Source of the DNA: a virus
Direction: 5' to 3' (one strand)
Virus record (IMG/VR): IMGVR_UViG_3300031962_000006
Location: 1-45,048 of that record
Length of the DNA stretch: 45,048 nt
In this document: piece by piece, positions 1 through 45,048 of the stretch
How the letters are laid out: the number at the start of each line of letters is the position of its first letter
How positions within the stretch are numbered: position 1 is the first letter of the stretch
Translations under genes and position numbers: made by a program
The notes under the pieces: model-generated
Databases searched by the model: none
What the model was told of the DNA's origin: nothing
What the model saw: only the letters and a program-made list of their open reading frames with translations

Positions 1-150
1 GCGTATAGTACGCCAGATGCCATGGGGGGGGGTGGGGGATGCCGGTTGTCATACCCCCACTAAACCCCATTCGACAGAAATATATATGGCTAGTCATTTT
101 ATGGTATCACTTGAAAAAAATATATTTTGGTACCACTGTCATTATGTAAA
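1..150. repeat. left copy of terminal direct repeat
   Basis: These 150 bases recur at 44900-45048. The copies match throughout except for a G run that has nine Gs here (24-32) and eight in the right copy. The last 126 bases (25-150) are identical to the end of the window. The repeat means the contig closes on itself, either as a circular or permuted genome with an assembly overlap, or as a linear genome with short direct terminal repeats. Confidence 0.9.
32..60. repeat. hairpin next to G9 tract in terminal repeat
   Basis: GTGGGGG (32-38) pairs with CCCCCAC (54-60), and inner ATG (39-41) pairs with CAT (50-52) with A53 bulged. The loop is eight bases. It directly follows the G9 tract. It could be a terminator, a replication or packaging structure, or a cause of polymerase slippage in the G run; no T tract follows. 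Function is unknown. Confidence 0.5.
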
Positions 151-171
151 ATTATCTGATACAATAATTGT
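136..171 (+). promoter_or_regulatory. candidate early rightward promoter with small palindrome
   Basis: CTGTCA (136-141), an 18-base spacer and TACAAT (160-165) resemble a sigma70 promoter upstream of the first rightward gene. An 11-base inverted repeat, ACAAT-A-ATTGT (161-171), overlaps the -10 and start-site region as an operator would. The ribosome site AAAGGAG follows near 181-187. The -35 match is only moderate. Confidence 0.35.
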
Positions 172-198
172 CGGAATAGTAAAGGAGCAAACAATTTT

Positions 199-447
199 AT
201 GCCGAGAGACAGGGCTGAAACAAAGAAGCTAATGATAGCAGCGTATGAGAAAAAACTAGGGAAGGAGTTACCAGTATTGCTTAGCACGAAGGAGGTTGAG
301 ATTTTAGGTATAAGAACGAAAGCGAGTTTAGATAATGATGCAGTTGAGGGGATTGGATTATTACCAATTAGGGATGGGGGGCATGGGCATCCGAGGCGAT
401 ATTTTATTGATGATGTTTTTGATTTTCTTCTTGGTGAAGGAGGTTAG
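199..447 (+). CDS. MerR/AlpA-like helix-turn-helix DNA-binding protein
   Basis: An 82-residue protein. From about residue 27 it has the pattern of excisionase/AlpA-type winged HTH domains: a short helix with LLSTKEVEILGI, a turn, a basic stretch with HGHPRRY, and a final helix with DDVFDFL. Such proteins bind DNA as phage regulators or recombination directionality factors. No integrase was found here, so a transcription regulator is more likely. The AAAGGAG ribosome site is about ten bases before this ATG. It is the first gene after the noncoding origin region. Family assignment is from pattern only. Confidence 0.72.
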   Translation: MPRDRAETKKLMIAAYEKKLGKELPVLLSTKEVEILGIRTKASLDNDAVEGIGLLPIRDGGHGHPRRYFIDDVFDFLLGEGG

Positions 448-449
448 CG

Positions 450-599
450 ATGGCGAGAGATGTGAGGGAAGTGGCAGAAGATATGGCATATGCGTTAGGG
501 TTTATGCCGGTGCTGATAACGCTAGTGGTGATAGGGGTTTGCAGGTTTGCGTGCCAAAATGTGGTTAAATTTTGGCAGCGGATATGGCAGGTAAATTGA
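450..599 (+). CDS. small single-pass membrane protein
   Basis: A 49-residue protein starting MARDVREVAED, followed by a hydrophobic stretch around residues 16-34 (GFMPVLITLVVIGVC) and a basic, Trp-containing tail, as expected for a one-helix inner-membrane protein. A strong AAGGAGG site lies just upstream, and the start is two bases after the previous stop, so the genes are probably co-translated. The function is unknown; early phage membrane peptides often act in superinfection exclusion or host takeover, but nothing here shows that. Confidence 0.6.
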   Translation: MARDVREVAEDMAYALGFMPVLITLVVIGVCRFACQNVVKFWQRIWQVN

Positions 600-601
600 C
601 G

Positions 602-805
602 ATGGAAGTAGAGGCGGGGTGGGAGTTATTGAGTGACTTTTGTCATCGGCACAAGATAAAGATGAGCAAAGCGTATTATCGATTAGTATCGCGGAAGGTG
701 GAGTATAAGAGGGTGGAAGGTAGCCGGAGGGTAATAATACGCAAAGGCACGGATGTGAAGCAGTTCAAGGATGTAAGGAATCGGTGGGAGAGTTATCATG
801 TCTAA
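602..805 (+). CDS. small basic protein, possible HTH
   Basis: A 67-residue, Lys/Arg-rich protein. The middle (about residues 8-40) reads like an HTH unit followed by a beta wing: LLSDFCHRHKI, then SKAYYRL, then a strand-like VEYKRVEGSRRVIIRK. This suggests DNA binding, but no family was recognised. The start at 602 is two bases after the stop of the preceding gene; an in-frame ATG at 584 is also possible. Its end overlaps the next gene by eight bases. Confidence 0.55.
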   Translation: MEVEAGWELLSDFCHRHKIKMSKAYYRLVSRKVEYKRVEGSRRVIIRKGTDVKQFKDVRNRWESYHV

Positions 806-977
806 GTGTAGTGAGTGCAAAGAGATGAGGTTCCCATTGAGCGGGCACAGTTATGTGATGAAGTGCAATGAGCATGCGATAGGGTGTAGGAAGATGCCGA
901 AGGAAGGCGATGGTGAAGCGGCGTGGAGAGAGTTTTTCGAAGTGATAGATGAAGCGTTAGGCATAGGAGATTCATAA
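798..977 (+). CDS. small cysteine/histidine protein, likely zinc-binding
   Basis: A 59-residue protein beginning MSKCSECKEM. It has CxxC at residues 4-7, His17, then C-N-E-H and IGC at 23-32, enough ligands for a zinc site. It overlaps the end of the preceding gene (ATGTCTAA) and is followed directly by the next, so it is part of the same small-gene operon. No known family was recognised. Confidence 0.55.
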   Translation: MSKCSECKEMRFPLSGHSYVMKCNEHAIGCRKMPKEGDGEAAWREFFEVIDEALGIGDS

Positions 978-978
978 G

Positions 979-1179
979 ATGGAAGTGAAAGAAGCGATCC
1001 AGCGTATAGAAAGGCTGAGAGATGGTTGGGCGGCTGGAGAGAATGTGTGGAATGCATTAGACATAGTTCTTAAAGAAGCAATAGCAATGCAGTTAGCGAG
1101 GCAACAGAAGCAATCTTGTGGTGCTTCACCAGAAGAAGCGATTAGTAAAGCGATCGAATTACATGCCAAAGCGGAATGA
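979..1179 (+). CDS. hypothetical helical protein
   Basis: A 66-residue, mostly alpha-helical protein (MEVKEAIQRIERLRDGW, then a long Ala/Glu/Lys helix). It begins one base after the stop of the previous gene and overlaps the next by 17 bases. The compact spacing supports it as real. No domain or function was recognised. Confidence 0.5.
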   Translation: MEVKEAIQRIERLRDGWAAGENVWNALDIVLKEAIAMQLARQQKQSCGASPEEAISKAIELHAKAE

Positions 1180-1405
1180 TACCAAAGCGGAAATACTCAA
1201 GCAGATACTATCGCTTGATGAGAGGCGAGCGGCTAATGATGTGGCATTTGCTATGGGTAAGTTTGGTGCAGCCTGGGTATTTGATTGCATGGCAGAAGTA
1301 TTCGAAGAGATAACGGAAGATCCCGACAGAGCATGTTGCGAGAAAGTGCAAGCGCAGGACAGAGTGAAATTATTGAAAGCTTGCAGTAGCATGTTTAAAG
1401 TATAG
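1163..1405 (+). CDS. hypothetical protein
   Basis: An 80-residue protein starting MPKRNDTKAEIL, with helical content and two adjacent Cys in DRACCEKV. The start chosen overlaps the previous gene by 17 bases; a longer in-frame start at 1118 would overlap far more. It ends three bases before the stop of the leftward HicB-like gene, so the two operons converge here. Function unknown. Confidence 0.5.
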   Translation: MPKRNDTKAEILKQILSLDERRAANDVAFAMGKFGAAWVFDCMAEVFEEITEDPDRACCEKVQAQDRVKLLKACSSMFKV

Positions 1406-1408
1406 TTT

Positions 1409-1795
1409 TCACAATTGTCTAATTTGGTCAGCGCCTTCACTTAGACAATAATATTGGAACAAATATTCAATCAACTCACCATGAGAAAATGAAAGTTTGT
1501 TAGCCAGCATTTCGAATTTAGCTTTCATTATTGGTCTAATCGCAGGATGCAGAAAAGTGGTTCTATCCATTTTTGGTCTTCCCGATTTACGTATTATCTT
1601 ATTCACCCTCTCTTCTAGGAAGCGTAAGTATTCTCGATTCACTTCATCAACGAAGTTATCACAAGCCTTTTGCTCTGTATCACCAAATCCCACAATGGAA
1701 TCATTAAACGGAGACTCACAGACATATTCAATCTCGCCTGATATTGGTTGTATGCATCGGATGAAAACTTGTTTCAAGATTCTATCTTTATTCAT
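1409..1795 (-). CDS. HicB-like antitoxin/regulator
   Basis: A 128-residue protein starting MNKDRILKQ. The N-terminal part has the HicB-type pattern of strands followed by a helix (VGFGDTEQKACDNFVDEV). After GRPK, the C-terminal part (about 75-115) could form a ribbon-helix-helix unit. No HicA-type toxin is adjacent, so a stand-alone phage regulator is more likely than a toxin-antitoxin pair. The reading frame is open up to 1867, but the ATG at 1793-1795 has the ribosome site AAAGGAACGGGAA. It is the last gene of the leftward early operon. The family call is tentative. Confidence 0.6.
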   Translation of the reverse strand: MNKDRILKQVFIRCIQPISGEIEYVCESPFNDSIVGFGDTEQKACDNFVDEVNREYLRFLEERVNKIIRKSGRPKMDRTTFLHPAIRPIMKAKFEMLANKLSFSHGELIEYLFQYYCLSEGADQIRQL

Positions 1796-1810
1796 TTCCC
1801 GTTCCTTTAA

Positions 1811-1870
1811 AGTGGCATAAGCGTCCCGATCTGGAGTTGCACCAGTCTTCGCCGGGGAAACCGGCACATG
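1811..1870 (-). promoter_or_regulatory. GC-rich structured leader, possibly cobalamin-riboswitch-like
   Basis: On the minus strand this leader is GC-rich compared with its surroundings and can fold. GCAUG (1870-1866) may pair with UAUGC (1819-1815), GCCGG with CCGGC (1865-1851), or alternatively UCCCCG with CGGGA. CUGG pairs with CCAG around GUGCAACUC. The strings GGUGCAACUCC and GCCACU, with CGAAG before them, resemble conserved parts of the cobalamin riboswitch core. The element is far shorter than the usual 200 bases. It may instead be coding, as an N-terminal extension of the next gene, or a chance fold. Confidence 0.28.
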
Positions 1871-1872
1871 CT

Positions 1873-1905
1873 ACTGTTACATTAAGCAGGACATGCTAAT
1901 CATTA
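1873..1905. repeat. 33-bp dispersed repeat, copy 1
   Basis: This 33-base sequence is identical to 44486-44518. Its core, ATTAAGCA-GGACA-TGCTAAT, is an imperfect palindrome, as in operators or phage-specific control sites. This copy overlaps the 3' end of the zinc-site gene and lies just upstream of the structured leader of the HicB-like gene. Confidence 0.75.
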
Positions 1906-2108
1906 CCTTCTTTTATGTCTCTCTTAATTTCAACAGCGAAGCGGCTGACGGCAGGAAGAAATTCATCGCTATCCACAACATTGATTTTGCAATTACGGCA
2001 GAAAGCAGCTGTTACTTTTCTATGCAGTAGTTCATTGTCGTGTTGATGGTAGTAGGTTGCCACCAGATGATCTGGTAAATCTTTGCCACACTTTATGCAG
2101 TTAATCAT
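1896..2108 (-). CDS. small zinc-ribbon protein
   Basis: A 70-residue protein starting MINCIKCGKDL. CIKCG at residues 4-7 and CRNC at about 37-40 form a four-cysteine zinc ribbon. Several His residues lie between the two pairs. The start overlaps the stop of the upstream gene as ATGA, indicating translational coupling in the leftward operon. Such ribbons bind nucleic acid or proteins; its partner is unknown. Confidence 0.62.
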   Translation of the reverse strand: MINCIKCGKDLPDHLVATYYHQHDNELLHRKVTAAFCRNCKINVVDSDEFLPAVSRFAVEIKRDIKEGND

Positions 2109-2254
2109 AATACGTTTGCGTTAGCCTCCCACTCAGGACTATTATCACGGTGTTCCAACAACCAGTCAATTTTTTCGTTGAGTTCTTTTAGTAACTCATC
2201 TATGCCGTCTTGTATTGTCGGCGCTTGTTGTTGTTCTAATAATTGTGTTGTCAT
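2105..2254 (-). CDS. small acidic helical protein
   Basis: A 49-residue protein starting MTTQLLEQQQ, with a helix rich in Glu, Leu and Lys around DELLKELNEKIDWLLE. The ribosome site CGGAGGG lies six bases before the ATG. Both ends overlap neighbouring genes as ATGA. No family was recognised. Confidence 0.55.
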   Translation of the reverse strand: MTTQLLEQQQAPTIQDGIDELLKELNEKIDWLLEHRDNSPEWEANANVL

Positions 2255-2319
2255 TTTCCCTCCGGTACTACAAATTCACAGCCTTTAGGTATTTCGACCA
2301 GGGAATATTTAAAAGCCAT
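2251..2319 (-). CDS. very short ORF coupled on both sides
   Basis: A 22-residue frame starting MAFKYSLVEIPKG. Its ATG overlaps the end of the upstream gene (ATGGCTTTTAA), and its stop overlaps the next start as ATGA, so it sits exactly in a chain of coupled genes. It may be a tiny gene, or the relic of the C-terminal half of the upstream gene after a frameshift. It is too short to judge by content. Confidence 0.33.
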   Translation of the reverse strand: MAFKYSLVEIPKGCEFVVPEGK

Positions 2320-2455
2320 TGGCATAGCAACCTTTACCATTCTCCCAATATATACCTTTAATTATTTCATCCGCCTTGGCGTGTTTATTGACACGCGCTA
2401 AATATTTCTTTTTAATTGTTGATTTGCCATGAAAGGCTATTAGAGTACTTGTCAT
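2309..2455 (-). CDS. short form of a conserved phage protein
   Basis: A 48-residue protein. The stretch YLARVNKHAKADEIIKG followed by YWENGKGC matches a motif I recall from the N-terminus of a larger conserved phage protein of unknown function. Here the frame stops right after GKGCYANGF, so the protein seems truncated or a minimal version. It has a strong AAAAGGAGAAG ribosome site and is the first gene of the leftward operon. Confidence 0.6.
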   Translation of the reverse strand: MTSTLIAFHGKSTIKKKYLARVNKHAKADEIIKGIYWENGKGCYANGF

Positions 2456-2479
2456 AACTTCTCCTTTTCGCATTGTATA

Positions 2480-2507
2480 AGTTTATCCTATTGTCATCGG
2501 AAAGCAA
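2480..2507 (-). promoter_or_regulatory. candidate leftward early promoter
   Basis: Read on the minus strand, TTGCTT (2507-2502), a 16-base spacer and TAAACT (2485-2480) form a sigma70-like promoter. The predicted start is about 18 bases before the first leftward ATG at 2455. A second -10-like TATACAAT lies slightly downstream, so the exact element is uncertain. Confidence 0.35.
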
Positions 2508-2564
2508 CAACATTACAGAAAATATAATCTCGGGAATCAACACCATTATGAGATGATATTGCCG

Positions 2565-2636
2565 TGGTGGATAGCTTAACTGGTAAAGCGAACGGCCTCT
2601 TGTGCTGATGATGTGGGTTCAAGTCCCAGTCCACCA
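2565..2636 (+). tRNA. tRNA, probable anticodon CTT (Lys)
   Basis: A cloverleaf fits: the acceptor stem TGGTGGA/TCCACCA has seven perfect pairs. T8-A9 precede a D arm with conserved GG and GCTT/AAGC. The anticodon stem CGGC/GCTG holds the loop CTCTTGT with CTT at 2599-2601. The T arm has GGG/CCC and a TTCAAGT loop. One mismatch sits at the base of the anticodon stem and one at the base of the T stem. Two bases rather than one separate the D and anticodon stems. CCA is not encoded after the acceptor stem, and the discriminator would be T, atypical for Lys. A perfect TATAAT lies at 2523-2528. Confidence 0.65.
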
Positions 2637-2658
2637 TATACTAATAAGGAGAGCGTCA

Positions 2659-2886
2659 ATGAGTATGATTGGAGCATTAGCAAACGCAATAAAAGACTTG
2701 GCTGATGGAAAAGGAATGTCCACTGTTTTACTGACGGTTTATTTCCAAGAACCAGAAAAAGATAAAGCGGAGATTCGACACTCGGCTGCCGGCTTCCATG
2801 GAACTCTTGGAGAAATAGAATTGCTAGAGCTGGTACTAGAAAAGCTAAAAGCCGTATCAAAAACTGAGGCACCGGCAAATGAGTAA
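2659..2886 (+). CDS. hypothetical protein
   Basis: A 75-residue protein starting MSMIGALANAIKDL, with two probable strands (TVLLTVYF, then a His/Ser-rich part) and a C-terminal Leu-rich helix. An AAGGAG site stands eight bases before this ATG; the longer in-frame start would run into the tRNA and is not accepted. It overlaps the next gene by eight bases. Function unknown. Confidence 0.58.
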   Translation: MSMIGALANAIKDLADGKGMSTVLLTVYFQEPEKDKAEIRHSAAGFHGTLGEIELLELVLEKLKAVSKTEAPANE

Positions 2887-3145
2887 GAAGAAACGAATCG
2901 AATTAGTTGGGCAATGCATGTACCACATGATTAATCTAGTCAACTCGTTGGAAGAGCGAATCGCCACTCTTGAAAAGTTCATGAAAGCTATTGATGAAAG
3001 AAAAGCAAGACGAGTTGAGCCATCGGAATGTCGGGTGGGCGATCCACCTCGTACTATACCAACCACGGAAGATTTAAGGAAAGACAATCCTATAATAGAC
3101 AAGATACTCAAGGAGCGATGCGCCGGTAATAAACAAACCTCTTGA
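2879..3145 (+). CDS. hypothetical coiled-coil protein
   Basis: An 88-residue protein starting MSKKKRIELVGQ. Residues about 15-45 form an amphipathic helix (NLVNSLEERIATLEKFMKAI) likely to make a short coiled coil. The tail is polar and proline-containing. It begins inside the end of the preceding gene. No family recognised; its place before the fibre genes does not prove a virion role. Confidence 0.52.
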   Translation: MSKKKRIELVGQCMYHMINLVNSLEERIATLEKFMKAIDERKARRVEPSECRVGDPPRTIPTTEDLRKDNPIIDKILKERCAGNKQTS

Positions 3146-3157
3146 CTACCTCAATCC

Positions 3158-3185
3158 TTGATTAGTTAAGCGGTTACGGTATATT
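3158..3185 (+). promoter_or_regulatory. candidate promoter for the fibre cluster
   Basis: TTGATT (3158-3163), a 16-base spacer and TATATT (3180-3185) form a good sigma70-like pair in the 72-base gap before the large fibre-like gene at 3218. It would start transcription about 25 bases before the ATG. Confidence 0.45.
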
Positions 3186-3217
3186 TAGGGAGAAGATACC
3201 AGCCGAGCTTTTGTATA

Positions 3218-5641
3218 ATGATAAAGAAGATTCTGCCTTTTCTGCTAGCCCTCATCTTTGCAACGCCAGCGTTTGCCCAATTAACATGGGATAATAATTC
3301 TGCTGGTTGGCCGCCACCCCCGTTACCATTACCGCTTGGATCTAGTGGTACTTTTTTAAAGAGTCAAGGACCTGGAAATCCTCTTATTTGGGCAATTCCT
3401 GGTGGTGGTGGGGGCGGCTGTCCCGGTTGTACAGCTAATCAAATTCCGTTCTGGACAGGCGCAGCTTTTAATACCGATGGGGGAAATGCGTATGGGGCTC
3501 ATGGGCATGTAACATTAGGTGATGCTACACATGCTGGTACTTTAGATTTGCTTGATAGTTCAGGTAATAATGTAACGCATCTGAATACAGGTATCCTTAC
3601 ACTTGGCAATACGGGAGCAGGGAATGCGGGTTCCATTAATGTGTATGACGGTGCAGGTGGTAATGGGACGCACATAACTTCTGCCGTGATTTCTCTTGGT
3701 GACGGTAATCTCACTGGAACTTTAAATGTTTACGATGTATTCAGTGGCCTTGCTGCTAACATAACTGGTCCTCAACTTCAACTTGGTAATAGTAATGGTG
3801 TAGGGACTTTAGCGATAAGCGATGGCACGGCAAACTTTCCGGCTACATTAACGGGATCCACGTTGGTTTTAGGTAATGTTGGCACTCCCGCTGTCGGCGT
3901 ATTTCAAATGTTCGATTCTCATGGTCAATCCGTTACATTGGGTGGTGGTGCTTTAAGTCTAGGAACTACTGGGAGTGCGGGGCATGTTACCGTAAGGGAT
4001 ACTAGCAATAATGTAGATGCCGAAATACTTAATGGGACTCTCACATTAGGAAATACGGTAGCTGGAACAGGCGGCACTCTTAATCTAACCGATGGTGGGG
4101 GCAACACGATTACTCAAGTAACCAATGGTTTGGTAGTAACTGGAGATACGGGCACTGCAGGTGAATTTAATACAAAAGATATTAGCGGTAATTCGGACAC
4201 AGAATTGATGAGCGGGTCACTCTACCTGGGTAACTCCACTACTCCTACTGCAGCCAACATTGTTATGTTTGGCACTACTAGCGGATCGGTTACTTTAGAA
4301 GTTCCCGCTGTTGTAACTGGTTCCCCTTTGTTTGTATTGCCTGGTGCCGATGGTACCAACGGACAATTCATAAAAACCGATGGCGCTGGGAATCTTTCTT
4401 TCGCTAGTGGTAATTCTGGGACTGTCACAAGTTTCAGCGCTGGCAATTTGTCTCCTTTATTTACTACTTCAGTTGCTACAGCTACCACAACTCCGGCATT
4501 AAGTTTCACCTTATCAAATGCTGGTGCTGGCACCCTCTTTGGTAATTTTAGTGGTTCATCCGGAGCGCCGAGTTTTAATGCTCCTGGCACAACTGATTAC
4601 GTGTTAGGGGTGGCTCATACCGGTGGTGGACTTGAATATAAACAGCTCACTACATCTGGTTCAGGTTTGAGCATTACACCGACAGCTGGAGTAACTACAT
4701 TTGCTAACACGGGCGTCACTTCCAATGTCGCCGGAACAGGAATAGCAGTAAGTGGTGCTACAGGAGCCGTAACGGTATCGGTAGCTACCAACACTGCTAA
4801 TACACTAGCTGGTTACAGTAATACTGGAGTATTTTCCGATGTAGCTATAGGTACTGGTTTAAGTTTGTCCGGGGGTACTTTAAGCGGTACTGTAGTAGCC
4901 TGTAGCAGTTGCACTTCTGGACAGTTGACTTATTATAATGGAACGAACGTTACCACGGATACAGGAGCGGCGTATGCTGGTAACGGTAGCCTTACTTTGG
5001 GGTTATCTGGACATGCGGGAATACTTAATTTAGATGACTCTTCAGGAAATATTGTTACTTCTTTTTTCGTAGGTACTTTAACTCTTGGTAATACCGGTGT
5101 TGGTAATTCAGGTTCGATAAATGTTTATGATGGCGCTGGCGGGAATGGAACACATATTACCTCTGCTAATATTACTTTAGGTGATGCTAATTTACCTGGT
5201 CAATTAGCTATTACTGACACTGGTGGAAATATCAATACCACCTTGACCAATGCGAATGTTTTGTTAGGTTTAGCAGGACATACTACTGGAAGTATAAATT
5301 TAAAAGGCACTACTAGTGGTAACGTCACTTTTACTACTACGGCAGCAGCAGGCACAGGCAGTTTTACATTCAATGCTACTGATACTACGGTTAATGGCAG
5401 TACTTCAGGCACTTTAGATTGGATACAAACGGAGCAAGGTACGTATGAGAAAAAAGTTGTTATCGGGTTTACTAGTTATGTAGATGCGGGTACCACTATT
5501 ACTTATACAACGCCATTTTCTTTTACTCCGGTTATCACTGGAAATAATACCGGGCTTACTATCTCAACAATTTCTAAAACACAGGTAGTTATTCCGGCTT
5601 CAGTGAGCGCATCCGGTACTGTTGTGATAGAAGGATACTAA
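3218..5641 (+). CDS. large fibre-like repeat protein with Sec signal peptide
   Basis: An 807-residue protein. Residues 1-20 are a textbook signal peptide (MIKKI, a hydrophobic core, and AFA before Gln). A proline-rich segment with AGWPPPPLPLPLG follows, then SQGPGNPLIW, then a long low-complexity beta region with Thr/Gly/Asn repeats such as LTLGNT and GSINVYDGAGG. The C-terminus ends in VVIEGY, typical of trimeric tail-fibre tips. The motif block near residues 125-170 returns near 620-665 with different codons. It is probably a receptor-binding or exported fibre; a signal peptide on a fibre is unusual. The 865-residue protein downstream shares its N-terminal module. Confidence 0.72.
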   Translation: MIKKILPFLLALIFATPAFAQLTWDNNSAGWPPPPLPLPLGSSGTFLKSQGPGNPLIWAIPGGGGGGCPGCTANQIPFWTGAAFNTDGGNAYGAHGHVTLGDATHAGTLDLLDSSGNNVTHLNTGILTLGNTGAGNAGSINVYDGAGGNGTHITSAVISLGDGNLTGTLNVYDVFSGLAANITGPQLQLGNSNGVGTLAISDGTANFPATLTGSTLVLGNVGTPAVGVFQMFDSHGQSVTLGGGALSLGTTGSAGHVTVRDTSNNVDAEILNGTLTLGNTVAGTGGTLNLTDGGGNTITQVTNGLVVTGDTGTAGEFNTKDISGNSDTELMSGSLYLGNSTTPTAANIVMFGTTSGSVTLEVPAVVTGSPLFVLPGADGTNGQFIKTDGAGNLSFASGNSGTVTSFSAGNLSPLFTTSVATATTTPALSFTLSNAGAGTLFGNFSGSSGAPSFNAPGTTDYVLGVAHTGGGLEYKQLTTSGSGLSITPTAGVTTFANTGVTSNVAGTGIAVSGATGAVTVSVATNTANTLAGYSNTGVFSDVAIGTGLSLSGGTLSGTVVACSSCTSGQLTYYNGTNVTTDTGAAYAGNGSLTLGLSGHAGILNLDDSSGNIVTSFFVGTLTLGNTGVGNSGSINVYDGAGGNGTHITSANITLGDANLPGQLAITDTGGNINTTLTNANVLLGLAGHTTGSINLKGTTSGNVTFTTTAAAGTGSFTFNATDTTVNGSTSGTLDWIQTEQGTYEKKVVIGFTSYVDAGTTITYTTPFSFTPVITGNNTGLTISTISKTQVVIPASVSASGTVVIEGY

Positions 5642-6816
5642 TGTGCCCTCTATACTATAGTGATAGTACTACGCTTCACGTGTTTGGCAACAGTGTCATT
5701 GTTGACCAGATAAATGGAGATGATACTCAAGGTAGCCGAGGACTAGTAGCATTTAAAACTATTCAAGCAGCATTAGCGGTTGCACAATCGGGAGATTGTG
5801 TTTATATAGCACCAGGCACTTATAATTTAACTAGTGGCATTACCCTTCCCGATAATGTAACAGTTAGGGGGATGAACGCACAAGCCGTAACAATACAAAT
5901 GTTGAACGTGGTAGCGAATACCGATTTGATTACTATGGGCAACAATAACCGGGTAGAAGATGTTACCTTAAAACTTACTTCTGCAGGGCACCACACTTTA
6001 CGGTCTATTGTTTATCCGGGCACTAGATCGGGTACATCAAAACTTCGTACACTCAACATAACTGTGGATAATAGTGGAGCGGGTAGTGCAGGCACTTCAA
6101 ACGTTTACGCGATTCATAGTAATGGTACCGGCACGCCAAATGATTCTTTTAATGCTGTTAGAGCGTGCATGATTACAGTTAATAGTGCTGGTTTAGGCAA
6201 TAAGCGGGGTATTCTTGTGGATACCGCTAATAATTTTTCCAGTCGAGATTCTAATTTTGTTGTTACTAATGCGGGTGGTGCGGGATCTTATATAGCTCTT
6301 GAAACAAATAATGCAGCGGCACGTTTAGTTAATAGATCAAGTTATGCCAATGGCGCAACTGCTGACATTTCTCAAACTTTAGGAACTTTAGTATGGGAAG
6401 GGCAATTAGCCAATCTTAATGCTAATGGATTGAATTTTAATAGCCTAGTTACTCCGGCAATACTTGAGTTTTGCATACCCGGAGCTGTCAAATCTGCTTC
6501 ACCGCAATTTTTATATCCAGGTACTTTCAATCCCAGTACAAATGAAATATCGCTTAATCTTCCAAGTGGTGCCGTAGTCAAAAATATGGTAATAGAAAGC
6601 CTTATAGCTCCAGGCACAGGACATACCGATGTTTATACCGTGCGAAAGAATGGCGTAAATACAAGTTTAACTGTTACCTTAAGTGGTGCAACTCTTGATG
6701 GTTCTGATACTGTGCATTCGGTCACTTATAATGCTGGAGACGATTTAAGTATACAGTTGAATACTACTAATGCTAGTTTAGGAGCGAATGTAGTTGTACT
6801 CGTGGAGGCGGTATGA
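5641..6816 (+). CDS. pectin-lyase-fold beta-helix protein
   Basis: A 391-residue protein. The N-terminal part has the right-handed beta-helix entry pattern: NGDDTQGSRGLVAFKTIQAAL, then GDCVYIAPGTY and LPDNVTVRGMN. Repeating short strands follow to about residue 270. The last 100 residues form a beta-rich cap with DVYTVRKNG and HSVTYNAGDDLSIQL, seen on phage tail-associated proteins. It overlaps the upstream stop as TAATG and has no signal peptide. A tailspike or sugar-binding role is likely; catalytic residues could not be identified. Confidence 0.66.
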   Translation: MCPLYYSDSTTLHVFGNSVIVDQINGDDTQGSRGLVAFKTIQAALAVAQSGDCVYIAPGTYNLTSGITLPDNVTVRGMNAQAVTIQMLNVVANTDLITMGNNNRVEDVTLKLTSAGHHTLRSIVYPGTRSGTSKLRTLNITVDNSGAGSAGTSNVYAIHSNGTGTPNDSFNAVRACMITVNSAGLGNKRGILVDTANNFSSRDSNFVVTNAGGAGSYIALETNNAAARLVNRSSYANGATADISQTLGTLVWEGQLANLNANGLNFNSLVTPAILEFCIPGAVKSASPQFLYPGTFNPSTNEISLNLPSGAVVKNMVIESLIAPGTGHTDVYTVRKNGVNTSLTVTLSGATLDGSDTVHSVTYNAGDDLSIQLNTTNASLGANVVVLVEAV

Positions 6817-7268
6817 TGGTTGAAGCTACTTATTACGGGTGGTTGATATTTCGTAATGGGGCAACACGTACCTATGAGGTAGTGTTTGCTCCAAATCTTA
6901 CTCAAAATATAATTTCCCCTGATTACTTTGTCCCTTGGCAAATAAGTAATGATGGTGGGGGTAATCCCGATTTTTTCTCATACAATTATTTGGGAGATCC
7001 TAATACCCAAACAATAACCTATTCTACTTACAGTCAACCAAGTCCTTCAGCTTCACCGGAACCAGATAATGTTATGTCGTTACTTTTAGGGGTACCGAAT
7101 TATTTTCCGGATATTTTTACCGTAGCTTCGTTCGTAAAACTATTCCCCGATACAGCCTATTTGAGTCTACGCCAATCATTTTGGGCGAACATACAAAACC
7201 CTATTCCTTTGAATTGGATTCAGAATATACAAAATTGGTGTCACTGGTACGATGTGGATATAATATAG
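6813..7268 (+). CDS. hypothetical protein
   Basis: A 151-residue protein rich in Tyr, Phe, Pro, Asn and Trp (YYGWLIFRNG near the start, WCHWYDVDII at the end), suggesting a compact beta-rich fold. Its ATG overlaps the upstream stop as ATGA, so it is translationally coupled to the beta-helix protein and may act with it. No family recognised. Confidence 0.6.
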   Translation: MMVEATYYGWLIFRNGATRTYEVVFAPNLTQNIISPDYFVPWQISNDGGGNPDFFSYNYLGDPNTQTITYSTYSQPSPSASPEPDNVMSLLLGVPNYFPDIFTVASFVKLFPDTAYLSLRQSFWANIQNPIPLNWIQNIQNWCHWYDVDII

Positions 7269-7287
7269 GGGGTTCTTGAGAAAAAAT

Positions 7288-9885
7288 ATGAATAGAAAAT
7301 TCTTAGCATTATTATTATCCTTATTCTTTGCTATGCCGGTATTTGCTCAACAAAGCCAGAATAATGCAGGCTGGCCAATACCAACAATCCCTGTGCCATT
7401 GGGACCAAATGGAGATTTCCTGCAGAGTCAAGGACCAGGGATGCCCCTCACTTGGTCGCCTTCTTCTGGAGGCGGGACAGTAACACAAATCAACACAGCC
7501 AACGGTGTTAGCGGTGGTCCTATTACCACCATGGGCACAATCACCCTGTCCAAGATAGCCAACAATACCGTGCTTGGAAACATTAGTGGAGGCTTGTTTT
7601 TCCCGGTAGCTTTAAATCAGGCACAATTGACAGGGATGCTAAACCAATTTGATACAGCTTCAACAACCCAAGGGGTCGTAGCTGGAAGTAACGGGTTGGA
7701 TAATACGCACTTCCTGAGAGCAGATGGTACATGGGCTGTACCTCCGAGTAGCGGCACAATCAATGCCGGATTGACAGGACAGTTAACTTATTACGCATCA
7801 AATGGCACAACGGTATCCGGTGATGCGAATGCCACGGTGAATAATGGACAGTTAACGCTAGGGCAAGCCGTCGGACCAGTAGGCGGAAGTCTCGTCTTAT
7901 ATGGTGCTACTAGCGGAACCGATACAATTGGTGTACCTGCAGTGGCTGGTGCGGGAACAGTCTTTAATTTTCCTGCTAATAACGGAACAAATAATTATCC
8001 TTTAGTTACCGATGGATCTGGTAATTCTTCATGGGCACTTTTAACGGTACCTGGTGGAGGAACTGGATTATCAAGTCTGACTGCACACAATACTTTGGTT
8101 GGATCTGGCACAGCCCCAGTGACTTTGGTCGCGCCATCTGCAACTTCTGGTATCCCTTATATATCTAATGGTGTTGCAGCAGATCCAAGCTTTGGCACTG
8201 CAGTTGTGGCTGGGGGAGGCACCGGGCAGACAAGTTTAACAATTCATGATCTCCTGATTGGTAATGGCACATCGCCCGTAACTCTGTTGGCTCCAAGTGC
8301 CACAGTGGGAGCGTTGCTATTATCGGCAGGAGCCGCTTCAGATCCTGCTTATGCAACCGCTGCATCAATAGTTGCCGGACAGCTATCACTTGGTAATTCG
8401 CCGAGCGGTGGTAGTATCGTTCTACATGGTGCTACTTCTGGTACTGCTTCAATAACTGTTCCAGCGGTGGCGGGTGCGGTGACATTTGCTTTACCTGCTA
8501 ACAATGGTACAAACAATTATGCTTTAACCACCAACGGGACAGGGGGTACCTTCTGGACCCAGGTTAGTTTAACTGCCGGTGTTACAGGAGTATTACCGAT
8601 AGCCAATGGTGGCACTAATAATGGTACTTTGCCTGTAACAGCTGGTGGTGTTGTCTATACAGATGGTACAAAACTGCAGAATACGGGTGCAGGCACTTCT
8701 GGGCAATTCCTGCAATCTACGGGTGCTGGAACCCCAATCTGGACTTCTAGTACCGGTACTTTCGGTGGCAACGGTGCTGATGGCGCTATATCTAATCCGG
8801 TAGCAGCAACCGCTCCATTCCAAGTAGATGCTACTACTTGGTCACTGACCGGAGCAAATACTTACACTTTAACTGGCACTCCAACAATCATTAATTGCAA
8901 CTCTACATTTACCCTTGGTGATGGCAGTAATGCATCTACGATAACTGTTGCTACCGGTACTGGTGCTAGTGGTGGAATAGGAGGTACTAATGCATTTCCT
9001 CAAGCAGGCTCGTCTGGTGGAGGTCCTGGATTTGGGGGAGGCAATGGCAGCTCGAATGGCGGCGGCGGCGGCGGCTCCGGAGGAGGCGGTGGTGGAGGAT
9101 TTGGCGGTCTTGGAGGATTAGGTGGAGGACAAACCGATAACATATCTGGTGGACAGGGTGCCACTTATCAAGCTTGGATAAATGGTGGTAGTGGTGGTGG
9201 TGGTGGTGCAGGTAACTCCGGCTCAGGAGCGGGGGGAGCTGGTGGTGGTGGTGGTGGTAGCGTAGTAGTCTGTACAGCTGGCGCTATTAACTGCCAAGCC
9301 GTATCAGTTATTAATTGTCTGGGTGCTGCTGGATCTGGAGCGGCTCAAGGCGCTGGTGGTGGTGGTTCGGGTGGTTTAGTATTCCTCGCTTCTCAAACTT
9401 CAACAACTGTCGCCGGGACTATAAATGTTAGTGGTGGTGCTGGCGGTAATGGTGGATCTGCTATTGCTGGAGGAGGAGGTGGTGGTGGTGCCGGACGTAT
9501 CGTATTCTGGGCACCAATAATTACGACCGCTGGGAGCACATTGACATTAAACGGCGGAGCAGCGGGCACTAACGGAGGTAGCGCAACAGGTTCTAGCGCT
9601 GGGGGCAATGGCTCCGCCCAGTCTATTATCGGGACTCCTAATTTGCCGATATTGACTTGGGTATTAACAAAGCCGGAGGGTGGACAATATATGGAGATGC
9701 TAACCAAGTTAGAAATTGCCAGTGGACATACTAAAAGCAATGTGGTTAACATTAGACAGAAAGATTTAGCCTGGAAAGCGGGGAAAACATTAGATGGCTT
9801 TGCGTATTACAATTTTGGTGACTACACTGGTACTACTTGTCTTGGGGTAGGGGATTCAGTGGAGGCAATGAAAAATGCTGCTTAG
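7288..9885 (+). CDS. fibre/adhesin with signal peptide and polyglycine domain
   Basis: An 865-residue protein. Residues 1-20 form a signal peptide ending VFA before Gln. A module with NNAGWPIPTIPVPLG and SQGPGMPLTW matches the 807-residue paralogue. Then come GGGTG repeats (GGGTGLSSLTAHNTLVG; GGGTGQTSLTIHDLLIG), as in tail-fibre shafts. Residues about 570-790 are dense in glycine runs, like the polyglycine sandwich of T4-type gp38 adhesins. The C-terminal 60 residues form a non-repetitive cap. I chose the ATG at 7288 over a TTG at 7276 because the signal peptide begins there. It is likely a receptor-binding adhesin. Confidence 0.72.
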   Translation: MNRKFLALLLSLFFAMPVFAQQSQNNAGWPIPTIPVPLGPNGDFLQSQGPGMPLTWSPSSGGGTVTQINTANGVSGGPITTMGTITLSKIANNTVLGNISGGLFFPVALNQAQLTGMLNQFDTASTTQGVVAGSNGLDNTHFLRADGTWAVPPSSGTINAGLTGQLTYYASNGTTVSGDANATVNNGQLTLGQAVGPVGGSLVLYGATSGTDTIGVPAVAGAGTVFNFPANNGTNNYPLVTDGSGNSSWALLTVPGGGTGLSSLTAHNTLVGSGTAPVTLVAPSATSGIPYISNGVAADPSFGTAVVAGGGTGQTSLTIHDLLIGNGTSPVTLLAPSATVGALLLSAGAASDPAYATAASIVAGQLSLGNSPSGGSIVLHGATSGTASITVPAVAGAVTFALPANNGTNNYALTTNGTGGTFWTQVSLTAGVTGVLPIANGGTNNGTLPVTAGGVVYTDGTKLQNTGAGTSGQFLQSTGAGTPIWTSSTGTFGGNGADGAISNPVAATAPFQVDATTWSLTGANTYTLTGTPTIINCNSTFTLGDGSNASTITVATGTGASGGIGGTNAFPQAGSSGGGPGFGGGNGSSNGGGGGGSGGGGGGGFGGLGGLGGGQTDNISGGQGATYQAWINGGSGGGGGAGNSGSGAGGAGGGGGGSVVVCTAGAINCQAVSVINCLGAAGSGAAQGAGGGGSGGLVFLASQTSTTVAGTINVSGGAGGNGGSAIAGGGGGGGAGRIVFWAPIITTAGSTLTLNGGAAGTNGGSATGSSAGGNGSAQSIIGTPNLPILTWVLTKPEGGQYMEMLTKLEIASGHTKSNVVNIRQKDLAWKAGKTLDGFAYYNFGDYTGTTCLGVGDSVEAMKNAA

Positions 9886-10396
9886 AATAATATTGATAGT
9901 CCTATTATTATCATGCCAACCGGCACGGGCGGATGGCACATGGTTGGAATTTACAGCAGGTAGTTCAACCCCTGCAACGGTTTGGACCGGGCAGAACGCT
10001 CCAGTCCCTGGCGTTAATATTGATACGAATGCCACTGTATTGCCTTGGACGCCACAAAATAATGACAACAACCCGCAAGATTATCAATTAAAAAACGGTG
10101 CTGTTGTGTATGCGCCACCGGTACCGCCCACACCTCCAACGCCTCATCCAGGCGCTAATCCGCAATTATTTATAGATAGTTGCGTTAGCGATTCGCAAGT
10201 ACAATCAATATTTTATCTATTAGCGCCTTATCAATACGCAATTACTCAGTATGGGATTGATCCGCAGGCGGTTCAGTTATTATGGAATCAACTTTGCATT
10301 CAGTATGGGGGTCAACAGGGTCCGCTGACTTCTCAGATCCAGCAGGTGATTGAGAAGTATGCGTCTCAGGCAGGCATGCCGCTGGTTGCTCAGTAG
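9875..10396 (+). CDS. exported small protein, signal peptide or lipoprotein
   Basis: A 173-residue protein. The N-terminus is MLLRIILIVLLLSC, then QPARADG: either a signal peptidase I site after ARA, or a lipobox-like LLSC making Cys14 lipidated. The middle is proline-rich (PPVPPTPPTPHP) and the C-terminal half is helical, with two further Cys. GGAGG precedes the ATG, which lies 11 bases inside the preceding gene, so it is coupled to the adhesin. A fibre chaperone, outer-membrane lipoprotein or spanin-like role are all possible. Confidence 0.6.
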   Translation: MLLRIILIVLLLSCQPARADGTWLEFTAGSSTPATVWTGQNAPVPGVNIDTNATVLPWTPQNNDNNPQDYQLKNGAVVYAPPVPPTPPTPHPGANPQLFIDSCVSDSQVQSIFYLLAPYQYAITQYGIDPQAVQLLWNQLCIQYGGQQGPLTSQIQQVIEKYASQAGMPLVAQ

Positions 10397-10442
10397 GATA
10401 AAGCACATCCAGATGTTCATCTATTGTCATCTCTTTGGTCAT
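10242..10442 (-). CDS. candidate small antisense gene
   Basis: A 66-residue frame starting MTKEMTIDEHLDVLYPTEQ, then a hydrophilic, Pro/Ser/Glu-rich tail. A perfect AGGAGG stands five bases before the ATG, and a good promoter (TAGACA-N17-TATCAT) sits just upstream of it. The last two thirds overlap the 3' end of the exported-protein gene in antisense. The control signals argue that something is translated here; the protein itself looks disordered and unknown. Confidence 0.42.
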   Translation of the reverse strand: MTKEMTIDEHLDVLYPTEQPAACLPETHTSQSPAGSEKSADPVDPHTECKVDSIITEPPADQSHTE

Positions 10443-10467
10443 GATTGCCTCCTAAGTGGCAACGAGG

Positions 10468-10496
10468 ATGATAATTGACAATAACCTTCTTGTCTA
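10468..10496 (-). promoter_or_regulatory. leftward promoter, overlaps the rightward one
   Basis: On the minus strand TAGACA (10496-10491), exactly 17 bases, and TATCAT (10473-10468) match sigma70 consensus at five of six bases each. Transcription would start near 10461 and lead directly into AGGAGG and the ATG at 10442. It overlaps the rightward promoter. Confidence 0.5.
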
Positions 10497-10503
10497 TTAG
10501 ACT
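10475..10503 (+). promoter_or_regulatory. rightward promoter of HTH regulator
   Basis: A perfect -35, TTGACA (10475-10480), a 17-base spacer and TAGACT (10498-10503) lie about 30 bases before the HTH gene. It shares sequence with the opposite promoter, so binding of polymerase at one should block the other. Confidence 0.6.
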
Positions 10504-10519
10504 TTTACTGTACAGTAAA
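10504..10519. promoter_or_regulatory. 16-bp perfect palindromic operator
   Basis: TTTACTGTACAGTAAA is a perfect 16-bp palindrome directly after the -10 box, covering the expected start of the rightward transcript and lying next to the -35 side of the leftward promoter. The 12-base core TACTGTACAGTA recurs at 44222-44233 in the origin region. It is likely the site of the HTH protein encoded just downstream, giving autorepression; this is inference. Confidence 0.68.
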
Positions 10520-10532
10520 TATTTAGGTAGAG

Positions 10533-10757
10533 ATGAATAAGGATCTTAATAGTCAAGTTATCGGTGCCGTTAAGCGATTATTGAAAGAGCGAAAGATAAC
10601 ACAGAGGCACCTAGCCGAAGTCATGAAAGTCACAGAATGCGAGATATCATTACTGATGACTGGCCGGCGTGGTTGGTCACTGCAAAGGTTATATATGTTA
10701 ATTCAAGCGACTGGATGTCAAGGAAGTCTTAATCCTCACGGTTTTCACTTTTCTTAG
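10533..10757 (+). CDS. Cro/CI-type HTH regulator
   Basis: A 74-residue protein. Residues about 7-60 form an XRE-family HTH: a first helix with VIGAVKRLLKERKI, then TQRHLAEVMKV, a recognition helix with CEISLLMTGRRGWSLQRL, and a closing helix. The size fits a Cro-like protein without an oligomerisation domain. It sits directly behind the palindromic operator and its promoter, so it probably binds there. The same core palindrome in the candidate origin suggests a second set of targets. Confidence 0.75.
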   Translation: MNKDLNSQVIGAVKRLLKERKITQRHLAEVMKVTECEISLLMTGRRGWSLQRLYMLIQATGCQGSLNPHGFHFS

Positions 10758-10765
10758 GAGCAATA

Positions 10766-11110
10766 ATGAGTAACATCATAATCCGACCGTGGAATGAAAC
10801 GCCGGGAGATCGTAGCCTAAGACAATTGGGGCATAAAACAACCGAACACGGCATCCTTGAAACCGGTATTACTGTTTGCGCCTCCGAGCTTCGCAAAGCG
10901 AGTGCGCCGATATTCTTAGCGAAGATAGCCCGAGCTTTGCAGAAGATAACCGATCAGATGGCTGATTTAAGATGGGATGATGAGAAAGTCTGCCTTACTA
11001 TTGGCATCCAGGTTCGCAATCACTGGGAGCAGGGACCAGACGGGGAATGGCACGAGGAGGGCGATCAGCGATGGTTGGACAAGGTAGCGAAGGACGCGAA
11101 AAAGAAATAA
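10766..11110 (+). CDS. hypothetical protein
   Basis: A 114-residue protein starting MSNIIIRPWNETPGD, with helix-rich middle (ELRKASAPIFLAKIARALQKI) and a charged Lys-rich end. TTAGGAG precedes the start, eight bases after the HTH gene, so the two are in one operon. No family recognised. Confidence 0.58.
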   Translation: MSNIIIRPWNETPGDRSLRQLGHKTTEHGILETGITVCASELRKASAPIFLAKIARALQKITDQMADLRWDDEKVCLTIGIQVRNHWEQGPDGEWHEEGDQRWLDKVAKDAKKK

Positions 11111-11271
11111 AGCCACCTGGTACGATGCCAAAGGACTATATGATACAGATGACGGCAATGATGGTAATGGCTAATTTATATAATTCTAGTTCAGGCAGGA
11201 ATGCGAAATATACAGCAAAAGTGGCTATGGATGCAGCAAAAGCGCTCTACAATGAGTGGATAAAGGGGTAA
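11071..11271 (+). CDS. small hypothetical protein
   Basis: A 66-residue protein starting MVGQGSEGREKEI, with a Met-rich helix (YMIQMTAMMVMANLY). GAGGAGGG lies about ten bases before this ATG. It overlaps the preceding gene by 40 bases, common in this genome. Another in-frame ATG at 11047 would extend the overlap. Function unknown. Confidence 0.5.
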   Translation: MVGQGSEGREKEIKPPGTMPKDYMIQMTAMMVMANLYNSSSGRNAKYTAKVAMDAAKALYNEWIKG

Positions 11272-11274
11272 GCG

Positions 11275-11484
11275 ATGGAATTTGTTTTTGATTGTGCGGT
11301 ATGTGGACAACACGATATTAGACAGCCTAGCGAGCCGCAACTAAAATATGTGGTAGATAAAGTAAGCGGTAGGGGAGCATCCTTACAATGCTGCAGAAAA
11401 TGCGCGGAGCAAATAGAAGCAAATGCCAAAGCCGAGAGAGAAAAAGCAGCAGCCGGAAGAAAACGCAAAACAGCTGCCAGCTGA
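11275..11484 (+). CDS. small zinc-ribbon protein
   Basis: A 69-residue protein. CAVCG at residues 7-10 and CCRKC at about 39-43 provide two Cys pairs for a zinc ribbon. A basic, Ala/Lys-rich helix forms the tail, which could bind nucleic acid. It overlaps the next gene by 62 bases. Confidence 0.58.
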   Translation: MEFVFDCAVCGQHDIRQPSEPQLKYVVDKVSGRGASLQCCRKCAEQIEANAKAEREKAAAGRKRKTAAS

Positions 11485-12052
11485 GCATCGAAGCCTTCAA
11501 AGCTATGACGACTTTGTAAATCTCATCGAATATACTATTAACGGTGTGTTTAATAAGACTGTTGCGCGTCAAGACGCTCACACTGTGGCAATTTTGACCG
11601 GTTATGGAATCCAAGCTCTCCGTGAAGCTCGTGGTGGACGGATGAAAATGTCAGTCTTTCTCAATGATATGCAGAAGGTTAAAGTGGAAGCTCTAAGCCA
11701 AGAAGAGATGGATCGCTTCTTACAAGGCGATGAAAACACTCAGATGGAAGTTTTACAACAGTTGAAAGGGCGTGGAGATATTGTAGAAGCGGAGGTTAAG
11801 GTAATACAGAAGCAAGAGCCTAAAGCCCGTTTAGATACAAAGATGATTGGTAAAATGTCTGGTGTTGAGCCAGATAAAGTAAGAGAGGCTCTAGCTGGTG
11901 AGGCAGTTGAACACAGCGCTAAATTAACTCACGAATGGACTCATTCATTAGGTGGTAATACACGCTTTTGTCTCAACTGCGGTATTGAGAAATCTTTCTT
12001 AGAGCCAAAAGATATGCAAACAGCTTGCAGTGGCGAATGGAACTTAATCTAA
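11423..12052 (+). CDS. hypothetical protein with C-terminal zinc-type motif
   Basis: A 209-residue protein. The first 25 residues are charged; residues about 28-75 are helical (DDFVNLIEYTINGVFNK, then an Ala/Gly helix); a Glu-rich region follows; the end has RFCLNCGIEK with CxxC and a later Cys and preceding His residues, a possible metal site. The start lies inside the preceding gene. Its place near regulators suggests an early or intermediate role. No family recognised. Confidence 0.6.
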   Translation: MPKPREKKQQPEENAKQLPAEHRSLQSYDDFVNLIEYTINGVFNKTVARQDAHTVAILTGYGIQALREARGGRMKMSVFLNDMQKVKVEALSQEEMDRFLQGDENTQMEVLQQLKGRGDIVEAEVKVIQKQEPKARLDTKMIGKMSGVEPDKVREALAGEAVEHSAKLTHEWTHSLGGNTRFCLNCGIEKSFLEPKDMQTACSGEWNLI

Positions 12053-12075
12053 AGGCTGCCCGAAGACAGCCTTTA
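12050..12075 (+). terminator. hairpin after regulatory operon
   Basis: TAAAGGCTG (12050-12058) and CAGCCTTTA (12067-12075) are perfectly complementary around an eight-base loop, beginning in the stop codon of the preceding gene. No clear T run follows, so it may be a rho-assisted or weak terminator, or an mRNA-protecting hairpin. Confidence 0.5.
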
Positions 12076-12146
12076 AACCGGAAAATAGCAATACTCATTC
12101 GTTAGCAACTAGAGAATAATACCATGATGAGTTAGAAAAAGAAAAT

Positions 12147-12174
12147 TGGACAAAAACTTCGAGGTGTATATACT
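12147..12174 (+). promoter_or_regulatory. candidate promoter
   Basis: TGGACA (12147-12152), a 16-base spacer and TATACT (12169-12174) each match consensus at five of six bases. It lies after the hairpin at 12050 and 28 bases before the RHH gene, and so may open the GNAT/internal-virion operon. Confidence 0.5.
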
Positions 12175-12201
12175 CTTATGTGATTATTGGAGATATAAGA
12201 G

Positions 12202-12408
12202 ATGTCAAAAAAAGTATTAATAGCTATGCACTCGGCAATGTTGCAACAGATTGACGAAATAATCAAGAAAGAGCATTCTACAAGATCGGAATGGATGCGG
12301 AAAGTATTACGTGAAGGTATAAACGATTGGCGCAAACAGCAAAAGGAGATTGGCAATGGTGGAACTAATCAGATTCAGCGGGTACCGGTTGAGGGGGCTA
12401 CCACCTGA
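12202..12408 (+). CDS. ribbon-helix-helix DNA-binding protein
   Basis: A 68-residue protein. The first strand (KKVLIAMHSAML) is followed by a helix (QQIDEIIKKEH) and STRSEWMRKVLREGINDW, the CopG/Arc-type RHH fold. Such dimers repress their own promoters; the promoter just upstream is the natural target. The C-terminal 15 residues overlap the next gene. Confidence 0.72.
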   Translation: MSKKVLIAMHSAMLQQIDEIIKKEHSTRSEWMRKVLREGINDWRKQQKEIGNGGTNQIQRVPVEGATT

Positions 12409-13276
12409 CCAAGCTATTTATAGATGGACGGCAATGCGGAATCAGGTGGAAAAGTATGTGCCGTATTTGCAGAATCTTCCATTAGGCTTTTATGCCGATG
12501 ATGTGTACAAGAACTTGCCTATTATTGACACTTTAATGGGCAAATTGCAAAATGGCGAAATTTATTTTGCCTTCACCGGGCAAAGATTCGTCGGCTTGGC
12601 TGCAATCACAGATATCGAATACGGGCGCAATGCATATATAGAAGCGATTGCCGCGCCGGAGTTTATCAAGAGTTTTGCTGTCGGTAAGGCAACTGGTGAA
12701 CTGATTACTTATGCATTTGCTGACTTTGGGGATGCTGGACTTGGTTTGAAGAAGCTTAAGGCTGGCGTGATGAAAGCGAACATGGGTGTACTGACCTGGC
12801 TGCAAAAAATAGGCTTTAACCCCGCCGGTATCTTACAAGGTGAAGTATTGCACATGGGTATCCCCCACGATATGATTCTCTTGGAATTGCTGAATCCCAA
12901 GTTCTTCAGCGTTGATAAGAGGATAATCTCAAATGACAGGCAGCGCACCGTCACCTCCCCAATACCTCCCGCTACCAGCTTACAGCCCGCCAGCGCCTCT
13001 GGCGCAAGCGCCGAATCCCAATTCGGTGATACCTCTGGCGATGACGCCGCTACAGATCGGGCAGGGGGGAGCGCAATTCGAGACAACATTACCTCAATGG
13101 TTGCAGCTGACGAATTACAATGGAACAGCGAACCCGTCGGCACCAGGGGGTCAGGGCGGACCGTTCGATCAGCAGCTGATACAACAGGCGGCGAATTGGT
13201 ACATGCAGAATCAGGTGCAGCCGCAGGTGTCCGCCGCTCAGTCGGCAATGCAAAACAGCGGGCAAAATTACGGTAG
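12356..13276 (+). CDS. GNAT-like acetyltransferase protein with overlapping tail
   Basis: A 306-residue frame. Residues 1-190 look like a GNAT-fold protein: strands with EIYFAFTGQRFVGLAAITD, a helix, and the late motif GVLTWLQKIGF, in which GNATs keep a Gly-Phe turn. AAGGAG precedes the ATG. The last 114 residues run out of frame over the next gene and are Ser/Thr/Ala-rich with no visible domain. Either the stop was lost or both frames are used. In podoviruses a GNAT-like protein often precedes internal virion genes. Activity is unproven. Confidence 0.6.
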   Translation: MVELIRFSGYRLRGLPPDQAIYRWTAMRNQVEKYVPYLQNLPLGFYADDVYKNLPIIDTLMGKLQNGEIYFAFTGQRFVGLAAITDIEYGRNAYIEAIAAPEFIKSFAVGKATGELITYAFADFGDAGLGLKKLKAGVMKANMGVLTWLQKIGFNPAGILQGEVLHMGIPHDMILLELLNPKFFSVDKRIISNDRQRTVTSPIPPATSLQPASASGASAESQFGDTSGDDAATDRAGGSAIRDNITSMVAADELQWNSEPVGTRGSGRTVRSAADTTGGELVHAESGAAAGVRRSVGNAKQRAKLR

Positions 13277-13805
13277 TTACGGTCCGGCATACACTGGGCA
13301 ATTAACCGCTCAGGGACAACAGCAGGCTTTCCAAGCGGCGCTGGCAGCTAATCAGCAAGAATATCAAGATGTATTAGCTGGTAGATCGTCTTATTTATCC
13401 GGTGGTCCACAAGTTGCACAGAATCAAAATCAGTTGGATATCCAACGTGGCATTGCTGTTGAGAATGCCAATCTGCAGAATGCTGCAATGGCTAATCAAT
13501 ACAATCTTGGTTCAGCTGGATTGCAAAATAACTACAATTTACAAGCTGGGGAGTATCCGAATCAATTCAATTTGAACAATTTTGGCAATCAACTAGCTAG
13601 TTATCAAGCACAACAACAGGGTTTACTAGGTGGCATCATGGGTGGTGGAATGTTGGCTACCACTCCCATACCTTCGAATAGTCTTGCTAGCGGGCTAGGA
13701 AGTTTCTTTGGTGGTGGTGGCGCTCCACTTGGTGGTGGTAGTGGCAATTCCTTCATCCAAGGAGCCGCAGATGCGTTTAGCAATGCTGCATTAGGAGCTT
13801 TCTAA
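12933..13805 (+). CDS. putative internal virion/ejection protein
   Basis: A 290-residue protein. The N-terminal 40 residues are proline-rich; the middle is extremely Gln/Asn/Ala-rich (such as QNQNQLDIQRGIAVENANLQNA) and helical; the C-terminus is Gly-rich with hydrophobic patches (GLGSFFGGGGAPLGG). These are traits of podovirus internal proteins ejected with DNA. It forms a string with the two larger genes downstream, joined by TAATG overlaps. Its start lies deep within the GNAT-like frame. Confidence 0.62.
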   Translation: MTGSAPSPPQYLPLPAYSPPAPLAQAPNPNSVIPLAMTPLQIGQGGAQFETTLPQWLQLTNYNGTANPSAPGGQGGPFDQQLIQQAANWYMQNQVQPQVSAAQSAMQNSGQNYGSYGPAYTGQLTAQGQQQAFQAALAANQQEYQDVLAGRSSYLSGGPQVAQNQNQLDIQRGIAVENANLQNAAMANQYNLGSAGLQNNYNLQAGEYPNQFNLNNFGNQLASYQAQQQGLLGGIMGGGMLATTPIPSNSLASGLGSFFGGGGAPLGGGSGNSFIQGAADAFSNAALGAF

Positions 13806-15073
13806 TGGGATTACTTGACAATGATAATGAATACGGCACTCCGTTGATTGATACTACAAGTACTCCTTCTACTGCATCTGCTTTGGGCACTCAAATGGCT
13901 CAGAACGTAGGGCAATTGCAAGGGGTTTTAGGTAGCCCTCTTACGCAATCCATGGTCACAGGTACATTCGCTCCTGCTACCAGTGACGTAATGAGTGATT
14001 TAGCGGCCGCATCCGGCATGACAGGACAAACGCGGCAATTAATGCAGGAAACTGCACAAAAGCTTATGCCGAGAGCGTTGAGCCAATTACTACAAGCGGA
14101 TGCACCATCGAACGGCGCACGAGAATCTATAGGGCGTGCGGCAGCTGGATTGGCTTTGATATTCGGCGGTGGCGCTCCTAACGCTGTTGGGCAAGCGCTC
14201 TCCACCGTACAACAAGCAAGAAATGACAAAGAGCTTCGAGAGAAAGATGCCACAGCACAACTCAATTCCGCGATTCAGATCAGCAAGATATTGGGTAGTG
14301 GAGATGCTGCCAAGACTTACATTGATGAATCAATGAAGAGCCAGAAAAACACTTTTGATTTATTGAACAAACAGCAAGATCAACAATTAAAAGCTTTGCG
14401 CGATCAGCAAAACGAGAGAAAACTTGCCACCCAAGAAGCGCTTGCAAATGCTACTATCAATTCTGATGCGTATAAAAATATGCATCTCCAGAATCAAGAC
14501 GATCTAGCCAAGACGCATGAGACTAACATATTCAATCTCCACAAATATGCAATTGATTCTCGTAACGCCTTAGAGGCAAACGCTCAGCGCTTGCAGGAAT
14601 TGAAACAAAAGATGGAGGCAGGCATTGCCACTAATCATGACCGCGTTCAATATGCTAACGGACGTGCGCGCTCTGCCCAGGAAGCCGCTAAGCTTAATCA
14701 GGCTATAGATGCTCTGAATAGTTCAACAATATTGAAATTGAATCAAAGAGATAAGACTGGAAATCTAATACACTCTGACGCCAAAGGTAATCCGATACCA
14801 TTCACCCCTTTTCCGCATGTAGATGAAGAAGGGCAAGCAATTAATGCTCCTGGCAACGATCTGCCGGAAGGTTATCAGCAGATAGATGAGCCGCCTCAGA
14901 TGCAAGTGCCACAAATGCCACAAGCTCCGCAGCAAGCGGTTCCTCAACAACAGGCGGCGAGCGCTGCACCAGCTGCAACAAAGAAGACTCCCGAATCTCT
15001 TTATCAGGAATACATAAAATCTGGAATGTCATGGCAAGAAGCGTATAAGAAGGCAACTGCAGGAGCGCAATAA
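13805..15073 (+). CDS. putative internal virion protein with coiled coil
   Basis: A 422-residue protein. Residues about 100-125 form an Ala/Gly hydrophobic segment (AAAGLALIFGGGAPNAVGQAL), followed by a long coiled coil from about 140 to 310, rich in Gln, Asn, Lys and Ala. The C-terminus is Pro/Gln-rich (PQMQVPQMPQAPQQ), ending in a helix (LYQEYIKSGMSWQEAYKKA). It overlaps both neighbours as TAATG. This layout fits an ejection-tube or core protein. Confidence 0.6.
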   Translation: MGLLDNDNEYGTPLIDTTSTPSTASALGTQMAQNVGQLQGVLGSPLTQSMVTGTFAPATSDVMSDLAAASGMTGQTRQLMQETAQKLMPRALSQLLQADAPSNGARESIGRAAAGLALIFGGGAPNAVGQALSTVQQARNDKELREKDATAQLNSAIQISKILGSGDAAKTYIDESMKSQKNTFDLLNKQQDQQLKALRDQQNERKLATQEALANATINSDAYKNMHLQNQDDLAKTHETNIFNLHKYAIDSRNALEANAQRLQELKQKMEAGIATNHDRVQYANGRARSAQEAAKLNQAIDALNSSTILKLNQRDKTGNLIHSDAKGNPIPFTPFPHVDEEGQAINAPGNDLPEGYQQIDEPPQMQVPQMPQAPQQAVPQQQAASAAPAATKKTPESLYQEYIKSGMSWQEAYKKATAGAQ

Positions 15074-18000
15074 TGGCAAATCCACAAGCGCCGCCGTCTT
15101 TTGAAGAAGCAGAAAAGCTAATGAAGCAACAGTCTGCTTCGCCGCCATCTTTTGAAGAAGCGGGGAAATTAATAGCAAAATCAGCACCCTCCAAGCAGGA
15201 AGCTGGCTCAGCGCCGCCTGTTGGTTTTTCAGTACCGCCGCCACCTATTGATCCAACTAAATCGCCATCATTGGCTGCCGGAGCTACGCCAGCGATCCAA
15301 CAAGATACTACTCCGGTAGTTACTGATAATACTCCCAGTATTCATATGCCCGCTCCCGCGACGACTGCCACCCCATCGGATCCGGGCGCTGTTTTCCTAG
15401 GGCATATTGAGCAAAATGTTAACCGAGTATACAACCAGGCGAAAGGATTGCCCATAATAGGTGAGACCGTTGGTGACATCGGCACTGCCACTGGTAACTT
15501 GGGGAAGGCGTATCAAGAGATGAACTCACCAGACCCGCTGACGGCAATGCAATCGGCAGCGGTAGGTGCCGTACCTGGTGCGATTGAATCAGTGGAGACA
15601 CCATTGGCGGCTGCTTATGGTGTACTCGGACAGCCAGGACATATTAAGCTTCCCAATATTCCCCAGATGTATGAGCAAAATCCTATTGCACAACAATACG
15701 CTCAAGCCGCTCCAGGCTCTTACCAAACCGGGAAATTGCTTGGTAATCTTGTTGGTACCGGCAAGATGCTTGGAGTTGCCGGGAAGTTAATCGGTGCAGG
15801 TGTTCAAGCTGGAAGCCCTCTCTTTAAGAGTCTCATTAAATTATCTCCAGAAGCGTTAGCTTCCGCCGAGAGGATATTGCAGAAAATAACCGAGATAAGT
15901 CAACCGGCACAAACTGGCAATATTCTGCAACGTACCGCATCTAATATGGTACGCGGCGCAGGTATTGGTGGTGGTGTAGGTGCCGTCCAAGAAGCTGGAC
16001 AAAATGTAATAGCTGGACAAGGACCAAAAGTAACGCCCCGTGGAGTACTTAGCGGCGCTGCAGCTGGAGCGCTTGGAGGTGCTATAGAAGAACCACTAAA
16101 TGTTACCGGCAGAGCAGCGGGGAAACTGGGTGGCGGCGTAGGAAAACTGGGCGGTGCGCTTCTGAAGAAGACAGAGAAGGGCAAGTCTGTAGCGCAGCCA
16201 CAAGTTACACAGCAAGCTCCTAAGATGCCAATAGTAACTCAAGAGCCTCAAACAACTCCTGAAGTACAACAAGCTCCAACTGCAACGGCTCAACCATCTC
16301 CGGTGGAATTAAAGGGCGAAGTAGAGAAGCAAGAGGTAAAATCCACTCCGCCACAACGCAAGCTGACTACATTAAAACAAGTGGGACTAGACAAATCCAA
16401 GCCTCGATACAAAGACCTTACTCCTGAGTTTGATAGTGACTTAGATAAGGCTCTGTATGTAATTGGCAATCCTAAAACGAAATCTGCAGCCCATGATAAA
16501 TTCATGGATTACATACGAAATAATACTGATTGGGATGATGCCATGATCTCAACTAAAGCAGCTCAAGTCAGAAAAATGGTTAAGGAACATTCTGTAAATG
16601 CTGAAGATGGCACATTTAAAGTGCCAAGGATAACTCAAGCCCAAGAGCCAATAACAACACCCACCCCTAAGCCAGATCATCCTCAAGAAGAAGGCGAAGG
16701 AGTAATGACGCCGGAAGAGTTCGACAAGAATTTGACCGATCAAGAAAAGAAGTTTTATGAAAAGACTGGCAGGATACCAGTAATTAGTCAGCCAGAACCC
16801 CTTGAGCATGCGGATCGCGCCTCTGTGCCCGCTAATAAAGTATTTGAGAAAGATCGCAAAACCAAATTTGATGTAGGTAATCCAAAAGCACGCGCAGGTG
16901 TACATAATGGAATTATGTATGCTGCAATGCCAGATCCTTACGACCCAAAAGCCGTGAGATTAGGAAGTATCGTTACATCTAAACATGGAGAAGCAAAAAG
17001 ACAAGAGGCTTATGATCGTTTACGAAAAGGTACATCAATCTCTGGAACGATAGGCACATTGCAAGCAGGAGAGGAACTTACGCCTGTTCAAGATGCATCT
17101 CTTGCTGCCGGGAAGGAATACGACGAAGCCAAGAAAACACCCGCCAGACAGTCTCGTGGAATTAAAACAGCCGTTGATTTAAAAGCACAGAAAGCGGCGG
17201 ATGCCATCAAAAATGATGATAAAGCCGCCTTGCAAGAAATTGCTAAACCCAAGAAGAGTCTCAAAGTTAAAGGGAAAGGCAGAAGCCAATCCGGTATTGT
17301 TACCATTCCCCGTATTATATCTCTAGCAACCGAAAAGGGTATAACGCTAGAAAATGCCTGGACAAAGATAATGGAGATTCCCGCCGATCATATGGTGAAA
17401 ACCCTGAAGGGGATGATTGATTATAGCGATACGATGGATGCTATAAAGAAAGGCGCAGAGCGTAATAAAAGTGATTTCTTTGAACGCTTACAGCAGAGAC
17501 AGGTCCAGATGTTCTTAGATTCTCACGGAACCAATGTTACCGAGGGGAAAGTTGGTGCAGAAGTAAATGAAGCCGTTCGTTATCTAAGTAGAGATGAAAT
17601 TTTAGATCCAGAAATAACGCCGGATTTGACACAAGATCAACGTGAAGCCGCTGTTCTATTGAAAGATGATCGTGCTATCCAAAGGGAAATGATTAATGAG
17701 GAAATAAAAAAACACCCCTATGATTTAAAGTATGTAGAAGCATTAAAAGAATATGGTGGCATGTCTCCCCGCGCCAGGACTGGAACTGAAGAGGGCATGG
17801 ATATGCTCTCAACCATGCTTTACAACGCATCTTTAAAATATGATCCTCGTTTCCATGCGACGCAATTGACGCATATTCCGCAAGTTATAGCTGCTGAAGT
17901 TGGACCGATCAATACTGCAGAAGCACTTAATTTAAGTACTGATCCAGAGGTGAAGAAATTCCTGGAGGGCAGTCGCCATGCTACGGCTCGTCAAGCACAA

Positions 18001-19068
18001 GCACAATTCGGGGAAGCGGCATCTGATTATGAGCAGCCCAAACCATTATTTCATTCAATGGAGAAAGTCAATGAAACAGCTCTTTTGGGTGGCATGATAC
18101 AAGAAGCTAAAGAATTAAGGGGGGAGCAAGAGGGCGTCAATGCTGCTAAAACAACTGCTATCAAGATAACCAATCATGAGCCTCTATCCGATCAAGAAGC
18201 GCAAATATTAACAAGAGGTTTGGATGCCCTTAGAAAAGCCACGGGGCAAACCCCGGGAGGGTATAACCGAATATTCACTAGTCGCACTGCATTCTTGCGT
18301 TTTATGGCATCCATGTCTGGCTATCACGGTCTTGTTACCCAGCAGATGGTTAGGGAAATTAGGAATTTTCGCAGTAGCGATCCATTAATTAGGAAAGCAG
18401 CATTACGCAAAATGATAACGTTGTACGCAGCAACGACATTTATGGGTGGCAACGCTACCGTACCTACCGAGGCTAGAAGAATATTGTGGATGACCATGCC
18501 TGGAATTATGTATGAATATGAATTTTTGACCAATCATATGAATGCGGCAGCTTTGACGGGACGGGTTATGAATGATCATATGCGCTTTGCGGCAGTCAAC
18601 TGGGGTTTCAGCATGACGGCATCGGAAACTCAGCATTTAACTCGCGCTATGGAGCAGCAATGGAAGAAAACACAAAACGAATCACTTTTAAATAGAGCCG
18701 TTTTGATGGGTGGGCTATTGCTCTGGGAAGCTCCAGTGCCAGGTATGAGCCCAATTCGACGCAATGTAAGTAATTTTAGCAGCGCTCAGAGGGGTTATAA
18801 AGATGTTGTTGCTTACGACAATCAATTCAGTCAATTCCCAATAGGGAAAGGGCATCGCGATTATAACTATCTGGATGTGATGCTTGATAATCTCCCCGGA
18901 GATAATATTGAAGAGTACAATTTCAAATACAAAAAGTATGTCAAGGAAATATCCAAAGAAACAGGCTGGCCGGTTCCTAAGAATTTAGAAACGGATTATC
19001 CATCTAAGGTTTATACCACTACGCCTGAGCAACATAAGCGTCAACTTACACAGTTGCAAAAATCATAA
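15073..19068 (+). CDS. large internal virion/ejection protein
   Basis: A 1331-residue protein, by far the longest here. It starts with two copies of PPSFEEAEKL-like sequence, then a Pro-rich linker. Gly/Ala-rich segments near residues 290-360 (GAGIGGGVGAVQEAGQNV; GVLSGAAAGALGGAI) may insert in membranes. A charged region and then a long helical C-terminal half follow. No transglycosylase motif was found. Its position and size match the T7 gp16-type ejection protein, but its sequence is not recognisably homologous. It is the last gene before a strong terminator. Confidence 0.62.
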   Translation: MANPQAPPSFEEAEKLMKQQSASPPSFEEAGKLIAKSAPSKQEAGSAPPVGFSVPPPPIDPTKSPSLAAGATPAIQQDTTPVVTDNTPSIHMPAPATTATPSDPGAVFLGHIEQNVNRVYNQAKGLPIIGETVGDIGTATGNLGKAYQEMNSPDPLTAMQSAAVGAVPGAIESVETPLAAAYGVLGQPGHIKLPNIPQMYEQNPIAQQYAQAAPGSYQTGKLLGNLVGTGKMLGVAGKLIGAGVQAGSPLFKSLIKLSPEALASAERILQKITEISQPAQTGNILQRTASNMVRGAGIGGGVGAVQEAGQNVIAGQGPKVTPRGVLSGAAAGALGGAIEEPLNVTGRAAGKLGGGVGKLGGALLKKTEKGKSVAQPQVTQQAPKMPIVTQEPQTTPEVQQAPTATAQPSPVELKGEVEKQEVKSTPPQRKLTTLKQVGLDKSKPRYKDLTPEFDSDLDKALYVIGNPKTKSAAHDKFMDYIRNNTDWDDAMISTKAAQVRKMVKEHSVNAEDGTFKVPRITQAQEPITTPTPKPDHPQEEGEGVMTPEEFDKNLTDQEKKFYEKTGRIPVISQPEPLEHADRASVPANKVFEKDRKTKFDVGNPKARAGVHNGIMYAAMPDPYDPKAVRLGSIVTSKHGEAKRQEAYDRLRKGTSISGTIGTLQAGEELTPVQDASLAAGKEYDEAKKTPARQSRGIKTAVDLKAQKAADAIKNDDKAALQEIAKPKKSLKVKGKGRSQSGIVTIPRIISLATEKGITLENAWTKIMEIPADHMVKTLKGMIDYSDTMDAIKKGAERNKSDFFERLQQRQVQMFLDSHGTNVTEGKVGAEVNEAVRYLSRDEILDPEITPDLTQDQREAAVLLKDDRAIQREMINEEIKKHPYDLKYVEALKEYGGMSPRARTGTEEGMDMLSTMLYNASLKYDPRFHATQLTHIPQVIAAEVGPINTAEALNLSTDPEVKKFLEGSRHATARQAQAQFGEAASDYEQPKPLFHSMEKVNETALLGGMIQEAKELRGEQEGVNAAKTTAIKITNHEPLSDQEAQILTRGLDALRKATGQTPGGYNRIFTSRTAFLRFMASMSGYHGLVTQQMVREIRNFRSSDPLIRKAALRKMITLYAATTFMGGNATVPTEARRILWMTMPGIMYEYEFLTNHMNAAALTGRVMNDHMRFAAVNWGFSMTASETQHLTRAMEQQWKKTQNESLLNRAVLMGGLLLWEAPVPGMSPIRRNVSNFSSAQRGYKDVVAYDNQFSQFPIGKGHRDYNYLDVMLDNLPGDNIEEYNFKYKKYVKEISKETGWPVPKNLETDYPSKVYTTTPEQHKRQLTQLQKS

Positions 19069-19149
19069 TTGCAGATTAAAACCTAAAATTAAAGTCTGTA
19101 ACGTAAGACAGGCTTAGGTCTTGGGATACTTACCTTTTGTCCTTGACGT

Positions 19150-19184
19150 AACCCCTTTGGATAGCACCAAAGGGGTTCATATTT
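19150..19184 (+). terminator. rho-independent terminator
   Basis: AACCCCTTTGG (19150-19160) and CCAAAGGGGTT (19167-19177) form an 11-bp perfect stem with a six-base loop, followed by CATATTTT. It lies 80 bases after the large internal-protein gene. The 300-base gap 19069-19371 holds this terminator and the next promoter and no convincing gene. Confidence 0.8.
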
Positions 19185-19315
19185 TGCTGGTGGTTGTGAA
19201 CCCCTCATCAGATTTTTGTAAAAGCCACACCTGGCTTGACGGTGGTGTAGGGTTATGTCTCCGACTTGAATTGTCAATGTGATAATCCGTCGCCAAAGCG
19301 TCGCCAGATACACAA

Positions 19316-19343
19316 TTGCAAAAACCGTAAATTACGGTACGAT
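19316..19343 (+). promoter_or_regulatory. candidate packaging/head promoter with palindrome
   Basis: TTGCAA (19316-19321), a 16-base spacer and TACGAT (19338-19343) resemble a sigma70 promoter. Its spacer holds a 15-base inverted repeat, ACCGTAA-A-TTACGGT (19324-19338), a likely binding site for a regulator of the packaging and head operon. The -35 and -10 matches are moderate. Confidence 0.42.
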
Positions 19344-19371
19344 ATGAGGTATCAATTTGCGAGGTTCTAAA

Positions 19372-19668
19372 ATGGGTGGACCATTTGATATGGGTAAAAG
19401 TGATGGTGCCGGAAGCAAGCAAAATCTTCCTCGGCATATAGAGCGTATGAACATGGGCACGGAGAAACCAAAAATGAAAAAATCTGGAGATGGGAATAAC
19501 TTACCTTGGGGCGGCCAGCCCAAAGAACAAGCCAAGGCTTACATGTCAGGACTGCCAAAAAACAAAGGCAGCATGTTAAGCAAGACCGGTGAGCGTAGCG
19601 GCAAAGGCGGCAAAGCTCTGCAAGGTCATTCAAAGACTATTAATGCTAAGTCTCAGAAGATCAAATAA
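19372..19668 (+). CDS. small basic Gly/Lys-rich protein
   Basis: A 98-residue protein with MGGPFDMGKSDGAG at its start and a Lys/Ser/Gly-rich remainder, probably disordered and DNA- or protein-binding. The ATG follows GAGG and overlaps no earlier gene. Its stop overlaps the next start as TAATG. It precedes the terminase genes, so a packaging or head role is possible but not shown. Confidence 0.55.
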   Translation: MGGPFDMGKSDGAGSKQNLPRHIERMNMGTEKPKMKKSGDGNNLPWGGQPKEQAKAYMSGLPKNKGSMLSKTGERSGKGGKALQGHSKTINAKSQKIK

Positions 19669-20045
19669 TGGGCGCCACTTCTATAAAAGCTACTGAAATC
19701 TTTGAATTGCAAACAAAGATCGAAACGCTGGAAGCTGAAATGGCAGCCTTGAAAGAGTATGTCAAGAAAGCAGATAGAGCAGTGACTGCCTTCCAAGACA
19801 TGGGCGCCATATTCGGCAATTATCTTGGCACAGATAATCGTCTTGTGCCCGCAGTAATAACTCACGCATTCCCTCAAGCTGGGACTGTAGATATTGTTGT
19901 ATTTGACAACTTATACAGTGGCGGCAAGCATGAAATAACCGGAGTTTCATTAGGCAATCAGCGCGGCGAATTTAGACCTTATTTAGTGTTAGATGACGTG
20001 GAGGAGGAAACCGATGCAAGCCTCCTGGCCGCCCAACCCGGATGA
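19668..20045 (+). CDS. coiled-coil plus beta-domain protein upstream of TerL
   Basis: A 125-residue protein. Residues about 8-45 form a coiled coil (IFELQTKIETLEAEMAALKEYV); the rest is beta-rich (DIVVFDNLYSGGKHEITGVSL). It overlaps TerL by 32 bases. The place is that of a small terminase subunit, but no DNA-binding HTH is visible, so that name is not assigned. Confidence 0.58.
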   Translation: MGATSIKATEIFELQTKIETLEAEMAALKEYVKKADRAVTAFQDMGAIFGNYLGTDNRLVPAVITHAFPQAGTVDIVVFDNLYSGGKHEITGVSLGNQRGEFRPYLVLDDVEEETDASLLAAQPG

Positions 20046-21660
20046 AGTAAGAAAGCAGCGTGTCGAAGTAATGCTTCGATGCCGGCACGATCCGGCATAC
20101 GCAGCTATTGTTTATCGACGTTGCAAAGATGATATTGTCTATTTCCTTGAAATGTTCGGTTGGGTGGAGTTCCGGCAAGGCATTGGCGCGGCAGCTACAG
20201 CCATACCGGTTGTTTTATATCCGCAACAAAAAGAATTTGTTTTGCATCTTCAGAAGGTATTATTTGATGCCGCCAATAGTGAAACTTATCGCTGGAATGA
20301 GATCGTAGAAAAAGCTCGTAAGACGGCAGGGACTTGGTCTGTCCTATTCGTATTCATCTGGTTCCTAATATTCCATAATGCCTCCTTCCTTATAATGTCG
20401 AAGAAAGAGGATGATGTTGACCGGCAAGATGACTTAGACACTCCGTTTGAGAAGATGCGTTTCTTTATAAACAAGTTGCCGGATTTTCTCTTGCCTCCTG
20501 GCTTTGATATGAGTTCCAAGAAATATAACAAGACTATGCTTTTAAAGATGCCTGGAGGTGGACAGGTAAGCGGTGACTCTTCAGCGGTGAATGCTATCCG
20601 GCAGAAGAGGGCGCTTGCTATTCTGTATGATGAATTTGCTTATTGCGAGAATGACGAATCTGTCTGGACAGCCGGATCTGGTGCCGCCAAGGTCAGAATT
20701 GCCGTATCTACTCCGAATGGCACGAACAACAAGTATTACAAGCTTCGCTTTGGCAAAGAAAAGGAGAAGATACACCTAACATCATTTACCTGGTGGAGAC
20801 ATCCAGTCTTTGGTAAGGATCTCCGGCAATTGGCTGACGGACGCTATACATCGCCCTGGTATGAAGAGATTAGCGCTAATGAAAGTGCTCAGACTATGGC
20901 TAAGGAATATGACCTTAACTATGCCGATTCGCTTGGCTCTAAAATATTCTTTTTGTATTCTGGACAACATAATGATGACAAACTTGTGCCTCATCCAGAA
21001 AGCAAGATTGTCCGCATTTGGGATCCTGGCTTGACGTTCGCCGTGCTTTGGGCGGAAATTGATCGCTGGGAGCGCTTACTGTTTTACAAAGAGCTTGTCA
21101 TGAAGAATGCCGTGCTTAACCATGTAGCCGAGGCCGTGCTGGAAATCACTCAACAGATAGCCGAGGGCTGTCGCGTGGAAGATATTGGCGATCCTGCCAA
21201 CGTTTACCGGCGTGGCTCTATCACGGAAGATACTGAATATAGTATCTTGCAAAAGAAGTATGGCATTTATGTTAGGACGCAAAGTATTACGGCAGTCGGT
21301 CCACAGAAGCGCACAACTGAATCTATTAAATACCTAAATGACAAGATGGGCACTTTTGTAAAAGAATTACAGACGCCGCAAATGATTATCAATCCAGTTG
21401 AATGTCCCATCTTGCATGAAGCCCTAATGGGGGGTTATGCTTGGCAGGTAGACCAGAACGGTAACATACGAGAAGGACACCCAGAGCAAGTGCATCCATT
21501 TGAAGACGTAGCAGATTGTGCAAGATACCTAGCTTTACATGCTCAAGGTGGCTTAAAATCTACTGGTAACAGACCAAATTTGCATGTAGTAAAGAAGCAG
21601 GGAAGTTGGGGATCGCCCCGCACTCAAAGGCAGCAGCAACAAGGATGGACTAATTTATAA
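20014..21660 (+). CDS. terL: terminase large subunit
   Basis: A 548-residue packaging ATPase-nuclease. KARKTAGTWSV (about residues 100-110) stands at the Walker A position in a variant form, LAILYDEF (201-208) is the Walker B motif with catalytic Glu, and STPNGTNN (232-239) is the coupling motif. KIVRIWDPGLT begins the RNase-H-like nuclease, with its first Asp. The segment MSKKEDDVDRQDDLDTPFEKM is typical of such enzymes. The ATG at 20014 follows GGAGGAGG; an earlier ATG at 19993 lacks this. It binds the portal encoded next door and drives DNA into the prohead. Confidence 0.92.
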   Translation: MQASWPPNPDEVRKQRVEVMLRCRHDPAYAAIVYRRCKDDIVYFLEMFGWVEFRQGIGAAATAIPVVLYPQQKEFVLHLQKVLFDAANSETYRWNEIVEKARKTAGTWSVLFVFIWFLIFHNASFLIMSKKEDDVDRQDDLDTPFEKMRFFINKLPDFLLPPGFDMSSKKYNKTMLLKMPGGGQVSGDSSAVNAIRQKRALAILYDEFAYCENDESVWTAGSGAAKVRIAVSTPNGTNNKYYKLRFGKEKEKIHLTSFTWWRHPVFGKDLRQLADGRYTSPWYEEISANESAQTMAKEYDLNYADSLGSKIFFLYSGQHNDDKLVPHPESKIVRIWDPGLTFAVLWAEIDRWERLLFYKELVMKNAVLNHVAEAVLEITQQIAEGCRVEDIGDPANVYRRGSITEDTEYSILQKKYGIYVRTQSITAVGPQKRTTESIKYLNDKMGTFVKELQTPQMIINPVECPILHEALMGGYAWQVDQNGNIREGHPEQVHPFEDVADCARYLALHAQGGLKSTGNRPNLHVVKKQGSWGSPRTQRQQQQGWTNL

Positions 21661-23720
21661 TGGCGAAATTGATTTACCAGCAAACAGATTTACCGCCTTT
21701 TGACAGTGATTACATGCAAAAGCTGGCGTATCATCTTTGGCAATGGAAGCTCTACTGGCACGATGCTCGCCGCCCGCTAGAAGTTAAATGGAGAGAATGC
21801 GATGAAGCTTATCTTTGTTATCGCCGATTGCCTTCAACTGGTGGCATGGACTGGGTTGACGATAGCGACTTTGGCGAAACTGATGTATTTGATAATGTCA
21901 ATCTTTTATCCCTCCGTATGTCTCTGGCTCTTATGCCTCGCGACTACCGTTGGCTTACTGTTAGCTCGCGCCAGGACGAAGCCCAGGAATTAATCCAGGC
22001 GATACAAGACCAGCAGATATTTATGCACCGCAAAGCAAAGACGCGCCGGGCTTTCGCTAGAGTAATTAAACAAAATATTGTACGTGGCACTACAGCCGTA
22101 TTATGGAATTGGCGCGAAAATAAACGCTATCGTCGGCTGACTTCCACTGAGTCACGTCCGCTACTTCGTAAGCACTTAAAAGCGATCGGTGCCGATCCGA
22201 AGGATATTAACAAGATCATGCAAGCGCGTGTGCCGGAAGTGACATTTAGCGGTCCGCAAATCAGACCGTTGGACGTATTTGACCTGTGGATAGATCCGCA
22301 CCTGGATATGACCAATACGGTCTATCCGGCAACCATTGTACAAACTTTTAACTTCCTGCCCGATTTAGTGGAAGCGGTGGATGATGAGGGGCTGCCAGTA
22401 TATCAAAACCTTGATGGTCTTAATCCCTTTAGCGTGGAGCAAATATATGCGTGGGACAATAATTTCAGAATGCGTGCGCCGGAAGTCATCGGGGTCTTCC
22501 CTATGTTCGGTACTTATCCTGCTCGTGTCACTGGGTTTACCAAGCTTGTGCCTGTGTATATCTTCCATATGCCATACCTTAAATTTGAGGGCCAAGAGTT
22601 CTTTGACACGTACTTCCACGTTGCAATCAACAACGGATTCAGATGGCCAAGGATCATCAAAATAGAAGAGAATCCCTCGGATAGTGGTCATTCACACGTG
22701 TTAGTGGATAACTACATTGATTGGTTCACTAATATTGGTTATGGCATAAGTGGCGTAGAGAAATCGTTGACTTATTACCGGCAAAAGAATCTACTGCAAG
22801 CCCTGACAATGAATGCGGCTACTGCTACGCAGTTCCCCGCTCAGTTGATTTATTCCGAGGCGTTTAGAGATGACCAAGAGGTTAATTTCTCTCCGGGAGC
22901 ATTGAATGAGATCGCTCATAACCCATTAGGGTTAAAAGTTATCGAGCCAGTGCCGACACCAACTGCCGGACTGCAATTATCTTTACAAGACCTTAGATTC
23001 TGGGCGCAAGAGATTCGCACCAAAATGGGCGTAGATGGCTTGGCTATTGATAATCCCGCAAGGTCAATAACGAAGGAAAAAACAGCCACTGAGGTTAACA
23101 CCGATTCCAGCACTGGGAGCGCCATGCTTGAGGACTTCGTTGAGAAATTCTCTGACATGCTCACAGAAATGTGCCAAGGCATTTACGAGGCGTCCAGAAA
23201 GAATCTCAGACCGGATGCTGAGGGGAATCTTGTCTTTGAAAAAGCTTTGGCAGATAGAGTACAACAAGTATCTATTCCTTTTAAGCAGTTTGACGTAGAT
23301 CGTACCATCCAGGTAAATGGCTATTTAGGGGCGCTTAATAAGCAGCAAGAATTGCAGAATATAAACATGGCACTCCAGATGACTAAGGAGCTTGCCCAAG
23401 CACTTCCTAATGGTGTTCAGATTATCCAAAAATTGTGGATGGAAGCACTTGAGCGTTTAAATATACCTCTGTCGCCACAAGATTTAATGTCGCCGCAGCA
23501 AATAGCAGCTGCTAATCCGCAGGTGCAGATGCAGGCTCTTCAGGGAGCGTTGCAGAATCCGCAGACGGTGCAACAGCTTTTAGAGCAGCAGCATAAAGCT
23601 AGGCAATTGAGTTATGACCAGCAACAAGCCCAACAACAACAGCAAGGAGCACCGAATGTCCCAACTGGTCCAGCCCCGGGAAATCCGGGAGCGCAAGCAG
23701 TCCCTCCGCAAGGATTCTAG
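21660..23720 (+). CDS. portal (head-tail connector) protein
   Basis: A 686-residue protein. The N-terminus (DYMQKLAYHLWQWKLYWHDARRPLEVKWRECDEAYL), DNVNLLSLRMSLALMPRDYRW, and the Gln-rich C-terminus fit podovirus connectors, which form the dodecameric ring for DNA entry. It is longer than T7 gp8 and nearer the P22 portal in size. Its ATG overlaps the terminase stop as TAATG, the usual neighbour. The last residues (QQQAQQQQQG, then Pro-rich) likely lie inside the head. Confidence 0.86.
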   Translation: MAKLIYQQTDLPPFDSDYMQKLAYHLWQWKLYWHDARRPLEVKWRECDEAYLCYRRLPSTGGMDWVDDSDFGETDVFDNVNLLSLRMSLALMPRDYRWLTVSSRQDEAQELIQAIQDQQIFMHRKAKTRRAFARVIKQNIVRGTTAVLWNWRENKRYRRLTSTESRPLLRKHLKAIGADPKDINKIMQARVPEVTFSGPQIRPLDVFDLWIDPHLDMTNTVYPATIVQTFNFLPDLVEAVDDEGLPVYQNLDGLNPFSVEQIYAWDNNFRMRAPEVIGVFPMFGTYPARVTGFTKLVPVYIFHMPYLKFEGQEFFDTYFHVAINNGFRWPRIIKIEENPSDSGHSHVLVDNYIDWFTNIGYGISGVEKSLTYYRQKNLLQALTMNAATATQFPAQLIYSEAFRDDQEVNFSPGALNEIAHNPLGLKVIEPVPTPTAGLQLSLQDLRFWAQEIRTKMGVDGLAIDNPARSITKEKTATEVNTDSSTGSAMLEDFVEKFSDMLTEMCQGIYEASRKNLRPDAEGNLVFEKALADRVQQVSIPFKQFDVDRTIQVNGYLGALNKQQELQNINMALQMTKELAQALPNGVQIIQKLWMEALERLNIPLSPQDLMSPQQIAAANPQVQMQALQGALQNPQTVQQLLEQQHKARQLSYDQQQAQQQQQGAPNVPTGPAPGNPGAQAVPPQGF

Positions 23721-23976
23721 CGCCAAGAAGTCGGAAATAAAAATGATGTTGGGACGTTTAGTTACTTCCCCCGAATATACATATATAAAGAAAATGGCTC
23801 AAGGTGTAGCGATGCAGTATCGTACCTCACCAGGCACAACACAAGAGGAAAACCAATCATATCTTACCCACTGTACAATTTTGTGGGCTTACAATATGCT
23901 ATGGGGTATGGTAGAAGGTATAGCCAAAATACAACCAACGAGGACAACTGAAAATGCCAATGACGGATGGGACTGA
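23656..23976 (+). CDS. small head-region protein
   Basis: A 106-residue protein starting MSQLVQPREIRERKQ, basic and helical at first, then MLGRLVTSPEYTYIKKMAQ and an aromatic helix (ILWAYNMLWGMVEG). AAGGAG stands before this ATG within the end of the portal gene. It overlaps the scaffold gene by 23 bases. A head completion or virion protein is likely; no family recognised. Confidence 0.6.
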   Translation: MSQLVQPREIRERKQSLRKDSSAKKSEIKMMLGRLVTSPEYTYIKKMAQGVAMQYRTSPGTTQEENQSYLTHCTILWAYNMLWGMVEGIAKIQPTRTTENANDGWD

Positions 23977-24685
23977 AAAACCAGTACAAGAAATCAAAGC
24001 AACTGTAGACCCGGTAGCTGTGGCGCAGATCGTGCGCCAGATGCAGAAGCAAGAGCAATCACAAGAGAAACCTTCTCGCTTCCAATCAAAGATCAAATCC
24101 TTGCTTGAATCTGGGGGTGTTGACAAAGAGAATCTGAAAGAAATTCAAGAACTTGTCGATGCTAAAGCAGCTGACTTAGAAGAGAAGATGTCTAGCGGTA
24201 GCAACAATATCCAAGCCATGCAATCGCGTTATCAGGAAGCTGTAGTTGATGCTCTTGAAAAGTACACCGAAGGTGATGAACAGCTTGAAGCGGTATCAGA
24301 TCTATTGCAGGATAAGATATTAAAGAAGCTTGGTAAAGATTCGGATGTTATGGCAAAGTTCAATGCCGGACAGTTAGATAAGCGTACCGTGAATGCTACG
24401 GCGAAAGAAATTGTCGAAGATTTTAGTAAAAAAATACTGAAAAGAGACAAGACTAATAAGGGCCCAGCAATAAATTCGGGGATTCCTGGCTCGGTTGCAA
24501 ATTCAGCTATTGAAAATTCTCCACCGGCTGGTAGCATAGATGACATAACAGAACCGCATCGGCGGGAAGCGTATCATAAATTGAACGCTTTATTCAAAAG
24601 GAACAAGATAGCACCGGAAGAAGCCCATAAAAAAGCATTCGCCGCAGCTACAAAGCCATACAAGAAATCTGGGTCAGCCGCATAG
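23954..24685 (+). CDS. putative scaffolding protein
   Basis: A 243-residue, highly charged, helical protein rich in Glu, Lys, Gln and Ala, with a central coiled-coil-like part and a basic C-terminus (EEAHKKAFAAATKPYKKSGSAA). Between portal and capsid genes this composition is typical of scaffolds, which bind the capsid N-arm through a basic C-terminal helix-loop-helix and leave before packaging. The call rests on position and composition. Confidence 0.72.
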   Translation: MPMTDGTEKPVQEIKATVDPVAVAQIVRQMQKQEQSQEKPSRFQSKIKSLLESGGVDKENLKEIQELVDAKAADLEEKMSSGSNNIQAMQSRYQEAVVDALEKYTEGDEQLEAVSDLLQDKILKKLGKDSDVMAKFNAGQLDKRTVNATAKEIVEDFSKKILKRDKTNKGPAINSGIPGSVANSAIENSPPAGSIDDITEPHRREAYHKLNALFKRNKIAPEEAHKKAFAAATKPYKKSGSAA

Positions 24686-24696
24686 GAGTAAGGTAG

Positions 24697-25416
24697 ATGT
24701 CAATAACAGGGTTTTATGTAGATAGAGAATCTCCGGGCGTTGCCGATATGATACGGCAGATACGAATGCCGAATGCTGTACTATTTTCCGAAGGCGATGC
24801 ATGCTACGTATCTGTAACTGACGGCACTGCCGGGTTAATCATTCAAGCTGATACCCAAGCAGCTCCCGTACAATACGTATTCCTCGCAATGGTATCTGAT
24901 AAGTCTTATTTACGACCGGCTGTCTTTGACCAAGCGGTTGTTAATGAGTATGCGGAATTAATCGAAGTCTCAGACGGCTTTGCCGCATTCCCGATTGTGT
25001 TAAACACTCAATTTCCCCTTGCTACCTTTGATGGTACGGCTTGTAATGCTAACGCACTTACTAATACCGTAGTCTTCACGGGCGCAGGCGCTACGGACGA
25101 CTTAACTGGTGGACAAGTTTATATCAATGAGCTTGGACAGCAAGCAACCATTCTGGATGATGACGTAGCTGGCGGGGTGCACACCTTGACAGTTGCGCCA
25201 GCTTTCAGTCAAGCGCCGACAACCGGCAATACACTACGGGCAGTCCCGTGGGGTCCTGGTTACATGGGTGGTGTTAAGCTTCAAGCTGCTAATCCGCAGC
25301 AAGGTATAAGCGTAGCAGTCGCCGATAAGACTGGTGGACCTATAGCTATTTATGGCGTCGATCTTGCTTTACGCATTGCGTATGTTCGCTTCCAACCGTT
25401 CCTCATCGCTAAATAG
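24697..25416 (+). CDS. putative head decoration or minor capsid protein
   Basis: A 239-residue, beta-rich, acidic protein. It has segments such as YVSVTDGTAGLIIQADT and a central Ig-like insertion (GGQVYINELGQQATILDDD). TAGGAG precedes the ATG, and the major capsid gene follows after 10 bases. Proteins placed between scaffold and capsid genes often decorate the shell, but no family is recognised here. Confidence 0.6.
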   Translation: MSITGFYVDRESPGVADMIRQIRMPNAVLFSEGDACYVSVTDGTAGLIIQADTQAAPVQYVFLAMVSDKSYLRPAVFDQAVVNEYAELIEVSDGFAAFPIVLNTQFPLATFDGTACNANALTNTVVFTGAGATDDLTGGQVYINELGQQATILDDDVAGGVHTLTVAPAFSQAPTTGNTLRAVPWGPGYMGGVKLQAANPQQGISVAVADKTGGPIAIYGVDLALRIAYVRFQPFLIAK

Positions 25417-25426
25417 GAGTTTTCAG

Positions 25427-26341
25427 ATGATAGTTACCCGTGAAGAATTTATTGAATGGCAGGAGCCAACACTTCGCGAAGTGTATGCCCTCGGCTTCAA
25501 TTATGGCGATGAATGGATGAAAGCCTTCCGCGTCGAAGAATCCGAGAAAAGGCGCGAAGAAATTAACGAGTTTGTTTACCCTGACGTAGTTGTCCAATCG
25601 GATGAAGGCGCTCCTTATCGCCGTTTAAACATCCGCAGAGGCTACTTAACAAACGTTATCAATCTGACCTTCACTGGTGAAATCAAAATCACCCAAGAGT
25701 TCATCGAAGATAACATGTATGAGGAAATATACGATGGCACGTACGGACTCGCTAATAGTATTCAGCGTAAGATAGCCAAGGATGGTACCAGCCAACTCTT
25801 CAATGGATTTAGCTCGGTTCAATCACCTGATGGTCTGTCTTTATTTAATACGGCGCATACATTGTTATATGCCGCAGCTGGCGTAACTTCTCCCAACCGT
25901 ATAGATACTCCGTTATCTTCAGCGGCGTTAGCAGAAGCTATCGATCAGATGAATAGAACGCTTGATGAAAACGGCTCTGTGAATCCATTCGGTGTAGGCG
26001 CTTTGCAACTTATCATACCGCCTGCAACTCGTTTGCTCGGTACGCAGTTAGCCAAGTCTCCTTACATACCAGATACTGCCAACAATGCTATCAATCCGTT
26101 TGAGATTGACGTGTTGGTAATACCGCAATTATTTGAAGCTGGACAAGCTGGTTATAGCTTCCAAAATACCCAATGGTATTTAAGAGATCCTATGTTGGCT
26201 CGTAACTACTTCTTCTGGAGAATCCACCCGCAGACACGCATGGTGAACGATATTAATTCACCGTCGATTCTGTTCCAATCCCGCGTTAGGTATTCATTCT
26301 TAACATCAACTTGGAGGGGGCTATGGGGTTCTCAAGGTTAA
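25427..26341 (+). CDS. major capsid protein
   Basis: A 304-residue protein. The helical charged N-terminus (EKRREEINEFVYPDVVVQSDEG) is followed by a core with ITQEFIEDNMYEEI, QRKIAKDGTSQLFNG, LQLIIPPATRLLG, and a C-terminus with DPMLARNYFFWRIHPQTRMV, matching HK97-fold major capsid proteins. TAGGAG lies just before the ATG at 25427. Position after scaffold and before tail adaptor agrees. The final 19 bases overlap the next gene. Confidence 0.86.
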   Translation: MIVTREEFIEWQEPTLREVYALGFNYGDEWMKAFRVEESEKRREEINEFVYPDVVVQSDEGAPYRRLNIRRGYLTNVINLTFTGEIKITQEFIEDNMYEEIYDGTYGLANSIQRKIAKDGTSQLFNGFSSVQSPDGLSLFNTAHTLLYAAAGVTSPNRIDTPLSSAALAEAIDQMNRTLDENGSVNPFGVGALQLIIPPATRLLGTQLAKSPYIPDTANNAINPFEIDVLVIPQLFEAGQAGYSFQNTQWYLRDPMLARNYFFWRIHPQTRMVNDINSPSILFQSRVRYSFLTSTWRGLWGSQG

Positions 26342-27687
26342 TTAAATCTGTCCTTGCAGTTGGGGCTATGGTGGGTCTTGCGCTTCCCGCAGGAGCGCAG
26401 ACCTTCCCAAACTCTGCAACTTACAACCAGACAACTGTATCGACTACCATACAGAATGATCTTATTTCTACTGGCAATCTATACGGAGAGACTGGTGTAG
26501 GAACACAGGCGGCAACGAGTGGTAATTTCATGCTCCTCCAGCCGGCTGCTACATTAGGACAAAATACTGTCTTGACCATTCCTGATGGTGGTTCTGCCAC
26601 TGATACCCTAGTGACAACCAAGGCTGCTAACGTATTTACCGGGACACCTGTTTTCCCCGCGATTACTTTAACTGGCACAAGCCATAATGCTACAGTGCAA
26701 GCAGTAGCTGCTCTTGGGCAAGCTACGACTCTTACAATCCCCGATGGTGGGTCCGCTACTGATACATTTGCTACGCTAAAAGCAGCTAATGCATTCACTG
26801 GTGCTAGCACCTTCTCGCTGGCAAATGGATTAGGTCTTGTCGGTACTTCGCATACTGCAACTATAAAAGTACAATCTACCCTGGGACAGACGACTACTGT
26901 TACTCTTCCTGATGGTGGTTCTGCCACTGATACTATCGCCACAGTGAAAGCTACCAATAATTTCACTGGTGCTAATATCTTCTCGCTGGCTAATGGTATC
27001 CAATTAGCTGGGACTAGCCATAATGATACATTGATTGCTCTTGCTGCACAGGGACAAGGAACTACCCTTACGCTAGAAGATGTAGGGGGCGCTACTGGTT
27101 ATATTTATACTATGACAGCTGCTCAGACAGCAGCTGGTGTGTTAAGCCGCGCCGATATGGTCACTGAAGTCGGTGATACTTTACTCAGTGGCATTTTAAA
27201 CATCAAGAATATTGACGGTACCACGCTGGCAAACGCCGCTGGAGCTGGTGTATTCGGTATTTCAACAACTGCTACTTTTGGCTCTCCGGCTCAACTCTCA
27301 CTCGTGACTGAAGTAGCTAACAACAACACCAAGACTGACTCTTGTGAATTTGAGTTCACGCTTCCTCCTGATTATGTAGCTGGTAGTGCAATTAACGTCA
27401 ACGTTGGACAAAACATCACTATTGGTGGTGGGACATTATCAACAAAGACTCTGACTGTGGATGCTTTCAAGGTAGCAGCTGACGGTACGGTTGGTTCTAA
27501 TTTGGGACCAGCCGCGCAGACCTTAACTAACTCTCAAGGCACTCTGGTTTTTGCTATTACTCCAACAGGCTTGGTGGCTGGCAATAAGCTATTAATTCAA
27601 CTGCAAACCGTGTTGACTGAAACCGCTATGTCAAATGTACATGCAAATCTAACTAGCGTTACCGTAACATCTAACGTCAAAATGTAA
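26323..27687 (+). CDS. exported repeat protein next to capsid gene
   Basis: A 454-residue protein. Residues 1-25 are a signal peptide (MGFSRLIKSVLAVGAMVGL, then LPAGAQ; cut after AGA). Three imperfect repeats follow, each with GTSHNAT, LGQTTTLT, PDGGSATDT and an FTG end. A 25-base stretch of the repeat is identical at 26581 and 26908. The C-terminal 180 residues are a beta-rich domain. GGAGGGGG precedes the ATG, inside the capsid gene. A decoration fibre would be expected here; the signal peptide makes export equally possible. Confidence 0.68.
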   Translation: MGFSRLIKSVLAVGAMVGLALPAGAQTFPNSATYNQTTVSTTIQNDLISTGNLYGETGVGTQAATSGNFMLLQPAATLGQNTVLTIPDGGSATDTLVTTKAANVFTGTPVFPAITLTGTSHNATVQAVAALGQATTLTIPDGGSATDTFATLKAANAFTGASTFSLANGLGLVGTSHTATIKVQSTLGQTTTVTLPDGGSATDTIATVKATNNFTGANIFSLANGIQLAGTSHNDTLIALAAQGQGTTLTLEDVGGATGYIYTMTAAQTAAGVLSRADMVTEVGDTLLSGILNIKNIDGTTLANAAGAGVFGISTTATFGSPAQLSLVTEVANNNTKTDSCEFEFTLPPDYVAGSAINVNVGQNITIGGGTLSTKTLTVDAFKVAADGTVGSNLGPAAQTLTNSQGTLVFAITPTGLVAGNKLLIQLQTVLTETAMSNVHANLTSVTVTSNVKM

Positions 27688-27699
27688 GGAGGGTGCCGG

Positions 27700-28452
27700 A
27701 TGGCGAACTCCAACTGGTTCCAAGCAACAAATAGTGTGCTCAACTTGGCGCAACTGCCTCTTATTAGCACTACTAATGCTTTTGATGCTGGGCAACTTAC
27801 CAAGTATCAGAATGCAGCGAAATTCAAGATTGATTTTGCCCAACGTCATTTGACGTTGAAAATGGTCACGGCTTTCACCAACCGCAAATTCCAGCTACCT
27901 ATCAGCGCTGGAACTACGGACTACGCGCTTGATACAGGCATTACAGCTGAGTCGTTGAAATATCATTCTTGGTATAACATCACGCCAGGGAATGCCTTTG
28001 ACCAATCCTTGCCTTTGATGAAGTATGAAGACTATACGGATCAATGGACTGACCAAACGGTTGTTCCCAGTGGTCCCCCAGAAGTGATCGTGCAACTTCC
28101 TTATGATAGACAATTAGACGTTATAGGGATTACCCCCCGTGTTCGCGTCTACCCCGTGCCTGATGCTAGCTACACACTTCAATATCAGGCAAGATTGAAT
28201 TTCTATCCGCTAGTAAATTCCACTTCTATCATCCTATGGCCGCCAGAATACGAACATGGTTTATGGTCATGGGCTTGGAAGTTCCTGGAAGTTGATCTAG
28301 CTGAAGGACGCGAAGCCATGTTGGATGCCTTGACAGATGAGGTAATAAGTCGTATTAGAACAGTAAGTATGTCGGCGGAAGAAGTACGCAAAGGCGTTAG
28401 AATGCCGCATCTGACCTGGAGACGTAATTTCAGTAGGGGTTATTTCAGATAA
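27700..28452 (+). CDS. tail adaptor (tail tubular protein A-like)
   Basis: A 250-residue protein placed between head and nozzle genes. The pattern of helices around the N-terminus and C-terminus (EHGLWSWAWKFLEVDLAEGREAML; RIRTVSMSAEEVRKGVR) with a beta part between (RVRVYPVPDASYTLQYQARL) matches podovirus gatekeeper/adaptor proteins of T7 gp11 type, which join portal to tail. It has AAGGAGG upstream and overlaps the next gene as TAATG. Confidence 0.78.
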   Translation: MANSNWFQATNSVLNLAQLPLISTTNAFDAGQLTKYQNAAKFKIDFAQRHLTLKMVTAFTNRKFQLPISAGTTDYALDTGITAESLKYHSWYNITPGNAFDQSLPLMKYEDYTDQWTDQTVVPSGPPEVIVQLPYDRQLDVIGITPRVRVYPVPDASYTLQYQARLNFYPLVNSTSIILWPPEYEHGLWSWAWKFLEVDLAEGREAMLDALTDEVISRIRTVSMSAEEVRKGVRMPHLTWRRNFSRGYFR

Positions 28453-28829
28453 TGCTCAGTAATGCAAACATATACTCTTACCTCTATTACAACAGCCCGC
28501 AATCGGTTTCTGATAGCACTGACACGCCTAATACCAGTACTTATAGTCAGGCGCAATATCTCGCCCGACCTGCAGGCAACTGGGGTGGCGCTAATAGCAG
28601 TCAATATAATATGGTGCAAGGACCATCTTATGGCTCAACCGCTAATAATTATGGGTCTGATTATTTCATGGACGCTTTTGGCTATCAGATTGCTTCGCCC
28701 GGACCAGGTTATGCCCCAACAGTCTCCCCTACTGAGCCGGTAACATACGGTGCCGGCAAGTGGGTTAACGGACAATATGTAGCGCAACCATTACCAAGCA
28801 CGAGTTGGCCAACCAGAGAGCAAGTGTGA
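28452..28829 (+). CDS. small Tyr/Ser/Gly-rich tail-region protein
   Basis: A 125-residue protein rich in Tyr, Ser, Asn, Pro and Gly (SSQYNMVQGPSYGSTANNYGS), lacking charged clusters and probably extended. It lies between adaptor and nozzle, overlapping both (TAATG, TGATG), so it is likely a minor virion part. No family recognised. Confidence 0.6.
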   Translation: MLSNANIYSYLYYNSPQSVSDSTDTPNTSTYSQAQYLARPAGNWGGANSSQYNMVQGPSYGSTANNYGSDYFMDAFGYQIASPGPGYAPTVSPTEPVTYGAGKWVNGQYVAQPLPSTSWPTREQV

Positions 28830-31555
28830 TGTCTCCCACAAGTAATAATTCTGCTATTCCCTCACCATCTAGTTACTCACCTTTAAGTGTCCAAGGGCAT
28901 TCGCTTAATCAAGGTGTTTTGACTTGCAATGAGGGATTATGGAGTAATGTAAGTGAGATATTACGTACATCGGTCCAAGCTAAGACGCTGAATAACTTCC
29001 AGATGCTTAAAAGAGGTGTCTGGAGCAATCCGACTGGGCTGGGATGGCAACCCCAAAGGGCGGGAAAATTTAATAGCGGTGCTGCCTTCATGGACTTTGG
29101 TATCTTCGAAGATTTCTTGGGTAACCAAACCATGTTATTTCAGGTGGGTAATCAGGTCTATTCTTACAATTTAGCGACAAGCACTGAGACTGCTTATAAC
29201 GCCCCGTTGAGTGGACTAAGTACATCTTTAGTCAATCTACCTTGTATGCGTCCCTTTGTTGATACAACAGGAGTTGTGGCACCTATAACGGTCTATTGTA
29301 ATGGAGATATACAGCCGGTCGCTATTACCGGAACGAGCGCTTCTAATGTACGCAACTTAAACTTCTTCGGGAATGGTAATTCAATCACTAACCCACCATC
29401 CGGAGGCGTTTTTGGTACTACTATCACGCTTTCCTCTGGCGCCGCTCCTCAAGGTATCACTACCGGACCGGATAATCGTATTTGGTTCTGCGATAGCACG
29501 AAGAATTGCATTAGCGCTTTAACAGCGCAGGGCGTCTTAACTGAATATCCATTACCTCATGCCAGCTCTGGACCTTTGGATATTTGCAGCGACGGTACCA
29601 ATCTATGGTTCACTGAATTTACCCGTGGCTTTATTGGCAAAATTACAACAGCCGGAGTGATTACCGAGTATTCATTAGGCGGTGGTGGTCCACAGCCGGT
29701 GGGTATTGTTTTTATGCCGTTAGATGGCAATCTTTATTTTACAGAGTCTGGAACAAGTAAGATTGGCAGAATAACCACCGGTGGTGTTATCACCACGTTT
29801 GCTACTACCACTCCCGCGGCTGCACCTTGGGGAATTTGCACTGACGGCACTTTCTTATATGCCTGCGAATCGGCTACGAACTTAATTAATAAGTTTACGA
29901 CTGCTCTTGTGCCGGTGCAGACTGAGTACACAGTCCCAACCGCTAATTCTAGTCCGATGTGGATAGCCTTTGATGGTGTAAGTAAAGTCTGGTTTACCGA
30001 GAATGCTGTTGCCGGCAACAATATTACTTCCATGACCAGTAGCGGTGGATTTATAGAATATCCGATACCGACAGCTAGCGCTAGACCATTGGGTATAACT
30101 TTAGCTTCCGATGGCAATTTGTATTTTGTTGAGAATGGCACAAATAAAATAGGACGCAGTACGCTTACTGGAGCTATTACTGAATATGCTATACCAGTCA
30201 CAAGCTCCGGTCCTTACGGCATTGCTGATGGACCAGATCAAAGTATTTGGTTCACAATGAACTCCACTAATGATGTTGGAAATTTCCAATATGGTGGTTC
30301 AGGAACGTGGCCAGGCGTTTTTCAATTAAACAAAAAGACTTACAGTAAGCCCAAATATTGTACCTATTTCAACAATCGCATGGCTTACTTTGGATTTGAT
30401 CCGACTACAAACGCAGCTCTTGATGTGTTGATTAGCAACCAAGGAACAGCCGAGAACTTTACAACTTCTCCTACACTCCTAGCCACAGATGCTGTTGCTT
30501 TCACAATACCGGGATTGGGACTACCAACCGGTATAACGGCTTTCCGCTTGACTAATACCAATAATCAGGAGGTATTAGTTCTTGGCTATCAGCGCGGGAT
30601 CGCCGTTGTAATGGGCAATGGAGTTACATCGGACGCCACGACTTATCAAGCGGACATTTTGACCGCCGAGTACGGTTTGATGTCCAACCGGACATTTAAT
30701 CAAATCCAGAATGATTTGTACTTCTTGAGCACCAATGGAGTCCGCAATTTCAGCAATTTGACTGTTAATGCAAACCTACTGAACTCTAACTTGACATTCC
30801 AGATGCAAGATTTCATCTCTTCGATTACCACGACTCCGATAGCGGGCAGTAATGTTCTTTACAATTCCCAAGCGTTTGCGGTGCATCACCGAGCTACTTT
30901 AGAGGTGCAATTCTGGGTGCCGTTGAGTGTAGATGGAACCGGAGGCGCTAATTTCCAAAACCAGCACGCGATTATCATGAATTACAACACCGCTACGCCG
31001 GTGCCGCAACAGATAACACCAATATTCTCAACCAAGAGCAATACATCTGTATCGTGCGGTATTGAGTTTCAGGGTGTAATGTATGGCGGCGGTTATGACG
31101 GCTTCCTGCAAAAACATTACACGGGAAATACTTACAACGGTGGTGCTATTGGCGGCAATATTGGATTAGCGCTCGTAAGCGGTCCGAGTCCGCAGCAAAA
31201 TATTGAGCTAAGGCAAGGATTGGTTATTACTGAAGGTGGTAATCAGAACTTCAATGTTTTGACTTATTTCTACACCAAGCAGGTCGACGGGACCATGCTA
31301 AGAACTCCGAGCCCTGAAGAAGTCCAGACCTTGATTGCTGAGGTCGGAGGGCTTACTATTCTAGGTAGCGTACAGTTCATTGATTGGACGTTAGGATTCT
31401 CAAGTTTCCCAGCTAACCACATCAAACAGCTATATTTCGAAGCAAGCGGCGAAGGACCATATATGGAATTCAACCTCAGTACAAACGGAATTGACCAATC
31501 TCTCGATTTTGGTGGTTTGGCATACACAATAACAACTGGAGGTTTGAGACCGTAA
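28829..31555 (+). CDS. tail nozzle protein with inserted Vgb-like propeller
   Basis: A 908-residue protein. Residues 20-200 and 490-908 resemble podovirus nozzle (tail tubular B) proteins, with VQAKTLNNFQMLKRGVWSN early and KPKYCTYFNNRMAYFGFDP, NQIQNDLYFLSTNGVRNFSN later. Between them, about 204-487, are seven 40-residue repeats of the pattern GI-x-GPD-x-WF-x-E, IGRIT, ITEYPIPT, the signature of virginiamycin-B-lyase-like seven-bladed propellers. Few His residues lie in the insert, so the lyase site is probably absent. The domain may bind receptor or another tail protein. The ATG at 28829 overlaps the previous stop. Confidence 0.8.
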   Translation: MSPTSNNSAIPSPSSYSPLSVQGHSLNQGVLTCNEGLWSNVSEILRTSVQAKTLNNFQMLKRGVWSNPTGLGWQPQRAGKFNSGAAFMDFGIFEDFLGNQTMLFQVGNQVYSYNLATSTETAYNAPLSGLSTSLVNLPCMRPFVDTTGVVAPITVYCNGDIQPVAITGTSASNVRNLNFFGNGNSITNPPSGGVFGTTITLSSGAAPQGITTGPDNRIWFCDSTKNCISALTAQGVLTEYPLPHASSGPLDICSDGTNLWFTEFTRGFIGKITTAGVITEYSLGGGGPQPVGIVFMPLDGNLYFTESGTSKIGRITTGGVITTFATTTPAAAPWGICTDGTFLYACESATNLINKFTTALVPVQTEYTVPTANSSPMWIAFDGVSKVWFTENAVAGNNITSMTSSGGFIEYPIPTASARPLGITLASDGNLYFVENGTNKIGRSTLTGAITEYAIPVTSSGPYGIADGPDQSIWFTMNSTNDVGNFQYGGSGTWPGVFQLNKKTYSKPKYCTYFNNRMAYFGFDPTTNAALDVLISNQGTAENFTTSPTLLATDAVAFTIPGLGLPTGITAFRLTNTNNQEVLVLGYQRGIAVVMGNGVTSDATTYQADILTAEYGLMSNRTFNQIQNDLYFLSTNGVRNFSNLTVNANLLNSNLTFQMQDFISSITTTPIAGSNVLYNSQAFAVHHRATLEVQFWVPLSVDGTGGANFQNQHAIIMNYNTATPVPQQITPIFSTKSNTSVSCGIEFQGVMYGGGYDGFLQKHYTGNTYNGGAIGGNIGLALVSGPSPQQNIELRQGLVITEGGNQNFNVLTYFYTKQVDGTMLRTPSPEEVQTLIAEVGGLTILGSVQFIDWTLGFSSFPANHIKQLYFEASGEGPYMEFNLSTNGIDQSLDFGGLAYTITTGGLRP

Positions 31556-32317
31556 ATGGGTGTCCCGTTAACAAATCTGACCAATCCTAATATCATCACT
31601 ACCGATGGCAGCACGGTTGATGCTACTTCGTGGACAACTGACTGGAGTACTATTGTTAATTACATCAATTCCAGCCTTACCGCTTCTTTTAATGTCGTAT
31701 CAAACAAGGGTGATATCTATGCCTATACCGGATTAGCTATTCAGGCTTTGCCGGTTGGCTCAAACGGACAGGCACTTATAGCAAATAGCGCGCAGCCTAC
31801 TGGTCTACAATGGTCCACAGTAGCAAATTTGACTACTTTAACGACTAATGGAGATACTCTTTACTATAATGGCGGCGCTAATCAAAGATTACCTATTGGT
31901 GCGCCCGGGCAAGTCTTAACGGTTAGTGGAGCTAATCTTCCCGCATGGGCTTCCGGTTCCGGTATTACACCGGGCATGATAGTAATCTGGAGCGGTAGCA
32001 TAGGCACTATACCTGTCGGATGGGCTCTCTGTGATGGGGTTAGTAATGCTTCTGGGATAAATTTACAAGGATTATTTGTGGTAGGAGCTGGTAATGCTTC
32101 TCCTGCTGCAACGGGAGGCATGGGCTTACAGAATCCGGGTGGACCCCATGGTGATAATAGTGCAGGCGCTGGATTGGGTCCATCGCATACTCACACTAAT
32201 ACCGGAAATCCAGCACAGCAGGGATCCAATCAGGCTATCTGCTGGCAGACGTTGCCCAGCAGCGTGGCTACAGTTACTCCAAAATACTACGCCCTCTGCT
32301 ACATTGAAAAACAATGA
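31556..32317 (+). CDS. tail collar/fibre protein
   Basis: A 253-residue protein. The middle has fibre-type sequence (GDTLYYNGGANQRLPIG, GAPGQVLTV). The C-terminal 110 residues match the phage tail collar domain: GMIVIWSGSIGTIPVGWALC, DGVSNASG, LQGLFVVGAGN, a His-rich segment with GPSHTHT, and the end YYALCYIEKQ. Such domains sit on short tail fibres and baseplate structures. It starts directly after the nozzle stop. Confidence 0.82.
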   Translation: MGVPLTNLTNPNIITTDGSTVDATSWTTDWSTIVNYINSSLTASFNVVSNKGDIYAYTGLAIQALPVGSNGQALIANSAQPTGLQWSTVANLTTLTTNGDTLYYNGGANQRLPIGAPGQVLTVSGANLPAWASGSGITPGMIVIWSGSIGTIPVGWALCDGVSNASGINLQGLFVVGAGNASPAATGGMGLQNPGGPHGDNSAGAGLGPSHTHTNTGNPAQQGSNQAICWQTLPSSVATVTPKYYALCYIEKQ

Positions 32318-32339
32318 CATCACTAAGGAGATAATTATT

Positions 32340-32792
32340 ATGGCATTACGCGTGAGTACGGCTTATCATTCCCCGAGGCATCTAATACCGATGAACTGGG
32401 GAACCAATGCAACAGCTTGGGTGGGAAACAATGGAGGCACTAATCCATTTTCTGATTCTTCCCAAGACCCGAATAGCAATGCTTTTCCGATTCAGTATTG
32501 CACAGGACGAGCCGGCGAAGATGGCAATTTCACCGTAGCAATTGAGGCTGGTTTTACTCCTCCAATGAATTTAAGCGCTTGGGAGTTTAATAGGACAGCC
32601 GGCAAGTGGTTCAAGCTGGGTGCTAATAGTGGTACCTATTTGATAACTTGTGATGCAACATATATACTATCCACGTTTGAAGTATCAGAGAATGCGTACG
32701 TCCTAATTCAAAGCGATCAACCAGTAACAGGCAGAGCTTGGATGGACGGCAAACCGGATTTCCAAGTACCGGGTAATGCTCAAGAGGGTTAA
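32340..32792 (+). CDS. hypothetical structural-type protein
   Basis: A 150-residue, beta-rich protein with Trp/Asn-rich N-terminus (HLIPMNWGTNATAWVGNN) and a domain with DGNFTVAIEAGFTPPMNLSAWEF. AAGGAG lies before the ATG. Its place after the collar protein suggests a small tail or virion part. No family recognised. Confidence 0.6.
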   Translation: MALRVSTAYHSPRHLIPMNWGTNATAWVGNNGGTNPFSDSSQDPNSNAFPIQYCTGRAGEDGNFTVAIEAGFTPPMNLSAWEFNRTAGKWFKLGANSGTYLITCDATYILSTFEVSENAYVLIQSDQPVTGRAWMDGKPDFQVPGNAQEG

Positions 32793-32796
32793 TAAC

Positions 32797-32919
32797 ATGA
32801 AAAAAGTAGTAGGTAAGGCGCTTGCTGGCGCCAGTAAGAAATCAAAACATACTCATCCGGTCGTAATGACCACGAAGAGTAAGAGCAAAGGAGGGAAAAA
32901 GAATGCCGTTAAATACTGA
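32797..32919 (+). CDS. very small basic protein
   Basis: A 40-residue Lys-rich protein starting MKKVVGKALAGASKK, with HTH and a Lys/Ser tail. It begins five bases after the previous stop and overlaps the next gene by 17 bases. The AAAGGAGG site inside it serves the next gene. It resembles the other tiny basic proteins of this region, possibly nucleic-acid-binding. Confidence 0.45.
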   Translation: MKKVVGKALAGASKKSKHTHPVVMTTKSKSKGGKKNAVKY

Positions 32920-33079
32920 ACAACTATTAGCTGCTTTAAAAAGCCCCGATATGTTAGCGGAGATTGAGAAGTTTGTTGTTGATCACAAATTATCAGCAAC
33001 AGCGCAGGAGGTCATTGCTATTGCCAAAATGGTATGTGGCGTGGCTGAAACAATTTGCCCAATAATCGATAAACTATGA
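32903..33079 (+). CDS. small helical protein
   Basis: A 58-residue protein starting MPLNTEQLLAAL, with three predicted helices and two Cys in MVCGVAETICPII. AAAGGAGG precedes the ATG, and the stop overlaps the next start as ATGA. No family recognised. Confidence 0.55.
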   Translation: MPLNTEQLLAALKSPDMLAEIEKFVVDHKLSATAQEVIAIAKMVCGVAETICPIIDKL

Positions 33080-33267
33080 GCGCATCGGAATTTAAGTTCA
33101 CTCAAGAATATAAATTTGCCGCTGTAAAACAAGGTCAGGATTTTATTTTTCTGGAGAATGCCATAAAAGAGCTTGAGAAATTAGGCTATAAACCAGAGGA
33201 TGTAATCGTGGGACTTGATGGTAGATTGCAAAGTGCGAAGTTCATATGGATACCAAAGAATGGATAA
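33076..33267 (+). CDS. hypothetical small protein
   Basis: A 63-residue protein starting MSASEFKFTQEYKF, with a helix (NAIKELEKLGYKPEDVI) between strands, perhaps a compact alpha/beta fold. It is coupled on both sides, by ATGA at the start and an eight-base overlap at the end. Function unknown. Confidence 0.55.
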   Translation: MSASEFKFTQEYKFAAVKQGQDFIFLENAIKELEKLGYKPEDVIVGLDGRLQSAKFIWIPKNG

Positions 33268-33481
33268 ATTTACCATAGCGTGGATATTGTGGATAGCGTA
33301 TTTCCTGGTAGTGGAATTTGATGCTCTGTTGACAAATAACATCCCGGGTACACTATCCGACCATGTGTGGAATTGGTTTAGCATGAAAGGGTATGGGAAG
33401 CTATGGCGCTTGCGCCGCTTACTTCTTTTATCTCTTATGGCATGGTTGTCAGCTCACTTCCTCACGGCAGGTAAATTCTAA
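33260..33481 (+). CDS. small membrane protein, possible holin
   Basis: A 73-residue protein with two hydrophobic segments: WILWIAYFLVVEFDALL near residues 7-24 and LLLLSLMAWLSAHFL near 53-68. A loop with GTLSDHVWNWF and a basic MKGYGKLWRLRR stands between them. Such two-helix proteins near lysis genes may be holins, and the papain-like gene follows directly (TAATG), with the lysin further on. A second holin-like protein lies at 35529, so the role is open. Confidence 0.6.
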   Translation: MDKFTIAWILWIAYFLVVEFDALLTNNIPGTLSDHVWNWFSMKGYGKLWRLRRLLLLSLMAWLSAHFLTAGKF

Positions 33482-34314
33482 TGCGCTACAAATATAATCT
33501 GAAACCTTCTCGGTATGATTCGCGCGATTATAAGCTACGGGTACTTTCTCAAGGCAGCACTATTGTCCTGATGGCAGCCGGTGAGAATAGAATACTTAAT
33601 CCTTTCCAGGGGCAAACATTGCCCGATGTAGTGGACAACAGACCGCATAGAGGTAAGCCGCGTGACCAGGGGAATGTTGGGCGATGTACAGGCTTTGGGA
33701 CTACTAATGCGGTGCGTACGCTCTGTAATTTGCATGGTTATAAATTCCCATATACTGGGTCCGCAGACTTTCAGTATTATAATGAGCAGGTGAAGCTCGG
33801 CACGGTAGGCACGGATAGCGGTAGTGATATCGGTACTGCTTTAAATGTTATGACGACGATAGGTATTTGCCCAGAAGATAGCAGTCCTGCTTGGTCATGT
33901 CCAACGGGGTCAACAATGCGCGTAGACAGACCTTCTGATGGCTGCTATCTAGATGCTTCTAAGCACAAGCTCATCAAATATTATCAACTGGAATTGACCA
34001 GAGAATCAATCATGGCGGCGCTAGCTGCCGGATTTACCATTGTCGGCGGCATCATGGTTTACAGATCCATGGAATCCAGTCAGTGCATCAAGACGGGTGA
34101 TATCCCCATGCCAGGGATCCTTGACCGCCTGATGGGTCCGGTGGGGGGACATTGCATGAGTTTTGACGGCTATCATAAAGCGGACGATCTAGTTTATGTT
34201 GAAAACAGCTGGGGAGCTAGCGTAGGAGAAAACGGTGGTTTTACTATCCCGTTTGATTATTTGACTAATTCGAATTACACAATAGACTTAAGGGCAATTG
34301 GACTCGTAACATAG
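33481..34314 (+). CDS. papain-like (C1A) cysteine protease
   Basis: A 277-residue protein. RDQGNVGRCTGFGT gives the oxyanion Gln63 and catalytic Cys69. GGHCMSFDGY gives His224, and VENSWGASVGENGGF gives Asn242: the papain triad in order and spacing. There is no signal peptide or long inhibitory propeptide. It lies between a holin-like gene and small basic proteins upstream of the lysin. Possible roles are cutting virion or host proteins, or cleaving peptide bonds in lysis; none is shown. Confidence 0.85.
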   Translation: MRYKYNLKPSRYDSRDYKLRVLSQGSTIVLMAAGENRILNPFQGQTLPDVVDNRPHRGKPRDQGNVGRCTGFGTTNAVRTLCNLHGYKFPYTGSADFQYYNEQVKLGTVGTDSGSDIGTALNVMTTIGICPEDSSPAWSCPTGSTMRVDRPSDGCYLDASKHKLIKYYQLELTRESIMAALAAGFTIVGGIMVYRSMESSQCIKTGDIPMPGILDRLMGPVGGHCMSFDGYHKADDLVYVENSWGASVGENGGFTIPFDYLTNSNYTIDLRAIGLVT

Positions 34315-34324
34315 GAGATAAAAT

Positions 34325-34483
34325 ATGCCAGCCGTCAGTAAGAAGCAAAGACAATATTTAGCGATTCAAGAGCATTTATCAGCCTCTGAACGCAAGGTGC
34401 ATATGTCTAAAGCAAAATTTCAGGAATTTACCAAGACCAAAGAAAAAGGACTACCAAACCGCATAAAGGGGAAGAAGAAATGA
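34325..34483 (+). CDS. small basic protein, DUF3008-like
   Basis: A 52-residue protein starting MPAVSKKQRQYLA and ending GLPNRIKGKKK, with the pattern of DUF3008-type small basic proteins (short helix, SASERKVHMSKAKFQEF). GGAGA precedes the ATG. The stop overlaps the next start. Function unknown; perhaps nucleic-acid-binding. Confidence 0.55.
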   Translation: MPAVSKKQRQYLAIQEHLSASERKVHMSKAKFQEFTKTKEKGLPNRIKGKKK

Positions 34484-34677
34484 GTAAAAGACCGCAATCA
34501 TTTGTAAGTGGCAAAAATGCTACCGGAGCACAGAAGCCCAAGGATTTAATGAGCAAACCAAAAGAAGCCGTCTTGCCGGCTGAAACTAAGTGCTCAAGCA
34601 ATATGGGCAAGCCGGGTAGAGCTAGTAATGTGAATAGCATTAATAGCAACAATCGTGGCAAACAGAGCAGTTATTAG
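34480..34677 (+). CDS. small Ser/Asn/Lys-rich protein
   Basis: A 65-residue, probably disordered protein (MSKRPQSFVSGKNATGAQ; later NSINSNNRGKQ). It is ATGA-coupled to the preceding gene. It shares a Gly/Ser/Lys-rich style with the 98-residue protein at 19372. No family recognised. Confidence 0.48.
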   Translation: MSKRPQSFVSGKNATGAQKPKDLMSKPKEAVLPAETKCSSNMGKPGRASNVNSINSNNRGKQSSY

Positions 34678-34685
34678 GAGGACGC

Positions 34686-34862
34686 ATGGCTAAGAATTTC
34701 ATCCAGAAAGCTATTAAGAAACCTGGGGCATTAAGAGCAGAATTAGGGACAAAAAAAGGCGAAAATATTCCGAAAGCTAAATTAGCTAAAGCTGCCAAAG
34801 CTGGTGGCAAATTAGGACAACGTGCCCGGTTAGCTGAAACTTTGGGCAAGATGAAGAAATGA
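34686..34862 (+). CDS. small Lys/Ala-rich conserved phage protein
   Basis: A 58-residue protein: MAKNFIQKAIKKPGALRAEL, then a KGENIPKAKLAKAAKAG segment and RARLAETLGKM. I recall this motif set (KPGALR, IPKAKL, RARLAxTL) as widespread in small phage proteins of unknown role. AGGAG precedes the ATG, and the stop overlaps the start of the lysin as ATGA. Confidence 0.6.
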   Translation: MAKNFIQKAIKKPGALRAELGTKKGENIPKAKLAKAAKAGGKLGQRARLAETLGKMKK

Positions 34863-35464
34863 ATCTGCCATCTTTTACTCCGAAAGTAGTAAAGATGCTT
34901 TCTACGGCTAAATATAAGTACATTACGCCAGCTATCGTGATCGCTGTCTGCTTGCAAGAGTCAGGCGGCGATCCTTGCTTTGAGCCCCAGGACGCATTAC
35001 TAGGCGAGAACTTGCGGGCAGCCAGCGTTACCACTACATTGCCCATAGCGATGATAGTAGATGCAATGAAGATCCAAGCTGGCATATATAAAGGTAAGAT
35101 AGCGAAATTCCGGCTTGAGCCGTCTTATTGGATATGGACTGGCAAGCAGAAGTTATCGAGTCCGACAGAGCGCCTGCTCTGCGCCTGCAGCTTTGGGGTA
35201 GGGCAGAAGATGATGCGCTGGATAGTAATCGGCAACCCGGATGACTGGATTGGGCAGATAGAACAATTTAAAAGCAGCCTTGATACACAGCTAGCATATC
35301 TCATTCATGACATGGATAGATTGTTAAGCAGCACCCAAGGGGATTTACTTCAAGCCTATAAAGGTTACAATTCAGGTTATGTTAACAGCGTGGATCCGGC
35401 GGTCGTTGCCCGCGCTCAAAATGTAGTTGCACTGGCCAAAGAAGTTGAAACACAGTTGAGGTAG
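34859..35464 (+). CDS. lysozyme-like transglycosylase, probable endolysin
   Basis: A 201-residue protein. CLQESGGDPCF holds the candidate catalytic Glu34. CSFGVGQKMMRW matches the central SLT motif, and LLQAYKGYNSGY matches the late A-x-x-YN-x-G motif. These define lytic transglycosylase/lysozyme-fold enzymes that cut the glycan between MurNAc and GlcNAc. No signal peptide or membrane helix is seen, so release would need the holin-like proteins next to it. A virion muralytic role is less likely given position. Confidence 0.78.
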   Translation: MNLPSFTPKVVKMLSTAKYKYITPAIVIAVCLQESGGDPCFEPQDALLGENLRAASVTTTLPIAMIVDAMKIQAGIYKGKIAKFRLEPSYWIWTGKQKLSSPTERLLCACSFGVGQKMMRWIVIGNPDDWIGQIEQFKSSLDTQLAYLIHDMDRLLSSTQGDLLQAYKGYNSGYVNSVDPAVVARAQNVVALAKEVETQLR

Positions 35465-35469
35465 GAGAC

Positions 35470-35556
35470 ATGGAATTATGGACGGTGGGGATAATCGGAC
35501 TGACGATCAATGCGATCCTCGCTATAATATGCGCGAAGATTTCGTCCTCTCTGTAA
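35470..35556 (+). CDS. 28-residue transmembrane peptide
   Basis: MELWTVGIIGLTINAIL begins a 28-residue peptide that is hydrophobic over almost its whole length (about residues 4-22). GTAGGAGAC stands directly before its ATG, the best ribosome site in this gap. It overlaps the start of the next gene by 28 bases in another frame. A longer in-frame start of the next gene (35478) would give an odd Asp/Asn-rich leader and lacks this site. It may be an antiholin or lysis regulator; this is inference from place. Confidence 0.5.
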   Translation: MELWTVGIIGLTINAILAIICAKISSSL

Positions 35557-35780
35557 AACTGATTGCCCTCTTGGTAATTGTCATCATCTTGTCATTCGGT
35601 CTGGTATTGTGTGCCGCACTTTTCATCTATCTTACATTTAAGTATCCAGAATCAGCTAATACGTTGCTACAATTTGCCATACCAGCCGGTATAAGCTCCT
35701 TGGCTTTAGTCTATGGAAAAAAAGTAGCAAGGATATTAAACCCGAAAGCTGAAAGCAAGTTAATCGAAAAAGATAAATAG
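35529..35780 (+). CDS. two-helix membrane protein, probable holin
   Basis: An 83-residue protein starting MREDFVLSVKL. Two membrane segments (about 9-33, LIALLVIVIILSFGLVLCAALF; and 44-60, LLQFAIPAGISSLALVYG) are separated by a short polar loop. A basic tail with KKVARILNPKAESK follows. The form and the lysin directly upstream fit a class II holin. The ATG lies within the 28-residue gene, implying coupling. Confidence 0.6.
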   Translation: MREDFVLSVKLIALLVIVIILSFGLVLCAALFIYLTFKYPESANTLLQFAIPAGISSLALVYGKKVARILNPKAESKLIEKDK

Positions 35781-35782
35781 GG

Positions 35783-35834
35783 ACTTTACGGATTAGTAAA
35801 GTATGTGATATGGTATTTGAGTAAAGCAACTCAA
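35783..35834 (+). promoter_or_regulatory. two small hairpins upstream of DUF6948-like gene
   Basis: ACTTTAC (35783-35789) pairs with GTAAAGT (35796-35802), and TTGAGT (35817-35822) pairs with ACTCAA (35829-35834). The second hairpin ends directly at the AGGAG site of the next gene, so it may affect translation. No T run follows either. Confidence 0.4.
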
Positions 35835-35843
35835 GGAGAAATC

Positions 35844-36137
35844 ATGGCAACTAAAGTTAAACTCGCTCCATTACTGGTAACTACCGCACATCGCGGTGTC
35901 TTTTTTGGTTACGGAAGTATAGACCCGGAAAAGAAAACAATTGTATTAAAGGATGCGCAGCTCGTAGTGTATTGGTCGGCTGACTGTAAAGGTTTTATGG
36001 GATTAACGACAAGCGGCCCTACTGCCAATTGCAAGATTGGAGTACCAGCGCCCGAGATATTACTTTTTGATGTAACTTCAATTTCTAGCGTAAGCAAAGA
36101 AGCTGCTGAGAAGTTCAAGAAAGCGCCATGGAGATAA
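35844..36137 (+). CDS. DUF6948-like small phage protein
   Basis: A 97-residue protein. The order VTTAHRGVFFGYGS, KDAQLVVYWSADCKGFMGL, TSGPTANCKIG and SKEAAEKFKKAPW matches my memory of the DUF6948 family of small beta-rich phage proteins of unknown role. AAGGAG precedes the ATG at 35844. It opens the rightward recombination/replication part. Confidence 0.66.
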   Translation: MATKVKLAPLLVTTAHRGVFFGYGSIDPEKKTIVLKDAQLVVYWSADCKGFMGLTTSGPTANCKIGVPAPEILLFDVTSISSVSKEAAEKFKKAPWR

Positions 36138-36139
36138 TC

Positions 36140-36748
36140 ATGGAAGATAGAATACAGCAATTAGCACACGGCTACGGCGACGGCGACGGCTACGGCTACG
36201 GCTACGGCTACGGCTACGGCTCCGGCTCCGGCTACGGCTCCGGCTACGGCGACGGCTCCGGCTACGGCGACGGCTTCGGCTACGGCTTCGGCGACGGCTA
36301 CGGCTTCGGCGACGGCTACGGCTCCGGCTACGGCGACGGCTTCGGCGACGGCTACGGCTCCGGCTACGGCTCCGGCTCCGGCTACGGCGACGGCTTCGGC
36401 TCTGGCTCCGGCGACGAGGCTGCTAACGCTGCTTATTTCGCAGCGTTAGCCAAATCAAATAGTCTTGCCAGTAGTGGCATATTGGCTTTTTGGAGGTCTA
36501 ATAAAAAAGGATTGCCAAGTAACGGCGGGATTGACACAAATCCGGTGTATGAGGGTTTGGTTCAAGAATTAAAGCATAAAGCAGTAGTATGTCAAACCGG
36601 TTACCATGCCACTGTACATGCACCACAAAGTTACTCCGGTGATAGATTATGGCTCGTTGAATTGTACCCACCTTTTGAATGTGCCGATGATAAAATTGCC
36701 TCTTCGAAACGCAAAATTATCAAAGAATTACCCTGTTTTTTCAAGTGA
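36140..36748 (+). CDS. Gly-Tyr repeat protein with DUF7666-like end
   Basis: A 202-residue protein. After ten residues comes an 82-residue tract in which every second residue is Gly and the others are only Tyr, Asp, Ser or Phe. Then follow an Ala-rich linker and a 90-residue globular part. The stretch [26 protein letters not shown] and [15 protein letters not shown] resembles the DUF7666 type. GGAG lies six bases before the ATG. The repeat may make a flexible, sticky arm or phase-separating segment; the function is unknown. Confidence 0.66.
36170..36415 (+). repeat. 41-unit GGC-NNC hexamer tract
   Basis: 246 bases made of 41 in-frame hexamers GGC plus TAC, GAC, TCC or TTC. The third base is C in every codon except one TCT near the end. 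The rest of this genome uses GGT and GGA freely, so this GC-rich tract is compositionally foreign and probably grew by tandem slippage. Confidence 0.9.
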
Positions 36749-36758
36749 GGAAATAACA

Positions 36759-37775
36759 ATGAATAATCAAGTAGCAACAATAGAAAGGCAACAACTTGTT
36801 TTTGCCGAGGACGATATTAAAGTCATCAAAGATTCACTATTGCCGCGCGGCTCTAGTGATGCTGACCTTAAATTGTTTACAGCCCAGTGTAGGCGCACAG
36901 GCTTGGATCCGCTGAGTCGGCAAATCTATGCTTTCAAGCAAGGCGATAGATTAACAATCGGCACCTCAATCGATGGTGCCAGAGTAATAGCCGAAAGATC
37001 CGGCAAATATGCCGGACAAGTTGGACCATTCTGGTGTGGACCAGATGGCATCTGGAAAGATGTTTGGTTGGATAATCAACCCCCGGCAGCCGCAAAAGTC
37101 GGCGTGCTGAGATCGGACTTCAAAGAGATACTTTGGGCCGTTGCTCGATTCTCTTCTTATAGAGGATCAACGCCGATATGGTCGCGGCAGCCGGAGCACA
37201 TGCTAGCGAAATGTGCCGAGATGCTAGCTCTGAGGAAAGCTTTCCCTAACGATTTGAGTGGATTATATGGCAAAGAAGAATTGGGGCTTGACGCAGAGCA
37301 AGTGGAAGAGGGCGAGAGCCGAGTACTATCGGACACCAGCGAAGGAGTTCAAGCGCAAGCGATTGGAGCCAGCGCTAAAGAAAGCAAAGCAAAAGGCTCT
37401 GGGAACGGCAGACCGGCGACTAGCCGTCACAACAAAGATGCAGAAGCAGGAGGTGTTGTTATACCTGGCGCGACAATTACCATCAACCAGCCGGCTGGGA
37501 TTGAAACTCAAGCGTTATCTCAAAGTGGAAACGCGCCCAGTGCAGTCCAGGATAAGCCTGCCGACGTTACAGACGCTGTGCTTGTCGTCCAACCAGAAAC
37601 CATCACTCCCGACGAGCTTATTGGGCTCCTCAATTTCGGTATCGGTAAAGGATCTACTGAAGAAGAAATCAGTGATTATCTCACAGAAACGTACAATGTC
37701 ACTCCCGAAACTGTTCTACAGTTAACAAAGGCGCAATTGGCATCAGCACGTAAGCACTTTGAGGTGAAGAAATGA
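36759..37775 (+). CDS. bet: Bet/RecT-family single-strand annealing protein
   Basis: A 338-residue protein. The core at about 20-165 has [39 protein letters not shown], a Trp/Cys loop ([13 protein letters not shown]) and [18 protein letters not shown], the set of motifs of lambda Bet/RecT proteins. They anneal complementary single strands in phage recombination and replication. The C-terminal 130 residues are disordered and then helical. GAGG precedes the ATG. It is ATGA-coupled to the Gam/Gp157-like gene and near RusA. No cognate exonuclease was recognised. Confidence 0.88.
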
Positions 37776-38473
37776 GTATATTTAGCAGTGTAAAAGAGAA
37801 GGCAACGCCGGCTATCCTAGATGCCGGATTACAGCAAAGATACGATCATTTATGTTTGCATGCAAAGAATCTTTCGATTGAGATTGATGACTTCCTTACC
37901 GAATCAGGCTTAGCAGATGGTATCACTCCTGAGGCGCTTGATCGATTCCAGCGATTGATTACTGTTGAGAGCCTACGGCAAGATATACTTGGTGGTGTGT
38001 ATCAGAAGCAAGGCTTTCAGATTGATTGCACCGAGCATCTTGATTGGTACTTAAGCAAGCGCATGAATCTGATTAATGAACTGGAAGGCGTAAAAGCTCA
38101 ATACGAAAAGCTATTGAGCCAAATTAAGGCAAGGCAAGAAGGATTAGACTTTCTCTTCAAAGCCCAAGCGGAAACATTCATTCAGCATGAATATCAACGC
38201 ACAGGTAAGAAGACAATGATACTACCTCACGGCACTTGTGCTGTTCGCAGCACGCAGCCTAGCTGGAAAGTTGGCGACGAGGCAATATTACAGGAATGGC
38301 TTGAGAAGTTGTCTACAGAAGACAAAGCAACATTTGAAGTTTATCCAAAGTCGTGGACACGCAACCTTGAGGCGCTTAAGTTTAATGCTTCAAAAGGTGT
38401 CAAGATTCCAGGCTTAGATATGGATCCAGGTGGTGACAAGATTAGCTTGAGGCTGCCAAAGGAAAAGGAATAA
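37772..38473 (+). CDS. Gam/Gp157-like protein
   Basis: A 233-residue protein. A long coiled-coil region (about 85-130, [21 protein letters not shown]) precedes a C-terminal beta part with [20 protein letters not shown] and [11 protein letters not shown]. This arrangement is seen in Mu Gam-like and Gp157-like phage proteins, which bind DNA ends or resist host nucleases. ATGA overlap with bet supports a shared role in recombination. The exact family is uncertain. Confidence 0.62.
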
Positions 38474-38559
38474 GTTTCAGCGATTACCTACCAGTTATCG
38501 CAAAGTAGGACACCGGCTCTCCTATCTGAAAGAAAACCGGTTTTATAAAGGAATATCAC

Positions 38560-38985
38560 ATGCAACAAGCAATATCAACAGCAATAAGTAATGCCATACT
38601 CGATTGGCGTGACGCCGAGACTGTGCAATTGATAGAATTTCCTTTCAAGGCTATCAGCAAGCAAGCTCCTGGGCGTGGGCACCAAAAGCGACCAGAGACT
38701 AAAACATTTGAGCAGATGGTGGCAGAGGTAGCACAAGAACAGATTAATCAGAAAGCAGAGGATGATCATCTGGGTATCCGCATTGCATTCTGGGTAACTA
38801 AACGCAATCAAGACTTGGATAATTTAGAGAAGTCAATCAATGACGGGTTGAAACAAATCGCGTTTAAGGATGATCATGTATTTGATTATGTGGAAAAGGT
38901 GCGCGTGAAAGCGCCGGCACCAGACAAAGAGGGATTCACTGTAGAGATATTACGACTGGTAGAGAAACGTAACCCCTGGGTGTAA
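38560..38985 (+). CDS. rusA: RusA-like Holliday junction resolvase
   Basis: A 141-residue protein. RNQDLDNLEKSINDGLKQIAF followed by KDDHVFDYVEKVRV holds the RusA acidic motif (DLDN, then Asp in NDGL, then DD). These Asp residues bind the metal ions used to cut four-way junctions. The length fits RusA. AAAGGA precedes the ATG. It would resolve branches made by Bet annealing or replication before packaging. Confidence 0.85.
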   Translation: MQQAISTAISNAILDWRDAETVQLIEFPFKAISKQAPGRGHQKRPETKTFEQMVAEVAQEQINQKAEDDHLGIRIAFWVTKRNQDLDNLEKSINDGLKQIAFKDDHVFDYVEKVRVKAPAPDKEGFTVEILRLVEKRNPWV

Positions 38986-38986
38986 A

Positions 38987-40324
38987 ATGTCCGATACAAT
39001 CAAATCAGAGCTATTGCGGGCATTAAAGCATATTCCCGCAAATGACGAAACATACATTGATGTGGGCATGGAGCTCCACGCAAAAGGCTTTGAATTAGAT
39101 ACTTGGCGCAACTGGCTCGGCACTTATGTTAATAGATTCAAAGTCGCAAATGCCGTTGATCACTTCTGGAATAATTTTGACGGAGTAACTACTACAGAAG
39201 ATTACATTTTCAAGATGGCTGCTCTCGGTGGCTTTAAACTTAAAAATATTCCAGCACCGATACAATTTGAAACTGATGAGGTATGGAAACAATATTTAGA
39301 GTCAATCAAGAAATACAGAGGGAAAGAATTAATTGGTTTCCGCACTAATATCAAAGCACTTAATAGCGCCACACTTGGCTTGCGCGGATTGATTATCTTA
39401 GCTTCCGCCGCAGGATTAGGGAAAACAATGATTACATTGCAACTATCAATGGAAATACTAGCGAATCATCCAGATACTTTGTGTTTGTTTTACACTCTGG
39501 AGATGACCAAGGAAAAGCTACGCCATCGCCTAGCTGCATCTGCTGCCGAAGAAGCGTGGACAGACTTCTTACTTCAAGGGACAGACGAGAAGAACGACAA
39601 AGCCTTTGCTGGCACTAATCCGGCACGGCAACGGTTGGCTCTATTAGAGCGTAAGGAGATGCCACGTACAGCAAAAGAAATATTAGAGATGGTAGAGCGG
39701 GCACGGCAAGAGTCCGGTTGCAAGCGTATTCTATTGTGTCTTGATTACATTCAAGTATGGGAAGGCGCACTGGAATTGAATCAATTCCATGACGAACGCG
39801 AAGCCGATATGTGGTGCATTGAACAATTGAAAATGGTGCGTGATGCATTGCAAGAAGATGATGCGATGATTGTAATATCGGAAATCAACAAAGCTGCCAC
39901 AAAAGAAACTAGGTTAACTAATGAATCATTAATGGGAACAATCAGGCTTTCTTACGCCGCAGATATAGTATTATTGTGGCAGAGGCTCACCGATAGGGAG
40001 CTTTACAAATACTTCGAGACTAACGGTACTGGCTTTGTTACACGCAATCCGCCATTACGCGATAGCGTTACTAAAAATAAGAAGATTGTGGGAGAGATTG
40101 AAGAATTTGCCGACGCTATGAAGGATTATTGTAAGTTACAGAACACTTGGCCAGCATTTATTGAAATCACCAAGGGACGAGACGGTACAACAAGAGGGGA
40201 TATTCCGGTAACCGCGTATTACGACAAATTAACAGTAGGAGAAGGGTTCTTTAGGGATCCGGCACAGATCAAAAAAGAGGAGGAAATTAAATATGAGCAA
40301 TCACTCGAATCAATCTTCGGTTAG
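38987..40324 (+). CDS. PriCT-2 plus DnaB-like replicative helicase
   Basis: A 445-residue protein. Residues about 10-60 (LLRALKHIPANDETYIDVGMEL) resemble the PriCT-2 domain that follows phage primases. Then a RecA-type ATPase: SAAGLGKT (140-147) is Walker A, FYTLEMTKEKLRHRLA is the next DnaB motif, and RILLCLDYIQVWEG holds the Walker B Asp. It likely unwinds DNA at phage forks. No primase catalytic domain or polymerase is encoded, so host enzymes are needed. Confidence 0.82.
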   Translation: MSDTIKSELLRALKHIPANDETYIDVGMELHAKGFELDTWRNWLGTYVNRFKVANAVDHFWNNFDGVTTTEDYIFKMAALGGFKLKNIPAPIQFETDEVWKQYLESIKKYRGKELIGFRTNIKALNSATLGLRGLIILASAAGLGKTMITLQLSMEILANHPDTLCLFYTLEMTKEKLRHRLAASAAEEAWTDFLLQGTDEKNDKAFAGTNPARQRLALLERKEMPRTAKEILEMVERARQESGCKRILLCLDYIQVWEGALELNQFHDEREADMWCIEQLKMVRDALQEDDAMIVISEINKAATKETRLTNESLMGTIRLSYAADIVLLWQRLTDRELYKYFETNGTGFVTRNPPLRDSVTKNKKIVGEIEEFADAMKDYCKLQNTWPAFIEITKGRDGTTRGDIPVTAYYDKLTVGEGFFRDPAQIKKEEEIKYEQSLESIFG

Positions 40325-40622
40325 CGTATGGACCGAAGAACAGTGTGAATCAATACTAAAGAAGGAGAGAATAGAACTTAAGAAATCACGCGCTGAGTTC
40401 TGGCAAAAGATTACAGCGTGGCATAATAGACAATACGAAACAAACAATGTCACAGATACTCTGCCGTGGGCAGATGAATGCTTGGAAGTACTCACAAGAG
40501 TGGAGGTACGATTAGGATTAGACAATGAGCCAACAAATTCAGATGTAAGTTTAGCAAAGACGCTCTTTTCAGGAATAAAAGAAGCGGTAGCAAAAAGATC
40601 AGTCTTTGAAGGACTGAGATAG
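40293..40622 (+). CDS. hypothetical protein
   Basis: A 109-residue, helical, charged protein with WTEEQCESILKKERIELKK at the start and SLAKTLFSGIKEAVAKRSV near the end. GAGGAAA precedes the ATG, which lies inside the end of the helicase gene. It may assist the helicase, but no family is recognised. Confidence 0.55.
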   Translation: MSNHSNQSSVSVWTEEQCESILKKERIELKKSRAEFWQKITAWHNRQYETNNVTDTLPWADECLEVLTRVEVRLGLDNEPTNSDVSLAKTLFSGIKEAVAKRSVFEGLR

Positions 40623-40642
40623 CAACAACAAAGGAGAAAGCA

Positions 40643-40873
40643 ATGAAACAAAAGCAAATCGGTGTGAGTCTCTCACCGTTAATACAAGAGACAATAGAAG
40701 AAGTAGCGAAGCGCGAAGGGCGCTCGGTGTCTAGCATTGCAGCAGATGCTATTACACAATACTTGTCGCCCTACTTAGCGCAGAAGCGCGCAATGACGGC
40801 AAAGGCTAAGACTTCTATTTTCACAGGACTAAAGAAAGATGAGCTTATTCACTCAATTCAAAAATCAGCTTGA
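40643..40873 (+). CDS. ribbon-helix-helix regulator
   Basis: A 76-residue protein. KQIGVSLSPLIQETIEEVAK followed by EGRSVSSIAADAITQYL has the strand-helix-helix shape of CopG/Arc repressors. The tail is basic (KRAMTAKAKT). AAGGAG precedes the ATG. It overlaps the SNF2 helicase gene by 35 bases and may regulate the early operon. Confidence 0.7.
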   Translation: MKQKQIGVSLSPLIQETIEEVAKREGRSVSSIAADAITQYLSPYLAQKRAMTAKAKTSIFTGLKKDELIHSIQKSA

Positions 40874-42620
40874 CTTTGACGGGCTATCTTTCCGTGTGCT
40901 GTTGCCGGAGGCTGACCTTGAAGAACAACTTGAGAAGCTGCCAGGTGTGAAGAGTCCTTCACGCCTGGAACCAGCTTGGAAAATACCAGCATTACCTTTG
41001 CATGTGCAAAGGCTGAGCAAGTTGCCACTACGTTGGAACGAGAAAGCTGCACAACAAGGACGCTTTCTCATAGCTGAGGCAGCCAGCCGATTAGAGCTAA
41101 GCAAAGCTACTGTCAGTGAGCTTGACTTCACTGGCTTTGGTTTAGACTTACACGGCTATCAAAAAGCTGGTGTTGAATACCTGCTTAAAGCTAAGCGTGT
41201 ATTGTTAGCTGATGAAATGGGGCTTGGCAAAACAGCACAAGCCCTAGCTTTCTTATTTAAAGAGCCTGCTGCTTATCCAGCATTAGTTATCACTCCTGCT
41301 AGTCTCAAATACTGGTGGAAGCAAGAGGGCGAGCGTTGTTTGCCTGGTAAACGTTTCGCTGTATTAGACTCTAAATTCAAGCCTCTTGATATTCAAATGG
41401 CTGATGTAGTTGTCACAAACTACGATCTCTTGGCTGCCGGTTGGGAGACGCCAGAAAAGAAACAAGTGAAGCTGACGGCTTTAGGTGAGGCGTTATTAGC
41501 TCACCCCTTCCAAGCTATCATCCTTGAGGAAATGCACGCCGTTAAAAGCCATGCAGCGCAGCGTACTAAGGCTGTACGTAAATTAGCTGAGGGTAAAACA
41601 TATCGCATTGGTATTACCGGCACACCAGTTACAAATAGACCAGCAGAGCTTGGACCGATACTGCAAATCCTTGGCAGGCTAAACGATCTTGGCGGCTGGA
41701 TGTATTTTATGAAACGATATTGTGCGTCAGCTGCTAATAAATACAATCCATTTGGTGGCAGTCGTAATGAGATTGAATTGAATGAGCGCATGCGTAGCTC
41801 ATTCTATTTGCGTCGCACAAAAGCTGACGTGAAGTTAGAATTGCCACCACTCACCCGCTCGGTGGTACCTGTGCCAATTGATAATAGAAAAGAGTATGAA
41901 TTTGCAGAGAAGCAGGTAATAGAGTGGGTGAAAAAGAAAGCAGAAGAAGATCAAAAGTTCCGAGATGCTATTGCTCACTTGCCGTTAGACACGCAATTAC
42001 TTTTGATTGATGAATACAAACACGACAAGGCACAACGCGCTAAGCGTGCAGAAGCCATGATAAAAATAGGTGCACTGAAACGCATTAGCGCAACGGGTAA
42101 ACTCACTGCTGCTGCTGCTTGGATTGATGATTTTCTCGATAGTGATGAAGCGAATAAGCTTGTTATCTTTGCAACGCATGCAAACATAATCGACGCGTTG
42201 AAAACAAAGTACAAAGATGCGTTGTTAATCACTTCTGATATGTCCTCGCGGGCGCGACAAGATGCAGTGAATAGTTTTCAAGATAATGGTGCAAGATTAT
42301 TAGTTGGTGCATTTGGTACCAGCGCTGGCAGCGCTCCGGCTGCTACAGGATTAACATTAACAGCTGCTTCAAATGTGTTATTCCTTGAGCTTGGCTGGAC
42401 ACCGGCTCATCACGACCAAGCGGAAGCTAGAATCTACAGAATGGGACAAGAGCAACCTTGTAACGCTTATTATTTAGTGGGACAAAATACGATTGAAAAG
42501 AAAATACTTGGGTTGTTGGATAGCAAGCGCGCAATATGCGATGCAATAACTAACGGTGAAATGGTTGATACCACTCCACCGCTCGTAGATTTATTACTGG
42601 AAGAATTAGCTAGTGCTTAA
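40839..42620 (+). CDS. SNF2-family helicase/translocase
   Basis: A 593-residue protein with a short N-terminal domain, then the SNF2 ATPase. LHGYQKAGVEYL begins it, DEMGLGKT (125-132) is motif I, EEMHAVKS (230-237) is motif II with Glu replacing the first Asp of DEAH, and GITGTPVTNR (258-267) is motif III. QAEARIYRMGQ (about 527-537) is motif VI. The layout is like SMARCAL1-type annealing helicases found in phages, which remodel forks. Whether EEMH keeps full ATPase activity is not known. Its end overlaps the leftward gene by 11 bases. Confidence 0.88.
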   Translation: MSLFTQFKNQLDFDGLSFRVLLPEADLEEQLEKLPGVKSPSRLEPAWKIPALPLHVQRLSKLPLRWNEKAAQQGRFLIAEAASRLELSKATVSELDFTGFGLDLHGYQKAGVEYLLKAKRVLLADEMGLGKTAQALAFLFKEPAAYPALVITPASLKYWWKQEGERCLPGKRFAVLDSKFKPLDIQMADVVVTNYDLLAAGWETPEKKQVKLTALGEALLAHPFQAIILEEMHAVKSHAAQRTKAVRKLAEGKTYRIGITGTPVTNRPAELGPILQILGRLNDLGGWMYFMKRYCASAANKYNPFGGSRNEIELNERMRSSFYLRRTKADVKLELPPLTRSVVPVPIDNRKEYEFAEKQVIEWVKKKAEEDQKFRDAIAHLPLDTQLLLIDEYKHDKAQRAKRAEAMIKIGALKRISATGKLTAAAAWIDDFLDSDEANKLVIFATHANIIDALKTKYKDALLITSDMSSRARQDAVNSFQDNGARLLVGAFGTSAGSAPAATGLTLTAASNVLFLELGWTPAHHDQAEARIYRMGQEQPCNAYYLVGQNTIEKKILGLLDSKRAICDAITNGEMVDTTPPLVDLLLEELASA

Positions 42621-42858
42621 TTCCTTCCTCTAATTGTTGATACCGTTCTAAGCTAAGATAGTTCACAAAGCCGCATGACGAGCACGTGAACATCGGCTGC
42701 GTGCAATTGATAAAGCGCACAGCCAATACGCTCTGAAGCGTCACTTCGTTGGTTGCAATGCATTGACGCCTAAAAAGGCGCTCAAAGCTCACAAACCATC
42801 TGCCATCATAGTAGCTGACCGCCCGCACGCACGGGCATATTACAGACTCAATTTGCAT
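42610..42858 (-). CDS. small cysteine-rich, zinc-ribbon-like protein
   Basis: An 82-residue protein starting MQIESVICPCVRAV. CPC at residues 8-10, one Cys in the middle and CTQPMFTCSSCGF (with CxxC) near 58-70 can bind zinc. GGGAGGTAATA lies just before the ATG at 42858; an upstream in-frame ATG lacks this. It converges on the SNF2 helicase gene and is the last gene of the leftward operon. Confidence 0.6.
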   Translation of the reverse strand: MQIESVICPCVRAVSYYDGRWFVSFERLFRRQCIATNEVTLQSVLAVRFINCTQPMFTCSSCGFVNYLSLERYQQLEEGIKH

Positions 42859-42891
42859 TATTACCTCCCGCATGACGGACATGACATGTCG

Positions 42892-42921
42892 CTGTACATA
42901 TCATGATAACGATATGTACAG
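42892..42921. repeat. 11-bp perfect inverted repeat
   Basis: CTGTACATATC (42892-42902) and GATATGTACAG (42911-42921) are perfect complements with an eight-base spacer. The arms begin with CTGTAC, part of the TACTGTACAGTA core, so it may be a related binding site. It lies between two leftward genes. Confidence 0.6.
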
Positions 42922-42926
42922 GGCTG

Positions 42927-42960
42927 TTGGTGCTTGACAAACAGTAAGCACCAAATTTTT
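42927..42960 (+). terminator. rho-independent terminator for rightward transcription
   Basis: TTGGTGCTT (42927-42935) and AAGCACCAA (42946-42954) form a nine-pair stem followed by ATTTTT. It would end the long rightward transcript from the replication genes about 300 bases after the SNF2 gene, after reading through the antisense zinc-protein gene. Confidence 0.72.
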
Positions 42961-42986
42961 ACCAAGTTTTGCAACATGTTTTCTCC

Positions 42987-43241
42987 TTATTTGTTTTCCA
43001 CGATACCTAAATTTCCGCACGCCGAGCAATCACGCTCGTTTTGCGGATCTTCGTCTCTGCGAATCACGCCAGATCCGTGACAATATTCGCAGTCAGCGAG
43101 CTTGTCAGGATCTATTTGCCGTGCCGTTTCCAAGAGCGGCAACACGATTTTCAAGAGATCGTGTCCGCTCTCGTAGAGCGAGTTTTTGTTGACATCTATT
43201 AAGTTGTCAATAAATTGCTGTAATTGGGTTCTGGTTGTCAT
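42987..43241 (-). CDS. small protein with DnaJ-type zinc motif
   Basis: An 84-residue protein. The helical N-terminus (QQFIDNLIDVNKN, LLKIVLPLLETARQI) leads to CEYCHGSGVI and CSACGNLGIV, two CxxC-x-G-x-G units as in DnaJ zinc domains. GGGAGAA precedes the ATG. It may bind nucleic acid or partner proteins. Single short versions such as this are common in phage early operons. Confidence 0.68.
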   Translation of the reverse strand: MTTRTQLQQFIDNLIDVNKNSLYESGHDLLKIVLPLLETARQIDPDKLADCEYCHGSGVIRRDEDPQNERDCSACGNLGIVENK

Positions 43242-43304
43242 GATGTTTTTCTCCCGTTATCCGACTGTAAGTAACTGCTTTTTTTCGAGCCTCGTTTTAA
43301 CTCC

Positions 43305-43517
43305 TTAGGTGGCGTGGGCAGGCATGTACTTGTTTATAATTTTTTCAAAACAACTGCGATCTAAATAGCAGATTTCATTGCAGGCATAAGCGCCTGCAAC
43401 TTGATTTAAATCACTTATTTCGCGTAACTGAGCTTTACTTTTCTCAGGAAAACTTTTAATTACTGAACACGCTTTGAGCGCGTTCTCATGATCTAATCTA
43501 TTAGGTTTGAATTTCAT
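43305..43517 (-). CDS. small hypothetical protein with cysteines
   Basis: A 70-residue protein starting MKFKPNRLDHENAL, helical, with four Cys (KACSVI; YACNEICYLDRSCF). AAGGAG precedes the ATG. No family recognised. Confidence 0.55.
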   Translation of the reverse strand: MKFKPNRLDHENALKACSVIKSFPEKSKAQLREISDLNQVAGAYACNEICYLDRSCFEKIINKYMPAHAT

Positions 43518-43637
43518 GATTTAACTCCTTGCCAGGCGTGGCTGACTTTACTAATCCGATAATCTGTATGTTACCACGTAACTTATCGCGGCCAAGGCGA
43601 TGTTAATGATTTATGTTGTCAATAGTTACGATTTAAT

Positions 43638-44045
43638 CTATGGCTCTGACTTATATTCTTTCAATCTCACATAAGACTTGCCAAGCGGCAAGTCGGAGCC
43701 TAGACTATAACAAGTAAGTTCTAATCTATGAGTTAAAAGTATGTTTAACCGTGCTGCCTGGTCTTTTAAGGCGTTTATATCAGCGCGCAAGGTAGATATT
43801 ACCTCCGGATCAATTTCAGCGCCTTTAACGGGCACAGAGCAGTCTATGGTATTGTTATGATTTACAGCCGGTGAGATTGTACCCTCACTGGCTGTAAGAG
43901 CTTGCTGACAAGCAACACAATAGGACACACCAGTCTCACCACGCGCTTTGCCGCTATTATTCCAAGCAATTACAGCACCAGTATTGATCCTGTGACCACA
44001 CCTAGCGTGAAACGGCTGCGTAGCTAAAGATATTTTCCACTCCAT
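43638..44045 (-). CDS. small protein with CxxC site and coiled coil
   Basis: A 135-residue protein starting MEWKISLATQPFHARCGH. RCGH and SYCVACQQAL could form a Cys/His zinc site. A coiled-coil-like helix (DPEVISTLRADINALKDQAARLN) follows, and the end is basic. The ATG at 44045 has GGAGGT eight bases before it, better than the ATG at 44060. It is the first gene of the leftward operon that starts at the noncoding region. Confidence 0.62.
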   Translation of the reverse strand: MEWKISLATQPFHARCGHRINTGAVIAWNNSGKARGETGVSYCVACQQALTASEGTISPAVNHNNTIDCSVPVKGAEIDPEVISTLRADINALKDQAARLNILLTHRLELTCYSLGSDLPLGKSYVRLKEYKSEP

Positions 44046-44180
44046 TGTTTGTACCTCCAATGTTGACTACCATACTCTACCCTACTGACATCCATACTTC
44101 TACTTTACAACACTAATATAAATATAATTTATAAATACTAGTACTGTACTTACTGTACTAGTACTGTAGTACAGTACTGT

Positions 44181-44214
44181 ACTAGTAAGTCTCTACAGAG
44201 ACTTACTTACTAGT
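44181..44214. repeat. imperfect hairpin in iteron cluster
   Basis: ACTAGTAAGTCTCT (44181-44194) faces AGAGACTTACTTACTAGT (44197-44214), complementary apart from a four-base TACT insertion, with a two-base loop. TACTGTA/TACAGTA units on both sides extend the symmetry, so the whole forms a long imperfect palindrome. Confidence 0.7.
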
Positions 44215-44262
44215 ACAGTAGTACTGTACAGTACTGTACTGTATATTATACTTACTTATATA

Positions 44263-44299
44263 TACAGTAGCGCTTACGCTAAGGCGTAGCGCTACTGTA
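44263..44299. repeat. strong hairpin beside iterons
   Basis: TACAGTAGCGCT-T-ACGC and GCGT-AGCGCTACTGTA form a 16-pair stem with one bulged T and a four-base loop, TAAG. It is GC-rich compared with its surroundings. It may be a replication or termination structure; no T run follows. Confidence 0.72.
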
Positions 44300-44428
44300 C
44301 TGTATACTGTATGTACGATACATATACAAATACATTAAAATCTACTTAAAACAGTACTGTATTGTACAATACGCTTGATAATATCGATATGTCAAGTGAT
44401 AATAGGTAGTAAAGATATGTATAAAGAA

Positions 44429-44462
44429 TATAGAGTATATCTAATGTAAGATATACTCTATA
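44429..44462. repeat. 14-bp perfect inverted repeat
   Basis: TATAGAGTATATCT (44429-44442) and AGATATACTCTATA (44449-44462) are perfect complements around a six-base loop. On the minus strand the next bases are TTCTTTATA, so it could also be a weak leftward terminator. Within the candidate origin it may aid strand opening. Confidence 0.72.
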
Positions 44463-44485
44463 AAAGACTGGAAACGTAAGCTAGG

Positions 44486-44518
44486 ACTGTTACATTAAGC
44501 AGGACATGCTAATCATTA
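44486..44518. repeat. 33-bp dispersed repeat, copy 2
   Basis: Identical to 1873-1905, including the imperfect palindrome ATTAAGCA-GGACA-TGCTAAT. Flanks differ completely, so the conserved unit is limited to 33 bases and probably binds a protein. Confidence 0.75.
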
Positions 44519-44525
44519 TTACATG

Positions 44526-44556
44526 GTTATCCAACATGACCACTCATGTGGATAAC
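44526..44556. promoter_or_regulatory. DnaA box pair in inverted arrangement
   Basis: TGTGGATAA (44547-44555) is the exact complement of the DnaA box TTATCCACA. TTATCCAAC (44527-44535) is a near match facing it, and together they form GTTATCCA-N15-TGGATAAC. Beside iterons and AT-rich DNA this suggests DnaA-aided host initiation. A second exact match occurs by chance in the gene near 6063, so the box alone is weak evidence. Confidence 0.5.
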
Positions 44557-44823
44557 GCTTGAAGTACTTTACAGCTAGCCAGTGCAGGCACAGTCAGCCT
44601 TTTGACACACTTGGAAAGCATCGAGTTTGTTGTCAGTAGTTCTAGTTGTAAAATACATTGTTTTGTTGCCGTAGTCGATATGGTACATTTGCCATTTCCT
44701 CATAACCAATAACATACCTCATATCTTACCAGATACTTTGCGGATTAGCAATACCGGATTCTATACTGACATCTATAGCATAACATACAGCATATCGTAC
44801 TGTGTAGATTGTCAAGGTATGTA

Positions 44824-44869
44824 TCGTATGATACGACTCAGCTTGTCATGATGATGCGTGTATCATACA
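44824..44869. promoter_or_regulatory. pair of related palindromes near right end
   Basis: TCGTAT-G-ATACGA (44824-44836) and TGTAT-C-ATACA (44859-44869) are two palindromes with the shared core GTAT-G/C-ATAC, 35 bases apart from start to start. They lie just before the terminal repeat and the early rightward genes, as paired operators would. Confidence 0.5.
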
Positions 44870-44899
44870 ACGCAACATGCGGGGCGAAGAATTACTAGC

Positions 44900-45048
44900 G
44901 CGTATAGTACGCCAGATGCCATGGGGGGGGTGGGGGATGCCGGTTGTCATACCCCCACTAAACCCCATTCGACAGAAATATATATGGCTAGTCATTTTAT
45001 GGTATCACTTGAAAAAAATATATTTTGGTACCACTGTCATTATGTAAA
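44900..45048. repeat. right copy of terminal direct repeat
   Basis: 149 bases repeat positions 1-150, with eight Gs (44923-44930) where the left copy has nine. In a circular map the noncoding control region runs through this point into the early rightward genes. Confidence 0.9.

Follow-up and report, generated by a model that had tools for sequence, protein, structure and literature searches.

Four proteins encoded in the structural gene blocks of an uncultured tailed phage—of 807, 865, 173, and 454 residues—carry N-termini that, on strong support from sequence comparison, are genuine Sec signals and not products of chance. Tailed phages are taken to assemble wholly in the cytoplasm; this phage, its sister, and at least one unrelated phage suggest that, in some phages, fibre or decoration proteins leave the cytoplasm before lysis. 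The DNA analysed (hereafter the window) comprises positions 1–45,048 of IMG/VR record IMGVR_UViG_3300031962_000006, read on one strand, and all features described below as genes lie on the + strand.

Three of the four genes fall within the interval 3218–10396. The first (3218–5641) encodes the 807-residue Gly/Thr-rich protein (K+R 1.1%, Gly 17.5%, Thr 16.6%), whose reading-frame translation begins with MIKKILPFLLALIFATPAFA followed by QLTW, giving a predicted Sec/signal peptidase I (SPase I) signal peptide at residues 1–20 (3218–3277; ATPAFA↓Q, matrix score 13.7, the arrow marking the predicted cut). The 865-residue protein (7288–9885), Gly-rich in its C-terminal part, begins with MNRKFLALLLSLFFAMPVFA followed by QQSQ (AMPVFA↓Q, 10.7); an in-frame TTG at 7276 would lengthen the n-region and alter nothing else. 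Overlapping the end of this gene, and preceded by a GGAGG ribosome site, is the gene for the Pro-rich 173-residue protein (9875–10396), which begins with MLLRIILIVLLLSCQPARA followed by DGTW (CQPARA↓D, 5.6); its location is the usual place of a fibre partner or assembly protein. The fourth gene (26323–27687) encodes the 454-residue protein, which has repeats and, in a low-confidence model, an all-beta C-terminal region; it begins with MGFSRLIKSVLAVGAMVGLALPAGA followed by QTFP (ALPAGA↓Q, 6.5), and the matrix places its best site two residues downstream of AGA↓Q. A preliminary description had assigned n-h-c signals to these four proteins, three with AFA, VFA, or AGA before Gln; frames and N-termini are as it described, the fourth having ARA before Asp. 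A lipobox with Cys at +1 is missing from three of the signals, and the 173-residue protein has LLLSC at residues 10–14; its counterpart in the sister phage lacks Cys in the signal, which favours SPase I.

Two signal-free genes share the interval 3218–10396, one for a 391-residue beta-helix/spike-like protein (5641–6816; PHROG tail fibre and baseplate wedge families, E 4e-7 to 8e-7) and one for a 151-residue protein with no family match (6813–7268), and several genes separate this fibre cassette from the capsid–tail block. Within that block, the 454-residue protein is encoded directly 3' of the major capsid gene (25424–26341) and adjoins a head–tail adaptor gene (27700–28452; SU10_adaptor, PF24175, E 9e-9). 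The 454-residue gene has its ribosome site and start within the last codons of the capsid gene, so its synthesis is tied to that of the capsid protein. A collar/short tail fibre protein (31556–32317), a candidate ordinary virion fibre, has no signal peptide.

The term "fibre-like", used previously for all four proteins, applies tentatively to the 807-, 865-, and 454-residue proteins on the basis of composition and modular layout (a constant N-terminal part and a variable body) and is not apt for the Pro-rich 173-residue protein; none of the four had a convincing match to known fibre or decoration families in Pfam or PHROG. AlphaFold single-sequence models were all-beta but too weak to use (pLDDT 51 for the 454-residue and 45 for the 807-residue C-terminus), and Foldseek with the former gave TM below 0.5 among the matches listed. 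None of the signal-bearing proteins significantly resembled the collar, spike, and tail-hub proteins of the same phage, which lack signals.

We scored N-termini with a home-made predictor combining a weight matrix (from 38 E. coli signal peptides), h-region hydropathy, and n-region charge. Among 49 window genes examined, exactly these four passed the joint n-h-c and cleavage-site test; among controls, the test admitted 1 of 1653 internal pseudo-N-termini and, across 11 other phage records, 4 of 586 genes, including lambda Lom as a true positive (Fisher P 0.0017 and binomial P 3.6e-4 against the other-phage rate; 2.8e-8 when the internal rate is used). A more permissive automatic gene call added a fifth pass, an antisense 77-residue ORF (34428–34661) that lies across an ORF of the opposite strand and is unlikely to be a gene. 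Matrix score alone was modest for the genes at 26323 and 9875, being reached by 480 and 340 of 5000 shuffles, respectively; these two pass through the joint test and conservation in the relative.

Constraint on the signals points the same way. Between the paralogous 807- and 865-residue proteins, synonymous change in the signals is saturated (pS 1.05) and amino-acid changes are few (pN 0.24), so the signals look functional, not accidental; tandem signal-bearing paralogues of an unrelated phage gave pS 0.76 and pN 0.35. The two window proteins also have a mature N-terminal module in common (3278–3391 in the first gene; AGWPxPxxPxPLGxxGxFLxSQGPGxPLxW). A candidate homology between this module and a motif in the collar protein did not survive shuffling and was rejected.

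The sole close relative found, the 46-kb sister phage G001 (capsid 88%, portal 73%, and terminase 69% identical), has signals at three matching positions even though the bodies of the proteins have been replaced. Its 231-residue post-capsid protein begins with MGLTRLITAFSLVAVLGLCFAPFSLA before Gln (score 9.8) and its small protein, 31% identical to the 173-residue protein, with MSRKLWLALIASLWALPAFA before Asp (11.4); the signal of its Gly-rich fibre, MRRYLVLLFCILLFAVPVALG before Gln, has a low matrix score (1.4) with Gly at −1 and was called by eye. Six of the seven proteins thus passed the joint test, namely the four from the window and two from G001, with the G001 fibre as the exception. All seven signals are 19–26 residues long with Pro at −4/−5 and Gln or Asp at +1, a pattern expected of cleaved signals rather than membrane helices. 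Detectable similarity between the 454- and 231-residue proteins is limited to the signal and N-terminal part (E 4e-4). The capsid and post-capsid genes overlap by 19 nt in both genomes, and because this overlap constrains the first six signal codons, we left their cross-genome identity out of the evidence. The fibre/small-protein gene pair is likewise kept in G001, with signals on both partners. A retained N-terminal part with swapped bodies is how phage fibres are usually laid out. The counts, the constraint, and these matching positions strongly support the earlier judgement that four cases in one genome are not chance.

Similar arrangements occur elsewhere. In a second, unrelated lineage (L021/L022), small beta proteins with signals are encoded in tandem between capsid and adaptor-like genes, and a third (L024) looks similar. 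In the cultured Pelagibacter podophage HTVC023P, gp45 (phrog_20531) and gp46 are tandem signal-bearing proteins encoded 3' of the capsid gene, and the HTVC023P-type capsid protein is a distant relative (25%) of that in the window. Scanning DNA for a pattern encoding the capsid C-terminal WRGLWGSQG retrieved three further lineages; in one of them, L025/L031, the stretch that follows the capsid gene holds no gene with a signal. Searches with the signal-bearing proteins across 50,697 phage records gave one 79-residue match and nothing else; the 454-residue protein had no homologue in plasmids; bacterial genomes searched with terminase and portal yielded no host; IMG/VR protein and alignment scans with capsid, portal, terminase, and signal-bearing proteins returned G001 alone or nothing; and promoter and terminator scans gave no more matches than expected by chance. 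Taken together, the joint test, the constraint, the relative, the Pro and Gln/Asp pattern, and the other lineages make Sec export and SPase I cleavage of the four proteins very likely, as judged from sequence.

As to what the exported proteins would do, the reading that we favour, tentatively and at somewhat less than even confidence, is that they fold in the periplasm and join virions at lysis. The four proteins, presumably expressed late, would cross the inner membrane via SecYEG and be cut by signal peptidase I, after which the mature modular fibre- or decoration-like proteins and their small partner would fold and assemble into oligomers in the periplasm. Among the proteins examined we recognised no outer-membrane or cell-wall sorting domain, no membrane anchor, and no secretion system; in a diderm host, the signal by itself would therefore carry them as far as the periplasm, where they may stay until lysis and then bind emerging virions. 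With that destination, the surface decoy, which the preliminary description had proposed beside a superinfection block, an altered host surface, and a virion part assembled in the periplasm, becomes less direct than it had assumed. The 454-residue product might serve as a head fibre or decoration, the 807- and 865-residue products as fibres added late to tail or head, and the 173-residue product, possibly, as an exported fibre partner. Export would keep the folding of fibres apart from head assembly and might promote oxidative folding. Against this reading, tailed-phage heads are built in the cytoplasm, and a decoration protein could therefore attach only once the cell has lysed. That such export, periplasmic maturation, and addition at lysis constitute a general, overlooked route for fibre and head-decoration proteins, represented in two unrelated lineages and possibly more, is a conjecture that we regard as less likely than not.

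The main rival, which we consider plausible and only slightly less probable, is that the proteins are exported without being virion parts and act in the envelope or outside the cell, blocking receptors or DNA entry (superinfection exclusion), serving as phage decoys, or aggregating cells. Known exported phage proteins do act at the envelope, as with lambda Lom, a signal-bearing product of the tail-fibre region, and HTVC023P-type pelagiphages carry genes for curli fibres and their secretion that have been proposed to function in aggregation or superinfection defence (PMC9599517, PMC7029224); moreover, the signal-free collar and spike-like proteins could be the virion's own fibres. Against it, the lack of a recognised anchor or secretion system among the proteins examined, the coupling to the capsid gene and conserved post-capsid position, and the large, modular, fibre-like bodies better suit virion parts. 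We think it unlikely that the signals are instead uncleaved anchors or membrane-seeking helices holding fibres or procapsids at the inner membrane, or hydrophobic tails linking fibres to the particle: while the hydrophobic segments are strong (9-residue mean 2.3–3.6) and the collagen-like protein of the third lineage resembles an anchor more than a cleaved signal, all seven signals of the window and sister genomes combine the helix-breaking Pro with small residues before Gln or Asp, as in cleaved Gram-negative signals. Phage fibres are mosaics in which a hydrophobic start may be tolerated, and the signals could be unused or weakly used inheritance from bacterial surface-protein modules, with cytoplasmic assembly as for other fibres; purifying selection on the signal itself and its retention at three positions although the bodies changed make this very improbable. 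Finally, AxA motifs can be mimicked in long Gly/Thr/Ala-rich proteins (a matrix score of 7 is reached in 27 of 836 internal windows when no other criterion is applied), but misassigned starts or N-termini that are hydrophobic by chance are almost certainly not the explanation, given the low control rates on the joint test and ribosome sites that back the starts of the 454-residue, 173-residue, and three G001 genes, including one in G001 that points to the inner ATG giving a signal.

Constrained signals retained on swapped bodies imply either the periplasmic step in virion assembly that we favour or a class of exported fibres remodelling the infected cell; whichever holds, signal peptides found in the structural blocks of metagenomic phages would have to be read differently. 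Ordinary fibres with an assembly partner gene, such as T4 gp37/gp38 and lambda stf/tfa, lack signal peptides and assemble in the cytoplasm, yet they resemble the window genes in their conserved N-terminal module, swapped bodies, Gly-rich tip, and small gene directly downstream; we found no published tailed-phage fibre with a signal peptide in the open-access literature. Oenococcus phage fOg44 Lys44 and SAR endolysins are late phage products that pass through Sec ahead of lysis (PMC6116005), but these are lysis enzymes, whereas the window proteins are of structural type. HTVC023P-type and myovirus pelagiphages encode curli/type VIII secretion genes whose fibres leave the cytoplasm via host Sec (PMC9599517, PMC7029224), as predicted from sequence for the window proteins. 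Curli systems include the export genes CsgG/CsgF and curli repeats; none of these was recognised among the proteins annotated here, the four signal-bearing proteins and immediate neighbours matching no curli family, and the signal genes occupy capsid and fibre positions. HTVC023P gp45/gp46, although unrelated in sequence, are a tandem pair with signals whose genes also follow that of the capsid protein. Lambda Lom and other moron (lysogenic-conversion) proteins provide the precedent of a signal-bearing gene among the tail-fibre genes of a tailed phage; Lom, however, is a small outer-membrane beta-barrel, a type for which the signal-bearing proteins have no Pfam match, whereas the cargo here consists of large modular fibre-like proteins, encoded by several signal genes per genome, one of them coupled to the capsid gene.

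The preliminary description had assigned Sec signal peptides to four proteins, of 807 (3218-5641), 865 (7288-9885), and 173 residues (9875-10396) and, following the capsid gene, of 454 residues (26323-27687). All four N-termini match that description, and exactly these four of the 49 window genes pass a joint test requiring a hydrophobic h-region and a positive n-region in addition to a weight-matrix score. The matrix was built from 38 E. coli signal peptides; it recovered every cleavage site on leave-one-out, and 36 of the 38 signals pass the joint test. By comparison, one of 1,653 internal pseudo-N-termini passed, as did four of 586 genes from 11 other phage records, including lambda Lom, a genuine exported protein. 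The window's excess over these controls is significant, bearing out the view that four cases are not chance. Matrix scores alone are modest for the 454- and 173-residue proteins, so the case for these two depends on the joint test together with a relative of the phage; ribosome sites back the starts of both genes and of the three corresponding genes in that relative.

This relative (G001; 46,224 bases), the one close relative found, has capsid, portal, and terminase proteins 88%, 73%, and 69% identical to those of the window, and bears signals at three corresponding positions—on a post-capsid protein of 231 residues, a Gly-rich fibre of 865 residues, and a small protein whose gene overlaps that of the fibre. 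As seen in the sequences themselves, each of the seven signals closes with a short c-region that has Pro at -4 or -5, and the residue at +1 is Gln or Asp. The signal of the relative's fibre, with a matrix score of just 1.4, was called by eye. Identity between the small proteins is 31%, similarity of the post-capsid proteins is detectable in the signal and first residues only (E 4e-4), and the fibre bodies show no detectable similarity beyond the N-terminus. Because similarity of the latter two is confined to N-terminal ends, the comparison indicates that signals persist while bodies get replaced. The 19-nt overlap between capsid and post-capsid genes is identical in both genomes. In the window, the fibre cassette (3218-10396) sits upstream of the structural block, but in the relative it comes right behind the collar gene region (L002:16982-20863 and stretch L004), so it seems to have been relocated as one unit.

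Within the window, the 807- and 865-residue proteins are paralogous over their first ~58 residues (59% identical). Signal codons 2-20 gave a pS of 1.05 (synonymous change saturated) and a pN of 0.24, against 0.78 and 0.25 for the adjoining module; on these small samples (19 and 33 codons), the amino-acid sequence of the signal is, as judged from substitutions, conserved as tightly as that of the module that follows. Family searches gave no match that would prove the 807-, 865-, and 454-residue proteins to be fibres, and structure models were too weak to use; we call them fibre-like from their Gly/Thr-rich, Lys/Arg-poor composition, repeats, and layout. Open-access literature yielded no signal-bearing fibre of a tailed phage. 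A 79-residue segment of the 865-residue protein is 53% identical to a signal-free protein of phage MW202475, encoded between stabilization and ejection protein genes, which agrees with a structural-type module.

An IMG/VR scan for the capsid C-terminal motif recovered three further lineages. One (L021/L022) encodes two tandem proteins of 115 to 118 residues between capsid/decoration-like genes and an adaptor-like gene, with signals MLKKLLISIALCLFPSVALA (before D; score 9.3) and MLKRLVLAFGLLLLPVGASA (before D; score 6.7) that are also constrained (pS 0.76, pN 0.35) and two Cys kept in both mature parts. These are tandem duplicated small beta proteins (L021:638-1344), one weakly matching phrog_28102 over the mature part only. 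In the second, an unrelated phage fragment (L024), the capsid gene is followed by three genes whose products have hydrophobic N-termini (1565-2356, 2430-2870, and 3646-5166), among them a 506-residue fibre-like protein (MKKAFIISILAVLMVPFFVSA, before H; score 4.4); one such N-terminus precedes a collagen-like GPQGPPGKDG stretch, and that protein may be anchored. The third (L025/L031) showed no signal-bearing genes within the stretch read after the capsid gene. Cultured Pelagibacter phage HTVC023P carries adjacent signal-bearing genes 3' of its capsid gene, gp45 (score 11.7) and gp46 (called by eye), at L015:18364-19020 and 19054-20439, and other capsid relatives had no signals among structural genes in the parts read. 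On these gene readings, signal-bearing structural-block proteins are patchy, yet not private to the window genome. The observation is real, and it goes beyond a single odd genome in that the signals recur and are subject to selection.

The 45,048-base IMG/VR record looks like a complete virus genome, with a 126-base end repeat (25-150 and 44923-45048), and its predicted gene content fits a short-tailed phage: the capsid matches Phage_capsid_4 (E 4e-7), an SU10-type adaptor and a collar protein are encoded, and terminase, portal, lysis-type genes, and a replication block were named from reading translations. A tail-hub-like protein (28832-31555; longer in the relative, L002:13335-16982) carries a propeller of the virginiamycin B lyase type (PF24684, E 5e-80; PDB 2z2n, E 2.5e-54), placing a streptogramin-lyase fold within a phage tail protein. 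A papain-like C1 peptidase (33481-34314) adjoins the lysis genes; in the relative, a similar peptidase gene and a C92 (YaeF/YiiX) amidase (L004:11571-12386 and 12367-12798) lie beside the signal-bearing small protein. Low-complexity ORFs occur in the window (36128-36748; GYGSGYG/GDG repeats) and in the relative (L004:528-1175 and L005:11278-12144; Ala/Asp/Ser/Tyr repeats). Searching bacterial genomes with the window portal and terminase gave no match and no host; the signals, 19-26 residues long, would point to a Gram-negative host.

Given the signals and the constraint on them, the four proteins are predicted to leave the cytoplasm through Sec and to be cut by signal peptidase I. No anchor or outer-membrane sorting domain was recognised in them, and the mature proteins should therefore be held in the periplasm until lysis. 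The consequence would be periplasmic assembly or envelope remodelling, which is readily testable. Our first choice is that the proteins would join virions at lysis as virion components, given the coupling of post-capsid and capsid genes, the pre-adaptor place, the modular fibre layout, and the exported small partner adjoining the fibre gene. In classical phages, it is established that fibres, tailspikes, and head decorations add to finished particles in vitro. The evidence separates addition to virions only weakly from its main rival, in which the exported proteins act in the envelope instead, a role with direct precedents in Lom, encoded in the tail-fibre region of lambda, and in phage-encoded curli (PMC9599517, PMC7029224).
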